A DNA stretch of 64,000 nt from contig JAHHIA010000001.1 of NCBI GenBank assembly GCA_019359045.1, positions 744,001 to 808,000 on the forward strand, given 5' to 3'. Position 1 is the first letter of the stretch; each line of letters opens with the position of its first letter. The notes beneath the pieces were generated by a model. That model had not been told where the DNA came from, ran no database searches, and was given only the letters and a program-made list of their open reading frames with translations. Below, one piece after another: positions 1-64,000 of this stretch. A program made the translations under genes and the position numbers. The stretch is from Scytolyngbya sp. HA4215-MV1. GTDB lineage: Bacteria; Cyanobacteriota; Cyanobacteriia; Leptolyngbyales; Leptolyngbyaceae.

Positions 1-62
1 ATCAATCCAATGTCGTTTATTTTCCATCCCCCCACGGGGATCTCATCTGGAGCGAGAAAGCC

Positions 63-68
63 TATAAT
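63..68 (+). promoter_or_regulatory. candidate -10 box upstream of the left cas6
   Basis: A perfect TATAAT lies 30 bases before the ATG of the Cas6 gene at 98. No convincing -35 hexamer is visible 16-18 bases upstream, so this is only a candidate promoter element. The gene could equally be read from an operon that begins outside the window. Confidence 0.35.
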
Positions 69-97
69 AAGCGTCAGCAATTTCTCAATCAACCGTT

Positions 98-1225
98 ATG
101 GCGGTTTCCTCACGCAAACCCAGCAAACCCCAAACCACCGATCGTCCTGCCCTCACCTGGGCAGACAATACCGAACTGCTTGCCCTACAACTGCAACTGC
201 AACCGCAAACACCGATCGCCCTCACCCCTCAATACACCACCCACTTTCACTCCTGGTTTCTCGACCAAGTACGCCGCACTAACCCCGAACTCTCCGCCTA
301 CCTGCACGACGGACAATCCGAAAAACCCTTCACCCTTTCCAGTCTCAACGACCCCCTCCAACCCCAGGCTCACCCCCTGCAACTTTCTGCCCACCAAATC
401 TATCAATGGAACATTACCCTCCTATCCCCTAGCGTCGTTTCCTGGCTCAGCCACTGGCTACACGCTCCCCCCGACACGATCGACTTACGCAGCGGCAGCT
501 TCAACATCCTCGACTGGAGCCTTACCCAACCGCCCACCACCTACGAAAAGCTGCTGCCCAAAACCCTCACCGAACCCTACACTCTCACTCTCAGCTTTCT
601 CACCCCCACCAGTTTTCGGCGCAAAGGCAACCACCTGCCCTTGCCCCTACCAACCAACGTCTTCCAAAGCTATCTGCGCCGCTGGAATGATTTTTCTGGC
701 GAAACCGTTGATCAGGATGATTTCCTGGATTGGGTCGATGAAACCGTCGTGATTCTGCGGCACCACCTACAATCGACCAAAGTCGTCGTGGGTAAAAGTA
801 GCTCTGTCACTGGCTTTACGGGTTCCGTCCAGTTTGGTTTGACGGGCAAAGGCAAACAAGACGATGCCTTTGTCGAACTTTGGCTGGCACTGGGGCAACT
901 CGCTCCCTACTGCGGCACCGGACACAAAACCACCTTTGGCTTGGGGCAAACCTGCTTGGGCTGGCTCGATGAACCCGAAACCGCAGTCCCCCCTTCGGTG
1001 AAAAATTTGCTGGCACATCGCACCGCAGAACTCACTGAATTGTTCATCGCACAACGCAAACGTACGGGTGGCGATCGCGCCACCCAAATTGCCGAAACCT
1101 GGGCAACCATTCTGGCACGGCGAGAACTGGGCGAATCTTTGCAGGCGATCGCTAAGGATTTAAAGATGCCTTACGAAACCGTCAAAACCTATGCCAAACT
1201 CGCCCGTCGTGCCACCCAACCATGA
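98..1225 (+). CDS. cas6: Cas6-family CRISPR RNA endoribonuclease with C-terminal HTH tail
   Basis: Cas6 RAMP endoribonucleases cut CRISPR precursor RNA inside each repeat. This 375-residue protein has the two-ferredoxin RAMP layout, with a block LTFLTPTSFR-like (here LSFLTPTSFRRKG, about residues 167-179) and the late glycine-rich loop GTGHKTTFGLG (about 269-279) that marks the family. After that loop it carries about 90 extra residues. They end in a helix-turn-helix-like segment (RRELGESLQAIAKDLKMPYE) that the I-D Cas6 at 21840-22676 lacks. It is on the strand opposite to the I-D operon and 2.4 kb beyond the leader-distal end of the array. It could be the last gene of a type III system left of the window, or a second processing enzyme for this array. 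The family call is firm; the partner system is inference. Confidence 0.85.
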   Translation: MAVSSRKPSKPQTTDRPALTWADNTELLALQLQLQPQTPIALTPQYTTHFHSWFLDQVRRTNPELSAYLHDGQSEKPFTLSSLNDPLQPQAHPLQLSAHQIYQWNITLLSPSVVSWLSHWLHAPPDTIDLRSGSFNILDWSLTQPPTTYEKLLPKTLTEPYTLTLSFLTPTSFRRKGNHLPLPLPTNVFQSYLRRWNDFSGETVDQDDFLDWVDETVVILRHHLQSTKVVVGKSSSVTGFTGSVQFGLTGKGKQDDAFVELWLALGQLAPYCGTGHKTTFGLGQTCLGWLDEPETAVPPSVKNLLAHRTAELTELFIAQRKRTGGDRATQIAETWATILARRELGESLQAIAKDLKMPYETVKTYAKLARRATQP

Positions 1226-1271
1226 ATTTACAGCTTCTGATAGATTTTGTGTTGGAGCTGTCAAACCCTGA

Positions 1272-1338
1272 AGGGGCGTGGCATTTAGACAACGATTTTC
1301 AGGCTAAGCAAGGATTTCGCACCCAATGCCGCGCCCCT
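1272..1338. repeat. imperfect inverted repeat in the cas6-downstream gap
   Basis: AGGGGCGTGGCATT (1272-1285) pairs with AATGCCGCGCCCCT (1325-1338) with one mismatch around a 39-base centre. It lies in the 234-base gap between the Cas6 gene and the next gene. It may be a small mobile-repeat relic or a transcription terminator without a U-tract. A 69-codon open frame across it looks non-coding. Confidence 0.5.
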
Positions 1339-1459
1339 ACGCCGGATCAACACAAATTGAGTGAGAACCAGAATTCATACCACTCCAAATTCATACCCAG
1401 AATCAGCAACGCCAAAAATCCAGTGCTTTAATGGTGATTAGCGACCCGGTTAGTGTTTT

Positions 1460-1861
1460 ATGACTGAAGACCTCGATCCCTCTTTGCAAGTTGATGTATT
1501 GGCAGCAGCCTTACGGTTAGATCATCAGGAAACGAGAGATTTGCTGGAGTTTTTGGCACAAAAGCTGGAACAATCTTTACCCCAGGCGACAACCGTGACC
1601 CGAAATAGAAGTTTCTTTGCTAAAGAACACCCAGTTAAGGAAATTTTGGTACGGTTTGATGACTACCACTACCAGATCATCCGTGAAAAGCATGGTTCTT
1701 TGTCTGCCAAAGTCTTGAAAGTGGTACGAGGGGTGGTGCTGAAGACAACGGAAATTTCCGTTGACCAGTGGACAGAAGAAATCGCCCAACAACTGGCACA
1801 AATGGCACAGCGCAGTTCTCAAACCCGGCAGGCATTAAATAAATTCGTCCTAGGGAATTAA
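1460..1861 (+). CDS. hypothetical protein, first gene of the YbjQ trio
   Basis: A 133-residue soluble protein that I do not recognise. It is predicted mostly helical at both ends (residues 10-40 and 95-130) with a central basic stretch around FAKEHPVKEILVRFDDYHYQI and a beta-rich middle. It has no signal peptide, membrane segment or cysteine motif. Its stop is only three bases before the ATG of the next gene, so it is very probably co-transcribed with the two YbjQ-repeat proteins that follow. The start at 1460 is the only ATG that keeps the acidic N-terminus (MTEDLDPSLQ). Function unknown. Confidence 0.6.
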   Translation: MTEDLDPSLQVDVLAAALRLDHQETRDLLEFLAQKLEQSLPQATTVTRNRSFFAKEHPVKEILVRFDDYHYQIIREKHGSLSAKVLKVVRGVVLKTTEISVDQWTEEIAQQLAQMAQRSSQTRQALNKFVLGN

Positions 1862-1864
1862 TCG

Positions 1865-2824
1865 ATGCCTTTCTGGGAATCGGCGGCAGATAAAAGTCGG
1901 CGAGAGGCTCACGAAGCGACTCGCAGGGCACTGGAGCGGGGACAAATTCCCTACCGCGCCCGTCATCGATTGGAAAAACAACGGCAACAGAACGATCGCT
2001 TTTTTACCAGTACCCTCACCTCCAACGAACATCTGCTGACCCGCGAAGCAGGCTATGAACCGATTGGGTTGGTAATGGGGACTGCCTTCTACAAAGTTAG
2101 TTTTTGGGGGTATTTCAATTCCTATCGTTCCTTTACGGGGGAACTCACTAGCCTCAGCCAGGCGCAATTGGCAGCCCGAGAACTGGCGATCGCCCGCCTC
2201 CAAAAGGAAGCGATGCTGCTGGGTGCTCATGGGGTGATCGGCGTGCGTCTGCAAATGGGAGGCTATAACTGGAGTGCTCGGACCGTGGAATTCACTGCGA
2301 TCGGGACTGCCATCCGAATTCCCAACCGAGATCCTGACCCCCAGCCCTTCACCAGTGACCTGAGCGGACAGGAGTTTTGGCAATTGCACCAGGCAGGTTA
2401 CTACCCCAGGGGGTTGGTGTTAGGGATCTGTTCTTACTATATCCACACCGACTGGAATACCCGCAACATGACCAGGGGTGGCTTTTGGGGCAGAGGCAGC
2501 AGCCAGAACCAAGAAATTACCCAATATACCCAGGGGTTTCAGCTAGCCCGTCACCTGGCAACTGAGCGCCTCACTGCCGATGTCCGTAAACAAAGCGGGG
2601 AAGGGGTGATTGGCATGCACATTGACATGGGGATTGAAGATATCGAATACGAAGTCAACAACACGACCTATCACGATCTACTGGCGCATTTCGTTGCCAT
2701 GGGGACTGCCATTGTCTGCGATCCGTTGCCTGTGCCAAGTGAGCGCAAATCCCCCTTGCTTTATTACGATTTAGCTAATGGCAAAGTTTCTCAACTGAAT
2801 GTCAGCAAACCCACAAAGCCCTGA
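1865..2824 (+). CDS. protein with two YbjQ-like (heavy-metal-binding-fold) modules
   Basis: This 319-residue protein contains two tandem copies of a module of about 100 residues. Each opens with FTSxL(T/S) and continues through G(Y)xPxGLVMG or GLVLGIC and a helix rich in ARELAxxRL. Each closes with GVIGxxxxMG followed by FxAxGTAI. This is the pattern of the YbjQ/DUF74 family, which forms pentameric beta-barrel rings; its annotation as heavy-metal binding rests on weak evidence. Residues 1-40 are a charged helix. The gene sits three bases after its upstream neighbour and six bases before the next gene, which has the same architecture. Physical adjacency to the CRISPR array is clear; any functional link is unproven. 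Confidence 0.7.
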   Translation: MPFWESAADKSRREAHEATRRALERGQIPYRARHRLEKQRQQNDRFFTSTLTSNEHLLTREAGYEPIGLVMGTAFYKVSFWGYFNSYRSFTGELTSLSQAQLAARELAIARLQKEAMLLGAHGVIGVRLQMGGYNWSARTVEFTAIGTAIRIPNRDPDPQPFTSDLSGQEFWQLHQAGYYPRGLVLGICSYYIHTDWNTRNMTRGGFWGRGSSQNQEITQYTQGFQLARHLATERLTADVRKQSGEGVIGMHIDMGIEDIEYEVNNTTYHDLLAHFVAMGTAIVCDPLPVPSERKSPLLYYDLANGKVSQLNVSKPTKP

Positions 2825-2830
2825 ATCACC

Positions 2831-3652
2831 ATGACTAACTCTCCCCTGCCTTCCGATCTTCCCGCTCATGCTCGTGAACGGCTGACTGCCATGCGTGGCA
2901 AAGATAAGGCTCATCGCCTCTTTACTAGTGACTTGACGGTCAATGAATTCTTGCTGGTTAAAGAAGCAGGCTTTGATCCGGTGGGGCTGGTGATGGGCTG
3001 CTCTATGTATCACATTGGCTTTCAGTGGGCTGGGGTTAACCAAAACATGGAGATGACGGTTCTTTCTCAAGCGATGTACCATGCCCGGGAACTGGCAATG
3101 AGCCGTATGGAGGAAGAAGCGGATGCCCTCGGTGCTGATGGCATTGTGGGGGTGCGGTTGACGGCAAAACATATGGAATGGGAACCGAACCTGGCGGAAT
3201 TTGTGGCGATCGGGACGGCTGTCCGTGCCCGAGACCATGATATTTCCTACCGCACGCTGGACAACAAACCTTTTACGAGTGATCTTTCCGGGCAGGATTT
3301 CTGGACTCTCTTGCGCGCGGGCTATCGTCCTGTAGGGATGGTGATGGGTAATTGTGTTTACCATGTGGCATATCAGGGTGTGGGGCAGTGGTTTAAAAAT
3401 TTGGGTAAAAATGTGGAGATGACTAACTTCACGCAGGGGTTGTATGATGCACGCGAATTGGCGATGGAACGGATGCAGGCAGAAGCAATTCACTTAAAAG
3501 CAGAAGGGATTGTGGGTGTGCAATTGCATGAGGGTAGCTATTCTTGGAGTACCCATGTGATTGAGTTTTTTACGGTGGGAACTGCGGTTATCCCGATTCG
3601 CTCTGATCACCATATTCCTTCACCACACTTGATGTTATCGGTGAATGATTAG
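2831..3652 (+). CDS. second two-module YbjQ-like protein, abutting the CRISPR array
   Basis: A 273-residue paralogue of the preceding gene. Its two modules begin at FTSDLTVNEFLL (about residue 36) and FTSDLSGQDFW (about 149). Each contains GLVMG or GMVMG, ARELAM.RM, and GIVGV(R/Q)L. The module opening FTSDLSGQ is shared with module 2 of the neighbour, so the pair probably arose by duplication of a two-module ancestor. The stop codon ends about 20 bases before the recognisable part of the terminal, decayed CRISPR repeat, leaving no room for a terminator. Leftward array transcripts that do not stop would therefore be antisense to this gene. The function of YbjQ-like proteins in cyanobacteria is unknown. 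Confidence 0.7.
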   Translation: MTNSPLPSDLPAHARERLTAMRGKDKAHRLFTSDLTVNEFLLVKEAGFDPVGLVMGCSMYHIGFQWAGVNQNMEMTVLSQAMYHARELAMSRMEEEADALGADGIVGVRLTAKHMEWEPNLAEFVAIGTAVRARDHDISYRTLDNKPFTSDLSGQDFWTLLRAGYRPVGMVMGNCVYHVAYQGVGQWFKNLGKNVEMTNFTQGLYDARELAMERMQAEAIHLKAEGIVGVQLHEGSYSWSTHVIEFFTVGTAVIPIRSDHHIPSPHLMLSVND

Positions 3653-3663
3653 GGCTTTGTCTC

Positions 3664-6600
3664 TTTCGGCACCCTGTGAGGGATTTGGTGGTTTTGGAAC
3701 ATTCGACTCCCAGACCAAGGCAGCGCTGAATCAGCTCGTTTCAATCCCTGTGAGGGATTTGGTGGTTTTGGAACACTTCTACCGCGCTTTGTACTTCTTT
3801 CTCAGTGGTGTTTCAATCCCTGTGAGGGATTTGGTGGTTTTGGAACGTTTACGCAGACTTGGTTCAAAAAAACCAATTCGTTTCAATCCCTGTGAGGGAT
3901 TTGGTGGTTTTGGAACCCCCCATTGTAGCTCATGGTCATTGGTTGGTCATCAGTAGTGTTTCAATCCCTGTGAGGGATTTGGTGGTTTTGGAACCCCCTA
4001 AGTGCCCATGTTGCCTGATAAAGCCCTACTGTTTCAATCCCTGTGAGGGATTTGGTGGTTTTGGAACTAGCTTCTCTGCTATCTCATCTGTAACTCTATA
4101 AGTTTCAATCCCTGTGAGGGATTTGGTGGTTTTGGAACTGACTCGGAAGTAAATAAAGATGAAATCGTGTTCCTGTTTCAATCCCTGTGAGGGATTTGGT
4201 GGTTTTGGAACCACACTGCACAATCAACCAAAAGCGCTCGATCCATGTTTCAATCCTTGTGAGGGATTTGGTGGTTTTGGAACATGGGTGAGGGGGTCGG
4301 GGATGGGGAAGGCTTCGGTGTTTCAATCCCTGTGAGGGATTTGGTGGTTTTGGAACTAATCAGTGGGTATTTCACCCCTGAAAAATCAGTAGTTTCAATC
4401 CCTGTGAGGGATTTGGTGGTTTTGGAACCCAGCGCAAAGGGTTGGATGTGTGGGCGACAATGGGTTTCAATCCCTGTGAGGGATTTGGTGGTTTTGGAAC
4501 GGCTGAGGCGGAACGGCTTGGTATCGTTACATCTAAGTTTCAATCCCTGTGAGGGATTTGGTGGTTTTGGAACGAATTTGGATCTGAAGACATCTGAAGC
4601 CGAGATAGGTTTCAATCCCTGTGAGGGATTTGGTGGTTTTGGAACTTCACGTCCTTGTATTCTTGCCTTCTCTGCTCCATGTTTCAATCCCTGTGAGGGA
4701 TTTGGTGGTTTTGGAACATGCTGCAATGGCGAACTGAAAGGGTCGATCTTTTGTTTCAATCCCTGTGAGGGATTTGGTGGTTTTGGAACTTCCCGAAGCA
4801 AGCGCGGATCGCAAAAGCGTAGTGTTTCAATCCCTGTGAGGGATTTGGTGGTTTTGGAACTTTGCAAAGGGTTGAGCGGTGGAGTGAAGCAACTTGTTTC
4901 AATCCCTGTGAGGGATTTGGTGGTTTTGGAACCCCTGCCCCTTCACCCATACCCTCACCAGCCAACGGTTTCAATCCCTGTGAGGGATTTGGTGGTTTTG
5001 GAACGTTTGAGCGCTCGTATGGCGGTTCATGGAAAAACGTTTCAATCCCTGTGAGGGATTTGGTGGTTTTGGAACAGCAGTCTTTTAGCCCTAGCCAGGT
5101 TGTTTTCCTGTTTCAATCCCTGTGAGGGATTTGGTGGTTTTGGAACACCAGGGAACCAACGGTCAAGCTGAACGAAGGTGCGTTTCAATCCCTGTGAGGG
5201 ATTTGGTGGTTTTGGAACAACGCTGTCAACAGCATGGGAGATGAATTCGTACAGTTTCAATCCCTGTGAGGGATTTGGTGGTTTTGGAACAGGTCACTTA
5301 CCCATTTACCCGACGGCGATTTACTGGTTTCAATCCCTGTGAGGGATTTGGTGGTTTTGGAACGTCGAAGAGGAATTGCCGATCATCTCCGCGATCGCTG
5401 TTTCAATCCCTGTGAGGGATTTGGTGGTTTTGGAACCCCATCGAAGGCTAAAACCAATGGAATACTCAACCAAAGTTTCAATCCCTGTGAGGGATTTGGT
5501 GGTTTTGGAACCACAACCACGGGTAGGATATCGCCAGACAAACGATCGTTTCAATCCCTGTGAGGGATTTGGTGGTTTTGGAACTCTAGTGTGTAGAATG
5601 AGTATTCATTCGTGAACGGTTTCAATCCCTGTGAGGGATTTGGTGGTTTTGGAACGTCTCCATGCGGATCTGAGTGACAGCGCCTGTACGGGTTTCAATC
5701 CCTGTGAGGGATTTGGTGGTTTTGGAACACCCCATCAAGCACAGCAGTGAGGGTTTCAGGTTGGTTTCAATCCCTGTGAGGGATTTGGTGGTTTTGGAAC
5801 GATCAACAGGCCCGGAAGGCCGATGGCAGATGGAAGTTTCAATCCCTGTGAGGGATTTGGTGGTTTTGGAACCTAAAGGCACTCGTAGCGCGTTCAACAG
5901 GCTTCAGGTTTCAATCCCTGTGAGGGATTTGGTGGTTTTGGAACGTCTACGTTAATTGTATGAATTTGCAATTGCGCTGGTTTCAATCCCTGTGAGGGAT
6001 TTGGTGGTTTTGGAACACTGGGGAAGTCTCAGAAGTAGACGCAAAGAGTGAGTTTCAATCCCTGTGAGGGATTTGGTGGTTTTGGAACGCAGTACATATC
6101 CAGCTTGGAAGGGCAGCGCTTATTGTTTCAATCCCTGTGAGGGATTTGGTGGTTTTGGAACAGTACATATCCAGCTTGGAAGGGCAGCGCTTATTGTTTC
6201 AATCCCTGTGAGGGATTTGGTGGTTTTGGAACGCAGCAGTGGATGTATTTGGGCGGAATTGGGGAGGGTTTCAAGTTTCAATCCCTGTGAGGGATTTGGT
6301 GGTTTTGGAACAAGTACAACAGCAGCGGGTGTACATACAACTAATGTTTCAATCCCTGTGAGGGATTTGGTGGTTTTGGAACCAACTACGATATGATTGG
6401 GATAACAAGAGAGAGGGTTTCAATCCCTGTGAGGGATTTGGTGGTTTTGGAACGTTTCACGCCCACTAAACAAGCTGTGCGATGACCTGTTTCAATCCCT
6501 GTGAGGGATTTGGTGGTTTTGGAACTTCTCCAGTGGAACCCAGCGGACGGCAAAGGCATCGTTTCAATCCCTGTGAGGGATTTGGTGGTTTTGGAACACT

Positions 6601-9600
6601 TAAAACAGTTTTTCAGCCATCAACCCGATCTGGTTTCAATCCCTGTGAGGGATTTGGTGGTTTTGGAACGTTAGACGGATGCGCGGTCGCGAAGAAGCTT
6701 ACAGTTTCAATCCCTGTGAGGGATTTGGTGGTTTTGGAACCACTCCCGATTCACCCGTTCGATCGTCCATCCCAGTCGCGAAGAAGCTTACAGTTTCAAT
6801 CCCTGTGAGGGATTTGGTGGTTTTGGAACCTGTTGGCGCTGAATGGCTTGCTCCAAGGCAGCTAGTTTCAATCCCTGTGAGGGATTTGGTGGTTTTGGAA
6901 CCTCGAAGTCATCGGATGCCTGGCGGTGAATCCGCTGTTTCAATCCCTGTGAGGGATTTGGTGGTTTTGGAACCATAGCGGATTACAGGATAAAATGGCA
7001 AGCTGCCAGGTTTCAATCCCTGTGAGGGATTTGGTGGTTTTGGAACTTGGGTGCCTACAAGTGCCATATCAGGCTAGGCAAGTTTCAATCCCTGTGAGGG
7101 ATTTGGTGGTTTTGGAACAGTGTTCCGGTGAGGAAGACGATCTCCTCCCTGCTCACGGAGTTTCAATCCCTGTGAGGGATTTGGTGGTTTTGGAACTTTT
7201 CACGCAAGTACGATCGCCTGCTCTACCCACGCGCCAATGTTTCAATCCCTGTGAGGGATTTGGTGGTTTTGGAACCCTCCACGTTCCGCCCCACTTTCGC
7301 CCAAAAACGTCTAGTTTCAATCCCTGTGAGGGATTTGGTGGTTTTGGAACTCGTTCTGGCACCCCTGAGTACAACAAAGATGCAGGTTTCAATCCCTGTG
7401 AGGGATTTGGTGGTTTTGGAACATGAAAGCTTGAAGTGTGTTTCCAATGGAAACTTGTTTCAATCCCTGTGAGGGATTTGGTGGTTTTGGAACACCGTGA
7501 CCTATGGCGATGCACCGAATGAAGTGGGTTTCAATCCCTGTGAGGGATTTGGTGGTTTTGGAACCTCATCGAAGCGCTCCTTAGCTTGAGATTGCAATTC
7601 GTTTCAATCCCTGTGAGGGATTTGGTGGTTTTGGAACATGTGCCATTCCAGTTACCCGAGTAAGTCCGGGTGTTTCAATCCCTGTGAGGGATTTGGTGGT
7701 TTTGGAACTTGGCAAGCAGTCGCAACCCCAACACATGACCCTGGTTTCAATCCCTGTGAGGGATTTGGTGGTTTTGGAACTTGATTGAATGCAGATTGAG
7801 CGCTAGCGCCACCTGTTTCAATCCCTGTGAGGGATTTGGTGGTTTTGGAACAACCTTAGGCGTTCCCCCATGAATTAAAGATACCCTGTTTCAATCCCTG
7901 TGAGGGATTTGGTGGTTTTGGAACGACGATCGGACTTGCTAAAGCGGTTCAAAAGTTTGTTTCAATCCCTGTGAGGGATTTGGTGGTTTTGGAACTCATT
8001 TACAGATCGACGCTGAGACGTTGATCTCTTGGTTTCAATCCCTGTGAGGGATTTGGTGGTTTTGGAACGAGAAAACCCAGGGCGTTTCCCCCATGAATTA
8101 AAGAGTTTCAATCCCTGTGAGGGATTTGGTGGTTTTGGAACACGTAGCGCAAAGGGCGATCGCCAATGCTCTGTTCTACCCAGTTTCAATCCCTGTGAGG
8201 GATTTGGTGGTTTTGGAACGTAAAAGGCTCGACTTTATCCTCAGTGTTTCACAAAGTTTCAATCCCTGTGAGGGATTTGGTGGTTTTGGAACCTGATTAC
8301 GAGAAGCAATACAAGATCAAAATTGATGTTTCAATCCCTGTGAGGGATTTGGTGGTTTTGGAACTCCAACTTTGCCCGATTCAGATGAGATCTCACTAGA
8401 GTTTCAATCCCTGTGAGGGATTTGGTGGTTTTGGAACAAGACTTCATCCCACTTTCGGAGATGGAATTTCAGGTTTCAATCCCTGTGAGGGATTTGGTGG
8501 TTTTGGAACATTAAACGACCCGCCTCGAACTGATCATTCAGCAGGTTTCAATCCCTGTGAGGGATTTGGTGGTTTTGGAACGTTCGATTCTTTTGGCTCT
8601 AAGTGTCACGACAGTGTGTTTCAATCCCTGTGAGGGATTTGGTGGTTTTGGAACCCATCCTCATCAGTCTTGTTCCCCATCAGTTGATCCGTTTCAATCC
8701 CTGTGAGGGATTTGGTGGTTTTGGAACTCCATTAGTTAAACCGATCTCACTTTTAGCAGCTAGTTTCAATCCCTGTGAGGGATTTGGTGGTTTTGGAACA
8801 TCCTGCACCTGAGGACAGACGATCGCCCTAATTGGTTTCAATCCCTGTGAGGGATTTGGTGGTTTTGGAACCATCTTTTACTCGTTACTGCGACAACGCA
8901 CGATCGGGTTTCAATCCCTGTGAGGGATTTGGTGGTTTTGGAACCCCAAACAATGAGCTACGGCTCTCAATGTACAGACAGTTTCAATCCCTGTGAGGGA
9001 TTTGGTGGTTTTGGAACTAAAGTTTTATTAGCTACTTGCTCACTAACCGCATTAGTTTCAATCCCTGTGAGGGATTTGGTGGTTTTGGAACGCAACAGAA
9101 TGCTTTGCTTGCCCAGTTTGTCAAGCAGAAACATTGGAGATGGAACAAGCAGGTTTCAATCCCTGTGAGGGATTTGGTGGTTTTGGAACAACCCCAGGTC
9201 AAAATGAGACTGACCAGCGGCAAGTTTCAATCCCTGTGAGGGATTTGGTGGTTTTGGAACCTGGTTGGCGTCAAGACTCGCTGTCGCTCAAAGGTCTTGT
9301 TTCAATCCCTGTGAGGGATTTGGTGGTTTTGGAACTCTCGGACTGTCCTGGTTGCGCCAGCTTGTAGGTTCGGTTTCAATCCCTGTGAGGGATTTGGTGG
9401 TTTTGGAACGCAATTCTCTCCACACAAAAGCTTGCAATCTCTGAGTTTCAATCCCTGTGAGGGATTTGGTGGTTTTGGAACTTCATTACATTTGCCACGT
9501 CCCCGATGAAAAGAAAAGTTTCAATCCCTGTGAGGGATTTGGTGGTTTTGGAACATCGTTTTCAGGGGAATCGCGTTCGTCAAAATTCGTTTCAATCCCT

Positions 9601-12600
9601 GTGAGGGATTTGGTGGTTTTGGAACCAGTACATATCCAGCTTGGAAGGACAACGCTTATTGTTTCAATCCCTGTGAGGGATTTGGTGGTTTTGGAACGGA
9701 ATCAGGAGTCAAAGCCAGGGAGAGAAAATAACGTTTCAATCCCTGTGAGGGATTTGGTGGTTTTGGAACATAATTCCAAAAAGCAATTGTATAGAGCAAC
9801 TTATGTTTCAATCCCTGTGAGGGATTTGGTGGTTTTGGAACTGCGCTTGCCTCTACCCTGGCTCTCCCCAATCCAGTTTCAATCCCTGTGAGGGATTTGG
9901 TGGTTTTGGAACTTTTGACGGTGAGCAGAGTGACTTGGTGGGATACGAGTTTCAATCCCTGTGAGGGATTTGGTGGTTTTGGAACTAGTGATTGGCATCC
10001 TTCACCGTGGATCTCTAGAGGTTTCAATCCCTGTGAGGGATTTGGTGGTTTTGGAACACACGAACCCTCAGAGTAGCTTCAATGCCCATAAAGTTTCAAT
10101 CCCTGTGAGGGATTTGGTGGTTTTGGAACATCTACCGACCGCTACACCAGAAAACCTCAGAACTGTTTCAATCCCTGTGAGGGATTTGGTGGTTTTGGAA
10201 CGGCTCTGTAGCAGGCGGTGACTATATCCCGGTTGTGTTTCAATCCCTGTGAGGGATTTGGTGGTTTTGGAACCTGGAAGAAGCGGCTAACGCGATCCGC
10301 CATTATGTGTTTCAATCCCTGTGAGGGATTTGGTGGTTTTGGAACCCTGAGTACTCAAGCAATCCGGTAGGGTTTGCTCATGTTTCAATCCCTGTGAGGG
10401 ATTTGGTGGTTTTGGAACCTTCTATCAAAGTATTGGTTAGTTTGTAATTCTGCTAGTTTCAATCCCTGTGAGGGATTTGGTGGTTTTGGAACATCCGCTA
10501 CAAAGTTGATCGCGCCATTGGCAAAATGTTTCAATCCCTGTGAGGGATTTGGTGGTTTTGGAACCGAACACAGGTGTATTGTGGATCGATCTACTGGTAA
10601 GTTTCAATCCCTGTGAGGGATTTGGTGGTTTTGGAACTTTTGTTTTAAGGATGGTAAGGAGATCAGTCCAAAGTTTCAATCCCTGTGAGGGATTTGGTGG
10701 TTTTGGAACGCCTCAAACTCTGCTCTAGCCGTCTCAATGTCAGCAGTTTCAATCCCTGTGAGGGATTTGGTGGTTTTGGAACACCTGCGCCTGAATTTAA
10801 GGCGCGATTGGATGGTATTGTTTCAATCCCTGTGAGGGATTTGGTGGTTTTGGAACGTCTTGACAGCGACCATGCGGGTATCCAAGCGGCGGGTTTCAAT
10901 CCCTGTGAGGGATTTGGTGGTTTTGGAACATCTCCTGTATTTCTCGCTCCGTTACTCTTATGATGTTTCAATCCCTGTGAGGGATTTGGTGGTTTTGGAA
11001 CGTCCGGATCAGTAATGAGCCTTTTGGTGATCAGCCTGTTTCAATCCCTGTGAGGGATTTGGTGGTTTTGGAACCACTCAGCAGCCTATGGACAGTACAC
11101 TAACCAGGCCCGTTTCAATCCCTGTGAGGGATTTGGTGGTTTTGGAACTCCCTTAGCATCAGAGTAAGCAGCTAAGAACATTGCGTTTCAATCCCTGTGA
11201 GGGATTTGGTGGTTTTGGAACTCAGGGGTCTTATTATCCGTGGGGTCTGCCATAGGGTTTCAATCCCTGTGAGGGATTTGGTGGTTTTGGAACGTGAACC
11301 GGGGTTTAACAATTACGCTGAAATGGTCAGTTTCAATCCCTGTGAGGGATTTGGTGGTTTTGGAACGAGCATTGATCAGGCAATATCTCCATTCGCACAA
11401 CGGTTTCAATCCCTGTGAGGGATTTGGTGGTTTTGGAACCATATTGTTCGCATCCAAACTAGAAGTGTTAAGGATGTTTCAATCCCTGTGAGGGATTTGG
11501 TGGTTTTGGAACCACCCGATCCGGTAGGCGCAAATCCTTTATGTTTAGTTTCAATCCCTGTGAGGGATTTGGTGGTTTTGGAACGCAGTTCTTCATGTCG
11601 TTCACCCAGAGTGTCACCTGTTTCAATCCCTGTGAGGGATTTGGTGGTTTTGGAACTTGGAATGGGGTTTCCAACCATTTAATAAAGTAGAGGGTTTCAA
11701 TCCCTGTGAGGGATTTGGTGGTTTTGGAACCAGTTTGTATTAATACAAAATAAATTTGTATTATGTTTCAATCCCTGTGAGGGATTTGGTGGTTTTGGAA
11801 CCCTTTTCGTAGATTATTGAAGCCCTGACTTCACGCACGTTTGTTTCAATCCCTGTGAGGGATTTGGTGGTTTTGGAACTTCGATCGCCCTTTCCAGTAA
11901 CACTCGATCGACCCTGTTTCAATCCCTGTGAGGGATTTGGTGGTTTTGGAACTCCCCCTAAAAGCAGTCCCCGCCCTATTTGCAAGGAGTTTCAATCCCT
12001 GTGAGGGATTTGGTGGTTTTGGAACCAGGAACACTAGCGATAGTGGCAGCAGCAACAGCAGTTTCAATCCCTGTGAGGGATTTGGTGGTTTTGGAACCAT
12101 ATTACCGGGATTCTGGCAGCCGGAGGGAACAGTTTCAATCCCTGTGAGGGATTTGGTGGTTTTGGAACCCAAATTTTTCCTCACAAGCAGCAGCACAGCG
12201 ACGGTTTCAATCCCTGTGAGGGATTTGGTGGTTTTGGAACTTGCCATTCAGGAAGCTGCCAGTGTGGCTCCTGAAGTTTCAATCCCTGTGAGGGATTTGG
12301 TGGTTTTGGAACGATTACAAGCACTACTGGATCGGCAAGAGTCAGGAGTTTCAATCCCTGTAAGGGATTTGGTGGTTTTGGAACTTTGCCGGAGGGCTGT
12401 AAACTAAGGTTGGAGTTTTGTTTCAATCCCTGTGAGGGATTTGGTGGTTTTGGAACAAGATGTAGCGCCCGTAATGGCAGGGGCGATCGTTGTTTCAATC
12501 CCTGTGAGGGATTTGGTGGTTTTGGAACGTTTTTCGCCATCAAAACAACGATCGCCCTTATTGGTTTCAATCCCTGTGAGGGATTTGGTGGTTTTGGAAC

Positions 12601-15600
12601 GATTTAGAAACTTACGCCAGCAATGGTAGTGCTCTTGTTTCAATCCCTGTGAGGGATTTGGTGGTTTTGGAACGCTTTTAAGGATGGACGCCATGTTGAA
12701 AGCTTCATGTTTCAATCCCTGTGAGGGATTTGGTGGTTTTGGAACTTACTGGCAGTCAGGGTCACGTCATATCCTAGCTGTGTTTCAATCCCTGTGAGGG
12801 ATTTGGTGGTTTTGGAACCAACATGTCAACCTTGATCGCCTATTGCCTTAAGGTTTCAATCCCTGTGAGGGATTTGGTGGTTTTGGAACCGAAGCAATTC
12901 ACGATCCTGAGGTGCTTAAGCAAGGTTTCAATCCCTGTGAGGGATTTGGTGGTTTTGGAACCAACGGGCGGCGTATTCATGGTGAACGGGTAGATGGTTT
13001 CAATCCCTGTGAGGGATTTGGTGGTTTTGGAACGAACTAACTGCTGCCAATGTTTCGACCATTTTGGGTTTCAATCCCTGTGAGGGATTTGGTGGTTTTG
13101 GAACGGAAGTACTTACAACTGAAATAGTTGAAGCTTTTGTTTCAATCCCTGTGAGGGATTTGGTGGTTTTGGAACGCGGCAACTCTAGAGAAAAATACGT
13201 GTTTCTCATGGGTTTCAATCCCTGTGAGGGATTTGGTGGTTTTGGAACAAGAAAGAAGAAAAATTTGTCAGCGGTTGTATGCTGTTTCAATCCCTGTGAG
13301 GGATTTGGTGGTTTTGGAACATTAACCGACTTCCAAGTCATTTCTTTCATCAGGAGTTTCAATCCCTGTGAGGGATTTGGTGGTTTTGGAACCTGGGTTT
13401 GGAGGTTGTTCTTCCTCTTCCCGTCCTGCGTTTCAATCCCTGTGAGGGATTTGGTGGTTTTGGAACGAATGTCGATAAGTTGGCAAAAGCGCAGATTCAC
13501 GTTTCAATCCCTGTGAGGGATTTGGTGGTTTTGGAACACGCTACCCGGAGGTTCACGATATTGCCAATCAGTGTTTCAATCCCTGTGAGGGATTTGGTGG
13601 TTTTGGAACTTCTCCCAGAACATGCTCAGGGTTAGCGGTGAAGTGTTTCAATCCCTGTGAGGGATTTGGTGGTTTTGGAACATCGCTCAGATGAGTAGGA
13701 AGGCACAGGCTCAGGGTTTCAATCCCTGTGAGGGATTTGGTGGTTTTGGAACCGTCGCATGGCTGACATTTCCGATCAGTGGAAAACGTTTCAATCCCTG
13801 TGAGGGATTTGGTGGTTTTGGAACCGTATTCAAAAAAGTTTTTGTGCCGTCAGCCGATCAGTTTCAATCCCTGTGAGGGATTTGGTGGTTTTGGAACATT
13901 CGATACCTAAAGGCGTTTTGGCAATAATCTCGTTTCAATCCCTGTGAGGGATTTGGTGGTTTTGGAACCTTGCCGCGTGAAACAAGTTGTTATCTTCAGT
14001 CTGTTTCAATCCCTGTGAGGGATTTGGTGGTTTTGGAACACCCTCAAACGTTAGCCGAAATTATCGAGAATGTGTTTCAATCCCTGTGAGGGATTTGGTG
14101 GTTTTGGAACCTCAGATTCAATATAAGGAGTACCCTAAAATGCGTTTCAATCCCTGTGAGGGATTTGGTGGTTTTGGAACTCATCGGCAATATTTGTCAC
14201 AAGTGACATTAATGGTTTCAATCCCTGTGAGGGATTTGGTGGTTTTGGAACAAGCAAGCAGTAGAAATATTGAGATCTAATGATGCGTTTCAATCCCTGT
14301 GAGGGATTTGGTGGTTTTGGAACCTCATGAAACATCTTTTCAATTAGCTCGATTGTAAGTTTCAATCCCTGTGAGGGATTTGGTGGTTTTGGAACCCTCG
14401 GAACCTCAATGAACGTGAGGGGCACTGGATGTTTCAATCCCTGTGAGGGATTTGGTGGTTTTGGAACCAGGTAACAAGTTCAGAAACCACAGAAGCTCTG
14501 GTTTCAATCCCTGTGAGGGATTTGGTGGTTTTGGAACAGCTTTGTAAGCTCTGCTGTAGCCGTGTCTTTACCGTTTCAATCCCTGTGAGGGATTTGGTGG
14601 TTTTGGAACTAGCGGGTCTCAAAGCCATCATCATGCTTTAGGTAGTTTCAATCCCTGTGAGGGATTTGGTGGTTTTGGAACTCCCTGATCCAGGCTGGCA
14701 AGCCCTTATTTTTTCCAGTTTCAATCCCTGTGAGGGATTTGGTGGTTTTGGAACTGGTTTGAGTTTGGGTGATACCACCTCCACCGCCCGTTTCAATCCC
14801 TGTGAGGGATTTGGTGGTTTTGGAACTTTATTTCGTCGTCGGTTGCTAGCAGTGTTCCTTTGTTTCAATCCCTGTGAGGGATTTGGTGGTTTTGGAACTC
14901 CTGGCACCCCTGCCGATCTCCAAATTGATGAATTCTGTGAGGGATTTGGTGGTTTTGGAACTTTATTTCGTCGTCGGTTGCTAGCAGTGTTCCTTTGTTT
15001 CAATCCCTGTGAGGGATTTGGTGGTTTTGGAACTCGGCATTCTGAATTCTGCACACCCTGAGAATCGGTTTCAATCCCTGTGAGGGATTTGGTGGTTTTG
15101 GAACTTCTGTCCTAAATAATGGGTAGTTCCCATCTCTTTAGTTTCAATCCCTGTGAGGGATTTGGTGGTTTTGGAACTTCACACTCCAAAAGCCACGATT
15201 GTCCGAGTTAGCGTTTCAATCCCTGTGAGGGATTTGGTGGTTTTGGAACCAATCTCACCATTACGCACCTGACTGCACACATCCAAGTTTCAATCCCTGT
15301 GAGGGATTTGGTGGTTTTGGAACAAAGCTGCGTCTAGTGATTGCCCTGATAACTTTTCGTTTCAATCCCTGTGAGGGATTTGGTGGTTTTGGAACCTGCG
15401 GAGATGGCAAATGATCGATGCTCCTGAAATGTTTCAATCCCTGTGAGGGATTTGGTGGTTTTGGAACGGGATTCTCCGCGTTCTAAGCCGGAAAAAGATG
15501 ATGTTTCAATCCCTGTGAGGGATTTGGTGGTTTTGGAACCCCTCAATTAAAGGTAGATGGCAGGAAAGGAAGTTTCAATCCCTGTGAGGGATTTGGTGGT

Positions 15601-18600
15601 TTTGGAACCCGACACAGACTCAAAAAGCTCTAAGCGCTCTGAGTTTCAATCCCTGTGAGGGATTTGGTGGTTTTGGAACACCTCTAAATACTATCAGCCT
15701 GTTAACAGGCAAGTCGTTTCAATCCCTGTGAGGGATTTGGTGGTTTTGGAACTTCAGACGATTGCAAATGATGCCTCTGCAATATGCGTTTCAATCCCTG
15801 TGAGGGATTTGGTGGTTTTGGAACGTCGCGAACGGAAAAGGCGAACCCACAGACATATTGTTTCAATCCCTGTGAGGGATTTGGTGGTTTTGGAACCGGT
15901 GCTGTTCGCTTGATTGCTTGTTGGATTGGTGTTTCAATCCCTGTGAGGGATTTGGTGGTTTTGGAACGTTAAATCTGGATAAAGGTATTCCAAAACTGAT
16001 GATGTTTCAATCCCTGTGAGGGATTTGGTGGTTTTGGAACAAGAAAGCGGGAAAGGGAAAGGCTTGTATTGCCCTGTTTCAATCCCTGTGAGGGATTTGG
16101 TGGTTTTGGAACGCGTCTACATCAATTGTGTGGATTTGCAATTGCGATGTTTCAATCCCTGTGAGGGATTTGGTGGTTTTGGAACATGGTTATGGCTTTG
16201 CCATTTACCATCTTCATCTTGTTTCAATCCCTGTGAGGGATTTGGTGGTTTTGGAACGTACTACCTACTTGCAATTCCAATGTCTCAGGTTGGTTTCAAT
16301 CCCTGTGAGGGATTTGGTGGTTTTGGAACCTCGTGCCCGCGACCGTTTTAGGAGAGAGCGCCAGCTTGTTTCAATCCCTGTGAGGGATTTGGTGGTTTTG
16401 GAACTAGCTATTACTTCAGCACGATCATATCCATCTAATGTTTCAATCCCTGTGAGGGATTTGGTGGTTTTGGAACCAGCGATTCAGATTCAATCGATGG
16501 CTACCTTGATGTTTCAATCCCTGTGAGGGATTTGGTGGTTTTGGAACTATTCCCCGATGTGCCTAGAAATCCAAGATGCATGTTTCAATCCCTGTGAGGG
16601 ATTTGGTGGTTTTGGAACCTCTACTCCTAATTCTTTCTCAATGTTGCGAATAGGTTTCAATCCCTGTGAGGGATTTGGTGGTTTTGGAACTCATTACCTC
16701 GGTTAACATGATGTCTTGTAATATGTTTCAATCCCTGTGAGGGATTTGGTGGTTTTGGAACGCATAACCCGCACCATAGTCATCAATAATCAATGTTTCA
16801 ATCCCTGTGAGGGATTTGGTGGTTTTGGAACTAATCTGTCCGACCCTTTTAGGTGCTTCGTTTTTGGTTTCAATCCCTGTGAGGGATTTGGTGGTTTTGG
16901 AACCAGGGAGACAACCTCAGTATACGAATAACTATTGGTTTCAATCCCTGTGAGGGATTTGGTGGTTTTGGAACTGAATACTGGCTGAGTAATGCTCAGT
17001 TCCAGCAAGTTTCAATCCCTGTGAGGGATTTGGTGGTTTTGGAACATCCGGATCACTCTGGACTATCTATTGTCTAAGGGTGTTTCAATCCCTGTGAGGG
17101 ATTTGGTGGTTTTGGAACCTACCTCAATGATGGTAGGTCTTAGCACTGGCATTACGTTTCAATCCCTGTGAGGGATTTGGTGGTTTTGGAACCTCGCAAA
17201 TGGCGCGCAGCATCTTTATACATTAAGTTTCAATCCCTGTGAGGGATTTGGTGGTTTTGGAACTCCTGAAGCGATCGCGAGCGCGATCCTCAATATCACG
17301 TTTCAATCCCTGTGAGGGATTTGGTGGTTTTGGAACGTATTACCGTGATAATTGATATCACCCTTTTCTTTTGTTTCAATCCCTGTGAGGGATTTGGTGG
17401 TTTTGGAACCACCTAGAATGCTCAAAGAGTGACGTAATCCGAAGTTTCAATCCCTGTGAGGGATTTGGTGGTTTTGGAACCTTTATTTTTTTTACTAAAC
17501 CCCCTTTGGCTACAGATGTTTCAATCCCTGTGAGGGATTTGGTGGTTTTGGAACAAGTAAGCAGACATTTCTTTGGTAGCCAAAACTAAGTTTCAATCCC
17601 TGTGAGGGATTTGGTGGTTTTGGAACGCATTGTCCATAGCTAAATCACTCCCAATTCTTCCGTTTCAATCCCTGTGAGGGATTTGGTGGTTTTGGAACTG
17701 CAAAGGCGTATTCGATCTATGAATGAATCTACAAGTTTCAATCCCTGTGAGGGATTTGGTGGTTTTGGAACCTTGAGAAGAGGCTTAAAGAGTCGCTTGA
17801 GGATTTAGGTTTCAATCCCTGTGAGGGATTTGGTGGTTTTGGAACTCCTTGCAGGCAAGCTCAGTAAAGCTCAAATTCTTGTTTCAATCCCTGTGAGGGA
17901 TTTGGTGGTTTTGGAACGCTTCTCACTTGCAAGCACTAGTCAAAGAGTTTGTAGTTTCAATCCCTGTGAGGGATTTGGTGGTTTTGGAACGGAAATTGAA
18001 CCTTGCCAGTATCCCTGTCTGTACCATGTTTCAATCCCTGTGAGGGATTTGGTGGTTTTGGAACATTGAGACGTAGAAAAAGAAGTCATACTTTAATCCT
18101 TGTTTCAATCCCTGTGAGGGATTTGGTGGTTTTGGAACGCTAGCGCCCGGCGGGTTGTACGTCTACGTGACAGCGAGAGGTTACGTTTCAATCCCTGTGA
18201 GGGATTTGGTGGTTTTGGAACCTGTATTCCAGTTCAAAATCGCACGGGTCCCCTGTTTCAATCCCTGTGAGGGATTTGGTGGTTTTGGAACTATTTAGCA
18301 CTGGTATCAGTACTCAGATTGCTATTAAGTTTCAATCCCTGTGAGGGATTTGGTGGTTTTGGAACGTGTAAACGTAAAGTTTGAAACGTCAAAAGAAACA
18401 AGTTTCAATCCCTGTGAGGGATTTGGTGGTTTTGGAACCAATACAAGCCAATGCCACAGGATGATACGCTCTAGTTTCAATCCCTGTGAGGGATTTGGTG
18501 GTTTTGGAACTGGGAAGGTTCTGATCCATAAACCAATCAAACCCGTTTCAATCCCTGTGAGGGATTTGGTGGTTTTGGAACTTTTACCAGTTGAAAGAGA

Positions 18601-19592
18601 AATACAAAAAAGTGTGTTTCAATCCCTGTGAGGGATTTGGTGGTTTTGGAACCTTGGAACGCTCAACAGCTACCTGAAACTCGGTTTGTTTCAATCCCTG
18701 TGAGGGATTTGGTGGTTTTGGAACCGCAAGCTGAGTTGCAGGAAGCGCGTAACGATTCGTTTCAATCCCTGTGAGGGATTTGGTGGTTTTGGAACTACTT
18801 TCTGGATGACGATGACTTTGATTTAGTAGAGTTTCAATCCCTGTGAGGGATTTGGTGGTTTTGGAACCCCACAGTGGCAGAAGCACTCAGAGAATGTCCT
18901 AAAGTTTCAATCCCTGTGAGGGATTTGGTGGTTTTGGAACCCGTGCCCTGCTCGTACTCCCTCCACTGCTGACGGGACGTTTCAATCCCTGTGAGGGATT
19001 TGGTGGTTTTGGAACTCATCTCCCCTCCAAATATTTGATGATTTAATCTTGTTTCAATCCCTGTGAGGGATTTGGTGGTTTTGGAACTTTTCAGAGGCAT
19101 GGTTATACATGGCTGGCAGCAAGTTTCAATCCCTGTGAGGGATTTGGTGGTTTTGGAACGTTTATAGGAAGCTGTCGAAGCGGATCAGAAAAGAAGTTTC
19201 AATCCCTGTGAGGGATTTGGTGGTTTTGGAACCAATAGAGTGATGCGGTTCAATTAAAACGTCGCAAGGTTTCAATCCCTGTGAGGGATTTGGTGGTTTT
19301 GGAACGAGCACAGGCAGCATCAAGTAATCAAAGCCTAGAGTTTCAATCCCTGTGAGGGATTTGGTGGTTTTGGAACTTTTCTGATGACATACAACTCAGA
19401 CTATGTACAAAGTTTCAATCCCTGTGAGGGATTTGGTGGTTTTGGAACAGTTGGCAATGTCGTTGTAGTTATCAGGCCCGATGGGTTTCAATCCCTGTGA
19501 GGGATTTGGTGGTTTTGGAACTTGGCTGATCTTGCTTGCCTGCCAGGGCTGCAATGTTTCAATCCCTGTGAGGGATTTGGTGGTTTTGGAAC
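3664..19592 (-). CRISPR. giant CRISPR array, about 220 repeats, subtype I-D associated
   Basis: The repeat is 37 bases. Read on the - strand it begins GTTCCAAAACC and ends AGGGATTGAAAC, with a 7-bp stem AATCCCT/AGGGATT around a 3-base loop just before the ATTGAAAC handle that Cas6 would leave. By hand count there are about 220 repeat copies and 219 spacers, mostly 34-37 bases. Nearly all repeats are identical. Exceptions are the decayed copy at the left end (3664-3700, only the last 29 bases intact), one-base variants starting at 4247 and 12348, and a copy truncated to 27 bases at 14935-14961. Spacers of unusual length occur at 6741-6792 (52), 9092-9152 (61) and 18139-18184 (46). The decayed left end, the leader at the right end and the handle all indicate leftward transcription, co-directional with the cas operon, so the newest spacers are at the right. 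Confidence 0.99.
14827..14996. repeat. duplicated spacer flanking a truncated CRISPR repeat
   Basis: The 35-base spacer at 14827-14861 recurs identically at 14962-14996. Between them lie one complete repeat, another spacer, and a repeat that has lost its first 10 bases (14935-14961). The preceding sequence runs straight into CTGTGAGGG. This is best read as a local duplication with an imprecise junction inside the array. Confidence 0.9.
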
Positions 19593-19842
19593 GGCGGGCT
19601 TCTGAAAGCACGACTATATGCAGTTTTCAAGGTGCAATTGCGCGAACTAGCCAGATTATAGCATTCACACAACTTAGCGATCGGCAATCCAATTCGGCAT
19701 TTTAAGCCCCACCCCATACTCATCAAACATTTGAGAGATTGCGCGGATCGAATTTGTTCCAAAATCGACCCTATCCCTTTGCCATCAAGAGATTTCGCAG
19801 CCAAAATTGGAGATTGTGCCTCAACACCCACCCATCCGCGCA
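19593..19842 (-). promoter_or_regulatory. CRISPR leader with candidate extended -10 promoter
   Basis: This 250-base gap between the first (newest) repeat and the end of cas2 holds no credible gene and is where the array leader should be. On the - strand it contains TGCTATAAT, an extended -10 element (TATAAT read from 19660 to 19655, TG two bases upstream). A start near 19648 would give about 55 bases of leader RNA before the first repeat. No good -35 box is seen, which is usual for extended -10 promoters. The leader-repeat junction on the - strand reads CAGAAGCCCGCC then the repeat. Confidence 0.7.
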
Positions 19843-20115
19843 TCATACGAAAAAGATCGAATCATCCCGCACCTGTTCACCACCAATGCGCTCAATTTTG
19901 GCATGACAACATGCACACAAAAAATAGAAACGAATGCTGTCCTGCTCCGGCTTGATCAGTTTGCTGAGACGCGATCGCAGCTTGGCATATTGAGTATCCG
20001 TTAGTTCACACTCAAAAACACTGTATTGCATCCACTGACCATAGGACTTCAGAATCTTATGAATCTTGGTACGACGTTTGTCTTCGGAAATGTCGTAGGA
20101 GATGGCGATGTGCAT
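19843..20115 (-). CDS. cas2: Cas2, spacer-integration partner of Cas1
   Basis: Cas2 dimers bridge two Cas1 dimers in the spacer-acquisition integrase. The 90-residue product starts MHIAISYDIS, the first beta strand with the conserved YD aspartate. It continues with RRTKIHKILKSYG and YSVFECEL, all typical of the ferredoxin-fold family. An in-frame ATG 36 bases upstream (20151) would add 12 residues. The inner ATG is chosen because the family normally starts directly at this first strand. The longer start lies only four bases after the cas1 stop, so translational coupling could favour it. It is the last gene of the operon, followed by the array leader. Confidence 0.92.
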   Translation of the reverse strand: MHIAISYDISEDKRRTKIHKILKSYGQWMQYSVFECELTDTQYAKLRSRLSKLIKPEQDSIRFYFLCACCHAKIERIGGEQVRDDSIFFV

Positions 20116-20155
20116 GGGGAGACGGGTAAAGTTTTTGATGCATCGACTCATCGAC

Positions 20156-21178
20156 TCATTTCAACACTAACGGTGGATACTGTTCCGTTTCCCCCATTAG
20201 GTACTTTGCCAAGAGCCTGGATTGGATCTCAAACGCTTCCTGGTATGTGCATTGTTTGCCCATGACCGGGTGCTTAAACCGAGACTGTTTTTTTTGTTCA
20301 TACAAACGAAGAAACGTACGTCTGCCTTCATCCGATAGCGATACTGCTTGACTTAAAGGTTCCACGGTGAAATCAGCAGGAGTGAGCGATCGCCGATTGA
20401 TTGCCGCCAACACCACCGCATCCACCACTAGGGGACGGAATTCCTCCATCACATCCAATGCCAGAGAAGGACGACCATAGCGTTCGGTGTGCAAATAACC
20501 CAGATATGGATCAAAGCCAACAATGTTGATAGCACTTTCGATATCGTGCCGCAATAGCGAATAACCAAAGCTCAGTAGCGAATTGATGGGATCGGTGGGT
20601 GGTCGTCTCTGGCGCGTGGTAAAGGAAAACTCTTCAGCTCGGATGAGTTGTTGGAAACACCCAAAGTACGCCGCACTCCCTGCACCTTCTAATCCTCGCA
20701 GAGACTCAATCTTGTCTGTGGTATTGATGGGATGAATGGCTTGCTCCAGACGAGTGATACCCTGAACCAGCTTAGATAACGACTCCGAATTTTGATCCGT
20801 AGTTTCTCGTTGCACCCGCATCAGTGTATGGCGATAGTTTTTGAGCTTACCCCGAATAAACCCTCTGACCACATGCAAGGCTTGGGGTGATTCGCCGATC
20901 GCTCGCCATTGTGCCGATCGGACAAAAATATTTTTGGTTAGGGGTGGCTCCAGACGTCCTAGAAACCGCCCGGTCCCCGTGAGAAAGCTGAGCGGAATTT
21001 TACGCTCCAATAGCTCAATTAAGGCAGCAGGAGAAATTGTGGCGCGTCCTAAAACGACGACTCCATCCACCTTAATCATCGGGACATCCAGTAAGGTTTG
21101 TTTGTTTGCCCGCACCTGAAGTCGTTCGTCGATTTTGCCAATAAAAGCGTTGTCTTGAGTAATGTAGAGGGTACCCAT
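20156..21178 (-). CDS. cas1: Cas1, CRISPR integrase
   Basis: Cas1 is the metal-dependent integrase that inserts new spacers at the leader end. From the ATG at 21178 the protein is 339 residues, the usual length, and begins MGTLYITQDNAFIGK. The catalytic set is visible: E164 in GLEGAGSAAYFG, H230 in LHTERYGRPSLA, and D242/E245 in LDVMEEFRP. The upstream open frame adds 23 proline/leucine-rich residues that are simply the translation of a 16-base tandem repeat, so that longer start is rejected. The gene is downstream of cas4 and four bases from the longer cas2 start, consistent with one adaptation sub-operon. Confidence 0.97.
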   Translation of the reverse strand: MGTLYITQDNAFIGKIDERLQVRANKQTLLDVPMIKVDGVVVLGRATISPAALIELLERKIPLSFLTGTGRFLGRLEPPLTKNIFVRSAQWRAIGESPQALHVVRGFIRGKLKNYRHTLMRVQRETTDQNSESLSKLVQGITRLEQAIHPINTTDKIESLRGLEGAGSAAYFGCFQQLIRAEEFSFTTRQRRPPTDPINSLLSFGYSLLRHDIESAINIVGFDPYLGYLHTERYGRPSLALDVMEEFRPLVVDAVVLAAINRRSLTPADFTVEPLSQAVSLSDEGRRTFLRLYEQKKQSRFKHPVMGKQCTYQEAFEIQSRLLAKYLMGETEQYPPLVLK

Positions 21179-21186
21179 AGGAGTGG

Positions 21187-21234
21187 AGGGGTAAGGGAGT
21201 AGAGGGGTAAGGGAGTAGAGGGGTAAGGGAGTAA
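21187..21234. repeat. three tandem copies of a 16-bp unit between cas4 and cas1
   Basis: The unit AGGGGTAAGGGAGTAG occurs three times head to tail (21187, 21203, 21219; one substitution at the end of the last). It fills most of the 78-base gap between cas4 and the chosen cas1 start. Purine-rich tandem repeats of this type are common in cyanobacterial intergenic DNA. This one may have lengthened an originally shorter gap. Confidence 0.9.
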
Positions 21235-21256
21235 ACGGGGGATGCATCTACCCAAA

Positions 21257-21847
21257 TCACGATTCTTGATATTTTCTGACTTTCTCAACTGCTTGAGGCA
21301 TACACGATTGAAAGAGGCTGCATCCTTTGCAACGAGGAGTGTAAACGGCAGGTGGCATAGTGCCAGTGTGTAGTAGGGTTCGTATTAAGTGGAGGGTGGC
21401 GATCGTGGCTTGACGCAAGGCAGCTGAAATTTCAACTAACTGTCGCTGATGGGACTGAGCATAGTAAATGTAGCCCTGGGCAACGGGTTGTCCAGTCATT
21501 TCCTCTAAACAGAGCGCTTGGGCACAAACTTGGAGTTCGTCGTTATCAAACTCTCCCCGATGGCTGCGTTTGTATTCCACGGGATACCAGTGACCGTCAT
21601 TGGCTTCAATCAAATCCGCTTTACCAATCAAGCCATCGCGATCGGACTTGAGCCACACGGCTCGAACCTGCCAGACCTCTTCCCGATGCCCATCGCCGAC
21701 AGTGTGAACGCGATCGTGCAGGCTAGTGCCTTCAATGGTGTATTGGTTATCGGTAAAGTCGCCAATACAAAACATGCGCCAGCAGCGGTGCGGGCAGTAG
21801 CTGTATTGGTTGAGAGCGGCGATCGGAACATAGTCCAGTTCATTCAT
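21257..21847 (-). CDS. cas4: Cas4, RecB-like nuclease of spacer acquisition
   Basis: Cas4 trims prespacers and helps select the PAM together with Cas1-Cas2. This 196-residue protein has the expected iron-sulfur cysteines: C18 and C22 in YCPHRCW, and three near the end in PRCKGCSLFQSC. Between them are the RecB nuclease motifs: a histidine after GTSLHDRVH, GKADLIE, the PVEYKRS strand, and the QVCAQALCLEE helix. It overlaps the end of cas6 by eight bases, so translation is probably coupled. Length and motif order match family members. Confidence in the identity is high. Confidence 0.95.
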   Translation of the reverse strand: MNELDYVPIAALNQYSYCPHRCWRMFCIGDFTDNQYTIEGTSLHDRVHTVGDGHREEVWQVRAVWLKSDRDGLIGKADLIEANDGHWYPVEYKRSHRGEFDNDELQVCAQALCLEEMTGQPVAQGYIYYAQSHQRQLVEISAALRQATIATLHLIRTLLHTGTMPPAVYTPRCKGCSLFQSCMPQAVEKVRKYQES

Positions 21848-22676
21848 TGGATTTCTTCGATAGAAGCCGCCTCGCCATCCCTAGCCCCATTGGGGTTTTA
21901 CGTCCAACGCCACTGTAGAGGGCAAAATCAGCTAGTGTATTGATTTGTTTGATGATGAGTGGGTCTACATCGCCTAAGATACGGAAGTTCATTGCTCCAA
22001 CACAGCCAATGAACTTGCTGCGGGAGTCAGTCACCAGTTCAGTTCGGATATCAAAAAAACTGGGGAAAATGGATTCCAATAGCGTATCAGGGAATTCGAT
22101 GCCGCTGTATTGATTCCATCGCCGTCGCAGGCTGTTGAACACATGCTCCCGTGTCGGTAGGGCAGAGTCATATTGGCTCTGACGAAAGCTGGTAGGAGTG
22201 CAAAAGGTGAGGTCAATTTGGCGATCGCGATCGGAGGCTTGCTCATAAAGTTGGGCATACGTGGAAAAATTTGCCCAGAGTTGAGTGGATTGGGGCGTGC
22301 CTAAGACACTCGTGATCTGCAAATCGGCGGGACCGAGATGCCAGGGATGGTTGGGATTCAGATTGAGCCAGAGTGGGGTGAGATTGCCAAAAAGGGTATC
22401 GTCCAGTAGGGAAATGCGCCACCAGCAGGGAGTTTCGGCAGGAATGGGACGGGTGTGATCCCATTGCAATTGCTGTTTGCCCTGCGATTTCTGGGTAACT
22501 TGCAGAGGACTGAGGGTGAAAGCCTTGTCGATCGTCTGGGCATGGAGGCGATCGCCCAATTCTTGATCAACGGAGCTAACCAGGGTTAGAAAAAGGGCAT
22601 GGAGGTGCTTGCCAGTCAGGTATCCCGCTGGAATGGGCGAGGTGGGGATGAGGTTGAGAATCAGGCTATGGGGCAT
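21840..22676 (-). CDS. cas6: Cas6 of the I-D system, pre-crRNA endoribonuclease
   Basis: This enzyme cuts the repeat RNA at the base of its stem and leaves the 8-base handle. The 278-residue protein shows LTFCTPTSFR (RAMP strand, about residues 160-169) and the terminal glycine-rich loop SGVGRKTPMGLGMARRL (about 255-271). It lacks the HTH tail of the other Cas6 at 98-1225 but shares the family core. Its place inside the operon between cas3 and cas4, co-directional with the array, makes it the most likely processing enzyme for the roughly 220-repeat transcript. Confidence 0.95.
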   Translation of the reverse strand: MPHSLILNLIPTSPIPAGYLTGKHLHALFLTLVSSVDQELGDRLHAQTIDKAFTLSPLQVTQKSQGKQQLQWDHTRPIPAETPCWWRISLLDDTLFGNLTPLWLNLNPNHPWHLGPADLQITSVLGTPQSTQLWANFSTYAQLYEQASDRDRQIDLTFCTPTSFRQSQYDSALPTREHVFNSLRRRWNQYSGIEFPDTLLESIFPSFFDIRTELVTDSRSKFIGCVGAMNFRILGDVDPLIIKQINTLADFALYSGVGRKTPMGLGMARRLLSKKSNE

Positions 22677-22703
22677 GTTTGAACCTCAATATGAATCTCA
22701 ATA

Positions 22704-24992
22704 TCAAGTGATCCAGAATTCTTCTTCATCCATCAAGCGAATTTTGACGCCATTCATCGCAGCTGTCATAATGCCAGCTAACCCAGGGAAGATTGTGTAA
22801 TTCTTCCTGGCGTCATCACAAACGACTGAAATTGAATATGATTCAATGCCTTGTTTGCGCAGTCGAAAAATCACACCCTGATTTGCCATTTCTGATACAA
22901 CAACTCCTGGCAACCAGGACTTCTCTAGCTCTTTGAGTAAAGGGGTTGGAACAGTAGAACCTTTGAACTGTCTTCGGATTTGACAATGCTGAAAAGCAGT
23001 CAGTTTATTTAACTGAGTTCTGGAGAAAGCTTCAGAGCTACCGTAATAGCGTAGGTGAAAACTTAATTCATAGGTCTCTCGTGCACGATCAACAATGGCA
23101 ATCCCGTCACTATCGCGAACAAACTCATAGTTCCTGAGCAAATGGATTGGATCAAGCTGAGTTTCTTCGGATAGATCAAGTAAGAACCCTTGTGGGTCTC
23201 GGATGCACAGGCTCTCAAACAAGTTAGAGCGAAACTGAAACAACGGTGCATAGCTAGCACTAAAGACAGAAGCAAAGTGCTTAAGTTGAGTTGCGACTTC
23301 AGCATCTTCTCGAAATAACTTTTCAAAGCGGCTTAGGGGAACTTGCTTTGTCTTGAGCAGTTCCCAATCTTCAGGCGATTCGCTTTTGAGAAAGGCTGCT
23401 GTGATCGCCCATTTTGAGTGACCTTTAACAAATTTGAGCGGGTCTTCAGCAGTATCTTGCTCTGGTGCTGTGGCAATCGACTGTGCTGCTTGTAACGCTC
23501 TCATCCGCTGCTGATAATATTTCCAATCACGATTGCCGCCCAATGCCGCCTTCAAAGTCTCAAAGAGCTTTGTTACCAGGTCCGCTTGGGGTAATGTCTC
23601 CAATAGCTCCTCTAGCATGAGCATGGGACGGGCAGCTTCTAGAAAGGCTTCTGACTGCCAGTAAGCTCTGAGAAAGGGACGTTCAAGCGCTTTGAGTTCT
23701 TGCAGCTTGTCTTTCAAGACATCTCGCCCACTAGTTTCAGCCAAGGCGGCTAGACCTTCATCCCAGGCTCTTTCTGGAAGATAGGCGATCGCATAAGATG
23801 GAATTTCAGTTTCTTGTTTGCCGAGTACTCGTCCAACCCGTCCAATTCGTTGCCAGAATGCTGCACGATCGCGGGCTGAAAAAACCAACCAATCCAGGTT
23901 TTGACGTGAAGGTGCGGGGTGTCGTTCAAAGTTAAACCCAACATCCACTGTACTGGTGGCTAGAATGACCTGCCGCTGGGCTGACTGAAGTCGCTCTAGC
24001 TGAGGGGTAGAGCCATGAATCCTACCAATCCGATCAGCTAATCCTTGTGCTTGAAGTAACTTGGCTAAATCATTAATCTGCACTTTAGAGTCCAGAATGA
24101 CTGCTCCATTTTGATCGGGATACGCTTCTAATCGATTAGTTACTTCCTTGGCAAGTTCTGCTAACAGTGCATCTCGTTCTAGCTGGGGACGAATTTCTAA
24201 GTGGACGGTGCCTTGTGATAAAACTTGACGCGCTCCCAATTCCCCATTGATTTGCTTAATGCGGACTCCGCGACTTTCCAACACTGCCAAGGCCTTTTCG
24301 CAGTCAGGTTCCGGTGTGGCGGTTAAGAGAACCACTCGTCTACCTGCTGCAAAGAAACCGAAGATACTCAGATAGGCTAAGTAAAACAAGAGACCAACGA
24401 GTTGCTTGGCATCATATAAATGAAACTCGTCAAAGATGATGGTTGAGAATTGGGTGTAGAAACTGGTTGCGACATTGATTTTATCAAGCCGATGGTAGCT
24501 AAAGAAGGTCGCGTAGTAGAAGATATCAGGATTTGTCACCAGCAGCAGAGGCCGGTTTTCGCTTACGTCTGGAAAGATTGTTGCAGGGTTCCTCAAGAGG
24601 TTATAGAGTTTCTCACCTGGACGCGCTCCGACACGATCGCTTGACCACGTTCTCACTTCTTTAGCAGACACCGCCTTAACAATGTGAGGCAAGCCTGCAT
24701 CTGTGACAAATGCTGCTGCCGCCTTCGTTTGCTGTTCAATCAGAGCATTGGTTGGTGCAATATAAACAGCATTTCTGGTGGGTTGGTGCAGCAATACGGT
24801 CAAGCCTGCTTTAGTTTTGCCTGTTCCGGTTGGAGCTAAGTCCAGAATAATATCGTGATCTTTTGCAGCCTCAAAGACATCAACCTGGTGTTGTAAGGCA
24901 TTCTGAAGGCAATCTTTTAGTTCAGGTGGAGGCTCATTGCAGGCGGCAATGCTTCTCGGCTCTAGGTGGATTGAAATCGGGTCATACGTCAT
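22704..24992 (-). CDS. cas3: Cas3 helicase (Cas3'), HD-less, subtype I-D
   Basis: This is the ATP-dependent helicase recruited by the I-D effector to unwind target DNA. From the ATG at 24992 it is 762 residues. Walker A is APTGTGKT (53-60), the DExH motif is DEFH (188-191), then LLTATPE, and motif VI is RIGRVGR. No HD nuclease domain precedes the helicase core. This fits subtype I-D, where the nuclease is on Cas10d. The start overlaps the csc1 stop by 11 bases; a longer frame to 25064 would extend into csc1 without adding family features. In Synechocystis I-D cas3 comes first in the operon; here it follows csc1. Confidence 0.93.
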   Translation of the reverse strand: MTYDPISIHLEPRSIAACNEPPPELKDCLQNALQHQVDVFEAAKDHDIILDLAPTGTGKTKAGLTVLLHQPTRNAVYIAPTNALIEQQTKAAAAFVTDAGLPHIVKAVSAKEVRTWSSDRVGARPGEKLYNLLRNPATIFPDVSENRPLLLVTNPDIFYYATFFSYHRLDKINVATSFYTQFSTIIFDEFHLYDAKQLVGLLFYLAYLSIFGFFAAGRRVVLLTATPEPDCEKALAVLESRGVRIKQINGELGARQVLSQGTVHLEIRPQLERDALLAELAKEVTNRLEAYPDQNGAVILDSKVQINDLAKLLQAQGLADRIGRIHGSTPQLERLQSAQRQVILATSTVDVGFNFERHPAPSRQNLDWLVFSARDRAAFWQRIGRVGRVLGKQETEIPSYAIAYLPERAWDEGLAALAETSGRDVLKDKLQELKALERPFLRAYWQSEAFLEAARPMLMLEELLETLPQADLVTKLFETLKAALGGNRDWKYYQQRMRALQAAQSIATAPEQDTAEDPLKFVKGHSKWAITAAFLKSESPEDWELLKTKQVPLSRFEKLFREDAEVATQLKHFASVFSASYAPLFQFRSNLFESLCIRDPQGFLLDLSEETQLDPIHLLRNYEFVRDSDGIAIVDRARETYELSFHLRYYGSSEAFSRTQLNKLTAFQHCQIRRQFKGSTVPTPLLKELEKSWLPGVVVSEMANQGVIFRLRKQGIESYSISVVCDDARKNYTIFPGLAGIMTAAMNGVKIRLMDEEEFWIT

Positions 24993-25785
24993 TGCTGTTG
25001 CCTTCACCACAAAATTGCACGTTGGCTGGCACGATATAGTTGCCGATTTGCCACGCTTCAGCATGGAAGCGAAGGTTTTTCAGTAGAGACGTGGGTGGCA
25101 TAGAAATTAAGTCAAAGGATAAGAGATTAATTCCAATGGGTAAATCGGCTGTGCTGAAATAAGCTTGGCTGGCGTAGTCAGCACGAGGTAGATGTACCAG
25201 CGGTTTTTCCTCTAAGATGGCGACGCGAACTTTGCTCATAAATTTGCCCAAGCGGATGTATTCAGGCAGCTCACGATCGCCAAACGCTAATGTATGGAAC
25301 CGATTCCCCCGCTCAATCATGCGTAATCGTCCTGTTTGAGGATAGTTGCTGGGGCGAAATGTGTTGGGTTTATCGCCTTGCCGCACCCTGAGCATGTCTT
25401 GACGGGCTGTGGCAACCCGGTTATTCGTCATCGCATACCAGTAGGAATCTGATAAGGCATTGAACCGCTCAAACCGAAAGGTTGGACTCCCCATTGCTGA
25501 CCAAGCTGGCAGAATGTAGCACTCTTGATTAAGCGGTGTCAGGTCTTCGACATAACGTGGTCGTCCAGTATCGCGTCCAGTGAGTCGATAGGGCGATCGC
25601 GCCCAGCCCAAAGCATATGCCAGAGCATAGTTTCCGATCGCCCCTTCGGTGTAATAGGTATCGGACAGTTCCCTAGAGGCAAAAAACACAGGTTCCGCGC
25701 ACCATAATTCAATCAGTTTTGCTGTTTTAAAACGTGGTTGCGTTGCAGGTTTTGCATTATCTAGCAAACCCAATTGGTTAGACAT
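24982..25785 (-). CDS. csc1: Csc1 (Cas5d), subtype I-D effector subunit
   Basis: Cas5-type RAMP subunit that caps the crRNA handle in the I-D Cascade-like complex. The 267-residue protein matches the Csc1 pattern. It has an opening strand KLIELWCAEPVFFASREL, then YTEGAIGNYALAYALG, and a later glycine-containing strand GKFMSKVRVA and ISMPPTSLLKN. It lies three bases after csc2 and overlaps cas3, so the three are surely co-translated or tightly coupled. No unusual features were seen. Subunit identity rests on sequence pattern plus fixed position next to csc2. Confidence 0.93.
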   Translation of the reverse strand: MSNQLGLLDNAKPATQPRFKTAKLIELWCAEPVFFASRELSDTYYTEGAIGNYALAYALGWARSPYRLTGRDTGRPRYVEDLTPLNQECYILPAWSAMGSPTFRFERFNALSDSYWYAMTNNRVATARQDMLRVRQGDKPNTFRPSNYPQTGRLRMIERGNRFHTLAFGDRELPEYIRLGKFMSKVRVAILEEKPLVHLPRADYASQAYFSTADLPIGINLLSFDLISMPPTSLLKNLRFHAEAWQIGNYIVPANVQFCGEGNSNDV

Positions 25786-25788
25786 GAA

Positions 25789-26820
25789 CTAGCTCCCTGC
25801 TTCAACGGTCTCTTGCTTCTTACCTTTACCTTTGGCTTTCTTTTCACCCACTTGGCGGAATGACTCGTAGGATTCATCTAATCGCTTCAGGAACGCTTCT
25901 CGTTCTGCATCTGACCAGTGGCGATCGACCTCTGCAATCACCGTTGCCAATTCTTCGTTGGACAACTGCACTGAAACACCTCTGCGATTAATCCAACCAG
26001 CAATCACTTTTTGCGCCTCTTCAATCAATGCCCCGTTATCTAATGGATGTTCTAAGGGCTTGTTGCTTGCGGTGAATTGATCATAGACAGCTTGTACAAG
26101 CTCCAATGAACTTGGCAATTCGGCAATGCCACCAAAGATGCCCAAAATTTGATTCTCCATCCGTCCCACACGACTAGAGACAGCACCATAGCGACTGGTC
26201 AGCAAGATATTGCCGACGATGTAACGAAACTCATCTACTGTTACATCTTTAAGCGTAACCACATCCAGAAAATGAACACCCGGTTTAATATATTCGCTGG
26301 TATTAAGCGCTGTGGACGCATTACCTTTTTCATCGCGCATAGTTCCAGTTTCAAAGATAGCGTTGATGGTGCGATCACCCAATGTATCCGTTGCAGTCAA
26401 AATGCTAAAGGCATCTTCTGTCCAAATGCGGCTTTTCTGAGCGCCACCACCGCCTGCTGCAAAGCCATACAAAAAACAGTCCACACACATTTCACAAGGC
26501 GCATTGGTATTGAGCGCACAAGGCACACCGTCTTTGTTCTGACGGAGTAGTTCCTGAGCGCGAAGATATTCCCGTCCTTTGCGTCGTTCCGGTGCAACTT
26601 GTTTGCGTTTGGTCATTACAAGACGCTGAACAATGGACTTACGACCTTCCGGTGTCAATCCGGCAGATACAAACTCACGGCACATGGGCTCACCTGTGCC
26701 TTCAGTTCGCAGAATTAACTCAGATAAAGAAGTTCGCAAAACCACTAGGCAAATCGTGCGCCCTTTGGGAAAGTTTTCGTAGGTCGCGGCAAAGAATGGA
26801 TTCAGTTTCTCAATCGACAT
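25789..26820 (-). CDS. csc2: Csc2 (Cas7d), backbone subunit of the I-D effector
   Basis: Several copies of this RAMP protein coat the crRNA spacer. The 343-residue sequence begins with LNPFFAATYENFPKGRTICLVVLRT. It contains the cysteine-rich insert PCALNTNAPCEMCVDCF (about residues 100-116), probably a zinc site, and the strand YGAVSSRVGRMENQ typical of Csc2. The last 20 residues are lysine-rich and probably disordered. It sits 53 bases downstream of cas10d and three bases upstream of csc1. Confidence 0.95.
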   Translation of the reverse strand: MSIEKLNPFFAATYENFPKGRTICLVVLRTSLSELILRTEGTGEPMCREFVSAGLTPEGRKSIVQRLVMTKRKQVAPERRKGREYLRAQELLRQNKDGVPCALNTNAPCEMCVDCFLYGFAAGGGGAQKSRIWTEDAFSILTATDTLGDRTINAIFETGTMRDEKGNASTALNTSEYIKPGVHFLDVVTLKDVTVDEFRYIVGNILLTSRYGAVSSRVGRMENQILGIFGGIAELPSSLELVQAVYDQFTASNKPLEHPLDNGALIEEAQKVIAGWINRRGVSVQLSNEELATVIAEVDRHWSDAEREAFLKRLDESYESFRQVGEKKAKGKGKKQETVEAGS

Positions 26821-26873
26821 GATAGTTCCTCAGTAATGAATCAATAAATGGTGAATGAGAGATCGGGCAATTG

Positions 26874-29618
26874 TTACGCTGCTGTTTCTTTAGACTCTTC
26901 CTCTTGATTGCGCTTTTCCCAGAATTCTTGACGAGCTTTTGTCAAGAAAAATAGGTAAGCAGCTTCAAGGTTCTTCTGGTCACTTAACAATTTGTCTGGA
27001 CGACCTTGGTAGACTTCTTCATAAAGCTTGCGAAGGATACTGTAGTAGTTTTCGAGCTGCTCAAATTTTGTGCCTTTGACTTCAAAATCACGAATTCGCT
27101 TCAATCGCGTGTGATATTTCTGTACTAAAGCACCAAACAGAAAATCCAAATCCATATAAGTTTTCTGAGAGCGTACTGCGGCAACAAATTCTGTGAACGG
27201 TTCAATCAATGAGGTGCGATTGGTTGTAGAACTTCCCCACAGGTTTGCTTGTGTGGCAACCTGGGCGGCATCACGTAAATAGCGCGTTAACGCAGAATTA
27301 TCATTGGGCATGAGGCTCTCCAATAGGGTCATTAAGGGTTCTTGAATCCGATTCCAGTTGAACGCAAAATTTGGATCATCCTGCTCTCGCAAAATCCAAC
27401 GCAACAATACGAAGTAAAGGCTAAATGGCTCGGCGCAGGCACGGGCAAGGTCGTATAGACAATCTTCAATTTTTGAAAGATTTTTCACAACAGATGTTGC
27501 AAGTTTTCCAAGACATTGGAGCCGCAGAAGAATCCGTTCTGCTGGTATTTCATCCGAGCTTAAATCTACATTTTCATCGTCTGGCTCAAAAGTATATTTA
27601 CCTGTGCCGAGCAACGGTTGGAGAGATGATGGAATCCCCTCAATTCGCCCTCCTGTAAATGTTGAGAGATCAATCTCGAGGCTAGGAGATAAAACAAAAG
27701 GTGTTCGGAGGCCTTCTGTTAAAGAGACTTCTAGAGCCAATCGTGCTGCTTTTAACAACGCTTGAGACGCTGGCAAATCCCCAAACATAATTGGAGTGGT
27801 TACAACTGTTTGAATAAACTCTGTCCGTTTAGGGAATGCAAAACCAACAACTTTGTTCGCTTTGTAAACAAGACTTCTCTTAGGATCGACGCATCGGTAA
27901 AGCTGCAAATCGTCAACTGAAACGGGTCCACCATCAGCATTCACTGCTATACGATCCTGAAACCAATCTCGTAAAAAACTACGAAAATCTGGACTTGAAC
28001 CTTTCGGCAAGCCTAGATGGAGGTAAAAGGGCGGTTCCTTCTTTGCTGCGGGAAAGAAAGCACCAACGGTCATCAGGTGATACGCCATTGCAGCCAGTGG
28101 TTCAGCCTGACGTACCGGATCACTTGTCATTCCACCAGGTAGACGATTGGAAAACATTTGCACCTTTGTTCCGATCGGCATTTTGTCAGAACTGAGTGTA
28201 CTGGTTTCGCTGATCGTGGCACCTAAAGAACAGCGCTGGCGTGGATTTGCATCAATGTAAGCCGCTAACTCGCTGCTATCAGTAGCATTTCTAACAAAGG
28301 CACAACTGAGTGATCGCTGTACCGCTGCAATAACTTCTTCTGACACATCGGCATGACCTGATTGCGTTTCGCCGTTACGTAGCTCTAAGGATTCTTGTAG
28401 CGCAGCAATGACCCCTTGTATGCCATTGGGTGAAGGTTTGGCGGCAAAGAGTGATCGACCATATAGGGCATCAAATGGTTCTAACGCCAAGCGCTGCGGT
28501 TCCGATAAACCTGCATGAGCCGCAATTCGATCCCAGACTTGCTTCGGGTTTAATTCTGGCATCACTTCTCGGTAGCTGAGATAAGCGGCTTTCATCCCTT
28601 CCGAAATGCCAAAGTCATCTGCACTGGTAACGGCAGTCAGTCCCGCTTCTAACGCGGTTTGTAAGGCAGCAGTCTCAACCTTTTGATTGCCCCATTTTTC
28701 AACATCGCCTTGAACTTTCTCTAATTTGAATCCAGCCTTCTTCTTCTCCAACAGTGCCAGCACCACATTCAATACTTCATCGTGATCGTGCTGCACCGCT
28801 TGATGAGAGACTTTAATCCCGTCTTTCGTCGCTCTGACTAACTGTTCAATATTGCCGCCAAACACCTGATCGATTTTGGTTTGCCAAGCAACAGCGATTT
28901 CTGCAGTTAAGTCGAAGTCTGAATTTGCTATCCCTTCGACTAGAATGCCATCGGGAAACACTGACAGCACATTATAGTGATGCTGATGCAAAACTTCCTC
29001 GCAGGCGCTCAACAACAAAGCAGTGATATAGCCCCTATCTTCTGTAATCCTGACTCGATAAAGTTCACAAGGACGACCCAACGCATGAATCAACTCCGTC
29101 CGAATTTTCTGAGCCAGCTTTTCTGCTGTTAGCTCTAAATCAAATAAATCTGCTGCCCGTAGAATGGATGCCCATCGCTCAATTTGCGGGTCTTCTGGCA
29201 GAAATCTCGCGCCATCACTGACGTTGTGTCCAGAATGTCGCTCAATTAATTTTCGTGCCAATTCCAAATCTGTGTCGGTCTGCATTAAAGTGGCAACTGC
29301 TGCCTGTTCTAGCTGCTCTTTGAGAAAGGTCTGATTTCTCGCCAGCGCTTTCACATTTCGACCGTTTGCCCCATCCAGCTTATTCAAATCATGAACGGCT
29401 GTTGCTGCCAGTAATACGGCTCGTTGCGGCTCTGGCACACCTGCTAAACGGCTGACCGTCAAACTGAACTGACACGCTGAATCTAAGTGTTCAGCCAGTG
29501 TCCGGCTCTCTCGAACTCCACGCTGGCGGTGCTTGCCATGTAACTCATAAAGCTTAGGGCGAATCTCTTGAAAGTACTGATCTTCAAGTGTTTTAGGAGC
29601 ACGATTGAGTAATGACAT
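26874..29618 (-). CDS. cas10d: Cas10d, large I-D subunit with HD nuclease domain
   Basis: Cas10d is the signature protein of subtype I-D and carries the target-cleaving HD nuclease. From the ATG at 29618 it is 914 residues. The N-terminal HD domain is visible as EHLDSACQFS (H44) and TAVHDLNKLDG (H76-D77), with further histidines in RHSGHNVSDG. No GGDD palm motif of type III Cas10 is seen, as expected for Cas10d, so no cyclic-oligoadenylate synthesis is implied. A 39-residue upstream extension to 29735 is rejected because it runs through the promoter region shared with the divergent WYL gene. It is the first gene of the operon here, unlike the cas3-first order of the Synechocystis I-D locus. 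Confidence 0.95.
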   Translation of the reverse strand: MSLLNRAPKTLEDQYFQEIRPKLYELHGKHRQRGVRESRTLAEHLDSACQFSLTVSRLAGVPEPQRAVLLAATAVHDLNKLDGANGRNVKALARNQTFLKEQLEQAAVATLMQTDTDLELARKLIERHSGHNVSDGARFLPEDPQIERWASILRAADLFDLELTAEKLAQKIRTELIHALGRPCELYRVRITEDRGYITALLLSACEEVLHQHHYNVLSVFPDGILVEGIANSDFDLTAEIAVAWQTKIDQVFGGNIEQLVRATKDGIKVSHQAVQHDHDEVLNVVLALLEKKKAGFKLEKVQGDVEKWGNQKVETAALQTALEAGLTAVTSADDFGISEGMKAAYLSYREVMPELNPKQVWDRIAAHAGLSEPQRLALEPFDALYGRSLFAAKPSPNGIQGVIAALQESLELRNGETQSGHADVSEEVIAAVQRSLSCAFVRNATDSSELAAYIDANPRQRCSLGATISETSTLSSDKMPIGTKVQMFSNRLPGGMTSDPVRQAEPLAAMAYHLMTVGAFFPAAKKEPPFYLHLGLPKGSSPDFRSFLRDWFQDRIAVNADGGPVSVDDLQLYRCVDPKRSLVYKANKVVGFAFPKRTEFIQTVVTTPIMFGDLPASQALLKAARLALEVSLTEGLRTPFVLSPSLEIDLSTFTGGRIEGIPSSLQPLLGTGKYTFEPDDENVDLSSDEIPAERILLRLQCLGKLATSVVKNLSKIEDCLYDLARACAEPFSLYFVLLRWILREQDDPNFAFNWNRIQEPLMTLLESLMPNDNSALTRYLRDAAQVATQANLWGSSTTNRTSLIEPFTEFVAAVRSQKTYMDLDFLFGALVQKYHTRLKRIRDFEVKGTKFEQLENYYSILRKLYEEVYQGRPDKLLSDQKNLEAAYLFFLTKARQEFWEKRNQEEESKETAA

Positions 29619-29746
29619 CGGGGAATACTTGGGCTGAATACAGAGGACTATTAACCGAAAATGTACGTGACTGGTTGCGATGTATCCATCATGGCAGCAC
29701 AATAGAAGAGTGACAAGTACAAAGTGTACGTACAAATGGAGCGTTA
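29619..29746. promoter_or_regulatory. divergent promoter/operator region between cas10d and the WYL regulator
   Basis: This 128-base gap must hold the promoters of both the cas operon (leftward) and the regulator (rightward). It contains a perfect palindrome TGTACGTACA (29725-29734) 13 bases before the regulator's ATG, and a second TGTACGT at 29662-29668. TACAAA also occurs twice 13 bases apart (29718 and 29731). These are good operator candidates for the ribbon-helix-helix/WYL protein. A weak - strand promoter TTGTCA-17-CATGAT may drive cas10d. Confidence 0.6.
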
Positions 29747-30610
29747 ATGGGTCGTCGTGGTCAATCGGTTACCTTGTCGATTTCGGACAGAGACAAGGCA
29801 CAGTTAGAGCAGCTTGCACTGGAACAGGGTATGACCTGGGGCGATCGCCCCAACATTTCTCGCCTAGTTGAAGCGATCGCCCGTCGCGAGCTACTGTTAG
29901 GGCGCAACAACGATTGGTCAGACGATCGAATTCGGGCACTCCAGCAGGCCATGCGGTCACTCACTGATACTGGACAACTTGACGAAGCCCGGATGATCGC
30001 CCAACTGTTGCTTGAGCGAAGTGAATTAACACTGCCCTTACGTAGTGAAATCGAGCGGCTACTCGCAACACCCATCTTGCCCTGGCGGTTAGAGATCGAC
30101 CAGTACATTCGTTGTCAGCAGCCGTTTCAGCTGACCTATCGTGATGCGGCCGATCGTCCCTGGAACTTCACCATCCGCCACGCCCACATCACTTCTTACG
30201 AGCGGCGACAATATCTGGAATGTTGGTGCGAAGAAACCGATAGCAACCAGGACTTACCTGAATTGCAACATAACTGGGTTTTGCGGCTCGATCGGATTCC
30301 CGAAGCCGCCTTAAGCACTGCTCCAGGCAAGTGGCATTCCAGTCTAGATGCCCTTGAAGCTGAGATGCATTTGCTGAAAGGATTAGCCTTTGCTTATGAA
30401 GCAAAGACTGCTGACCTATGTAATGAATGGCTCCGCGATCGTCATCCCCCCATCCGACGCATTGTTCGGCGAGTTACCAACACCTTCTGGTTTTTTCGAG
30501 AAGTATTCCGGTATGGAGAAGATTGCATCCTCATTTCCCCGGATACAGTACGGGAGCGCTTCAAAGAGAAATTGCACAAACTCTGTGAGCATTACGATGG
30601 AAATACTTAA
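29747..30610 (+). CDS. ribbon-helix-helix/WYL-domain transcriptional regulator of the cas operon
   Basis: The 287-residue protein starts with a ribbon-helix-helix-like DNA-binding segment (SVTLSISDRDKAQLEQLA, then NISRLVEAIARREL, residues 7-51). A helical linker follows, then a WYL-type ligand-sensing domain (about 105-210; FTIRHAHITSYERRQYLECWCEE corresponds to the WYL strand region). In Synechocystis the WYL protein Sll7009 beside the I-D locus acts as a negative regulator of that array, and this gene has the same divergent position next to cas10d. Repression here is inference, supported by the TGTACGTACA palindrome directly before its own start. The start at 29747 is kept because it gives a complete first RHH strand. 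Confidence 0.85.
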   Translation: MGRRGQSVTLSISDRDKAQLEQLALEQGMTWGDRPNISRLVEAIARRELLLGRNNDWSDDRIRALQQAMRSLTDTGQLDEARMIAQLLLERSELTLPLRSEIERLLATPILPWRLEIDQYIRCQQPFQLTYRDAADRPWNFTIRHAHITSYERRQYLECWCEETDSNQDLPELQHNWVLRLDRIPEAALSTAPGKWHSSLDALEAEMHLLKGLAFAYEAKTADLCNEWLRDRHPPIRRIVRRVTNTFWFFREVFRYGEDCILISPDTVRERFKEKLHKLCEHYDGNT

Positions 30611-30837
30611 CCCGCTGAGTTGTTATCTCGCTTAAAACGATAGCGGTAGTCACGATCGTTAGGACGTTTCAAAGTCTGGAAGCAACTAACTTGAATGACT
30701 ATAGCTATATTTCCCAGTCGTCGCACATTAGCCCAATCCATCGCAATGTAAATCATTCCCTCATGATTTTCAGGCAAACGTTCGTAGTCTCGAACCAATC
30801 CATGTGCGCTAAGCCCTGACGCTTGGCAAATTGTCAT
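30607..30837 (-). pseudogene. remnant of an IS5-like transposase C-terminus
   Basis: The frame contains DYERLPENHEGMIYIAM followed by VRRLG. This closely resembles the C-terminal end of IS5-type cyanobacterial transposases (pattern DYExLxExxEAMIYxAMxRxMxRRL). The DDE catalytic parts are absent, and the flanking residues on both sides look unrelated. It is therefore a short leftover of an insertion sequence. No inverted terminal repeats could be recognised around it. It lies directly after the WYL gene, at the right border of the CRISPR island. Confidence 0.55.
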
Positions 30838-30952
30838 ATGATTAAATCCACGATCCTTAGGTAAGCTTGGCGCAGATTTAGGTTCTGGTTGGGCTTAGCT
30901 CCTGAGTCTTATCATGGGAAAAGGCAAGTTATTGATCAACTTCCTCAAGCTT

Positions 30953-31153
30953 ATGAGTCATTTGCAAGAAGTCGAACGTGCTGTCAGTCAACTCTCAGCA
31001 GAAGAACTTGCCGATTTTCGCATCTGGTTTGCAGCATTCGATGCAGAGAGATGAGATCGGCAGTTTGAAGAAGATGTCGCAGCCGGTCGGCTTGATAATT
31101 TAGCCCAACGAGCATTGCAACATTTGCGGGAAGGACGTTGCACCGTTAAATAA
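30953..31153 (+). pseudogene. antitoxin-like gene broken by an in-frame TGA
   Basis: Reading from the ATG at 30953 gives MSHLQEVERAVSQLSAEELADFRIWFAAFDAER, a stop (TGA, 31052-31054), then DRQFEEDVAAGRLDNLAQRALQHLREG to a final TAA at 31151. Small cyanobacterial antitoxins of this pattern read ...DAERWDRQFEEDVAAGRLD, so the TGA most simply replaces a TGG tryptophan codon. The expected RelE/ParE-type toxin gene does not follow; an oppositely oriented Uma2 gene does. This is an orphan, inactivated antitoxin, with readthrough or sequencing error as alternatives. Confidence 0.65.
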
Positions 31154-31163
31154 GTCCCCTCCC

Positions 31164-31784
31164 CTAACCCGACCCCATCGCTGCCTGAAAAGTCGCATCC
31201 GCCGTCAACTGCAATTCCGGAAAAACCTTTGATTCCAGCACTTGACCCGCCACAAAGCGCTGCCATTGATATTCCCCCTCCACTAACTGACAAACCGTAA
31301 TCGTCGGTTGCTTTGGCTTGCCAATATAACGAACTGCGCCCAGCGCCCGAAAATCCACAATCCAGTATTCGGCAATTTCCATCGCCTCATATTCCACCAA
31401 CTTACGGGCGTAGTCATCCTGCCAATTTTGGCTAACCACCTCGATCACCAAAGGCACCGTTTTGCCAGATTGAATCACCGAAGCCTTTGCCCAAAGTGGT
31501 TCAGGTGAGATCGCCTCACGATCGAGCACCACCACATCCGGTTGATACCCCGAATCTGGCAAGTGAGGCTTCAGCAAACAAGCTCTAGGAATCGTATAGG
31601 GCAGTTGCAATCTGCGGATCTCCAACGTCAGTGCTTCTGCCAGAAATCCGCTCACTAGCTCACGGGCACCCGTCGGCAGTATTTCAAACACAATCCCTTT
31701 GTGCAACTCGTAGCGCTTGCCCTCTTCCGGATACCATTCCAGAAATTCCTCAAAGCTCATCGGCTTGACTTGCGGCTGAATCAT
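31164..31784 (-). CDS. Uma2-family (DUF820) PD-(D/E)XK-like protein
   Basis: Uma2 proteins are highly multiplied in cyanobacteria and have a restriction-endonuclease fold; their natural role is unknown. This 206-residue member has the classic blocks: MSFEEFLEWYPEEGKRYELHKG near the start, GYQPDVVVLD (about 99-108, acidic ligand), LVIEVVSQNW (the E-x-V strand, about 131-140), and DYARKLVEYEAMEIAEYWIVD. The catalytic acids appear present, so it is probably intact. It is convergent with the broken antitoxin gene, 10 bases away. Confidence 0.88.
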   Translation of the reverse strand: MIQPQVKPMSFEEFLEWYPEEGKRYELHKGIVFEILPTGARELVSGFLAEALTLEIRRLQLPYTIPRACLLKPHLPDSGYQPDVVVLDREAISPEPLWAKASVIQSGKTVPLVIEVVSQNWQDDYARKLVEYEAMEIAEYWIVDFRALGAVRYIGKPKQPTITVCQLVEGEYQWQRFVAGQVLESKVFPELQLTADATFQAAMGSG

Positions 31785-31900
31785 CCTCCTGCCTCTTCCG
31801 CTCTGTTTCTATTCAAGCAGGGCCCAATGGAGCAGTTGTAATCAAATATAGACGATGGCAACTTGAGGATTGGGAAATTGAAGCGTGCCAGGTTGCCTCT

Positions 31901-32380
31901 CTACGCTAACAACTGTTGCCGCTGCATTGCCTGCCGCAAAGACTCCCACGACCCACCCGCTGGCAACGATCGACCCGGCTCCAAAAACACGTAATAGATT
32001 TCGCCCGCCTCGGTTACCTCAAAATCTGCCGAAAACTCCTTCGCCCACCGATCGAGGTAACGACGCGCATTCGTCGGTTCCAGTTGCGTTGCGGTGGCAA
32101 ATTCGATGAGGGAAATCCGCCCCTGTTGCGCGTGCAACAGATAGAAAAAACGATCGCGTAACACCTCGCGATCGACCTTAGAACTCAGGTGCAACAGCCA
32201 CGACCCTAGCGACGCCGGAGCGATGCCAAACATCACCAGCAAAATCATCAACAGCGTCAAAATCCCCCCCGACGCCTGACCCACTAAAATCCCCGTCACC
32301 AACGCCGCCGACACACTGCCGCCACTAAACAAAAACAATCCGCCCAAAACCTTCGTGGTTGCACTCCAAACCCGCTTCAT
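31901..32380 (-). CDS. small membrane protein with C-terminal winged-helix-like domain
   Basis: From the ATG at 32380 the protein has 159 residues. Two hydrophobic segments lie in the first 65 residues (GGLFLFSGGSVSAALVTGIL and ILTLLMILLVMFGIAPASLG). A soluble part follows with RISLIEFATATQLEPTNARRYLDRWAKEF, which looks like a winged-helix fold with a beta wing (FEVTEAGEIYYVF). Cyanobacteria often carry such genes as unnamed proteins. A start six codons upstream is possible. No neighbour suggests a function; a membrane-tethered regulator is only a guess. Confidence 0.6.
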   Translation of the reverse strand: MKRVWSATTKVLGGLFLFSGGSVSAALVTGILVGQASGGILTLLMILLVMFGIAPASLGSWLLHLSSKVDREVLRDRFFYLLHAQQGRISLIEFATATQLEPTNARRYLDRWAKEFSADFEVTEAGEIYYVFLEPGRSLPAGGSWESLRQAMQRQQLLA

Positions 32381-32524
32381 TGGTTCTCTCCCCGCCAAAC
32401 GACTGAACGACCGCTATCCTCAGACTAGCTCGTGCTTTAGCAATTGACAGGGAGGAAAACCGTAGGGGGGATGTGATGGGGTGATGGGGTGATCCATCAT
32501 CTCTTGACTCCTTCACCCATTTCC

Positions 32525-33814
32525 CTACGGATACAAGCCGCGATCAACTAGCGCTTGCGCTACTCGCCCTACGCCTAACGTATAAGCTGCCAGACGGAAG
32601 GGAATCTGCCGCGCTTTTGCCTGTTGCACCACGCGATGAAAGGCATTCACCATCAGCCCTTCCATTTCGCGGTTGACTCGTTCCTCATCCCAAAACAGGT
32701 AAGATAACCCCTGCACCCATTCCAGATAGCTGACTACCACCCCCCCTGCATTTGCCAGAATATCGGGCAATACCAGGACTCCCCGTTTTTCCAGAGCGCG
32801 ATCGGCATCCAGTGAAACGGGTCCGTTTGCCGCTTCTGCCACAATACTGGCTTGCACCTGATTCACATTCTCGGCGGTAATCTGGTTCTCCAACGCCGCT
32901 GGAATCAGCACATCACAGGGCAACGCCAGCAATTCGGTATTGGTAATCGCTTGGGAACCGGGGAACCCCACCAGATTACGATGATGCTCTGCCGCATAGA
33001 CCTTTAGCGCCGGAATATCCAATCCCTGCTCGTTGTAGATGCCGCCTGACCCCTTGGAAACCGCCAGAACTTTTGCGCCTGCCTGGTGTAGCAATAGCGC
33101 GGCGGCTCCTCCCACATTGCCAAAGCCCTGAATCACTACTCGCGTGCCTGCGATCGGCTTGCCCTGGAGTGCCAGCGCTTCTCGCACCGCGATCATCACG
33201 CCCCGTCCCGTTGCCATCTCTCGTCCCAATGACCCGCCGATCGAAATGGGTTTGCCCGTTACCACACCCGGGACAGCATGACCAACATTCATCGAGTAGG
33301 TATCCATCATCCATGCCATTTCACGCGCAGAGGTGCCCACATCCGGCGCTGGAATATCGACCGAGGGTCCAATATCTTTGATCAACTCGCTGGTATAGCG
33401 CCGTGTGATCCGCTCCAATTCCTCCACACTGTAGAGATTGGGATCAAGGGCAATGCCGCCCTTGGCGCCCCCATAGGGAATGCCCAACAGTGCACACTTC
33501 CAGGTCATCAACATTGCCAGTGCCGACACTTCCCGTAACGTGACTGCTGGATGATAGCGTGTGCCTCCCTTGTAAGGACCCAACACATCGCAATGCTGAA
33601 CCCGGTGCCCCGTCAGGACTTGAATTTCCCCATTATCCAATTTCACAGGCAGTGAAACGGTCACCACTTTACGTGGACTACTCAAAATTGCCAGAATGCC
33701 CGCATCCAGTTGTAGCTCTTTACCTGCATCGTCTAAATAACTACAAGCCTGATCAAACGGGCAGATGTGAGCAGGCGATGGTGCCTCTAGCGGCAACAAC
33801 GGTGATGAAACCAT
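32525..33814 (-). CDS. gdhA: Glu/Leu/Phe/Val-type dehydrogenase, probably glutamate dehydrogenase
   Basis: The enzyme interconverts glutamate and 2-oxoglutarate plus ammonium. The 429-residue hexamer-type protein has the substrate motif GPYKGGTRYHP (79-89) and the catalytic lysine K118 in GGAKGGI. The aspartate-containing block is PAPDVGT and the dinucleotide-binding glycine motif is GFGNVGG (about 230). The C-terminal helix VNREMEGLMVNAFHRV is as in bacterial GDH. In cyanobacteria ammonium is mostly assimilated through GS-GOGAT, so the catabolic or salvage direction is plausible. Leucine dehydrogenase is less likely on length. It is transcribed alone, divergent from the DUF2809 gene. Confidence 0.92.
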   Translation of the reverse strand: MVSSPLLPLEAPSPAHICPFDQACSYLDDAGKELQLDAGILAILSSPRKVVTVSLPVKLDNGEIQVLTGHRVQHCDVLGPYKGGTRYHPAVTLREVSALAMLMTWKCALLGIPYGGAKGGIALDPNLYSVEELERITRRYTSELIKDIGPSVDIPAPDVGTSAREMAWMMDTYSMNVGHAVPGVVTGKPISIGGSLGREMATGRGVMIAVREALALQGKPIAGTRVVIQGFGNVGGAAALLLHQAGAKVLAVSKGSGGIYNEQGLDIPALKVYAAEHHRNLVGFPGSQAITNTELLALPCDVLIPAALENQITAENVNQVQASIVAEAANGPVSLDADRALEKRGVLVLPDILANAGGVVVSYLEWVQGLSYLFWDEERVNREMEGLMVNAFHRVVQQAKARQIPFRLAAYTLGVGRVAQALVDRGLYP

Positions 33815-34075
33815 AAAAATCCCTCACAGTCGTGATCTTGCACGAACAGAACTGATCAAGAGGTCTGCACTCGCGGGAATGACGAAATGTCCACTGGCGA
33901 AGGGCGATCGTGCCTTCCTCTCTATCTGTAGCTTGCCTTTTTCCTTGGGTAATTTTGGAGATTTGGTAAAATTCGTTACATTTTGGCATGCAAAAAGCTG
34001 CCTACCCTGGTTCTGCCCAAAAATAGATCGTTGCATTCTCCTACTCTTCCGCCAACTCCACTCAAACACCTTGCT

Positions 34076-34498
34076 ATGTCTGCCCCCTTGTCACGGTTTC
34101 GCTACTATCGCCTTGTCTTGTTGGTCAGTCTTGCCATCATCTTGCCCCTGGGCTACTGGGTGCGCTTTTCTCACGGTCCTTTACCCGAATGGTTGAATGA
34201 TGCGTTGGGAAGTGTAGCTTACGAAATTTTTTGGATTTTGCTGGTACTGTTGTGCTTCCCCCAACTGTCGCCCTGGTGGGTGGCGCTGGGGGTTTGTCTG
34301 GCAACCTGTGGCATTGAGTTTTTGCAACTCTGGAAACCGCCCTTTTTACAAGCTGCTCGCGCCACTTTGCCGGGGCGATTAGTGCTGGGCAATACGTTCA
34401 ATGTGAGCGATTTTCCAGCGTATTGGGTAGGCAGTGGCTTGGGAGGTGTTTGGGGACGATCGCTACAAACCCGAGCGGAGCGATCGCGAAAATTTTAG
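34076..34498 (+). CDS. DUF2809-family small membrane protein
   Basis: From the ATG at 34076 the product has 140 residues and four predicted membrane helices: YYRLVLLVSLAIILPLGYWV, SVAYEIFWILLVLLCFP, WWVALGVCLATCGIEFLQLW, and the C-terminal FPAYWVGSGLGGVWG. The block CGIEFLQLW and the following P-x-L-Q motif are typical of the VanZ-like DUF2809 family, whose function is unknown. A frame extending 31 codons upstream adds a polar, unlikely N-terminus and is rejected. The tail ends in a HIP1-containing charged segment (RAERSRKF). Confidence 0.8.
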   Translation: MSAPLSRFRYYRLVLLVSLAIILPLGYWVRFSHGPLPEWLNDALGSVAYEIFWILLVLLCFPQLSPWWVALGVCLATCGIEFLQLWKPPFLQAARATLPGRLVLGNTFNVSDFPAYWVGSGLGGVWGRSLQTRAERSRKF

Positions 34499-34519
34499 AG
34501 GGAGGCTTTAAGGTAGGGG

Positions 34520-35509
34520 CTAAAGAGGGCGCATAACACCGGGCGCAAAAATGGCAGGAAATTGGTTGGGGGCGATCGTCTGATTTATGGGGTCACAGAC
34601 CCCTGACCAGGCAGCGAGTAACCGATCTGCCAGTTGCAAAATTTCATTGGTCGATCGTTCCCACACGGGCAATGCCTTTTGTGGCACAGCCGCCGCAAAC
34701 CGCCATCGAGCCGGAATCCCCATCATGCCGTTATGGGCACCCGAGAGCGCACCGACCAGGGGACAAACGACTTCCGTTTGGTAACCTGTCCGCTTTGCCT
34801 GTAACAACGACAATTGAAAATCTTCGGGTGTACTGAGGAAACAGTAAAGGGCTAACCCAATGGCTTTGTGGCTGGCAGAAATTTGGGAAGATTTGAGTAG
34901 TCCTTCCCGGAGAGAGGTGAGACCTGCCCCGGTTTCCAGGTGTTGCTGAATGAGCTGAAGTGTGACCCGCAAAGACTCTGCTAGCGGTGGGGCGTGCAAT
35001 TGGGACAGCAGAAAGGTGTCGGGACGGAGGGTGTGTTTCAAGATTTGGGCGATCGCGTCACCCAAGATACCCATGCCCTGAGCGTCTTCAGTCTGTGCTT
35101 CCCCGGAGGGTTCTACAGCGGTTGGCGCTGCCCAAAACGTTACTGCCTGCCGCAGTTGCAGGTGCAATTTGGTCGTGTCTTCGTGAAAAAATAACAGCAG
35201 TGGCAGGGTCGCGATCGCCTGTTCACCACCCCTGAATTGAAGGGGCGCGGCGGTGGGAGCAGGGGCAATAGTGTCCTGCCAAGCTTGAATACCCAGTTTG
35301 CCCCAACGAACCAGACTCTCAGCACCCAGAATTGCCAGTTGGGTTGCCTGCTTGAGCGAATCGGGCACTGCCGGCGCGCGGTCCGCCTGCCGCCAGGACA
35401 ACAGGCCCGATTCTGCATGTCTGAAGTCCTGGCTGAGCGTACTCAGACTGCTGCCGATCGCAGCCCCCAAAAGTGCGCCTCGAAATCGTGACGATAGGGA
35501 ATGGTGCAT
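34520..35509 (-). CDS. ADP-ribosylglycohydrolase-family protein lacking catalytic acids
   Basis: The 329-residue protein opens with FRGALLGAAIGSS and ends with PLVGALSGAHNGMMGIPARWR. These match the first and last helices of the ADP-ribosylglycohydrolase (DraG) family. The family's metal ligands are missing: the usual GDA after ALLGLAxG is GSS, and the D-T-D block before the last GALxGA helix is replaced by TEVVCP. It is therefore probably not a hydrolase; it may be a scaffold or binding protein, or a gene drifting out of function. The reading frame is intact and full length, which argues against simple decay. Confidence 0.7.
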   Translation of the reverse strand: MHHSLSSRFRGALLGAAIGSSLSTLSQDFRHAESGLLSWRQADRAPAVPDSLKQATQLAILGAESLVRWGKLGIQAWQDTIAPAPTAAPLQFRGGEQAIATLPLLLFFHEDTTKLHLQLRQAVTFWAAPTAVEPSGEAQTEDAQGMGILGDAIAQILKHTLRPDTFLLSQLHAPPLAESLRVTLQLIQQHLETGAGLTSLREGLLKSSQISASHKAIGLALYCFLSTPEDFQLSLLQAKRTGYQTEVVCPLVGALSGAHNGMMGIPARWRFAAAVPQKALPVWERSTNEILQLADRLLAAWSGVCDPINQTIAPNQFPAIFAPGVMRPL

Positions 35510-35724
35510 AGGTTCAATAGTGTATTTTTTTGACTCTCGTCCAAAAATTGCGCTACATTTAGTCGAGCTTGGGATAAACTGATGGCTGCCCTCTCAACGA
35601 CTCCGATTCAGTCCAGGGGGCAAGGTTATGATTTCAGGTCTGTTAATTAAAGATAAACAAATGTGAACTTATTGTCAGACTCTCCATCTATTTTGAGTCG
35701 ATCGTCAGCAGAGAGGCGAATGCG

Positions 35725-36639
35725 ATGAACAGAAAACTGCCAGGAAGTCCGATCCATTTTGTCACGTTGCGAAATTGGTTTTGCTACGGAAGTGCAGCAG
35801 GGGTATTTATAGTTTGCCTGGGAAGCGCAACGGGTGCGATCGGGCAAGAAATAGGTGCCAATAATTTACAACCTCTGATGAATCAAGGCGCTGTTGAGGT
35901 TACCCCAGGTGCAGTTAACAGCACTGCCCTCTCAACAACCGTTGCCAGTGAACGGGTCGATCGTCCCGTGCTCAAGCCAGGTAGCCAGGGCAATTCTGTT
36001 TCCGAGCTACAAGCCGCGCTCAAATTGCTGGGCTATCACGTTGGTTCGGTTGATGGGGTCTACGGCAGCGAGACTGCCAATGCAGTTTCCCGTTTTCAGG
36101 CAGCAGCGGGTCTGGAAACCGATGGTATTGTGGGACCTGCAACCTGGGATCGCTTGTTTCCTGCAGTACCTGGGTCCGTAGTGCCTCAAGTGGGGGCAAG
36201 CTTAGGCACAACAACAACAGCAATGCCGCCTGTCAGTGTCGGGGCAACTGAGTTGCCGCCCGCGGAACCCACGGGACTTGCCTTCCCCATTCCGGCTTCA
36301 GCTAGTCCTGCAACGCCTGCTGCCAGCTATCCGCCCGTAACTCCGGCTCAGCCAGCCGCCCAAACTCCAAGCTCGGCTCCCACCCAGTCGAGTGTGAGCC
36401 CAACTAAGACAATCCCTCCCTCTAGCGAAGTTGCGTTACCGACTTTGAAGCGGGGAATGCGAGGACCTGCGGTTATCCATTTGCAAGAACGGCTGCGATC
36501 GCTTGGATTGCTGAGTGGAACGATCGATGGGGTCTTTGGGCAAGAGACCGAACTCGCGGTCAAAGCAGCCCAACGCCGTAGTAGCATGACTCCCGATGGT
36601 GTGGTGGGTCCTTTAACCTGGAGTGCTCTATTACGCTAA
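35725..36639 (+). CDS. exported protein with two peptidoglycan-binding domains
   Basis: The 304-residue protein has an N-terminal hydrophobic export signal (FCYGSAAGVFIVCLGSATGAIG, about 17-38). A first peptidoglycan-binding domain of the PG_binding_1 type follows (LKPGSQGNSVSELQAALKLLGY ... GIVGPATWDRL, about 80-143), then a proline/threonine/alanine-rich linker. A second domain is at the end (LKRGMRGPAVIHLQERLRSLG ... GVVGPLTWSALL, about 236-303). No catalytic domain is present, so it likely anchors in the periplasmic wall. It is monocistronic, with 215 bases of upstream DNA. Confidence 0.88.
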   Translation: MNRKLPGSPIHFVTLRNWFCYGSAAGVFIVCLGSATGAIGQEIGANNLQPLMNQGAVEVTPGAVNSTALSTTVASERVDRPVLKPGSQGNSVSELQAALKLLGYHVGSVDGVYGSETANAVSRFQAAAGLETDGIVGPATWDRLFPAVPGSVVPQVGASLGTTTTAMPPVSVGATELPPAEPTGLAFPIPASASPATPAASYPPVTPAQPAAQTPSSAPTQSSVSPTKTIPPSSEVALPTLKRGMRGPAVIHLQERLRSLGLLSGTIDGVFGQETELAVKAAQRRSSMTPDGVVGPLTWSALLR

Positions 36640-36870
36640 ACCGAGGGAGGAACCTCACACCCCATCCCTGGTGCCTAGACCCGGTTTTGGGTTATTTGAT
36701 AGCTGGTAACTATCCTGAAAATCACTGATCATCCTATCGCCCTCTATACCAAACTCCGTCTTCTGACAGAGTCAGCAGTCCCACCTTTCGGTAGAACCGA
36801 TCGAGCTAAGGCAACTCTATCGTGGAAAGTAACGAGAGAAATGACCTTTGCCGAGTTCTATTGATAACCA

Positions 36871-37542
36871 ATGACAAACTTAAACAACCGCGAAACTTAT
36901 AGCCGCGAACCTTATCGGGAAATCGATCGCGATGCAGAGGGTCGGGTGATCCATACCAAAGAAGTTGTGAATCCCGACGGCACTAACCCTAGCCCTAATC
37001 TGAGAGCAACGTCTTACCACAACGGATATTTTCAGGGTCGTCTGTCTGAACAGCGCTTGTCTGAAGAAACCGCTAAGATCCGGGAGAACGACGGAGCAGC
37101 CCGTGGATTGATGATCGGCATTCTACTCACTGCTCTCACAGGCCTGGTGGTCGGCGGCGCTTTTTGGGTCAGCCAGCAAAACCAGACGCCTGTTCCTACA
37201 GTTTCTCCAGTTACGGTTCCCGCGCCGACTAGTAGTACCCAACCCAGCCAAAATAAAACGACGATTATTGAGCGAACGACCGAGCGAGTCCCAGTTCAGC
37301 AAGATCCGGTGGCTGTCCCTAACGTGAATATTACTGTACCTGGGACGGGTCAAGCTGCTCCTGCTACAACGGGACAGTCTGCACCCAGTCAATCCGCTCC
37401 CACAAACCAGTCCGCTCCCAGCCAGTCCGGTACTAGTGGAACTGGCACTAGCGGCACAGGAACCAGCGGCACTGCCCCTGCGCCAACCAGCCCTAATCCT
37501 AGCTCTAATTCCAACTCTAATTCTGGAACGATGGGCAACTAA
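36871..37542 (+). CDS. single-pass membrane protein with disordered Ser/Thr/Pro tail
   Basis: An unrecognised 223-residue protein. Residues 1-75 are charged (NNRETYSREPYREIDRDAEG). One membrane helix follows (GLMIGILLTALTGLVVGGAFWV, about 77-98). The rest is a low-complexity Pro/Gln/Ser/Thr tail that becomes SGTSGTGTSGTGT-like and ends in alternating SNS. The tail would be periplasmic if the N-terminus stays in the cytoplasm. Proteins of this layout occur in many filamentous cyanobacteria without assigned function. The gene stands alone. Confidence 0.7.
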   Translation: MTNLNNRETYSREPYREIDRDAEGRVIHTKEVVNPDGTNPSPNLRATSYHNGYFQGRLSEQRLSEETAKIRENDGAARGLMIGILLTALTGLVVGGAFWVSQQNQTPVPTVSPVTVPAPTSSTQPSQNKTTIIERTTERVPVQQDPVAVPNVNITVPGTGQAAPATTGQSAPSQSAPTNQSAPSQSGTSGTGTSGTGTSGTAPAPTSPNPSSNSNSNSGTMGN

Positions 37543-38244
37543 GGGTCTGTCAAGAATTATTTTGTGACTGAACATTCATAAAATAATTGCTTTCCTCGCT
37601 GCCAAACTCGCAAATTGAAGGCTGACGAACGACTGAGATGCGGTAGAGGGAGTTTCTTTTGCCAAGGTTGGAAGAGGGTAAGGGCGATCGCCCTGGATGA
37701 GCGTGGTTACTTCTTGAGGGTAGCCACGCTTATCGGCGTGGCAGAGGGGGTGGATGCCTGGACGTACTACAGGCCCTGTTCGGGAAGAGGTGTCCTCTGT
37801 TGTCTAACTAATGCCCAACTGTAAGCAGAAATTGTGAAATCTTTCAGAGGGCGAAGTGTTGTAAAAATTGGTAAATCAAGGCGGAAATCGCTGAGGTACC
37901 AGTGCTAACTTAAATGCAGGCACAAGTGAAGCAGAAATTCACCCCCCAACCGATGCAGGGTCTGTGCCTCCTACCCTGATCCCCTCGCAGGTTTCCACTA
38001 ATTGCTTCAACCATCAACGGCGATCGTGTACTTCATTTGTTTAGTTCAATGGGGACACGAAATAAAAGTCAAAATACGGTCTGTTTAGACCGATCGGGGT
38101 TTCAGTTAGTGCGGAAAGCGAGTCCAGTAAACCTTATTCTAAATTTCGTGAGTTCTAGTAACATTCATCGGTACCTATTATGGGTCTGGCATTTCGCCAG
38201 ACCCCTTTGAGTCTTTAAAGGGGCTTTGAGGCTTTTGACAGCCC
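37543..38244. other. 702-base stretch without a credible gene; hairpins and HIP1 palindrome
   Basis: No frame here has family character; a 69-codon frame at 37615-37824 reads as arbitrary sequence. It does contain a 14-base perfect palindrome centred on HIP1 (AGGGCGATCGCCCT, 37681-37694). Right after it is a 10-bp hairpin GCGTGGTTAC/GTAGCCACGC (37701-37710 and 37720-37729, one T-G pair). A third hairpin lies near the right end (listed separately). The region may hold an unannotated small RNA or decayed genes. Confidence 0.6.
38182..38204. terminator. strong hairpin downstream of the CBS-domain gene
   Basis: GGGTCTGGC (38182-38190) and GCCAGACCC (38196-38204) form a perfect 9-bp stem with the 5-base loop ATTTC. 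It lies 41 bases beyond the stop of the leftward CBS/CorC gene. A U-tract is not present on either strand, so termination would be of the non-canonical type often seen in cyanobacteria. Confidence 0.5.
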
Positions 38245-39546
38245 CTAGTCGAGATCTTCTGGTTCCTCAGGCGGTAGCATGGCAACCCGCACTCGTTGAC
38301 CATCCTCTAAAACGGTCAACAATACGTGATCAATCTGGAGGCGATCGCCTACTTGGGGCGGACGCTGGAGTTCTTCTAAAAAGAGCCCTGCTAAAGTGGC
38401 AGCTTCGTCGCGTGGCAATTGCAGATCCAATTCGTTGTTGACCGTTGCAATACTTGCCCGAATTTTGAAAATGCCTTCATGGTCGCTAATTTGGCGAAAC
38501 TCGCGTTCTTCTTCAGCATCGTACTCGTCGCGGATTTCACCCACGATTTCTTCTAACACATCCTCCAGCGTGACTAATCCAGCGGTGCCACCAAACTCAT
38601 CTTTGACAATCACCATATGCAACCGATTTTGCTTCATCTCCTTTAGCAATTCGGTCGCAGGTTTTGTTTCGGGGACATACCGCACTGGACGCAACAACTC
38701 GGTGAGGCGAGGGGGTTGAGCCGTTAAGCCAGCGAGGGGACGGATTAAATCTTTGACATGCAAAATTCCGACAATATTATCCAGATCGTTTTTACAAACC
38801 GGCAAGCGAGTATGGGCATTCTCAGAAACGATTTGATAGGCTTCGGCGATCGAGGTATTTGCCCCTAAGAATTGGATTTGTACTCTGGGCACCATAATTG
38901 CTCGCGCCGTAATGTTGCCCAATTCCACTGCCCCATGAATGATCCGTCGCTCCTGCTCACCAACGGATCCCCCAGCGCGTCCCGCATCCACCATCGCTTT
39001 GATCTCTTCAGTGCTTACCGATTCGGTCTCGTCTTCTGAGGGGTTGCCCGTCAGCCACAAAATTAGGTTGGTCGAAAAGCTCAGCAGTTTGACGATCGGT
39101 GCAGTTAGCTTGCCAATCCAACGAATGGGGCGAATGCAAAACAAGGCATATTGTTCGGCATGACGCAGCGCCAATCGTTTGGGCACCAGTTCGCCGAAGA
39201 TCAGACTGACGAGTGCCAACAAAACCGTGATCCCGATCAGGGAAAAGGTTTCAGCCAATGCTCCCAAAAAAGGGCGCAAAACTGCCTGAAACGGAATTGC
39301 TAGCTTGGTTGCTGCAGTCGCGGAGGACAAAAAACCTGCCAGTGTGATGCCAACCTGAATCGTTGCCAAAAACCGAGTACTGTCTTCGGTCGTTGCCAGC
39401 ACCATCCGAGCCTGACGATTTCCTTGTTCTGCCAGCAATTTGAGCCGAACATCGCTGACAGAAACTAGAGCAATCTCTGCGGCAGCAAAAAAAGCGTTTA
39501 CCAGAATTAAGCAGGCAATGATGAAAAGCTCGGTCCCAGTGCTCAT
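38245..39546 (-). CDS. CNNM/CorC-type membrane protein with CBS domains (hemolysin C family)
   Basis: From the ATG at 39546 the product has 433 residues. It starts with the DUF21/CNNM transmembrane domain: four hydrophobic segments, beginning ELFIIACLILVNAFFAAAEIALVS and including IGITVLLALVSLIFGELVPKRLAL. A pair of CBS domains follows (about 190-320; ITARAIMVPRVQIQFL and LHVKDLIRPL), then the C-terminal CorC/HlyC domain (GDRLQIDHVLLTVLEDGQRV). Members are linked to magnesium or cobalt efflux in bacteria; the old name hemolysin is historical. The conserved P-K-R of the pore domain is present. A 25-codon upstream extension is rejected because the family starts right before the first helix. Confidence 0.9.
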   Translation of the reverse strand: MSTGTELFIIACLILVNAFFAAAEIALVSVSDVRLKLLAEQGNRQARMVLATTEDSTRFLATIQVGITLAGFLSSATAATKLAIPFQAVLRPFLGALAETFSLIGITVLLALVSLIFGELVPKRLALRHAEQYALFCIRPIRWIGKLTAPIVKLLSFSTNLILWLTGNPSEDETESVSTEEIKAMVDAGRAGGSVGEQERRIIHGAVELGNITARAIMVPRVQIQFLGANTSIAEAYQIVSENAHTRLPVCKNDLDNIVGILHVKDLIRPLAGLTAQPPRLTELLRPVRYVPETKPATELLKEMKQNRLHMVIVKDEFGGTAGLVTLEDVLEEIVGEIRDEYDAEEEREFRQISDHEGIFKIRASIATVNNELDLQLPRDEAATLAGLFLEELQRPPQVGDRLQIDHVLLTVLEDGQRVRVAMLPPEEPEDLD

Positions 39547-39685
39547 AAGTTCAGTGTGATACGATGCCCGATTTTTATGGCATTTCCCATAAAAACCAGA
39601 TCTTGCCTCTAAATTGTGCAACTAAATGGGCATTTACTGAAAATTGGGCGCGATCGAAAGCGAGAAAATCCGATGGATGGATGGG

Positions 39686-40897
39686 TTAGTCTGAACTGGT
39701 AGCAACGGGTTGAGGTTGAAAGCAGATATTGGCTTGCTTGAACCGCTGCAAAGCTTCTCCGAGCCGATCGCATTCTGCAATGAGGCTAATTCGTACATAG
39801 CCTTCACCGCCACTGCCAAAGGCATTGCCCGGAGTGACTACGACGCCTGTTTGTTGCAAGACGGAAAGGGCAAAATCAGTAGAACCAACCCCTGGTGGAC
39901 AAGGCACCCAGAGATACATGGTGGCTTCAGTCTTTGGAATCGACCAACCTAGCTCTCCTAACCCTTGAATCAAAAAATCTCGACGAGTGCGATACCGTGC
40001 TTGCACTTCATGCAAATAGACATCCGGCAGTTGCAATGCTTTTTCTGCTGCCGACTGTAATGCTGAAAAGATGCCGTAGTCCAGATTGGTCTTTAGCGTC
40101 CGCAGCCCTTGAATAATATGGCGATTGCCGACGACAAACCCGACCCGCCAACCTGCCATATTATAGGTTTTGGAGAGGGTATGAAACTCGACTCCAATCT
40201 CTTTAGCGCCAGGAATCTCCAGCAAGCTAGTAGGCTGGTAGCCATCGAATGCCAATTCCGCGTAACAAAGGTCATGCACCAGAATAATTTCGTAGTGACG
40301 GGCAAAAGCAACGATTTCTTCAAAAAACTCGCGGGGTGCAGTCGCAGCGGTTGGGTTACTGGGGTAATTGAAGTAGAGGATTTTGGCTTCACGGGCGATC
40401 GCTTCTGGAATCGCCGACACATCGATCAACCAATGATTTTCGGGCTTCAAAATCAGGCTATGGATTCTGGCACCTGCAATTAAGGGACCCCGAAAATGGG
40501 CAGGATACGCCGGGCTGGGCACCAGTACCAGATCTCCTGGATTGATATAAGCTAAGGCCAGGTGAGTTAAACCCTCTTTTGATCCCAACAGCGGCAAGGC
40601 TTCTGCCTCTGGGTCAAGGTCTACACTGTAGCGACGATGATACCAATTAGTAATGGCACGACGAAAGCTGGCAGTGCCTTCAAACGGAGGATAGCCGTGA
40701 TTGGCAGGGTCTTGCAACGCGATCTTGGCAGCATCGACAACCGGCTGTGGGGTTGCCCCATCGGGGTTGCCCATGCCCAGGTCGATCAGATCGAGCCCTT
40801 GTTCCCGTGCTCTGGCTTTCAGTTCATCCAGACGGGCAAATACATAAGGGGGCAGGGTGCGTAAGCGATCGGCAGGGGTGATCCAGTCTAAACTCAT
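39686..40897 (-). CDS. PLP-dependent class I/II aminotransferase, AlaC-like
   Basis: The 403-residue enzyme starts DRLRTLPPYVFARLDELKARA and contains LIDLGMGNPDG, GSKEGLTHL, the PLP-lysine block HTLSKTYNMAGWRVGF, and the C-terminal arginine in YVRISLI. The opening and the NPDG/GSKEGL motifs are much closer to the alanine transaminase AlaC/aspartate aminotransferase branch than to the DapL of lysine synthesis. The latter name is often transferred to it, so I prefer an alanine/aspartate-type aminotransferase. Its ATG overlaps the stop of the upstream dehydrogenase gene by four bases (ATGA), indicating translational coupling. The coupled dehydrogenase makes a joint pathway likely but unidentified. 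Confidence 0.85.
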   Translation of the reverse strand: MSLDWITPADRLRTLPPYVFARLDELKARAREQGLDLIDLGMGNPDGATPQPVVDAAKIALQDPANHGYPPFEGTASFRRAITNWYHRRYSVDLDPEAEALPLLGSKEGLTHLALAYINPGDLVLVPSPAYPAHFRGPLIAGARIHSLILKPENHWLIDVSAIPEAIAREAKILYFNYPSNPTAATAPREFFEEIVAFARHYEIILVHDLCYAELAFDGYQPTSLLEIPGAKEIGVEFHTLSKTYNMAGWRVGFVVGNRHIIQGLRTLKTNLDYGIFSALQSAAEKALQLPDVYLHEVQARYRTRRDFLIQGLGELGWSIPKTEATMYLWVPCPPGVGSTDFALSVLQQTGVVVTPGNAFGSGGEGYVRISLIAECDRLGEALQRFKQANICFQPQPVATSSD

Positions 40898-42123
40898 GAT
40901 TGCACTTCTCCAAAGGGATGAAGGATAGGGGAGGAAGGAGGAAGTGCTTCCGGTTCCTGGCTCCTGCTCCCTGCCTCCTGAATTTTCATGGGTTGACAGG
41001 GCGCAGTCGTTGAGATCATCGCCGCCATCAATTGAGTGGGTTCCACTTTGAAGGGCAAGCGGTGAATATCAGAGTGAGGATTACAAGCAATTTCGGCGGC
41101 TTGTTGCAAATCAGCGATCGAAATCTCCGACAGCCCCAGTTCAGCCAGGTTTTTAGGCAAACCGATCTCACTATAAAACTTGAGTAACTGTTGGCGGGCA
41201 GTGGTTGCCAGCCCGTTGCCTTGAACCATTTCTTCTAATCGCAACTGCACCAAAATGCCGTAAGCAACTTTCTCGCCATGCAACATCTCATGGCTGGCTG
41301 GCAGGTGGGTCAAACCGTTATGAACGGCATGAGCCGCAACTGTGCGACATTGCGCGCCTCCCAGTCCACCAATCATACCTGCCATTAGGACACAGGCATC
41401 CACCACTTCCCGCCAAATGGGGCTACCAGGTTGTTGTAGGGCTGCCAGCGACTTTTGTAGCAAAATATCGCGCAAGACTCTAGCTTGCTGAACGGCAGCA
41501 ATCATCAGTGTTTGCTCAGAATGTCCACTGCTAACGGATGCTTCGTACCATTTGGCGATCGCATCCCCAATGCCTGCCTTCAAGGTACGGAGGGGCGCAG
41601 TCTGAATCAGGCGATAATCTAGAACGAGCAAATCTGGACAATGTGCCAATGCCACGTCATAAAGAAATCCACCCTGGTCAGAATAAATATTGGCAAGCGC
41701 AGTCCAGGCAGCACAGGTTGCGCCGGAGGTTGGTATGGTGACGATTGGCAACTGAAGTTGATGTGCCAACAGCTTAGCTGCATCCAGAGCTTTGCCACCC
41801 CCGACTCCAATTACCCAATCGGCTTGATGGTCTGCTGCTGCCTGCCGCAACGCTGCCAATCCAGCTTCGCTACAATCCTGTCCATAGGTTGCCTGGGCGG
41901 GCTGTCGTCCCTGGGTTTGCAAAATGGGTAACAATTGCGATCGCACGAGCGGTTGGGTCTTGCTTCCAGAAACCAGCAAAGGTCGCTGACCTAAATGGGC
42001 GATCGCACTGCCCATCTCTGCGAGTATGCCTTCTCCTCGGATCACTCGGGCGGGAGCGATTGTCAAACACAAGAAGGGACTGACAGAAGAATCTGGCAAA
42101 TCAGATAGGGTGAGATCAGGCAT
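40894..42123 (-). CDS. iron-containing alcohol dehydrogenase, glycerol-dehydrogenase-like
   Basis: The 409-residue protein has the NAD-binding glycine block GVGGGKALDAAKL and the metal ligands typical of GldA-like enzymes. These are an aspartate in GIGDAIAKWYE, and histidines in AAHAVHNGLTHL and MLHGEKVAYG. TIPTSGATCAAWT is the substrate-side strand. Substrate is unknown; family members oxidise glycerol or related polyols, or act as dehydroquinate-synthase-like enzymes. The last 35 residues (from MKIQEAGSRSQ) are low-complexity. They are encoded by the GGAGG/CCTCC-rich repeat DNA at 40920-40985, so the C-terminus may have been extended by a repeat insertion. It is the first gene of a two-gene operon with the aminotransferase. 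Confidence 0.82.
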   Translation of the reverse strand: MPDLTLSDLPDSSVSPFLCLTIAPARVIRGEGILAEMGSAIAHLGQRPLLVSGSKTQPLVRSQLLPILQTQGRQPAQATYGQDCSEAGLAALRQAAADHQADWVIGVGGGKALDAAKLLAHQLQLPIVTIPTSGATCAAWTALANIYSDQGGFLYDVALAHCPDLLVLDYRLIQTAPLRTLKAGIGDAIAKWYEASVSSGHSEQTLMIAAVQQARVLRDILLQKSLAALQQPGSPIWREVVDACVLMAGMIGGLGGAQCRTVAAHAVHNGLTHLPASHEMLHGEKVAYGILVQLRLEEMVQGNGLATTARQQLLKFYSEIGLPKNLAELGLSEISIADLQQAAEIACNPHSDIHRLPFKVEPTQLMAAMISTTAPCQPMKIQEAGSRSQEPEALPPSSPILHPFGEVQS

Positions 42124-42263
42124 AGCAGAATGAAAGATAGAAGAAACTAAAAATGCGAAATTGTGAATTAAAAACTGAAGTTTAATGCAGCACTCTACCC
42201 CAGTTTTTAACTTCCCTACTTCAATTTTGCATTTTTAACTTTTGATTGGGTCGGTTTTGTTGC

Positions 42264-42782
42264 CTAAGTTGCAACTTTGGACAACCGATCTAGATTTTTT
42301 TGATTGATCTGAACCTTCATTTGGTTATCTTCTCGCTGTGCTAGCGATCGCTTAACTTCCCCCAACACCAATGGTTCAGAAAGCCCCGGCTTGGGATGAA
42401 CAATCGTGCGGGCACGCACTGTCATATATCCCTGCCCTGCATTCAATCGACCATAGGAAAAAACCTTATTGGCAGCTTGCCGTAAGGTGGCATCCAATTC
42501 AGTCGCGGTAATGGGAGCTGACACTGCGATGACTACGGTATCGGATCCTGTGTCATACACCGTGGTGTAGTGCCCTGCGCCTGGTATGTTGGGGGTCGTA
42601 TACAGCCCCAATCCCAATCCAAAGGTGCCCGTGGTTAAAACCAGCATGAAGCCTGTAACACCCACCAATCGAAACCGGGCTCCCCATTTCAAGAGAAATG
42701 CCAGTGCAGCCAATCCAGCAAAACCGATCGTGGCAATTCCCATCCACTTGGCAGCCGTGATCAGGTCAGCAGTCGTTATCAT
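42264..42782 (-). CDS. ycf51: Ycf51 (DUF2518) family protein
   Basis: From the ATG at 42782 the product has 172 residues. Two membrane helices (WMGIATIGFAGLAALAFLLKW and FRLVGVTGFMLVLTTGTFGL) are joined by the conserved block KWGARFRLVGVTGFM. A soluble part follows with YTTVYDTGSDTVVIAVSAPITATELDATLRQAA. This pattern is shared by cyanobacterial and red-algal plastid Ycf51; function unknown, thylakoid or plasma membrane expected. The 11-codon upstream extension overlaps the sufU coding end and is less likely. It lies just downstream of sufU on the same strand. Confidence 0.85.
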   Translation of the reverse strand: MITTADLITAAKWMGIATIGFAGLAALAFLLKWGARFRLVGVTGFMLVLTTGTFGLGLGLYTTPNIPGAGHYTTVYDTGSDTVVIAVSAPITATELDATLRQAANKVFSYGRLNAGQGYMTVRARTIVHPKPGLSEPLVLGEVKRSLAQREDNQMKVQINQKNLDRLSKVAT

Positions 42783-42798
42783 TAGCCATTCCTCAATT

Positions 42799-43269
42799 TC
42801 ATTCGTTACTGACAAATCCGGTGGGTTGCGAACTACCTGGGAGTTCTAGTGCTGCTTTTAACGTATGCCAGGTGAGCGTAGCGCATTTAATCCGCACCGG
42901 AAATTGAGAAACTCCCTGCATGACGTTGAGTTTCCGCAATTCGGTCGGAAACTCGGCTTCTCCCTTCATCATACTTTGGAAACGGTGCACCATTTCTAGG
43001 GCTTCGTCGATGCTTTTTCCTCGCAAAGCTTCTGCCATGAGATCCGCAGACGCCATGGCGATCGCACACCCTTCGCCTTCAAACTTGATATCTGCAATCG
43101 TATTGTGGGTCTCATCCAATTGCAGCGTTAGTTCTATCGTGTCTCCGCAGGAAGGGTTATGCCCTTTCTGCAATCGATGCACCGGGTCAGTTTTGCCCCG
43201 ATGACGTGGCTTTTTGTATCGCTCCAGGATGACCTGTTGATACAGATCTCGCAGGTTGCCCAAGGTCAT
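42799..43269 (-). CDS. sufU: SufU-type iron-sulfur cluster assembly scaffold
   Basis: SufU/IscU-like proteins accept sulfur from the cysteine desulfurase SufS and bind zinc or nascent Fe-S clusters. The 156-residue protein has the three ligand cysteines in family positions: C41 in NPSCGDT (followed by the conserved D43), C68 in GEGCAI, and C129 in RIKCATLTWHTL. It also has the SufU-type insertion between the second and third cysteine that IscU lacks. It is probably read together with the ycf51-like gene 16 bases downstream. Confidence 0.92.
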   Translation of the reverse strand: MTLGNLRDLYQQVILERYKKPRHRGKTDPVHRLQKGHNPSCGDTIELTLQLDETHNTIADIKFEGEGCAIAMASADLMAEALRGKSIDEALEMVHRFQSMMKGEAEFPTELRKLNVMQGVSQFPVRIKCATLTWHTLKAALELPGSSQPTGFVSNE

Positions 43270-43446
43270 GAGTGAAAAGGTATGAAACAGTTTGTATCCT
43301 TTTCAATCCTATCAGGCCTCTTCTCGTCCCTGTGAATTCAAGGCGATCGGTTTCCCAATTTCTCCCGATGGGAAGATTAGACGGTCGCCCTTAGACTGGA
43401 TGGTGATTCTCTCAATGCACTGTAGATAGTGCTTCTAAAAAACACA

Positions 43447-43490
43447 GGAGTCAGAATCATAGAGCCTTTTGAATCCTGTATTCTGACTCC
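43447..43490. repeat. 11-bp inverted repeat downstream of the GT2 gene
   Basis: GGAGTCAGAAT (43447-43457) and ATTCTGACTCC (43480-43490) are perfect inverted arms around 22 bases. Further GACTCC words follow. It sits in the 249-base gap between the glycosyltransferase stop and sufU and could be a dispersed repeat or act as a terminator for the glycosyltransferase. Confidence 0.6.
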
Positions 43491-43518
43491 CGATTCCTGA
43501 CTCCTAACCCCTGAATAC

Positions 43519-44559
43519 TCAAACCAGGTTCTGGGCGTTACTGCCTTCTGGCTCATCCGACTCCACCACCTCGCGGACGCGATAAATCGGTCTGCCCTGA
43601 GATTCGTGATAGGTACGCATCGAAACTTCTGCCAGTAACCCAAAGCAGAAAAGCTGAACCCCAGTCAACAACAACACCACTGCCAGAACGAGCAGGGGAC
43701 GGTTGCCAATACTCACGCCTGTGACAATTTTGAGATAGGTCAGATAAAGCCCTAACCCAACGCCTAAAATTAGCGCCAATAGCCCCAACAGACCGAAGAC
43801 ATGCATCGGACGAGTCAGGAACTTGCGCATAAATGATACCGTCAGGAGATCCATCACTACCCGAAAGGTCCGATCTAAACCATACTTGCTCTGCCCAAAC
43901 TGACGAGCTTTATGATTGACTGGCACTTCTGTAATTCTGGCACCTTCAATAAATGCTAAAGCGGGCAAAAATCGGTGCAGTTCCCCATAGAGATTCATAT
44001 CTGCGACCAATTCAGAGCGATAGGCTTTGAGGGAACAGCCGTAATCGTGTAGTTTGACCTCGGTGACTTTACCAATCAACCAGTTCGCAATCTTAGAGGG
44101 AAGTAACCGAGTCAGGGCTGCATCTTGTCGATGCTTGCGCCAACCGCTGACCAGATCGTAGCCTTCATCTAGCTTGGCAATTAACATCGGGATGTCAGCG
44201 GGATCATTTTGTAGGTCACCATCTAGGGTAACCATGATTTTCCCAGTCGCGTGTTTAAAGCCGGCTGCCATCGCGGCTGTTTGCCCATAGTTGCGCCGCA
44301 AAATCACTGCTCGCAGCTTCGGCTGGGTTTTTGCCATTTGTTTGAGCAACTCGGTTGAGCCGTCTCTGGAGCCATCGTCTACGCAAATTAACTCGTAGTC
44401 GATTTGGTGAGGAGTGAGTGCGGCAGCGATCGCCTCAACCAGATGAGGCAGACTCTCTACCTCATTGTGGATGGGGACAATGACAGATAACTGGGGTCTA
44501 TGACCAGACCGAGAAAGGGGTTGCGTCATCGAGCGATTGTGAGATAAGGAAGTGCTCAT
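43519..44559 (-). CDS. GT2 family glycosyltransferase, polyprenyl-phosphate sugar transferase-like
   Basis: The 346-residue protein has a GT-A domain beginning LSVIVPIHNEVESLP, the block ELICVDDGSRDGSTEL, the DXD metal motif in TLDGDLQNDPADIP, and the acceptor-side segment VKLHDYGCSLKAYR. Two C-terminal membrane helices follow (VFGLLGLLALILGVGLGLYL and PLLVLAVVLLLTGVQLFCFG). This is the layout of DPM1/ArnC/GtrB-type enzymes, which load a sugar onto undecaprenyl phosphate at the inner membrane face. The sugar cannot be read from sequence. The gene appears monocistronic. Confidence 0.9.
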   Translation of the reverse strand: MSTSLSHNRSMTQPLSRSGHRPQLSVIVPIHNEVESLPHLVEAIAAALTPHQIDYELICVDDGSRDGSTELLKQMAKTQPKLRAVILRRNYGQTAAMAAGFKHATGKIMVTLDGDLQNDPADIPMLIAKLDEGYDLVSGWRKHRQDAALTRLLPSKIANWLIGKVTEVKLHDYGCSLKAYRSELVADMNLYGELHRFLPALAFIEGARITEVPVNHKARQFGQSKYGLDRTFRVVMDLLTVSFMRKFLTRPMHVFGLLGLLALILGVGLGLYLTYLKIVTGVSIGNRPLLVLAVVLLLTGVQLFCFGLLAEVSMRTYHESQGRPIYRVREVVESDEPEGSNAQNLV

Positions 44560-44712
44560 GCTGAAGGTTACTCTATTTTCTCAGGTCTCAGGTCTGGTGA
44601 ATATGGCTACTGCAATCTATCTAAACCTATACAAGGATGGTTGTCTCGTATTCTATCGAGCCAGCTTGGCTGACTTCACAAAAACTTTAGTATCTTGAAG
44701 GCAGAGCACGTA

Positions 44713-45399
44713 TTATTCTGCGTGCAGAGGCTTATAGCTGGCAATTACTCGTCCAGCTCCCCGCACTTGCCGATAATAGGTCTGACTAACGCGATCGCCC
44801 TGTTCAGATAGCACATCGATGCCGATTCCATTTCGTCCTTGATCTTTGCCAGAACTGTGAATATAGCGCGTCTCTCCCAAATATAGCCCTACATGAGTGG
44901 CTTTTTGAGGCGGTCCAAAAAACACCAGATCGCCCGGTCGTAGGTCTGCTAAATCAATTCCTTGCACAAACGCTTCTTGCTGGTAAGCATCTCGTGGCAA
45001 CCAGATGCCAACGGAGGCAAAGGCTGTTTGCATCAGCCCAGAACAATCGTAGTTGGGTCCCACGGTGCCGCCCCAAAGATATTGGTTTGGCAGTGCCATT
45101 GCCTGTTGGGTAAAGGCGATCACCTCTGGCACTCTTTGACGAATTTCTGCTTCGCTCAAAACGGTCGGATGGTAAGGCGTTGCAGCGATTTTGCGTTGGT
45201 TCCAATCTGCTGGTGATAACCAACCGGGATAGTCGTCTTCGCATAGGCAAACGGCGATCGCGGACTCATCCGGTGGTTGCAGGATATCGGCGATCGCTGG
45301 AAGCTGTCTTAGATAGCGTCCGGCATGAGCCTGGGTGACCAGTCCTTCCAGCGCGGGTGATTTGTAGAGGTTGATGGCGTGGGGGAGACGGTATTGCAT
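44713..45399 (-). CDS. NlpC/P60 cysteine peptidase with N-terminal SH3b domain
   Basis: From the ATG at 45399 the protein has 228 residues, the size of the crystallised Anabaena/Nostoc gamma-D-glutamyl-L-diamino-acid endopeptidases. These cleave stem peptides of peptidoglycan for recycling. The catalytic triad is visible: C119 in NYDCSG, H169 in ATHVGLYLG, H181 in YIHSSG. An N-terminal bacterial SH3 domain covers residues 1-80. No signal peptide is seen, consistent with a cytoplasmic recycling role. A 39-codon upstream extension is rejected by comparison with that size. Confidence 0.9.
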   Translation of the reverse strand: MQYRLPHAINLYKSPALEGLVTQAHAGRYLRQLPAIADILQPPDESAIAVCLCEDDYPGWLSPADWNQRKIAATPYHPTVLSEAEIRQRVPEVIAFTQQAMALPNQYLWGGTVGPNYDCSGLMQTAFASVGIWLPRDAYQQEAFVQGIDLADLRPGDLVFFGPPQKATHVGLYLGETRYIHSSGKDQGRNGIGIDVLSEQGDRVSQTYYRQVRGAGRVIASYKPLHAE

Positions 45400-45719
45400 G
45401 GGGAGTGAGGGATTACTACTCGTTACTGAAGCCAAAATCTTCAATTCTTGACATTTGCTATCAATAATCGGTCTGATTTTGAACTTCTCATGAGGGGAAT
45501 TTAAATTTTCTTGCATCGATCTAGAATCGCCAGAAGGGTGAAACCTAGACTTTTACTTGAGTTTCTCAAAGCTATTGGGATGCAGTAGCTCGGATGAAGT
45601 AAGTAAGTTTTTTGAGGTTTGACAGGCTAAGATTGACCTTTCTTTGATCAGGTCGCATCTATTCACCTCTATTGGTTTGCATGGTGTCCGTCATATTTAA
45701 ATTTCCTGTTCTTCGTCAT

Positions 45720-45724
45720 AGGTG
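45720..45724 (+). promoter_or_regulatory. ribosome binding site that decides the PilT-like start
   Basis: AGGTG lies six bases before the ATG at 45731. The alternative GTG at 45722 would be inside this Shine-Dalgarno-like element and has no such element of its own. Confidence 0.55.
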
Positions 45725-45730
45725 TTCGTC

Positions 45731-47221
45731 ATGCCAGGGACCCAAGTTTTAAGCGATCCTGTTGCCAATTCGATTGCTTCAATGCGTAACCTGATCCAGG
45801 ATGCTTGCGATCAGGACGCAGTTGCACTCTACCTCCAAGTAGGGCACCCTCCTTTTTATCGCATTCATGGCAAGTTAATTCCTCAAAAACATCTTCCTAT
45901 CCTGACACCGGAGTCATTTAGTCAGTATTTGCAAGAAATTTTGCTGCCGCCCCAGCTAAAGCAATATGCTTTGGAGCATAAATTGGATACTGATGTCCGG
46001 ATTCCCGGGTTTATGCAAGGGCGCATTCACTGTGGTCCCACTGCCCATGGCACCCAAGCTATGAGTTTGCAGGCAATTTCCTTGGACGGTCCCAGTCGCG
46101 AAGTTCATATGCAGGGGACTGTCCGTGCCATGGTGGAAGATGCCTTTAAGCAAAAAGCATCCGATATCCATTTGCAAGTGGGTGACCCTCCCCGATTTCG
46201 TATTCAGGGGCGCATGGTGCATCAAGAAAATTATGGACGAGTCACCCTCCGCCAGTTTGATGAGTTTTTGCAGGAGATACTTTCTGCCGAACAGCAGGAG
46301 CAATTTCGCCTGCGGCAAGAAATGGATACGGCAGTGTTTTACGAGGGGTTGGTGCGGTGCCGGGTTAATTGTGCCCAGGCACTGATGGGGGGCACCATGG
46401 TTTTGCGATTAATTTCGCTGGAAGTGCCGACGATTCAAAAAGTGGGCTTGCCTCATGTGCTGACCCACCTGGCCGAAGAGCGGCAGGGGTTGATTTTGGT
46501 AACGGGAGCGGTCAACTCTGGTAAATCGACGACGCTAGCAGCCATGATTCGCCATGTGAATGACCATCTGGATCGCAAAATTGTGACGATCGAGGACCCG
46601 ATCGAGTATGTTCATACCTCCCATCAGTCGCTCATCACCCAACGCGAAGTTGGGCTACATACGCAGGAGTTTAAGGATGCTCTGAGAGCCGCTTTGCGCC
46701 AAGACCCAGATATCATCCTGATTGGAGAAATGCGCGATCGCGAAACGGTTGATACTGCTATCCGCGCTTCTCTCACTGGACACCTGGTATTGGGCACGTT
46801 GCATACGAAAGGTGCAGTAAATGCGGTCAAGCGCTTGCTCAATTTCTACACTCCTGAAGAGCAAGAAACCGTTCGACATCAAATTGTGGATGCGCTCCGT
46901 GCAGTCATTGCTCAGGTTCTGGTTCCAACAATGCAGGGAGGAAGAGTGGCAGCCTTGGAGATCATGCTCAACACATTGACGATTCGAGATTATTTCTACA
47001 AAGGAGCGATCGATGAAATTCATCAGCTGATGGAGGAAGGTCAGGATGGCTCCCAAACCCTCAATCAGGCTTTATTTGATCTGTATGAAAGCAATATCAT
47101 TGCTCCGAACGAGGCTCTTGCAGCTTCACTCAGTCCAGAAGATCTACACTATATGCTCAAAAATGGCGTTCGCCGTTCCAGTCGTTCTGGGCTAATTGCT
47201 TCAGAATACTTTTCTCGCTAG
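45731..47221 (+). CDS. PilT-like ATPase with duplicated N-terminal domain
   Basis: PilT ATPases power type IV pilus retraction. This 496-residue protein carries two tandem copies of the N-terminal PilT domain (about 18-125 and 130-235). Compare LYLQVGHPPFYRIHGKL with IHLQVGDPPRFRIQGRM. The ATPase core follows: Walker A is TGAVNSGKS (258-266) instead of the usual GPTGSGKS, then IEDPIEYVH, Walker B DIILIGEMRD and LGTLHTKGAVNAVKRLLN. Ordinary PilT is about 370 residues with one N-domain. The catalytic Glu and Asp boxes are intact, so ATPase activity is plausible, but this is a PilT paralogue rather than the main motor. It stands alone; a TTGACA at 45619 may belong to its promoter. Confidence 0.85.
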   Translation: MPGTQVLSDPVANSIASMRNLIQDACDQDAVALYLQVGHPPFYRIHGKLIPQKHLPILTPESFSQYLQEILLPPQLKQYALEHKLDTDVRIPGFMQGRIHCGPTAHGTQAMSLQAISLDGPSREVHMQGTVRAMVEDAFKQKASDIHLQVGDPPRFRIQGRMVHQENYGRVTLRQFDEFLQEILSAEQQEQFRLRQEMDTAVFYEGLVRCRVNCAQALMGGTMVLRLISLEVPTIQKVGLPHVLTHLAEERQGLILVTGAVNSGKSTTLAAMIRHVNDHLDRKIVTIEDPIEYVHTSHQSLITQREVGLHTQEFKDALRAALRQDPDIILIGEMRDRETVDTAIRASLTGHLVLGTLHTKGAVNAVKRLLNFYTPEEQETVRHQIVDALRAVIAQVLVPTMQGGRVAALEIMLNTLTIRDYFYKGAIDEIHQLMEEGQDGSQTLNQALFDLYESNIIAPNEALAASLSPEDLHYMLKNGVRRSSRSGLIASEYFSR

Positions 47222-47410
47222 GACACATCCAGCTTGCCTCCGGACTCTCTCGCCAGTGGGATGTCACATCCCATGAAAAATTGGAAGCTAGCAATTGAGA
47301 CAGGACTGGATGCTGAAAGCACGGCTTGACCTAGCCTGTATAGCCGGAAGAATCGAGATAAGGATGGGTTGTTCCCATTCGATGAATGAGGACTCAGACG
47401 AAAGAGAGGG

Positions 47411-47439
47411 TTGACAAGAGGATCACAGTAAAATAAATG
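47411..47439 (+). promoter_or_regulatory. candidate promoter of rsfS
   Basis: TTGACA (47411-47416) is followed after 17 bases by a weak -10, TAAATG (47434-47439), about 100 bases before the rsfS start. The element is embedded in a nested inverted repeat (47408-47460). Confidence 0.35.
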
Positions 47440-47536
47440 TTGTGATTTTTGCTCAACCCTTGTCGCTTTGGAATTCAATTGATTATCATGTCTGCTTCGG
47501 TTGCATCTTTAAATCAGAAAGGAATTCAAGCTTTTA

Positions 47537-47986
47537 ATGACAGAACCATCCCAAACAACCTCTTTTCCTTTACCCGTTTTGCCAAATGCTCGTCAGTCAG
47601 GTGCAGTTCAACCCAACTTGACAAGTGATACAGATTCGGGTTTACAACTGGCACTGACCGCAGCCCGCGCTAGTGACGATCGCAAGGGGAGTGAGATTAC
47701 TTTGCTCAAAGTATCTCAGGTCTCTTATTTAGCAGACTACTTTGTCATCGTGACAGGTTTTTCTAAAGCGCAGGTGCGGGCGATCGCTCGGGCTGTTGAA
47801 GAAAAGGTGGAAGAGCTTTGTCACCGTAGCCCCATCCGAGTTGAAGGACAAGGCGAGGGAAGCTGGATATTGCAAGACTACGGGGATGTCATTGTCCATA
47901 TCCTGATGCCTCAAGAGCGCGAATTTTATAATCTGGAAGCCTTTTGGGGACATGCTGAACGGATTGATTTTTTGGTAGACACTTAA
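47537..47986 (+). CDS. rsfS: ribosome silencing factor RsfS (Iojap family)
   Basis: RsfS binds ribosomal protein uL14 and blocks subunit joining when translation must be lowered. The 149-residue protein has the family core: LKVSQVSYLADYFVIVTG, then AIARAVEEKVEE, EGQGEGSWILQDYGDVIVHIL, and the closing EREFYNLEAFWGHAERI. An N-terminal extension of about 35 polar residues is common in cyanobacteria. The gene for CGLD27 follows after about 105 bases on the same strand. Confidence 0.95.
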   Translation: MTEPSQTTSFPLPVLPNARQSGAVQPNLTSDTDSGLQLALTAARASDDRKGSEITLLKVSQVSYLADYFVIVTGFSKAQVRAIARAVEEKVEELCHRSPIRVEGQGEGSWILQDYGDVIVHILMPQEREFYNLEAFWGHAERIDFLVDT

Positions 47987-48091
47987 ACGGTGATCCCCGA
48001 TCGTCCCTCCCCGATCGCCCGTCCTACAGGCATGAACTCTCATTTATACTATGAGGGGTTCGGTGTGTCGTTGGTCGCTGGTTCACCGCTC

Positions 48092-48589
48092 ATGAACTCT
48101 TCTACTTTCGTCTGTCCAGTTCCTGTTGAGCAACGTCCGATCAATGAATATCAGGACTTGAAATCCTCTTGGTTTTTTGGTTGGGCAACGCTGGATCGCA
48201 AACGCTATGTCATGCCCATGGTGTGGATTTGGGGGTTTAGCTGGATCGTTATGGGTCCCGTTGCGGCAGTGAGCTTTCCGCCGGATAAGGATTTGGGGCA
48301 TTTTTTATTGAGTGGAGCCGCTGGCGCTAGCTTGTTGTTAGCACTTGTGTTGCTCAGGTTATACCTTGGCTGGGTTTATGTGTGCGATCGGTTACTCGAT
48401 GCCAACGTTTTCTATGAAGAATCAGGTTGGTATGATGGGCAAACTTGGACAAAACCCCCCGAAGTGCTGATGCAAGACCAGTTGATCGTCTCGCATCAGA
48501 TCAAACCGATCTTTTCTCGATTGAGATATACATTTGGAGTACTCAGTTTGTGCTTTGTTTGTGGCATTTTGCTTTGGAATTTTGTGTAA
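48092..48589 (+). CDS. CGLD27/Ycf36 (DUF1230) membrane protein
   Basis: From the ATG at 48092 the protein has 165 residues. The conserved opening CPVPVEQRPINEYQDLKSSWFFGWA is followed by three hydrophobic segments (VWIWGFSWIVMGPVAAVSF, LSGAAGASLLLALVLLRLYLGW, FGVLSLCFVCGILLWNF). Between them is the conserved block YEESGWYDGQTWTKPPEVLMQD. It belongs to the green-lineage conserved family DUF1230, linked to photosynthesis or iron-starvation tolerance in plants. A longer frame starting with GTG at 47990 adds residues with no family match. Confidence 0.88.
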   Translation: MNSSTFVCPVPVEQRPINEYQDLKSSWFFGWATLDRKRYVMPMVWIWGFSWIVMGPVAAVSFPPDKDLGHFLLSGAAGASLLLALVLLRLYLGWVYVCDRLLDANVFYEESGWYDGQTWTKPPEVLMQDQLIVSHQIKPIFSRLRYTFGVLSLCFVCGILLWNFV

Positions 48590-48620
48590 TCCTGTCCCCT
48601 ACAAGTGTTAGAGTCTTCCC

Positions 48621-49574
48621 ATGACAATGGCAAGACGAACTCAAGCCGCAGAGTTGCAAGTCCGACTGCTGCGGGAAGGTATTGTTGAATCTCAGCATCA
48701 CGCGCAGGCAGTCGTCTGCGATAACCGGGGGCGCATTCTTCTAGTTGCGGGAAATTCTGAAACTGCAACTTTTGTGCGCTCTGCCCTGAAACCTTTTCAG
48801 GCACTTGCGATTACAACAACAGGCACTTTGGATCGCTATGGTTTAACTGATCGCGATCTGGCAATTATCTGTAGCTCTCACAAAGGCAAAATAGAGCAAG
48901 CTCGACAAGTATTTAATATTCTCTGGCGCTCTGATTTAGACCCTTCGGCGCTCCAATGCCCCATCCCTGTGGGTAAACGCAGTCCTCTAGAGCACAATTG
49001 TTCTGGCAAGCATGCTGCGATGCTGGCAGTCTGCCAACAGCGCAATTGGTCGTTGAGTGGCTATCTTCAGCGTAGCCACCCAGTACAAACCTTGATACTG
49101 AGCAAAATTTCTGAACTGCTCCGGATGCCTGCCGAAGAGTTTATCAGTGCGCGAGATGATTGTGGTGCACCCACTTATTTTATGCAATTGGGGCAAATTG
49201 CTTCGTTGTATGCTCGGCTTGCCTCAGGGGATAAGCTTGATATGGAACGGATTGTGCGGGCAATGACGCACCACCCCACCATGATTGCGGGTGCGGGAGA
49301 GTTTGACACCGAACTGATGCGTCTGACTCAAGGTGAGTTGGTCAGCAAAGCCGGTGCAGAAGGGGTGCAATGTATCGGGCGAGTTGGTGAAGGCATGGGG
49401 CTAGCGATTAAGGTAATGGATGGAGCCAAGCGCGCCAAGCATGCGATCGCCATCCACCTCCTGAAGCAAATGGGCTGGATTACGCCTTCTGTAGCAGAGT
49501 CTCTGTCAGAAAGCTTTATGGCACTGAGCGACTTTACCCGGCTTGATGTGGTTGGCGAACTTTCCTTGCTTTAG
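48621..49574 (+). CDS. asparaginase (Rhizobium AnsA-like, Asparaginase_II family)
   Basis: The 317-residue protein belongs to the asparaginase family unrelated to E. coli AnsA/B. It has VRSALKPFQALA (about 51-62), CSSHKGK, the serine/lysine block LEHNCSGKHAAML (about 123-135), DDCGAPTYFMQL, and late GEFDTELM. These residues match the catalytic Ser-Lys tandem site described for the Rhizobium etli enzyme. It would hydrolyse L-asparagine to aspartate and ammonia in the cytoplasm. It starts 32 bases after CGLD27 on the same strand, but a functional link is not obvious. Confidence 0.9.
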   Translation: MTMARRTQAAELQVRLLREGIVESQHHAQAVVCDNRGRILLVAGNSETATFVRSALKPFQALAITTTGTLDRYGLTDRDLAIICSSHKGKIEQARQVFNILWRSDLDPSALQCPIPVGKRSPLEHNCSGKHAAMLAVCQQRNWSLSGYLQRSHPVQTLILSKISELLRMPAEEFISARDDCGAPTYFMQLGQIASLYARLASGDKLDMERIVRAMTHHPTMIAGAGEFDTELMRLTQGELVSKAGAEGVQCIGRVGEGMGLAIKVMDGAKRAKHAIAIHLLKQMGWITPSVAESLSESFMALSDFTRLDVVGELSLL

Positions 49575-49650
49575 TCACGCCTGTCATCAAACCTAGCCAT
49601 CGCTTCTTAATCTCCCTGCTAAAATCCAATAAAGTTTTGCACCTATTTAC

Positions 49651-51564
49651 ATGTCCGAGCCAGTTTTGGATGTTCGTAACCTGCAAGTTCAGTTCCAAAC
49701 CGACAGTGGTCTGGTAAGGGCAGTGGATAATGTCTCTTTCCAGGTTAGGCGGGGGCAGACGCTTGGCATTGTAGGCGAATCGGGTTCGGGAAAATCGGTG
49801 ACTTCGCTGGCAGTCATGGGGTTAGTGCCTCCTCCTGGCGAGATCAGGGGTGGGGAAGTTTGGTTCTGTGAAGCTGAAAAACAACCCGTTGATTTGCTTG
49901 GGTTGTCGGAACGAGGACGGCGAGATTATCGGGGTGGGCAAATCTCGATGATTTTTCAGGAACCGATGAGTTCGCTGAATCCGGTTTATACCTGCGGGTT
50001 TCAACTGACTGAAGCGATTCAACTCCATCAGGAGGTATCAACCGCCGAAGCCCGTCGCAAAGCGATCGCCCTCTTACAAGAGGTGAGGCTTCTCCCAGAT
50101 GATGAAATCCTGAAACAGCGCTATCTGGAAGAATTTCATGCTCAGCATCCTGGCAAGCCAGAGCTAGCAGAGGCTGAAGTGCTTCAGCAGGTGAATCGAC
50201 AAAAGATGGCGATGCTCGATCGCTACCCGCATGAATTGTCGGGCGGACAAATCCAGCGGGTGATGATTGCGATGGCAATCTCTTGTAATCCCACCCTGTT
50301 GATTGCTGATGAGCCAACGACGGCACTGGATGTGACGGTTCAGGCAGCGATTTTGGATCTCTTGCGGGAATTGCGCGATCGGCGAGGCATGTCCATCATG
50401 TTCATCACCCATGACCTGGGTATCATCGCGGAGATTGCCGACTCAGTTGCGGTCATGTTCCAGGGCAAAATTGTCGAATATGGCTCTGTTTGGCAGATTT
50501 TTTCTAATCCCCAACATCCCTATACCAAAGGGTTGCTGACCTGCCGTCCGCGCCCTGATCTGCGTCTGCGCTATCTTCCTACTGTTTCAGACTTTATGGA
50601 AGTTGTGACTGCACCCAGCGGCGAAACGGTGATTCAAACCAAAGCAGTTGATGTGACACAAGCGCTGCAAGCTGCGGAAGAAGTGAGTGATGCGGAGCAA
50701 GAACAACGGTTAACGGCTTTGCAACAGCGATCGCCCTTGCTCTCGGTTCAGAATTTGCAGGTTGCTTTTCCGGTGAGAGGGATGTTTGGGCAAACCAAAC
50801 GTTATGTCCTGGCAGTCAACGATGTTTCGTTTCAGGTCTACCCCGGTGAGACATTGGGGTTGGTGGGAGAATCGGGATGTGGCAAAACTACGCTGGCACG
50901 AGCCTTGCTTCAACTGATTAAACCCACACGCGGCACGGTCTGGTTTGATGGGCAAGATGTCATGACGCTGGCTGATCGTCCCTTGCGGCACCTTCGGCGA
51001 GAAATGCAAATTATCTTCCAGAATCCCTTTGGATCGCTGGATCCCCGGATGACTGTGGGAGCCGCCATCATGGAACCGATGCAAATTCATTTGTCAACTA
51101 AAAATCGTCGCCAACACCGGGAGCGGACTGCCTACCTATTAGAGCGAGTTGGCTTAACTGCAAATTCTGTAGATCGCTACCCGCATGAATTTTCCGGAGG
51201 GCAGCGCCAGCGGATCTGCATCGCCCGATCGCTCGCCCTCAATCCCAAATTCATTATTTGCGATGAATCGGTCTCAGCGCTAGATGTTTCAGTTCAGGCG
51301 CAGGTGCTCAATCTCTTGAAGGAATTGCAAGCAGAATTTAACCTGACTTACATTTTCATCTCGCATGACCTGAGTGTAGTCAAGTTTATGAGCGATCGCA
51401 TCATGGTAATGAATCGGGGCAAGATCGAAGAAATGGATTCCGCCGATCGTATCTACCGCACTCCTCAGCAACCCTACACGCAACAACTGATCTCGGCAAT
51501 TCCGCTGGGCAACCTCGAACAAATTCGCGCTCGACAGTCTCAGCGAGGCATTTCGGTCGGATAG
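49651..51564 (+). CDS. fused double ATP-binding subunit of a peptide-type ABC transporter
   Basis: The 637-residue protein joins two ABC ATPase domains like DppD and DppF in one chain (as in YejF/GsiA). Domain 1: Walker A GESGSGKS (about 40), Q-loop [11 protein letters not shown], signature LSGGQIQR, Walker [13 protein letters not shown]. Domain 2: Walker A GESGCGKT (about 410), Q-loop [11 protein letters not shown], signature FSGGQRQR, Walker [13 protein letters not shown]. Note the E-to-D-E arrangement CDES in the second. Domain 1 has an insertion of about 40 residues before its signature. No permease or binding-protein gene is next to it, so the partners are elsewhere. Confidence 0.93.
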
Positions 51565-51876
51565 TGTAGAGATCAGCCGGTTCGCTTATCTTTTAAGAAA
51601 TCAATAAAAGCGGCACAATTCTGTAAAAGCTCTATGTTTTGGTAGAGAGGGATCTGAGCGCTGACAAATTAAGGTGATAGGGTGGCAACACCAGCATTAT
51701 TGAATTGTCAGGTTCTCATACAGAGGGGTTGATACCCAGTATTTTTTAAGGGCAAAATTCTTCTCTCTCGTAGCCTGTTAAGACTTTCCTGCTGGCACTC
51801 ACAAAGCACTGAATAGTGGCTTGACAGAGGTGTTATCCTCCAAGGTGAGTGTGATCTGTGTAGAGTGTTAAGAATT
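51565..51876 (+). other. 312-base gap upstream of glmM
   Basis: No gene is seen. A perfect TTGACA at 51821-51826 lies 50 bases before the glmM ATG but has no good -10 at normal spacing, so its role is uncertain. No hairpin-plus-U terminator follows the ABC gene. Confidence 0.4.
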
Positions 51877-53436
51877 ATGGTGTCAACCCCTGCCCGCGTC
51901 CAACGCCCCGGTTCAGTCGAATCTTCTGTGCCAAATCCCGTTTCTCAAGTTGTTGATGAAACTTCCCTCTCGGCACCAAATGTCATTGCGATCGCTCCAA
52001 AAGCAACGAAAATATCTCAGCTCATTCCTACATGGGAACCTTTGACCTTACCCTCTAGCCGATTGTTTGGTACCGATGGTATCCGTGGGCAAGCTGGAGA
52101 CTTATTAACTGCACCTTTGGCAATGCAGATTGGTTTTTGGGCAGGGCAAGTTCTCTGTGGCGCTACCAGCCATTCTGGCCCGATTATTTTAGGTCAAGAC
52201 TCACGCAATTCCAGCGATATGCTGGCGATGGCGTTGTCTGCCGGACTTACGGCTGCTGGTTTAGAGGTGTGGAATTTGGGTTTATGCCCGACTCCCTGTG
52301 TCGCTTACCTGACCAGTCTGGCTAAGGCAGTCGGTGGCGTAATGATTTCTGCCAGCCACAATCCGCCTGAAGATAATGGCATCAAGTTTTTTGGTGCAGA
52401 TGGCACTAAACTTTCTACTCATTTGCAAGAACAAATTGAAGCAGGTCTTCGGGGCAAGCGAGTCGCCTCCTCGAGGCTGATGAATACTGCCAATGTTTGG
52501 GGTAAGTCCTTTTATCGCCCAGAGTTAATTGAACAGTATACGGTGGCGTTGCAGCAACCTCTTTTACCTGAAGAAGATTTGTCAAATTTGCCTTTGCGCG
52601 GCATGAATATTGTTTTGGATCTGGCCTGGGGGGCTGCGGCTAACGTGGCTCCCAGCGTTTTTGCCAACATGGGGGCAGAGGTGGTTTGCCTCCACGATCG
52701 TCCTGATGGCGATCGCATCAACGTTAACTGTGGCTCTACTCATCTTGCCCTATTGCAAAAAGCGGTGCTGGATAAGGGTGCCGACATGGGCTTTGCTTTT
52801 GATGGGGATGCTGATCGGGTTCTGGCTGTTGATAATACAGGACGGGCTGTGGATGGCGATTACATTCTCTATCTCTGGGGCAAGGCACTCCAACAGGCTG
52901 AACAACTTCCCAATAACACGATCGTTTCAACTGTCATGTCTAACTTAGGCTTTGAGCGGGCTTGGGAAAAACAAGGCGGCAAACTAGTTCGGGCAGCGGT
53001 AGGAGATCAATATGTCCATGCCGAAATGTTGCGCCACGGAGCCATGTTGGGAGGAGAGCAATCAGGACATATCCTTTGTCGGCATTATGGGATTGGTGGA
53101 GATGGACTGCTCACGGCTCTGCATCTAGCTGCTCTGGTGCAGCGATCGAAGAATTCCTTTGCGGCACTGGTCGATCAAAGCTTTCAAACCTATCCTCAGC
53201 TCTTAAAGAATGTGCGCGTCGAAGATCGCGCGCGTCGGCTCAATTGGCAAAACTGCGACCCTCTGGTTGGGGCGATCGCTGAGGCAGAGTCTGCGATGGG
53301 CAATCAGGGACGGATTCTCGTACGCGCTTCTGGCACTGAACCTGTGATTCGCGTCATGGTCGAAGCTGCCAAAGCAGACCTGGCAAACCACTGGTGCGAA
53401 AATCTGGTTTTAGCCGTCCGGCAACATTTAACATAA
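51877..53436 (+). CDS. glmM: phosphoglucosamine mutase
   Basis: GlmM converts glucosamine-6-phosphate to glucosamine-1-phosphate for peptidoglycan and lipopolysaccharide precursors. From the ATG at 51877 it has 519 residues. The catalytic serine is S160 in [17 protein letters not shown]. The metal loop is DGDADR, the sugar loop is GGEQSGH, and the phosphate-binding end is [22 protein letters not shown] marks the true family start, preceded by about 60 extra residues that look disordered; cyanobacterial GlmM proteins often have such an extension. An upstream GTG at 51865 adds only four codons. Confidence 0.94.
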
Positions 53437-53503
53437 AGGCTAGTAAAAGGGCGGAGGGGTGGAAGCGTAAAGTGGTCAACGAGCTTCCTTCTCCTCTTCC
53501 CCA

Positions 53504-55645
53504 TCACCCCTTCACTTCCCTGACAAAAAGAGCGCACTCGTAGCGATTCTTCCCCCGTTCTTTGGCTTGATACATGGCTACATCGGCACTTTTGATTAGC
53601 ACATCCATTTCTTCGCCATTAAAAGGATAAAGGCTAATGCCGATACTGGTGGTCACCTGAATCGTATGTTGTCCCAACTGAAAGGATTGAGATAGGGCTG
53701 ATAAAATCTTTTCGGCTACTCGAATAGCATCTTGTTCGTCTTTAATTCCAGAGAGGATAATGGTAAATTCATCTCCTCCCAAACGTGCAACTGTATCACT
53801 CCCTCTGAGGCAATTGGTCAAACGTTGCGCTACGTTTTTGAGTAATAAATCACCTGCATCATGTCCCAAGGTGTCATTAATTCGTTTGAACCCATCCAAA
53901 TCTAAAAATAGGAGGGCGATGAGTTTTTGTTGATTTTGTGCCCAAGCAAGGGTTTGCTCCAAACGTTCATAGAAAGCTTTGCGGTTAGGTAACCCGGTTA
54001 GGACATCGTAGTAAGCATTTTTTTCGAGTTCTTGCTCTCGATTTTTGCGTTCAGTAATATCTCGAATGACGCCAACCAGGAAAATATTACCAGCAGCATC
54101 TCGGTGTAGCGATCGCCGCGTTGCAATGAGATGGGTATTACCCCAAATATCGGTAAAGTATTCTTCACTTTCACCGCCTGCTTTTCCTGCAAATACTTGC
54201 TGATCTTGTTGGCGAAAGGTTGTCGCCTCTTCTCTCCGAAAAAAATCGTCATCCGATTTATTGAGCAAAGTTTCCAACGGTAGACCAATTAATTCGCAAA
54301 ATGCCTGATTGAGAACGATCCAGCGATAGCCCTGATCTTTGACAAAAATAGGGTCGGGAATGGTGTTAATCACACTTTGGAGAAATTCTTTAGAGCGTTT
54401 GAGTTCCTCTTTTTGGTATGCCAGGTAACTCATCATGACGATCGACGATCCAGTCAAAGCCATGAGCGGCGGCACGAACGGAATCCACCACCCAACTAAA
54501 AGGCTGAGATAACTGATCAGAAATAGTGTGGTACTTGCCAGCAAGAAATTCAGAATAGATCGTTGGGGCAACCGTAGTTTCCAACTCAGGCTCCCCCCTA
54601 CCCATGCCCAAACTAAAATCCAAAGCCATTCCCAGGGTTCCCACCAGGTTTGCAGCAGGGGACGCTCTTCCAGCGCCGCACTGAGGATCTGGCTAATAAA
54701 GTTTGCTTGTAACTCAATTCCTGTCATTTCCTCTGAATTGCCGATTAGCCCTCCACTATAAGGCGTGTAGACAAAATCTTTGAGACTGGTTGCGGTTGAG
54801 CCGATTAAAACAATGCGATCGCGAAACAGATCGGGTGAAATTTTGCCTGCCAGCACATCCATCATGGAGACCTGACGAAAACTCCCCAACGGACCTCGAA
54901 AGTTTGCCAGGATCTGGTATCCGCCTGCATCAGCTCGGACGTATGCTCCATCATTTTTCCGAAATTTTGGAAATATTGCCTGCCTCAATTGCACATTCCC
55001 AGATTGATCAGCGGCGGCTTGAGGCTCAATTTTTTGTTCTTTCAGGTAGCGTAATGCCAACGCCAGCGCAAAGCTCTGATCAAACTGTTGTGCTTCAGTC
55101 TCCCAGTACAACAAACTTCGCCGCACTCTCCCATCCGCATCAAACACGAAATTGTTGAACCCAATCTGTTGGTGCTGGTTAAGCAAGGGTGGGGGTAAGA
55201 CTCCGATTCCATTCTGATCGGGTAACTTTTTGATCCCAATCAAATTGGGAAAGGTTTTGTATACCTGAAGCAAGTCTTCGTTGCCTGGTGGCACAGGGAA
55301 ATCACGATATAGGTCAAGACCGATCGCGCGCGGTTGGTAAGTTTTCAGTTTTTTTAGCAAAGTTGCTAGGAGCTGATCGGAAATGGGCCACCTTCCCACC
55401 TGACGCAAATCGGTTTCGCCAATCCCAACAATCACAATGCGTTCATCCACAGGCTCTAACGGACGCAAAGTGACAAGCTGGTCAAACGCGACTAGCTCCA
55501 AGGTTTGTAACCAACCTGCATAACGTAACAGCAAAACACATCCTGCTACGCCCAAGGAAGTTAAAAAAATTCTGTGCTTGCCCAAAACGCTCTGTTTCAG
55601 GAACGTCCAGTTCTTTTCTTGGCGCTTACTCAGTCGCCTGATCAT
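53504..55645 (-). CDS. CHASE2-PAS-GGDEF membrane diguanylate cyclase
   Basis: The 713-residue protein has one N-terminal membrane helix (FLTSLGVAGCVLLLRYAGWL). A periplasmic CHASE2 sensor follows (about 50-320; ERIVIVGIGETDLRQVGRWP and DRIVLIGSTA), then three membrane helices (about 340-410) and a PAS domain (FLQSVINTIPDPIFVKDQGYR, about 420-540). The C-terminal GGDEF domain has an intact GGDEF active site (VARLGGDEFTII). It should synthesise cyclic di-GMP in response to an extracellular cue. No EAL domain is present. Its gene is convergent with glmM and not in an operon. Confidence 0.93.
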   Translation of the reverse strand: MIRRLSKRQEKNWTFLKQSVLGKHRIFLTSLGVAGCVLLLRYAGWLQTLELVAFDQLVTLRPLEPVDERIVIVGIGETDLRQVGRWPISDQLLATLLKKLKTYQPRAIGLDLYRDFPVPPGNEDLLQVYKTFPNLIGIKKLPDQNGIGVLPPPLLNQHQQIGFNNFVFDADGRVRRSLLYWETEAQQFDQSFALALALRYLKEQKIEPQAAADQSGNVQLRQAIFPKFRKNDGAYVRADAGGYQILANFRGPLGSFRQVSMMDVLAGKISPDLFRDRIVLIGSTATSLKDFVYTPYSGGLIGNSEEMTGIELQANFISQILSAALEERPLLQTWWEPWEWLWILVWAWVGGSLSWKLRLPQRSILNFLLASTTLFLISYLSLLVGWWIPFVPPLMALTGSSIVMMSYLAYQKEELKRSKEFLQSVINTIPDPIFVKDQGYRWIVLNQAFCELIGLPLETLLNKSDDDFFRREEATTFRQQDQQVFAGKAGGESEEYFTDIWGNTHLIATRRSLHRDAAGNIFLVGVIRDITERKNREQELEKNAYYDVLTGLPNRKAFYERLEQTLAWAQNQQKLIALLFLDLDGFKRINDTLGHDAGDLLLKNVAQRLTNCLRGSDTVARLGGDEFTIILSGIKDEQDAIRVAEKILSALSQSFQLGQHTIQVTTSIGISLYPFNGEEMDVLIKSADVAMYQAKERGKNRYECALFVREVKG

Positions 55646-55904
55646 GGGTTTGACGGCACATTAATTGTTGGCAAAATATTATCATCCGAAAGATTCAGAC
55701 ACTCATTGGTGCTGTCCTGGATGTGCAACATCCCCTATGGGTTTCGAGTCTGTTTTTGTTTACGAATAGGGAGGGGGCGAAATTGAGCAATATCACAGCA
55801 GAGAACAGGTTTTCAAAGCCAAGGTCCAGTCCATACAGCTGGATAAGAAATCGGGGTTAATCGACATAGTATAGACAATCAATGTGGATCCATCGCATTC
55901 TCCG

Positions 55905-57854
55905 TCATTTTGGCAATGGTTTGGTTGGGGGCACACTGTTTTGGCAGTAGTCCTTAAATCGTTGAGACAATTGAGTCGGGCTAAGCGATTGCGTCCAATA
56001 TTCAGTCAAGGCATGACCGAATGCCCAGGCATTGCGATCGGGGGGAACCGAGTTTTCTAATAATAGGGGCCACATCACCCCTAGATTAAAATCAGGCGAA
56101 TTAGTTTCTTCTATAGAAAAAAAGGAAAACAATTCGTATGCCATCTGGAGTTTGCCGATCACAATGGGAAGTTGCTCCACAGGGATTTTTTCTGCCAAGA
56201 GCAATGCTAGGTTGGGAGATCCCGTTGCCAGCGTGGAAATGAAGCTCAGGACAGGGCTTTTGAGCAATGCAGTTAATCCTTGGGTGGTTGCCATCTGAAA
56301 TGTATAGTGGTCAATGATCTGGGCAGCAGCAATAACGCGAGCTTCTAAAGTTTTCAAAAAGCGGGCAAGGCGAAATTGTTTGGCTGGGGCGATCGCGTCT
56401 AATAAGGCAAAGGATAACGCCTCAACTCCCCAGGCAACCCGGTTGGTGGCAATATCTGCTGTGACCAATGGTAATAGGGTCGTGCAAAAGGGAGCGAACA
56501 ATTCTGCACGATAATGGACCGCCTCACGAATTGAAATTTCTTTGGGTCGATCGCCGATTTGCCAGTCATAGGGCGGTTGCCATTCGCGCAGGGGACGTAA
56601 ACGATCGACCTGGCTCACCACGGCGATCACTGGCAAGTTCTCCACTTCAGTTTTCACTTGGCGCAAAAAATCCAGATCGGCTGCCAATGCTGGATCGAGA
56701 GCGGGCACGACTAGCAGTAGTAAATCTGCTTGGTGTGCTTGTGCCAACACCTGTTCTCGCAGTTCCGCTTGTCCAATTTGTTCGTAGCCAGGAGTATCCC
56801 AAAGGGTCAAATTTTCTCCCGTTGTCAGTTGCCAGTGATAGTCTTGAATGCGATCGGTGCTGGGCAAGCGATCGACGTTGGCGCGCGGCTCAACAAACAG
56901 CGTGTTGATCAAGCTACTCTTGCCTGCCCCTGTACGTCCAACCAGCAAAACATTGACGGGCTTTTGCTCAACCATTTCTGGCGTTTCTGCCTGGGTGAGA
57001 ATCTCGCGCAACGTCTGAGTCTGGGGCTTGGCAGCCGTCAATGCAGCAGATTCAGAGGAAGGCGCTTGGGCTGCACTCACCGTCCCGCTATAGAGGGCGA
57101 TCGCCTGCCGACCCAAGTTACGCAGCACTGCTTCCCGCATCATTTGTCCCAGATTAATCAGGAGCGCCTGGTTGGCTTGCTCGTTATACCGGCGAGAGGC
57201 AGTTCTTGCTACGGCTGCCACTGGATTGAGTAGCCATTGTGCCCAATTCCAAACTTGCTGGACTTTGCGGGCAGAAGGCTCCAGCTTTTGATACACTTCG
57301 TAGGCTTGATAGACTTGCCCGACAGTGACCTGATTGAGCAGCGGAGAGAGCTTTTGCATCCACGGGTCCAAATCATCTACTGTGCCCCGCAGCAACCTGT
57401 AAGCCTGGGGTACATAAATATTAAGTAAAGGATATTTGACTTCTGGATAGTAAACATGAGCGGTCGCGGTCACCAGCGATCGGCACCGTTCCCAAAATTT
57501 TGCCCAGTCTTGCCAAGGGGGCGGATCTGCCTGAGATGCTTGCAAAATATCACGCAGAGCGGTTTCAGCTTGCTGAGTCGCTGCGCTCTGGTCGGTGGGC
57601 GTGTTGAACTTCAGAGGAGACTCTAACTCGGCAGTCAATTCTGCCATAACCGTTTCTACCTGATCCATGCCAGGTAAACGAGTCCACTTGACCAATAACC
57701 AGCGCCAGCCAACCAATCCCAGAATAATGACTGCCCAGATCCAGTTAATTCCCCATTCACTGATTTCTAGACTGGCTGCCACCATCAAAAAGCTGACAAT
57801 CCCAATAAAGGGCAAGCCCAAAACGCCCCATTGCCATAACTTTAAGCGCACCAT
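55905..57854 (-). CDS. membrane-anchored GTPase with C-terminal DUF697-like region
   Basis: The 649-residue protein has two N-terminal membrane helices (VLGLPFIGIVSFLMVAASL and WIWAVIILGLVGW) and a helical region to about residue 290. An Era-like G domain follows, with G1 GRTGAGKSS, G3 DTPGYEQIG, and G4 as SQVD in AVVSQVDRL rather than the usual NKxD. The C-terminal part is helical with alanine/leucine-rich segments. The changed G4 could relax guanine specificity. Related cyanobacterial proteins are annotated only as GTP-binding proteins; their role is unknown. It is transcribed alone. Confidence 0.8.
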   Translation of the reverse strand: MVRLKLWQWGVLGLPFIGIVSFLMVAASLEISEWGINWIWAVIILGLVGWRWLLVKWTRLPGMDQVETVMAELTAELESPLKFNTPTDQSAATQQAETALRDILQASQADPPPWQDWAKFWERCRSLVTATAHVYYPEVKYPLLNIYVPQAYRLLRGTVDDLDPWMQKLSPLLNQVTVGQVYQAYEVYQKLEPSARKVQQVWNWAQWLLNPVAAVARTASRRYNEQANQALLINLGQMMREAVLRNLGRQAIALYSGTVSAAQAPSSESAALTAAKPQTQTLREILTQAETPEMVEQKPVNVLLVGRTGAGKSSLINTLFVEPRANVDRLPSTDRIQDYHWQLTTGENLTLWDTPGYEQIGQAELREQVLAQAHQADLLLLVVPALDPALAADLDFLRQVKTEVENLPVIAVVSQVDRLRPLREWQPPYDWQIGDRPKEISIREAVHYRAELFAPFCTTLLPLVTADIATNRVAWGVEALSFALLDAIAPAKQFRLARFLKTLEARVIAAAQIIDHYTFQMATTQGLTALLKSPVLSFISTLATGSPNLALLLAEKIPVEQLPIVIGKLQMAYELFSFFSIEETNSPDFNLGVMWPLLLENSVPPDRNAWAFGHALTEYWTQSLSPTQLSQRFKDYCQNSVPPTKPLPK

Positions 57855-58249
57855 AACTTCTTGCCAATTGCTCTGTTTCCAGTGTACGCAACAGGCTAAG
57901 AAACGTAGCGAATTCAGTCTAATGCCTATTCAGCGACATTAGTTCCTTAGGGAAAAAGGAAAAGACAACCGATGTAGAGAAGCGGAAAAACGAAATGAGG
58001 AGCTGGACTGAGGCTGCAAATAACTTGCCACTAGAGACAATGCAATGGTAATTGCAATCGCGTGAAGCACGATCGCGGTGCGCTTAGAGAAGGTATCTGA
58101 CATGACGATTCAGGAGAGCAACTGATTTCTCCTTTATCGCACGACAATTCATTTTTGCCTGTGATTTCCAGACAAGAATTATAGGATTTAAGGCACAGAT
58201 CAGGAGTGATCGTCATCCCGCTTTGGGCAGAAAATTGAACTGATGAGTT
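57855..58249. other. 395-base gap between the GTPase and VKOR genes
   Basis: No credible gene, tRNA or strong hairpin was recognised. The only open frame (58031-58216, - strand) is cysteine- and serine-rich arbitrary sequence. The promoter of the leftward GTPase gene should lie near its right-hand start at 57854. Confidence 0.5.
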
Positions 58250-59170
58250 TTACGGTGTTTTTTGAAACTTCATCGAACCTTTATAGCCAGCCAATTTAGC
58301 CAGATCCGCTAAAGGTTGAGTTCCCTGATAAAACTTGCCATTGATTTCCCAAGTTGGATAACTTTTGATCCCTGCCGCTTGACAGCGTTGAGCCTGAGAT
58401 TTCTCCCCGTTAGGATCGCATTCAATATATTCAATTTTGCTAAAGGCTTGTTTGCCAAATAATTCTTTTTGCTCTGCACAGTGAGGACACCAGTATGCCC
58501 CGTACATTCTGACGCCAGATTGCCTCAAGTAAGTAGCTAGAGACACCTCTGCCGAACCCGATCCACCTTGTACTGTTCCCGTCGAATCAACCCCTGCATA
58601 GATCCCTAGAGTTCCCACCAGTGTGACCATGCTCACTACAATTCCAGTAAAAATAAGCTGCCCCACATCTTCCCAAGCTCGACCGATCAATGTCAGAACA
58701 AAGAGAGTCGTGGCAAAGATGGCAGAAGCGACACAGTAATAGCAGAGAGCCTTCAGCCCATTCACAGCCACAAACTTAGAAGCCATGATATACATCAGGT
58801 AGCCGCTAAAAAGCAACATTGCGGTTGAGCCAACAAAGAGCAAAAACCAGGTTTTGTTTTCAAGATCAGTCCGAAATTGCTTTTTCTCTTCTGGATTAAC
58901 TGCCAACGGGATCAGGGCAAAAGCTGCCATTGCCGCGTATGCGAGCAACCCGTATAGCGCCAGAGGCAACCCAAAAACACTAGCATAAGGACTGGAAAGC
59001 ACCTGCTCACAACCGCCTGTGGGACAAGCCGTTTCGTTGCCTGTAAATTTAGTGATGGTAATATAAGCCGTATTAATGGCTCCCAGGATGGCAACTGCTC
59101 CAATCAATACACGGGACCAGCGCTGAATCCAGGGTGCAGAACGACGACGACTGGCAAGGTTCTTAGACAT
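58250..59170 (-). CDS. VKOR-thioredoxin fusion, disulfide-forming membrane enzyme
   Basis: Cyanobacterial VKOR oxidises its fused thioredoxin domain and passes electrons to quinone, introducing disulfides into lumenal or periplasmic proteins. The 306-residue protein shows the loop pair C49/C54 (CPTGGC) and the active-site pair C143/C146 (CYYC) within five membrane helices. The C-terminal thioredoxin domain has C228/C231 (WCPHC) and two extra cysteines in ECD...QRC. All redox cysteines are present. It lies downstream of a thioredoxin-like gene with the same WCPHC site, 146 bases away on the same strand. Confidence 0.95.
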   Translation of the reverse strand: MSKNLASRRRSAPWIQRWSRVLIGAVAILGAINTAYITITKFTGNETACPTGGCEQVLSSPYASVFGLPLALYGLLAYAAMAAFALIPLAVNPEEKKQFRTDLENKTWFLLFVGSTAMLLFSGYLMYIMASKFVAVNGLKALCYYCVASAIFATTLFVLTLIGRAWEDVGQLIFTGIVVSMVTLVGTLGIYAGVDSTGTVQGGSGSAEVSLATYLRQSGVRMYGAYWCPHCAEQKELFGKQAFSKIEYIECDPNGEKSQAQRCQAAGIKSYPTWEINGKFYQGTQPLADLAKLAGYKGSMKFQKTP

Positions 59171-59316
59171 CGACTCGCTTCCTGATCAAATGTTTTGTCC
59201 GGGACAATTAAACTGTTCCTATTTTGCCTGATTTCGTTAGAGCAATTGTGCTCAGAGATGGGCTAAAGGTCGCCACGCCTTATATAAACTGCAGAGATCG
59301 CGACTAGAAATCGCGA

Positions 59317-59769
59317 CTAGAAATTGTGAGCACCAGAGTACCCTGATAAATTGGCTAGTTCTTCGAGAGAATGCACTCCGACATAGTATTTACCGTCAAT
59401 CACCCAGGTGGGATAAGCCTGAATTTTGGCAGCTTTACATACTTCTGGCTGGGCATGATAGCCCCCTACAGCACATTCAACGTAATTGATGTAAAGGTTG
59501 AAAGCGGTTTGACCAAACAAGCGACGCTGCTCGGCACAGTGAGGGCACCAATAAGCTCCATACATTTTGGCTCCGATCGCCCGCAGGTGGCGTGCCAATG
59601 CGATCGCCTCGGTTGAAGAAGTGGCTGCCCTGATTTGGGATGGTGCGGTTTGGGCGATCGCGCCCGAAATTGTCATCTGAGCCATTCCCCATCCGGCGCT
59701 GATGAAAATTCCAAGCCCGACCACCCGCAATAATTGGCGCTGCCAACGAAAAAAAAGCACGTGACTCAT
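59317..59769 (-). CDS. exported thioredoxin-like protein, paralogue of the VKOR Trx domain
   Basis: From the ATG at 59769 the product has 150 residues. A hydrophobic export or anchor helix lies at residues 14-40 (RVVGLGIFISAGWGMAQMTI, ending AIAQT). A thioredoxin-like domain with C75/C78 (YWCPHC) follows, plus cysteines in ECAVGG and EVCKAA. YPTWVIDGKYYVG parallels YPTWEINGKFYQG of the VKOR fusion. It is probably a substrate-side partner oxidised by that enzyme. Its ATG lies five bases after the btpA stop, so the two are probably co-transcribed. A longer frame overlapping btpA is rejected. Confidence 0.85.
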   Translation of the reverse strand: MSHVLFFRWQRQLLRVVGLGIFISAGWGMAQMTISGAIAQTAPSQIRAATSSTEAIALARHLRAIGAKMYGAYWCPHCAEQRRLFGQTAFNLYINYVECAVGGYHAQPEVCKAAKIQAYPTWVIDGKYYVGVHSLEELANLSGYSGAHNF

Positions 59770-59773
59770 ACCA

Positions 59774-60628
59774 TCAGTTAGAAGAATGGACAGAAATGGG
59801 AAGAGGGGGTTTGGATGAAATTTGAGTCGGCAAGCTACGCCGGGCAGCTTCGACAAATTGACTCACCCGAATGGGATCGATCGGCTGATCCCGGCGTCCG
59901 TGTCGTTTTAGGGAACTGGAAACAATCACCCCATCCGCAGCCTGCATCAGGGTTGAAATATTTTCCCAATCTGCCCCACTCCCAATGAAAACAGGCACCC
60001 CATTGGCAGCTGCCATTGCCAGCTCCAAGTCTTCCAGACTGGGTGGACTGCCAGTCGCCCAGCCTGAAAGGATTACCCCATCCGCCAATCCACGTTCGAT
60101 CGTGTCTTGAACGGCTGCTGTGAGATTGGGTGAGCCAAGCGGACGGGCATGTTTGACCAGCACATCCGCCAAAATTTTGACGTTACTGCCTAGCTCTCGA
60201 CGGTAGCGCAGCAATTGATGTGCTTGCCCTTCAATCAAGCCCTGATCAGTTGCCATGACTCCAGTCAGCACATTCACGCGGATGAAGTGCGCATTGACAC
60301 AAGACGCGATCGCCAGTCCACTACGCGCATCGTTTCGCAGAACGTTGATCCCGATCGGGAGCGGGACAAGATGCATCAGCCGTTGGGTCACCAGAGTCAT
60401 CGCACTGACCACGGCGGGATCAACTTGATCCTTGACAAACGGGGCATCAAAAAAGTTTTCGATAATGATGCCATCGACTCCCCCAGAGGCGAGAGCCGTG
60501 GCTTCTTGCTCTGCCCGATCGATAACAGCTTTTAAGCTGCCACCCCAACGGGGAGAGGTCGGCAGCGGCAGCAGGTGAACAACACCAATGATAGGATTGC
60601 GGGTTTTGAATATTTGAGTTAAGTCCAC
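59774..60628 (-). CDS. btpA: BtpA, photosystem I biogenesis factor
   Basis: BtpA is a thylakoid-associated protein needed for stable photosystem I reaction-centre proteins in Synechocystis. The 284-residue TIM-barrel protein has the family blocks IIGVVHLLPLPTSPRW (near the start), DGIIIENFFDAPF, PIGINVLRNDA, KILADVLVKHA and VFIGSGADWENIS. It is directly followed by the exported thioredoxin-like gene and then VKOR. This places a PSI assembly factor with disulfide chemistry, a link that is inference from order only. Confidence 0.93.
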   Translation of the reverse strand: MDLTQIFKTRNPIIGVVHLLPLPTSPRWGGSLKAVIDRAEQEATALASGGVDGIIIENFFDAPFVKDQVDPAVVSAMTLVTQRLMHLVPLPIGINVLRNDARSGLAIASCVNAHFIRVNVLTGVMATDQGLIEGQAHQLLRYRRELGSNVKILADVLVKHARPLGSPNLTAAVQDTIERGLADGVILSGWATGSPPSLEDLELAMAAANGVPVFIGSGADWENISTLMQAADGVIVSSSLKRHGRRDQPIDPIRVSQFVEAARRSLPTQISSKPPLPISVHSSN

Positions 60629-60691
60629 ACGCTTAGAGAAACGGACTCGCCAGTAAAGTCAGTAAGGTTTAGTTATCCAAATAATAACTGC

Positions 60692-61930
60692 TTACCGCAC
60701 TCCCATTCGTTGCAAGATTTGATCCGTTCGCTCAGCTTGTTGAACTTTCCCTTGCTGCTTAAAGAGATCCCTGGCTTTTTGCAGCTCCTGAATTGCCTCA
60801 CTGCGCTTACCCTGATCGGACAAATCCAGCCCCAGATTAAAGTGCGCTTCAGCATAGTCTGGTCTGAGACGAATTGCTTGACGGTAGGAGGCGATCGAGG
60901 CGGTTCGATTGCCTAGCCGCCCTTGCGTCACACCCAAATTGTAATGAGCATAGGGATTGTTAGGATCTAGTCGTAAGGCTTGTTGATAAGCTGGTAGTGC
61001 TTCTTTAGGCTTACTTTGGTCGTCCAAGGCGTTGCCCAACCCAATGTAAGCAGCCGATAGTTTGGAATTGATGCGAATCGCTTGGCGATAGGCATCTTCA
61101 GCCTCTTTTAATTTTTTTTGGCTGTAGAGTGAATTTCCTAAACCCACGTAAGCTTCGGCGTAGTTGGGAGCAATCCGAATGGCTTGTCGATAAGCGTCTG
61201 CCGCTGCCGGAAAATTTCCCCTTCGCCCTTGAGTGATTCCCAGATTGTAATAAGCGCTGGCGTTATTGGGATCAATCTTCAAAGCTTGTTGATACGCTGA
61301 AATGGCTGCATCCGCTTTGCCTTGATCATCTAATACGTTGCCCAGGCTGATGTAGGCAGAGGTGTAGCGGGGGTTCAGGTCAATTGCCCGTTGATAGGCA
61401 GCGATCGCCTCGTCGGTCTTGCCCTGTCGTCTGAGTGCAATCCCCAAATTGTGGTAAACCGTCGCATTGTTGGGATCTCGCTGAATCGCCTGTTGATAAG
61501 CAGTGACTGCCTGTTGCGATTTGTCCTGGTCATCCAGCACAATTCCCAGGTTAATGTAAGCACCCACGTTATCTGGATTGAGGCGAATGACAGTTTGATA
61601 GGCAGCTTCTGCTTCTGCCAGTTTGTTCTGTCGTTGTAGGGCATTGCCCAAGCGAAAATGGGCTTCCTCAGAATTGGGTTCCAGTTGAATTGCTCGCTTA
61701 AAGGCGCTTTCTGCACCGGGATAGTCTCCCTGCTGATAAAGCTGAATCCCCTGCTGAAGTGAATCATCTGCTTTGCCGGTACCTTGAGCCGCCATTCTGG
61801 GGGTCGGCTGAGTCAGGTCGAGCAAAGTTTGGGGAGATGCCGCGATCGCAGGAACCGCCAGTAAAGAAACCAGGCTGCTTCCTAGCAAGGCTGCGGTGAG
61901 AAATAGGGCGGGATGTGGCTTTTGGGACAT
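60692..61930 (-). CDS. exported protein with ten tetratricopeptide repeats
   Basis: From the ATG at 61930 the product has 412 residues: a signal peptide (LFLTAALLGSSLVSLLAVPAIA) and then about ten consecutive 34-residue TPRs with the usual W/L-x-x-LG-x-x-Y and AxxxYxxAIxxxP pattern. The repeats alternate between two slightly different types (GNVLDDQGKA versus NLGITQGRRG). This suggests growth by duplication of a two-repeat unit. It would form a superhelical protein-binding scaffold in the periplasm or lumen; the partner is unknown. It is upstream of btpA on the same strand, 63 bases away. Confidence 0.88.
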   Translation of the reverse strand: MSQKPHPALFLTAALLGSSLVSLLAVPAIAASPQTLLDLTQPTPRMAAQGTGKADDSLQQGIQLYQQGDYPGAESAFKRAIQLEPNSEEAHFRLGNALQRQNKLAEAEAAYQTVIRLNPDNVGAYINLGIVLDDQDKSQQAVTAYQQAIQRDPNNATVYHNLGIALRRQGKTDEAIAAYQRAIDLNPRYTSAYISLGNVLDDQGKADAAISAYQQALKIDPNNASAYYNLGITQGRRGNFPAAADAYRQAIRIAPNYAEAYVGLGNSLYSQKKLKEAEDAYRQAIRINSKLSAAYIGLGNALDDQSKPKEALPAYQQALRLDPNNPYAHYNLGVTQGRLGNRTASIASYRQAIRLRPDYAEAHFNLGLDLSDQGKRSEAIQELQKARDLFKQQGKVQQAERTDQILQRMGVR

Positions 61931-61936
61931 AAGCAA

Positions 61937-62477
61937 TCAACCTTAACGTGCATCCGTAACGTGTGTCTGTTGTCTGTGTTATCAGTGATTTGGCTAAAAA
62001 TCCGGTTTAGCGATCAGCAATCCACTGAAGCAATTCACTGGCTGTGATTCAACTCCATTTCACTGCAAGCAACGGGTATATCATCAGACTTAAACAATCT
62101 TCCAGACGGATGCCGCATTCCTCGATAAAACTTTACATTGCGGTAGGAGCTGTAACTTTGGATTTACCGTCCAACGTTCAATTAATCCTGCTAAAGTGAC
62201 CCGATCTCTGCCCTACCCAATCTCTCTCCGCGTAAAGAATTGTAACCTGTGTTTGGGGTTACAACGTGCAGTTAGAAAATTTGCGTCTGTAACAGACTGT
62301 AATATTTCCAGATTTGCGCTACTATATTTGGTAATGTCATCCAGGCGATTGCGTTTGACAGTGCCAGCAGTGGTAAAACTGAAGGGTTTGAGACGGGAAG
62401 TTGGTCCGTCGCCTGAGCGATCGCTAGCATTGGACGATCAGACCTAACTTTCTCTAAACAGACCGACTTCAAACCTC
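61937..62477. promoter_or_regulatory. 541-base divergent region upstream of rimO and the TPR gene
   Basis: There is no credible gene here. It contains four TGTAAC words: 62151-62156, 62241-62246, 62289-62294, and an inverted copy at 62259-62264. TTGTAACC (62240) and GGTTACAA (62257) form an 8-bp inverted repeat with a 9-base loop. GTCTG/CAGAC with a 3-base loop lies at 62285-62297. These could be regulator-binding sites or a structured leader for rimO, whose ATG is at 62478. Confidence 0.45.
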
Positions 62478-63842
62478 ATGGGCAACAAGCCGACAATTTC
62501 TGTCGCACATCTGGGCTGTGAAAAAAACCGGGTTGATACTGAGCACATGCTCGGGTTACTGGTTCAAGCAGGCTACCAGGTAGACACCAATGAAGAACTC
62601 GCTGATTATGTAATTGTCAATACTTGCAGCTTTATTCAGGCAGCAAGAGAAGAATCTGTCCGGACGCTGGTTGAACTGGCAGAATCAGACAAAAAGATCG
62701 TCATCACTGGTTGCATGGCGCAACATTTCCAAGAACAGTTGTTGGAGGAACTTCCAGAAGCTGTCGCCTTGGTGGGGACGGGTGACTACCACAAAATCGT
62801 GGAAGTGATTGAGCGGGCAGAAGCAGGTGAGCGCGTCAAAGAAGTTTCTGCTGAGCCTACTTATATCGCTGACGAAACGACCCCTCGTTATCGCACGACC
62901 ACTGAAGGCGTTGCCTACTTAAGAGTTGCAGAAGGCTGTGATTATCGCTGTGCCTTTTGTATCATTCCTCACTTGAGAGGAAATCAACGATCGCGCTCAA
63001 TTGAGTCGATCGTGGCAGAAGCGAAGCAATTGGCAGCCGAGGGAGTTCAGGAAATTATTCTGATTTCCCAGATCACCACCAACTATGGTTTGGATCTGTA
63101 TGGTGAGCCGAAACTGGCAGAGCTTTTGCAAGCCTTAGGACAGGTTGATGTGCCTTGGATTCGAATGCACTATGCCTATCCCACTGGCTTAACGCCAAAA
63201 GTCATGACAGCGATTCAGCAAACGCCCAATGTACTTCCATACTTAGATCTGCCATTGCAACATTCTCATCCTGAAATCTTGCGTGCCATGAATCGACCCT
63301 GGCAAGGTCGGGTCAACGACGGTATCATTGAGCGAATCAAAACCGCGCTCCCTGATGCTGTTCTGAGGACAACGTTTATTGTGGGCTTTCCCGGCGAAAC
63401 AGAAGAGCACTTTGATCATCTGTTGCAATTTGTCCGTCGGCATGAGTTTGATCATGTGGGTGTGTTCACTTTTTCAGCTGAAGAAGGAACCCCGGCTTAC
63501 GACTTACCTGGGCAGTTGCCTCAAGCCGTTATGGATGAAAGGCGAGATGCCCTGATGGCAGCACAACAACCGATTTCTTTGCAAAAAAATCAGATGGAAG
63601 TGGACAAGGTTGTCGATGTGCTTATTGAGCAAGAAAATCCAGAAACTGGCGAATTGGTTGGTCGCTCGGCTCGTTTTGCGCCGGATGTGGATGGGTTGGT
63701 TTATGTCCAGGGCAAGGCACAGCTTGGTTCGCTGGTGTCAGTCAATATTACTGATGCAGATATTTATGACCTTTATGGTCAGGCTGTGACAAGAGACGAT
63801 CGCTCGTCGTTGCTTCAACTTGTCGGACAAACTGTTTTCTAA
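62478..63842 (+). CDS. rimO: ribosomal protein S12 methylthiotransferase
   Basis: RimO is a radical-SAM enzyme that adds a methylthio group to a conserved aspartate of ribosomal protein S12. The 454-residue protein has the N-terminal cluster cysteines C14, C50 and C79 ([23 protein letters not shown]). The radical-SAM motif is C154-x3-C158-x2-C161 ([13 protein letters not shown]), and a C-terminal TRAM domain follows. [12 protein letters not shown] and [11 protein letters not shown] favour RimO over MiaB. The final 158 bases of the window contain no further gene. Confidence 0.95.
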
Positions 63843-64000
63843 TGTTGTCTTGATATGGATGTCCAAAATGTTTGTTTTTTAGTGAATCATTCAATTCTTC
63901 AAAATTCTCGATTCTGGCTATTTGGATGGTTCGATCGGATGTCTAGCAATCGGCTTTTTTGACATCTGGCTTTCGCAAAATGGCTACAAGTCATGAAATT

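Follow-up and report, generated by a model that had tools for sequence, protein, structure and literature searches.

Three spacers in a Scytolyngbya type I-D CRISPR array point to repeated capture of one protospacer

A CRISPR array in the 64,000-nucleotide stretch of Scytolyngbya sp. HA4215-MV1 DNA analysed here (the window) carries three closely related spacers from what we call site A. We consider it highly probable that Cas4-Cas1-Cas2 captured the site A protospacer at least twice, probably three times, with the same GTN PAM as anchor each time, and that a diverged relative supplied the youngest copy. Independent recapture at site A is the well supported part of this reading, and a diverged donor as the source of the youngest copy, spacer 81, is likely. 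The triplet is a clear instance of a phenomenon that is already known in kind.

Results

The array (3663..19592, minus strand) consists of 220 repeats of 37 nt, 216 of them identical, and 219 spacers, which we number from 0 at the low-coordinate end. A degenerate repeat terminates it at that end, the oldest, at 3663, and the cas genes sit past the high-coordinate end, beyond a gap between the last repeat and cas2 (19593..19842, minus strand) that by position alone is the presumed leader. The adjoining operon, also on the minus strand, is a complete type I-D operon. It encodes the adaptation set of cas2 (19843..20151; Cas2d), type I-D cas1 (20156..21247; TIGR04093, above cut-off) and cas4 (21257..21847; TIGR00372), followed by cas6 (21840..22676; TIGR01877) and the effector set of the type I-D cas3' helicase (22704..25064; TIGR03158), csc1 (cas5; 24982..25785; TIGR03159), csc2 (cas7; 25789..26820; TIGR03157) and cas10d (26874..29735), the last recognised as Cas10_Id with 1430 bits and left without a match by the NCBIfam search. 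Within the array, a 99-bp exact direct repeat flanks a 36-nt spacer at 14753..15033 (minus strand), one repeat copy being shortened to 27 nt.

The site A spacers, all on the minus strand, are spacer 33 (6089..6124, 36 nt), spacer 34 (6162..6195, 34 nt, matching spacer 33 at every position) and spacer 81 (9626..9660, 35 nt). Read on the plus strand, they have the 3' end CGCTTATT in common and start at their 5' ends with GCAGTACAT, AGTACAT and CAGTACAT, respectively; in leader orientation, they begin at the identical base and their far ends vary by 1-2 nt. Spacer 81 differs from the other two at two bases, with GGACAACG instead of GGGCAGCG. The positions, lengths, common end, ragged end and substitutions reported in the initial annotation are correct to the base. 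Because the cas genes lie past the high end and the degenerate repeat at the low end, the spacer at 9626 should, by array polarity, be nearer the leader and younger than spacers 33 and 34, as the annotation placed it. The annotation was silent on the fact that spacers 33 and 34 are immediate neighbours in the array; spacer 81 sits 47 spacers away, and no neighbouring spacer was copied with it. Pairwise local-alignment scores among the three are 58, 60 and 68, and the top score in five sets of shuffled spacers was 27.

The same array holds a second revisited site, site B, which is more diverged than site A and was missed by the initial annotation. Its older copy is spacer 31 (5945..5979, minus strand) and its younger copy spacer 171 (16113..16148, minus strand), which show 5 mismatches in 34 positions and start 1 nt apart.

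Exact matching of degenerate patterns in IMG/VR found no match for site A, exact matching with site B patterns gave no protospacer, and one site A pattern had no match in genome contigs. With the 36-nt spacer as query, blastn found no protospacer among phages (9 records, partial matches only, E of at least 1) and none among plasmids. The two array halves likewise gave no protospacer among phages (6 and 9 records) or plasmids (5 and 7 records), where the short hits were weak; their long matches resemble other CRISPR arrays, the inspected case being an array of Kovacikia (L012). Neither 42 genomes of the host's order, searched with up to 3 mismatches, nor 386 genomes of the phylum, searched with a wobble pattern and up to 2 mismatches, contained site A outside its three array copies, and site A had no match among the best 25 listed spacers of other arrays. 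Since these collections are part of existing sequence and records close to the window may have been left out of them, such absence is weak evidence.

As no protospacer was found, we tested the capture interpretation within arrays instead, in 62 arrays near Csc2 genes holding 3238 spacers, with the I-D genes next to each array assumed to serve it. Regions were fetched for 19 of the 21 Csc2 places in the host's order (the window's own was in hand and one was omitted) and for 71 of 90 further places, the other 19 being omitted mostly for short downstream sequence or a fragment hit. Three of 65 arrays (L150.0, L071.0 and L110.0) were removed before the pair scan for an unclear repeat or orientation, and the array finder retained 217 of the 219 spacers of the window's array. 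Repeats end in GGGATTGAAAC in 46 arrays, the window's among them, in GGGACTGAAAC in 14 and otherwise in 2. Counts of shared starts, shared ends and PAMs exclude 13 exact-copy pairs and the pair 41/42.

Among related but non-identical spacers on the same strand, the start alone is shared at 10 sites and the far end alone at 1 (p = 0.012); of the 12 same-start sites, 10 belong to arrays whose repeats end in GGGATTGAAAC. A PAM can be read inside an array where two spacers overlap and one exposes the 3 nt preceding the other's start. GTN precedes spacer starts in 15 of 25 such readouts, not all of them independent because some pairs yield two, against a background of 4.5%; at far ends it appears in 2 of 14. 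The proportion is 14/19 where the first 8 nt agree, 8/11 for identical overlaps and 11/19 in GGGATTGAAAC-repeat-end arrays. Ten of the 25 start readouts are not GTN, and one miss comes from spacers 11 and 17 of L119, whose starts are alike but which differ by an internal insertion that the ungapped comparison recorded as a shift of -3. The single readout from the window's array is the GTA that stands before the start of spacer 60 (8069..8104, minus strand) within spacer 57 (7852..7887, minus strand), a pair that also diverges downstream. Together, the 10 start-only sites against 1 end-only site and the GTN in 15 of 25 readouts indicate that a fixed PAM end with a ragged far end is a general pattern, and bear out the earlier claims of one fixed end and of its identity as the PAM end.

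The leading alternative, that one captured spacer was copied by recombination or slippage and its copies later acquired far-end deletions and point mutations, we regard as unlikely. Copying certainly occurs: the survey's 13 exact-copy pairs include a block of seven spacers in L129, spacers 153 and 155 of the window's array are exact duplicates, and the review PMC8047081 reads repeated blocks as duplications. For spacers 33 and 34, neighbours that agree over 34 nt, copying followed by the loss of 2 nt would lead to the same result. Duplication retains both ends, however, so it would not by itself produce three lengths, and later deletions should strike either end, yet differences confined to the far end outnumber those confined to the start by ten to one. 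Spacer 81, moreover, is far from the other two and lacks any co-copied neighbour. It also has 2 substitutions in 35 nt, whereas the full-length repeats, 8066 nt in total, hold 2; this repeat rate, which omits one terminal and one truncated repeat and assumes that repeats and spacers mutate equally, gives a Poisson probability of 4e-5 for two later mutations in one spacer. The initial annotation's preference for independent capture over array duplication is supported. Its further claim, a diverged donor for the third spacer, is likely: at this repeat rate post-capture mutation is unlikely, although the searches described above did not find the diverged element itself.

Slightly less probable still is that the spacers derive from separate, unrelated elements that have one conserved stretch of a protein gene in common. 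In one reading frame (NKRCPSKLDMY), neither substitution in spacer 81 alters an amino acid, and the site B peptides are mostly kept (AQLQIHTINVD vs SQLQIHTIDVD), as between homologous genes. On the other side, the agreement of 33 of 35 nt at site A, third positions included, suggests close relatives, and the missing matches to its codon-degenerate and wobble patterns in IMG/VR and genome contigs indicate that it is not a common motif in those collections. We rejected synonymy as strong evidence: 26% of random double changes are synonymous in some open frame, and the two candidate frames have third positions in common. It is very improbable that something besides a PAM fixes the shared end, for example a point at which the element tends to break or be nicked: the PAM of site A itself is not seen, but the survey's GTN readouts far exceed a background of 0.045 and the neighbouring cas genes are of type I-D.

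In array time, related captures are clustered, with 13 of 36 related sites at most 6 array positions apart against 4.0 expected, a count reached in 0 of 5000 simulations; naive capture in one epidemic would give the same clustering. Recapture at the same PAM seems more frequent than expected from PAM density, but the excess is not significant: of the identical overlaps, 5 are same-PAM and 8 different (p = 0.07 if GTN density is set to 1/16, and 0.17 with the measured 0.045). The idea that adaptation in type I-D is primed or driven by interference, and tends to revisit used PAM sites, is tentative, and we think it doubtful. In the window's array alone, mismatches increase with separation (0, 2 and 5 at separations of 1, 47 and 138-140); a clear increase of divergence with array distance across 18 near-same-start pairs was rejected (Spearman 0.32, p = 0.20).

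Spacer 42 (6741..6792, minus strand) is 52 nt long; it begins with the same 18 nt as the older spacer 41 and continues for 34 nt, consistent with an oversized target duplication of 55 bp. With limits chosen after the first sight of such cases (43 nt for an over-long spacer, 7-30 nt for a common prefix), 8 of 61 over-long spacers, one of them in the window, share their opening 7-18 nt with the next older spacer; the other 53, including two of the window's three (46 and 61 nt), have no common prefix. Those that share a prefix look as if the second integration step had run past the repeat.

Discussion

We propose that Cas4-Cas1-Cas2 would take the site A protospacer repeatedly, anchored at one GTN PAM that would stand directly before the leader-oriented start AATAAGCG. 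Cas4 would cleave at the PAM and thereby fix that spacer end, a host nuclease would loosely trim the opposite end to 34-36 nt, and the youngest copy would stem from a related, diverged version of the element. Recurrence of the pattern in other arrays near Csc2 genes suggests that it is an ordinary signature of recapture in type I-D.

Comparing spacers within natural arrays can reveal rules of I-D adaptation even where the host's viruses are not known, as here. It also separates recapture, which keeps the start and leaves the end ragged, from duplication, which keeps both ends, and this distinction matters for reconstructing array histories from duplicates. If the reading of priming or return to used PAMs is true, natural I-D arrays would log the PAM, how precisely Cas4 cuts and how viruses drift between encounters, without a virus database. 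The over-long spacers, in turn, resemble natural footprints of the second integration step off target.

Adaptation in type I-D is known mainly from one Synechocystis module in E. coli, according to the review PMC10212523, which also states that data on priming are lacking. In its account, Cas4 removes the PAM and an unknown nuclease acts at the other end, spacers are mostly 35 nt with a spread of 5-6 nt and single-nucleotide slips, and the PAM is GTN. Naive adaptation by that Cas4-Cas1-Cas2 resembles what we propose here in its Cas4-set PAM end, trimmed other end, 35-nt mode with spread, slips and GTN; it was studied mainly in E. coli with the module, whereas our rules are read from natural arrays through spacers of the same place. 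Duplication-derived spacers, as treated in PMC8047081, likewise recur as related spacers within one array, but keep both ends, whereas here the start is kept, the far end is ragged and one copy is substituted. Finally, the off-ruler integration reported for the Streptococcus thermophilus II-A system in PMC6895254, in which attack 8 nt past the repeat inside the older spacer yields a partial duplication, is the apparent counterpart of our prefix-sharing spacers; it is described there for altered repeats and stated to be absent from the wild type, whereas the footprint near Csc2 genes lies in natural arrays and spans 7-18 nt.

Results

The CRISPR array at 3663-19592 comprises 219 spacers, numbered here from 0 at the low-coordinate end, and 220 repeats, of which 216 are identical. 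A complete type I-D operon follows past the high-coordinate end of the array; on the minus strand it carries cas2, cas1 (type I-D), cas4, cas6, cas3', csc1, csc2 and cas10d. Given this placement and strand, the array is read toward lower coordinates, and the oldest spacers are those nearest its low-coordinate end. The Cas profiles matched by these genes are cyanobacterial, and in the plasmid search the array itself showed similarity matches to Kovacikia and Leptolyngbya; both point to a cyanobacterial host. Divergent from cas10d is a gene for a WYL-domain protein (29747-30610), a possible regulator of the operon, and across the array, at 98-1225, a second gene resembles cas6 and has an HTH-type match at its C-terminus.

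Three spacers of this array share a common start, the end nearer the leader. In leader orientation spacer 33 (6089-6124) reads AATAAGCGCTGCCCTTCCAAGCTGGATATGTACTGC (36 nt), spacer 34 (6162-6195) is identical but stops two bases sooner (34 nt), and the younger spacer 81 (9626-9660) reads AATAAGCGTTGTCCTTCCAAGCTGGATATGTACTG (35 nt). Pair scores at this site, site A, are 58-68, against a best of 27 among five shuffled spacer sets. The initial annotation had read these as spacers of one protospacer with a fixed PAM side and a ragged far side, and the common start and uneven far end are indeed present. No protospacer for site A was found in phages, plasmids, IMG/VR, genome contigs or genomes from across the phylum (as many as 386), which is unsurprising since one published analysis gives a match rate of 11% for I-D spacers (PMC8482600). 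Separately, both halves of the array gave matches in several pieces to one short stretch of Nostoc phage YongM (MT426122, 62757-62873), a pattern of matches suggestive of a CRISPR array carried by the phage and built on a related repeat.

We surveyed the neighborhoods of Csc2 genes across the order and the class, together with one plasmid array found by similarity. Script extraction gave 65 arrays with 3268 spacers, and removal of three unclear arrays left 62 with 3238, among whose 158,384 within-array pairs 52 reached the score limit. Setting aside 13 exact copies and the pair 41/42 left 38 pairs, of which 33 are same-strand and 5 opposite-strand. Starts are identical in 14 of the 33 same-strand pairs; counted by site, with the three site A pairs entered as one, ten sites keep the start alone, one keeps the far end alone, and two keep both ends with mismatches. 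Symmetric trimming would make the first two counts equal, yet they stand at 10 to 1 (p = 0.012). Duplication would leave both ends kept, as it clearly did in one survey array where seven successive spacers recur exactly 23 positions on, but the ten sites keep only their start. The fixed-end pattern proposed for site A is thus a general one. Related sites also cluster, 13 of 36 lying at most 6 positions apart where 4.0 are expected.

Where related spacers overlap with an offset of 3 nt or more, or match on opposite strands, the 3 nt preceding one spacer's start can be read within the other. GTN makes up 15 of 25 such readouts, the background frequency being 0.045 (binomial 1.4e-14). Restriction to cases that agree over the first 8 nt gives 14 of 19, restriction to identical overlaps gives 8 of 11, and arrays sharing this array's repeat end give 11 of 19; at the far end the count is 2 of 14. 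The fixed end in the survey arrays is therefore the PAM end, as had been claimed. An all-against-all comparison within our own array supplies one such readout, in spacers 57 (7852-7887) and 60 (8069-8104), an overlapping pair with an offset of 6, where GTA in spacer 57 immediately precedes the start of spacer 60. It also revealed site B, where spacers 31 (5945-5979) and 171 (16113-16148) differ by 5 mismatches in 34 nt and by 1 nt in their starts, one of four same-strand pairs in the survey shifted by 1 nt.

Some over-long spacers share their first bases with the older neighbor. Spacer 42 (6741-6792, 52 nt) opens with the same 18 nt as its older neighbor, spacer 41 (6670-6703), and continues for another 34 nt. 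Around this 34-nt insert stands an exact direct repeat of 55 bp, the length of the repeat plus 18, a sequence arrangement that fits an oversized target duplication. With size limits chosen after the data were seen, the survey has 61 spacers of at least 43 nt that have an older neighbor, and 8 of them share a prefix of 7-18 nt with it; the count is 0 of 3115 among shorter spacers (Fisher 1.2e-14) and 0 of 62 in reverse cases, where the older neighbor is long. Minus the common part, the eight measure 31-38 nt. The array's longest spacer, 74 (9092-9152, 61 nt), has no such prefix.

An exact direct repeat of 99 bp, made up of repeat, 35-nt spacer and 27 nt of the next repeat, encloses the 36-nt spacer 154 at 14753-15033. 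The repeat on the leader side of spacer 154 is truncated to 27 nt, and spacers 153 and 155 have identical sequences. This arrangement would result from a single integration across 99 bp, or equally from an undersized 27-bp integration followed by recombination. Spacers 35 (6233-6274, 42 nt) and 111 (11802-11842, 41 nt) open, in leader orientation, with TTGAAAC and AAAC, copies of the repeat's last bases that may reflect slippage or chance.

Discussion

We infer that the site A spacers are separate capture events from a GTN PAM; spacers 33 and 34 may date from a single infection or from two in close succession. The donor of spacer 81 was most likely a diverged relative of their source, as initially suggested: full-length repeats carry just 2 substitutions in 8066 nt, so two post-capture mutations within this one spacer are unlikely. 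Both substitutions are synonymous, which lends weak support to a relative as donor: in some open frame, two random changes would both be synonymous 26% of the time.

A review of type I-D adaptation describes Cas4 removing the PAM, which sets that end of the spacer, and an unknown nuclease shortening the opposite one; most spacers measure 35 nt, their lengths spread over 5-6 nt, and single-nucleotide slips occur in capture (PMC10212523). At site A, Cas4 would set the PAM-side end as the PAM is removed, and a nuclease would trim the far end to lengths varying around 35 nt; the three spacers fit that account. Since I-D adaptation should yield recapture from one PAM, site A illustrates a known kind of event, clearly and in a natural array. 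Among the titles and abstract openings listed in searches of open-licence literature, we found no report of PAM and end processing read from overlaps within I-D arrays.

The pairs shifted by 1 nt likewise fit the slips that the review describes for I-D (PMC10212523). Prefix sharing fits a second integration step inside the older spacer, with gap filling that copies repeat and spacer head. The prefix-sharing spacers resemble duplications reported for type II-A systems with altered repeats, where integration inside an older spacer duplicates the repeat and the spacer head (PMC6895254).
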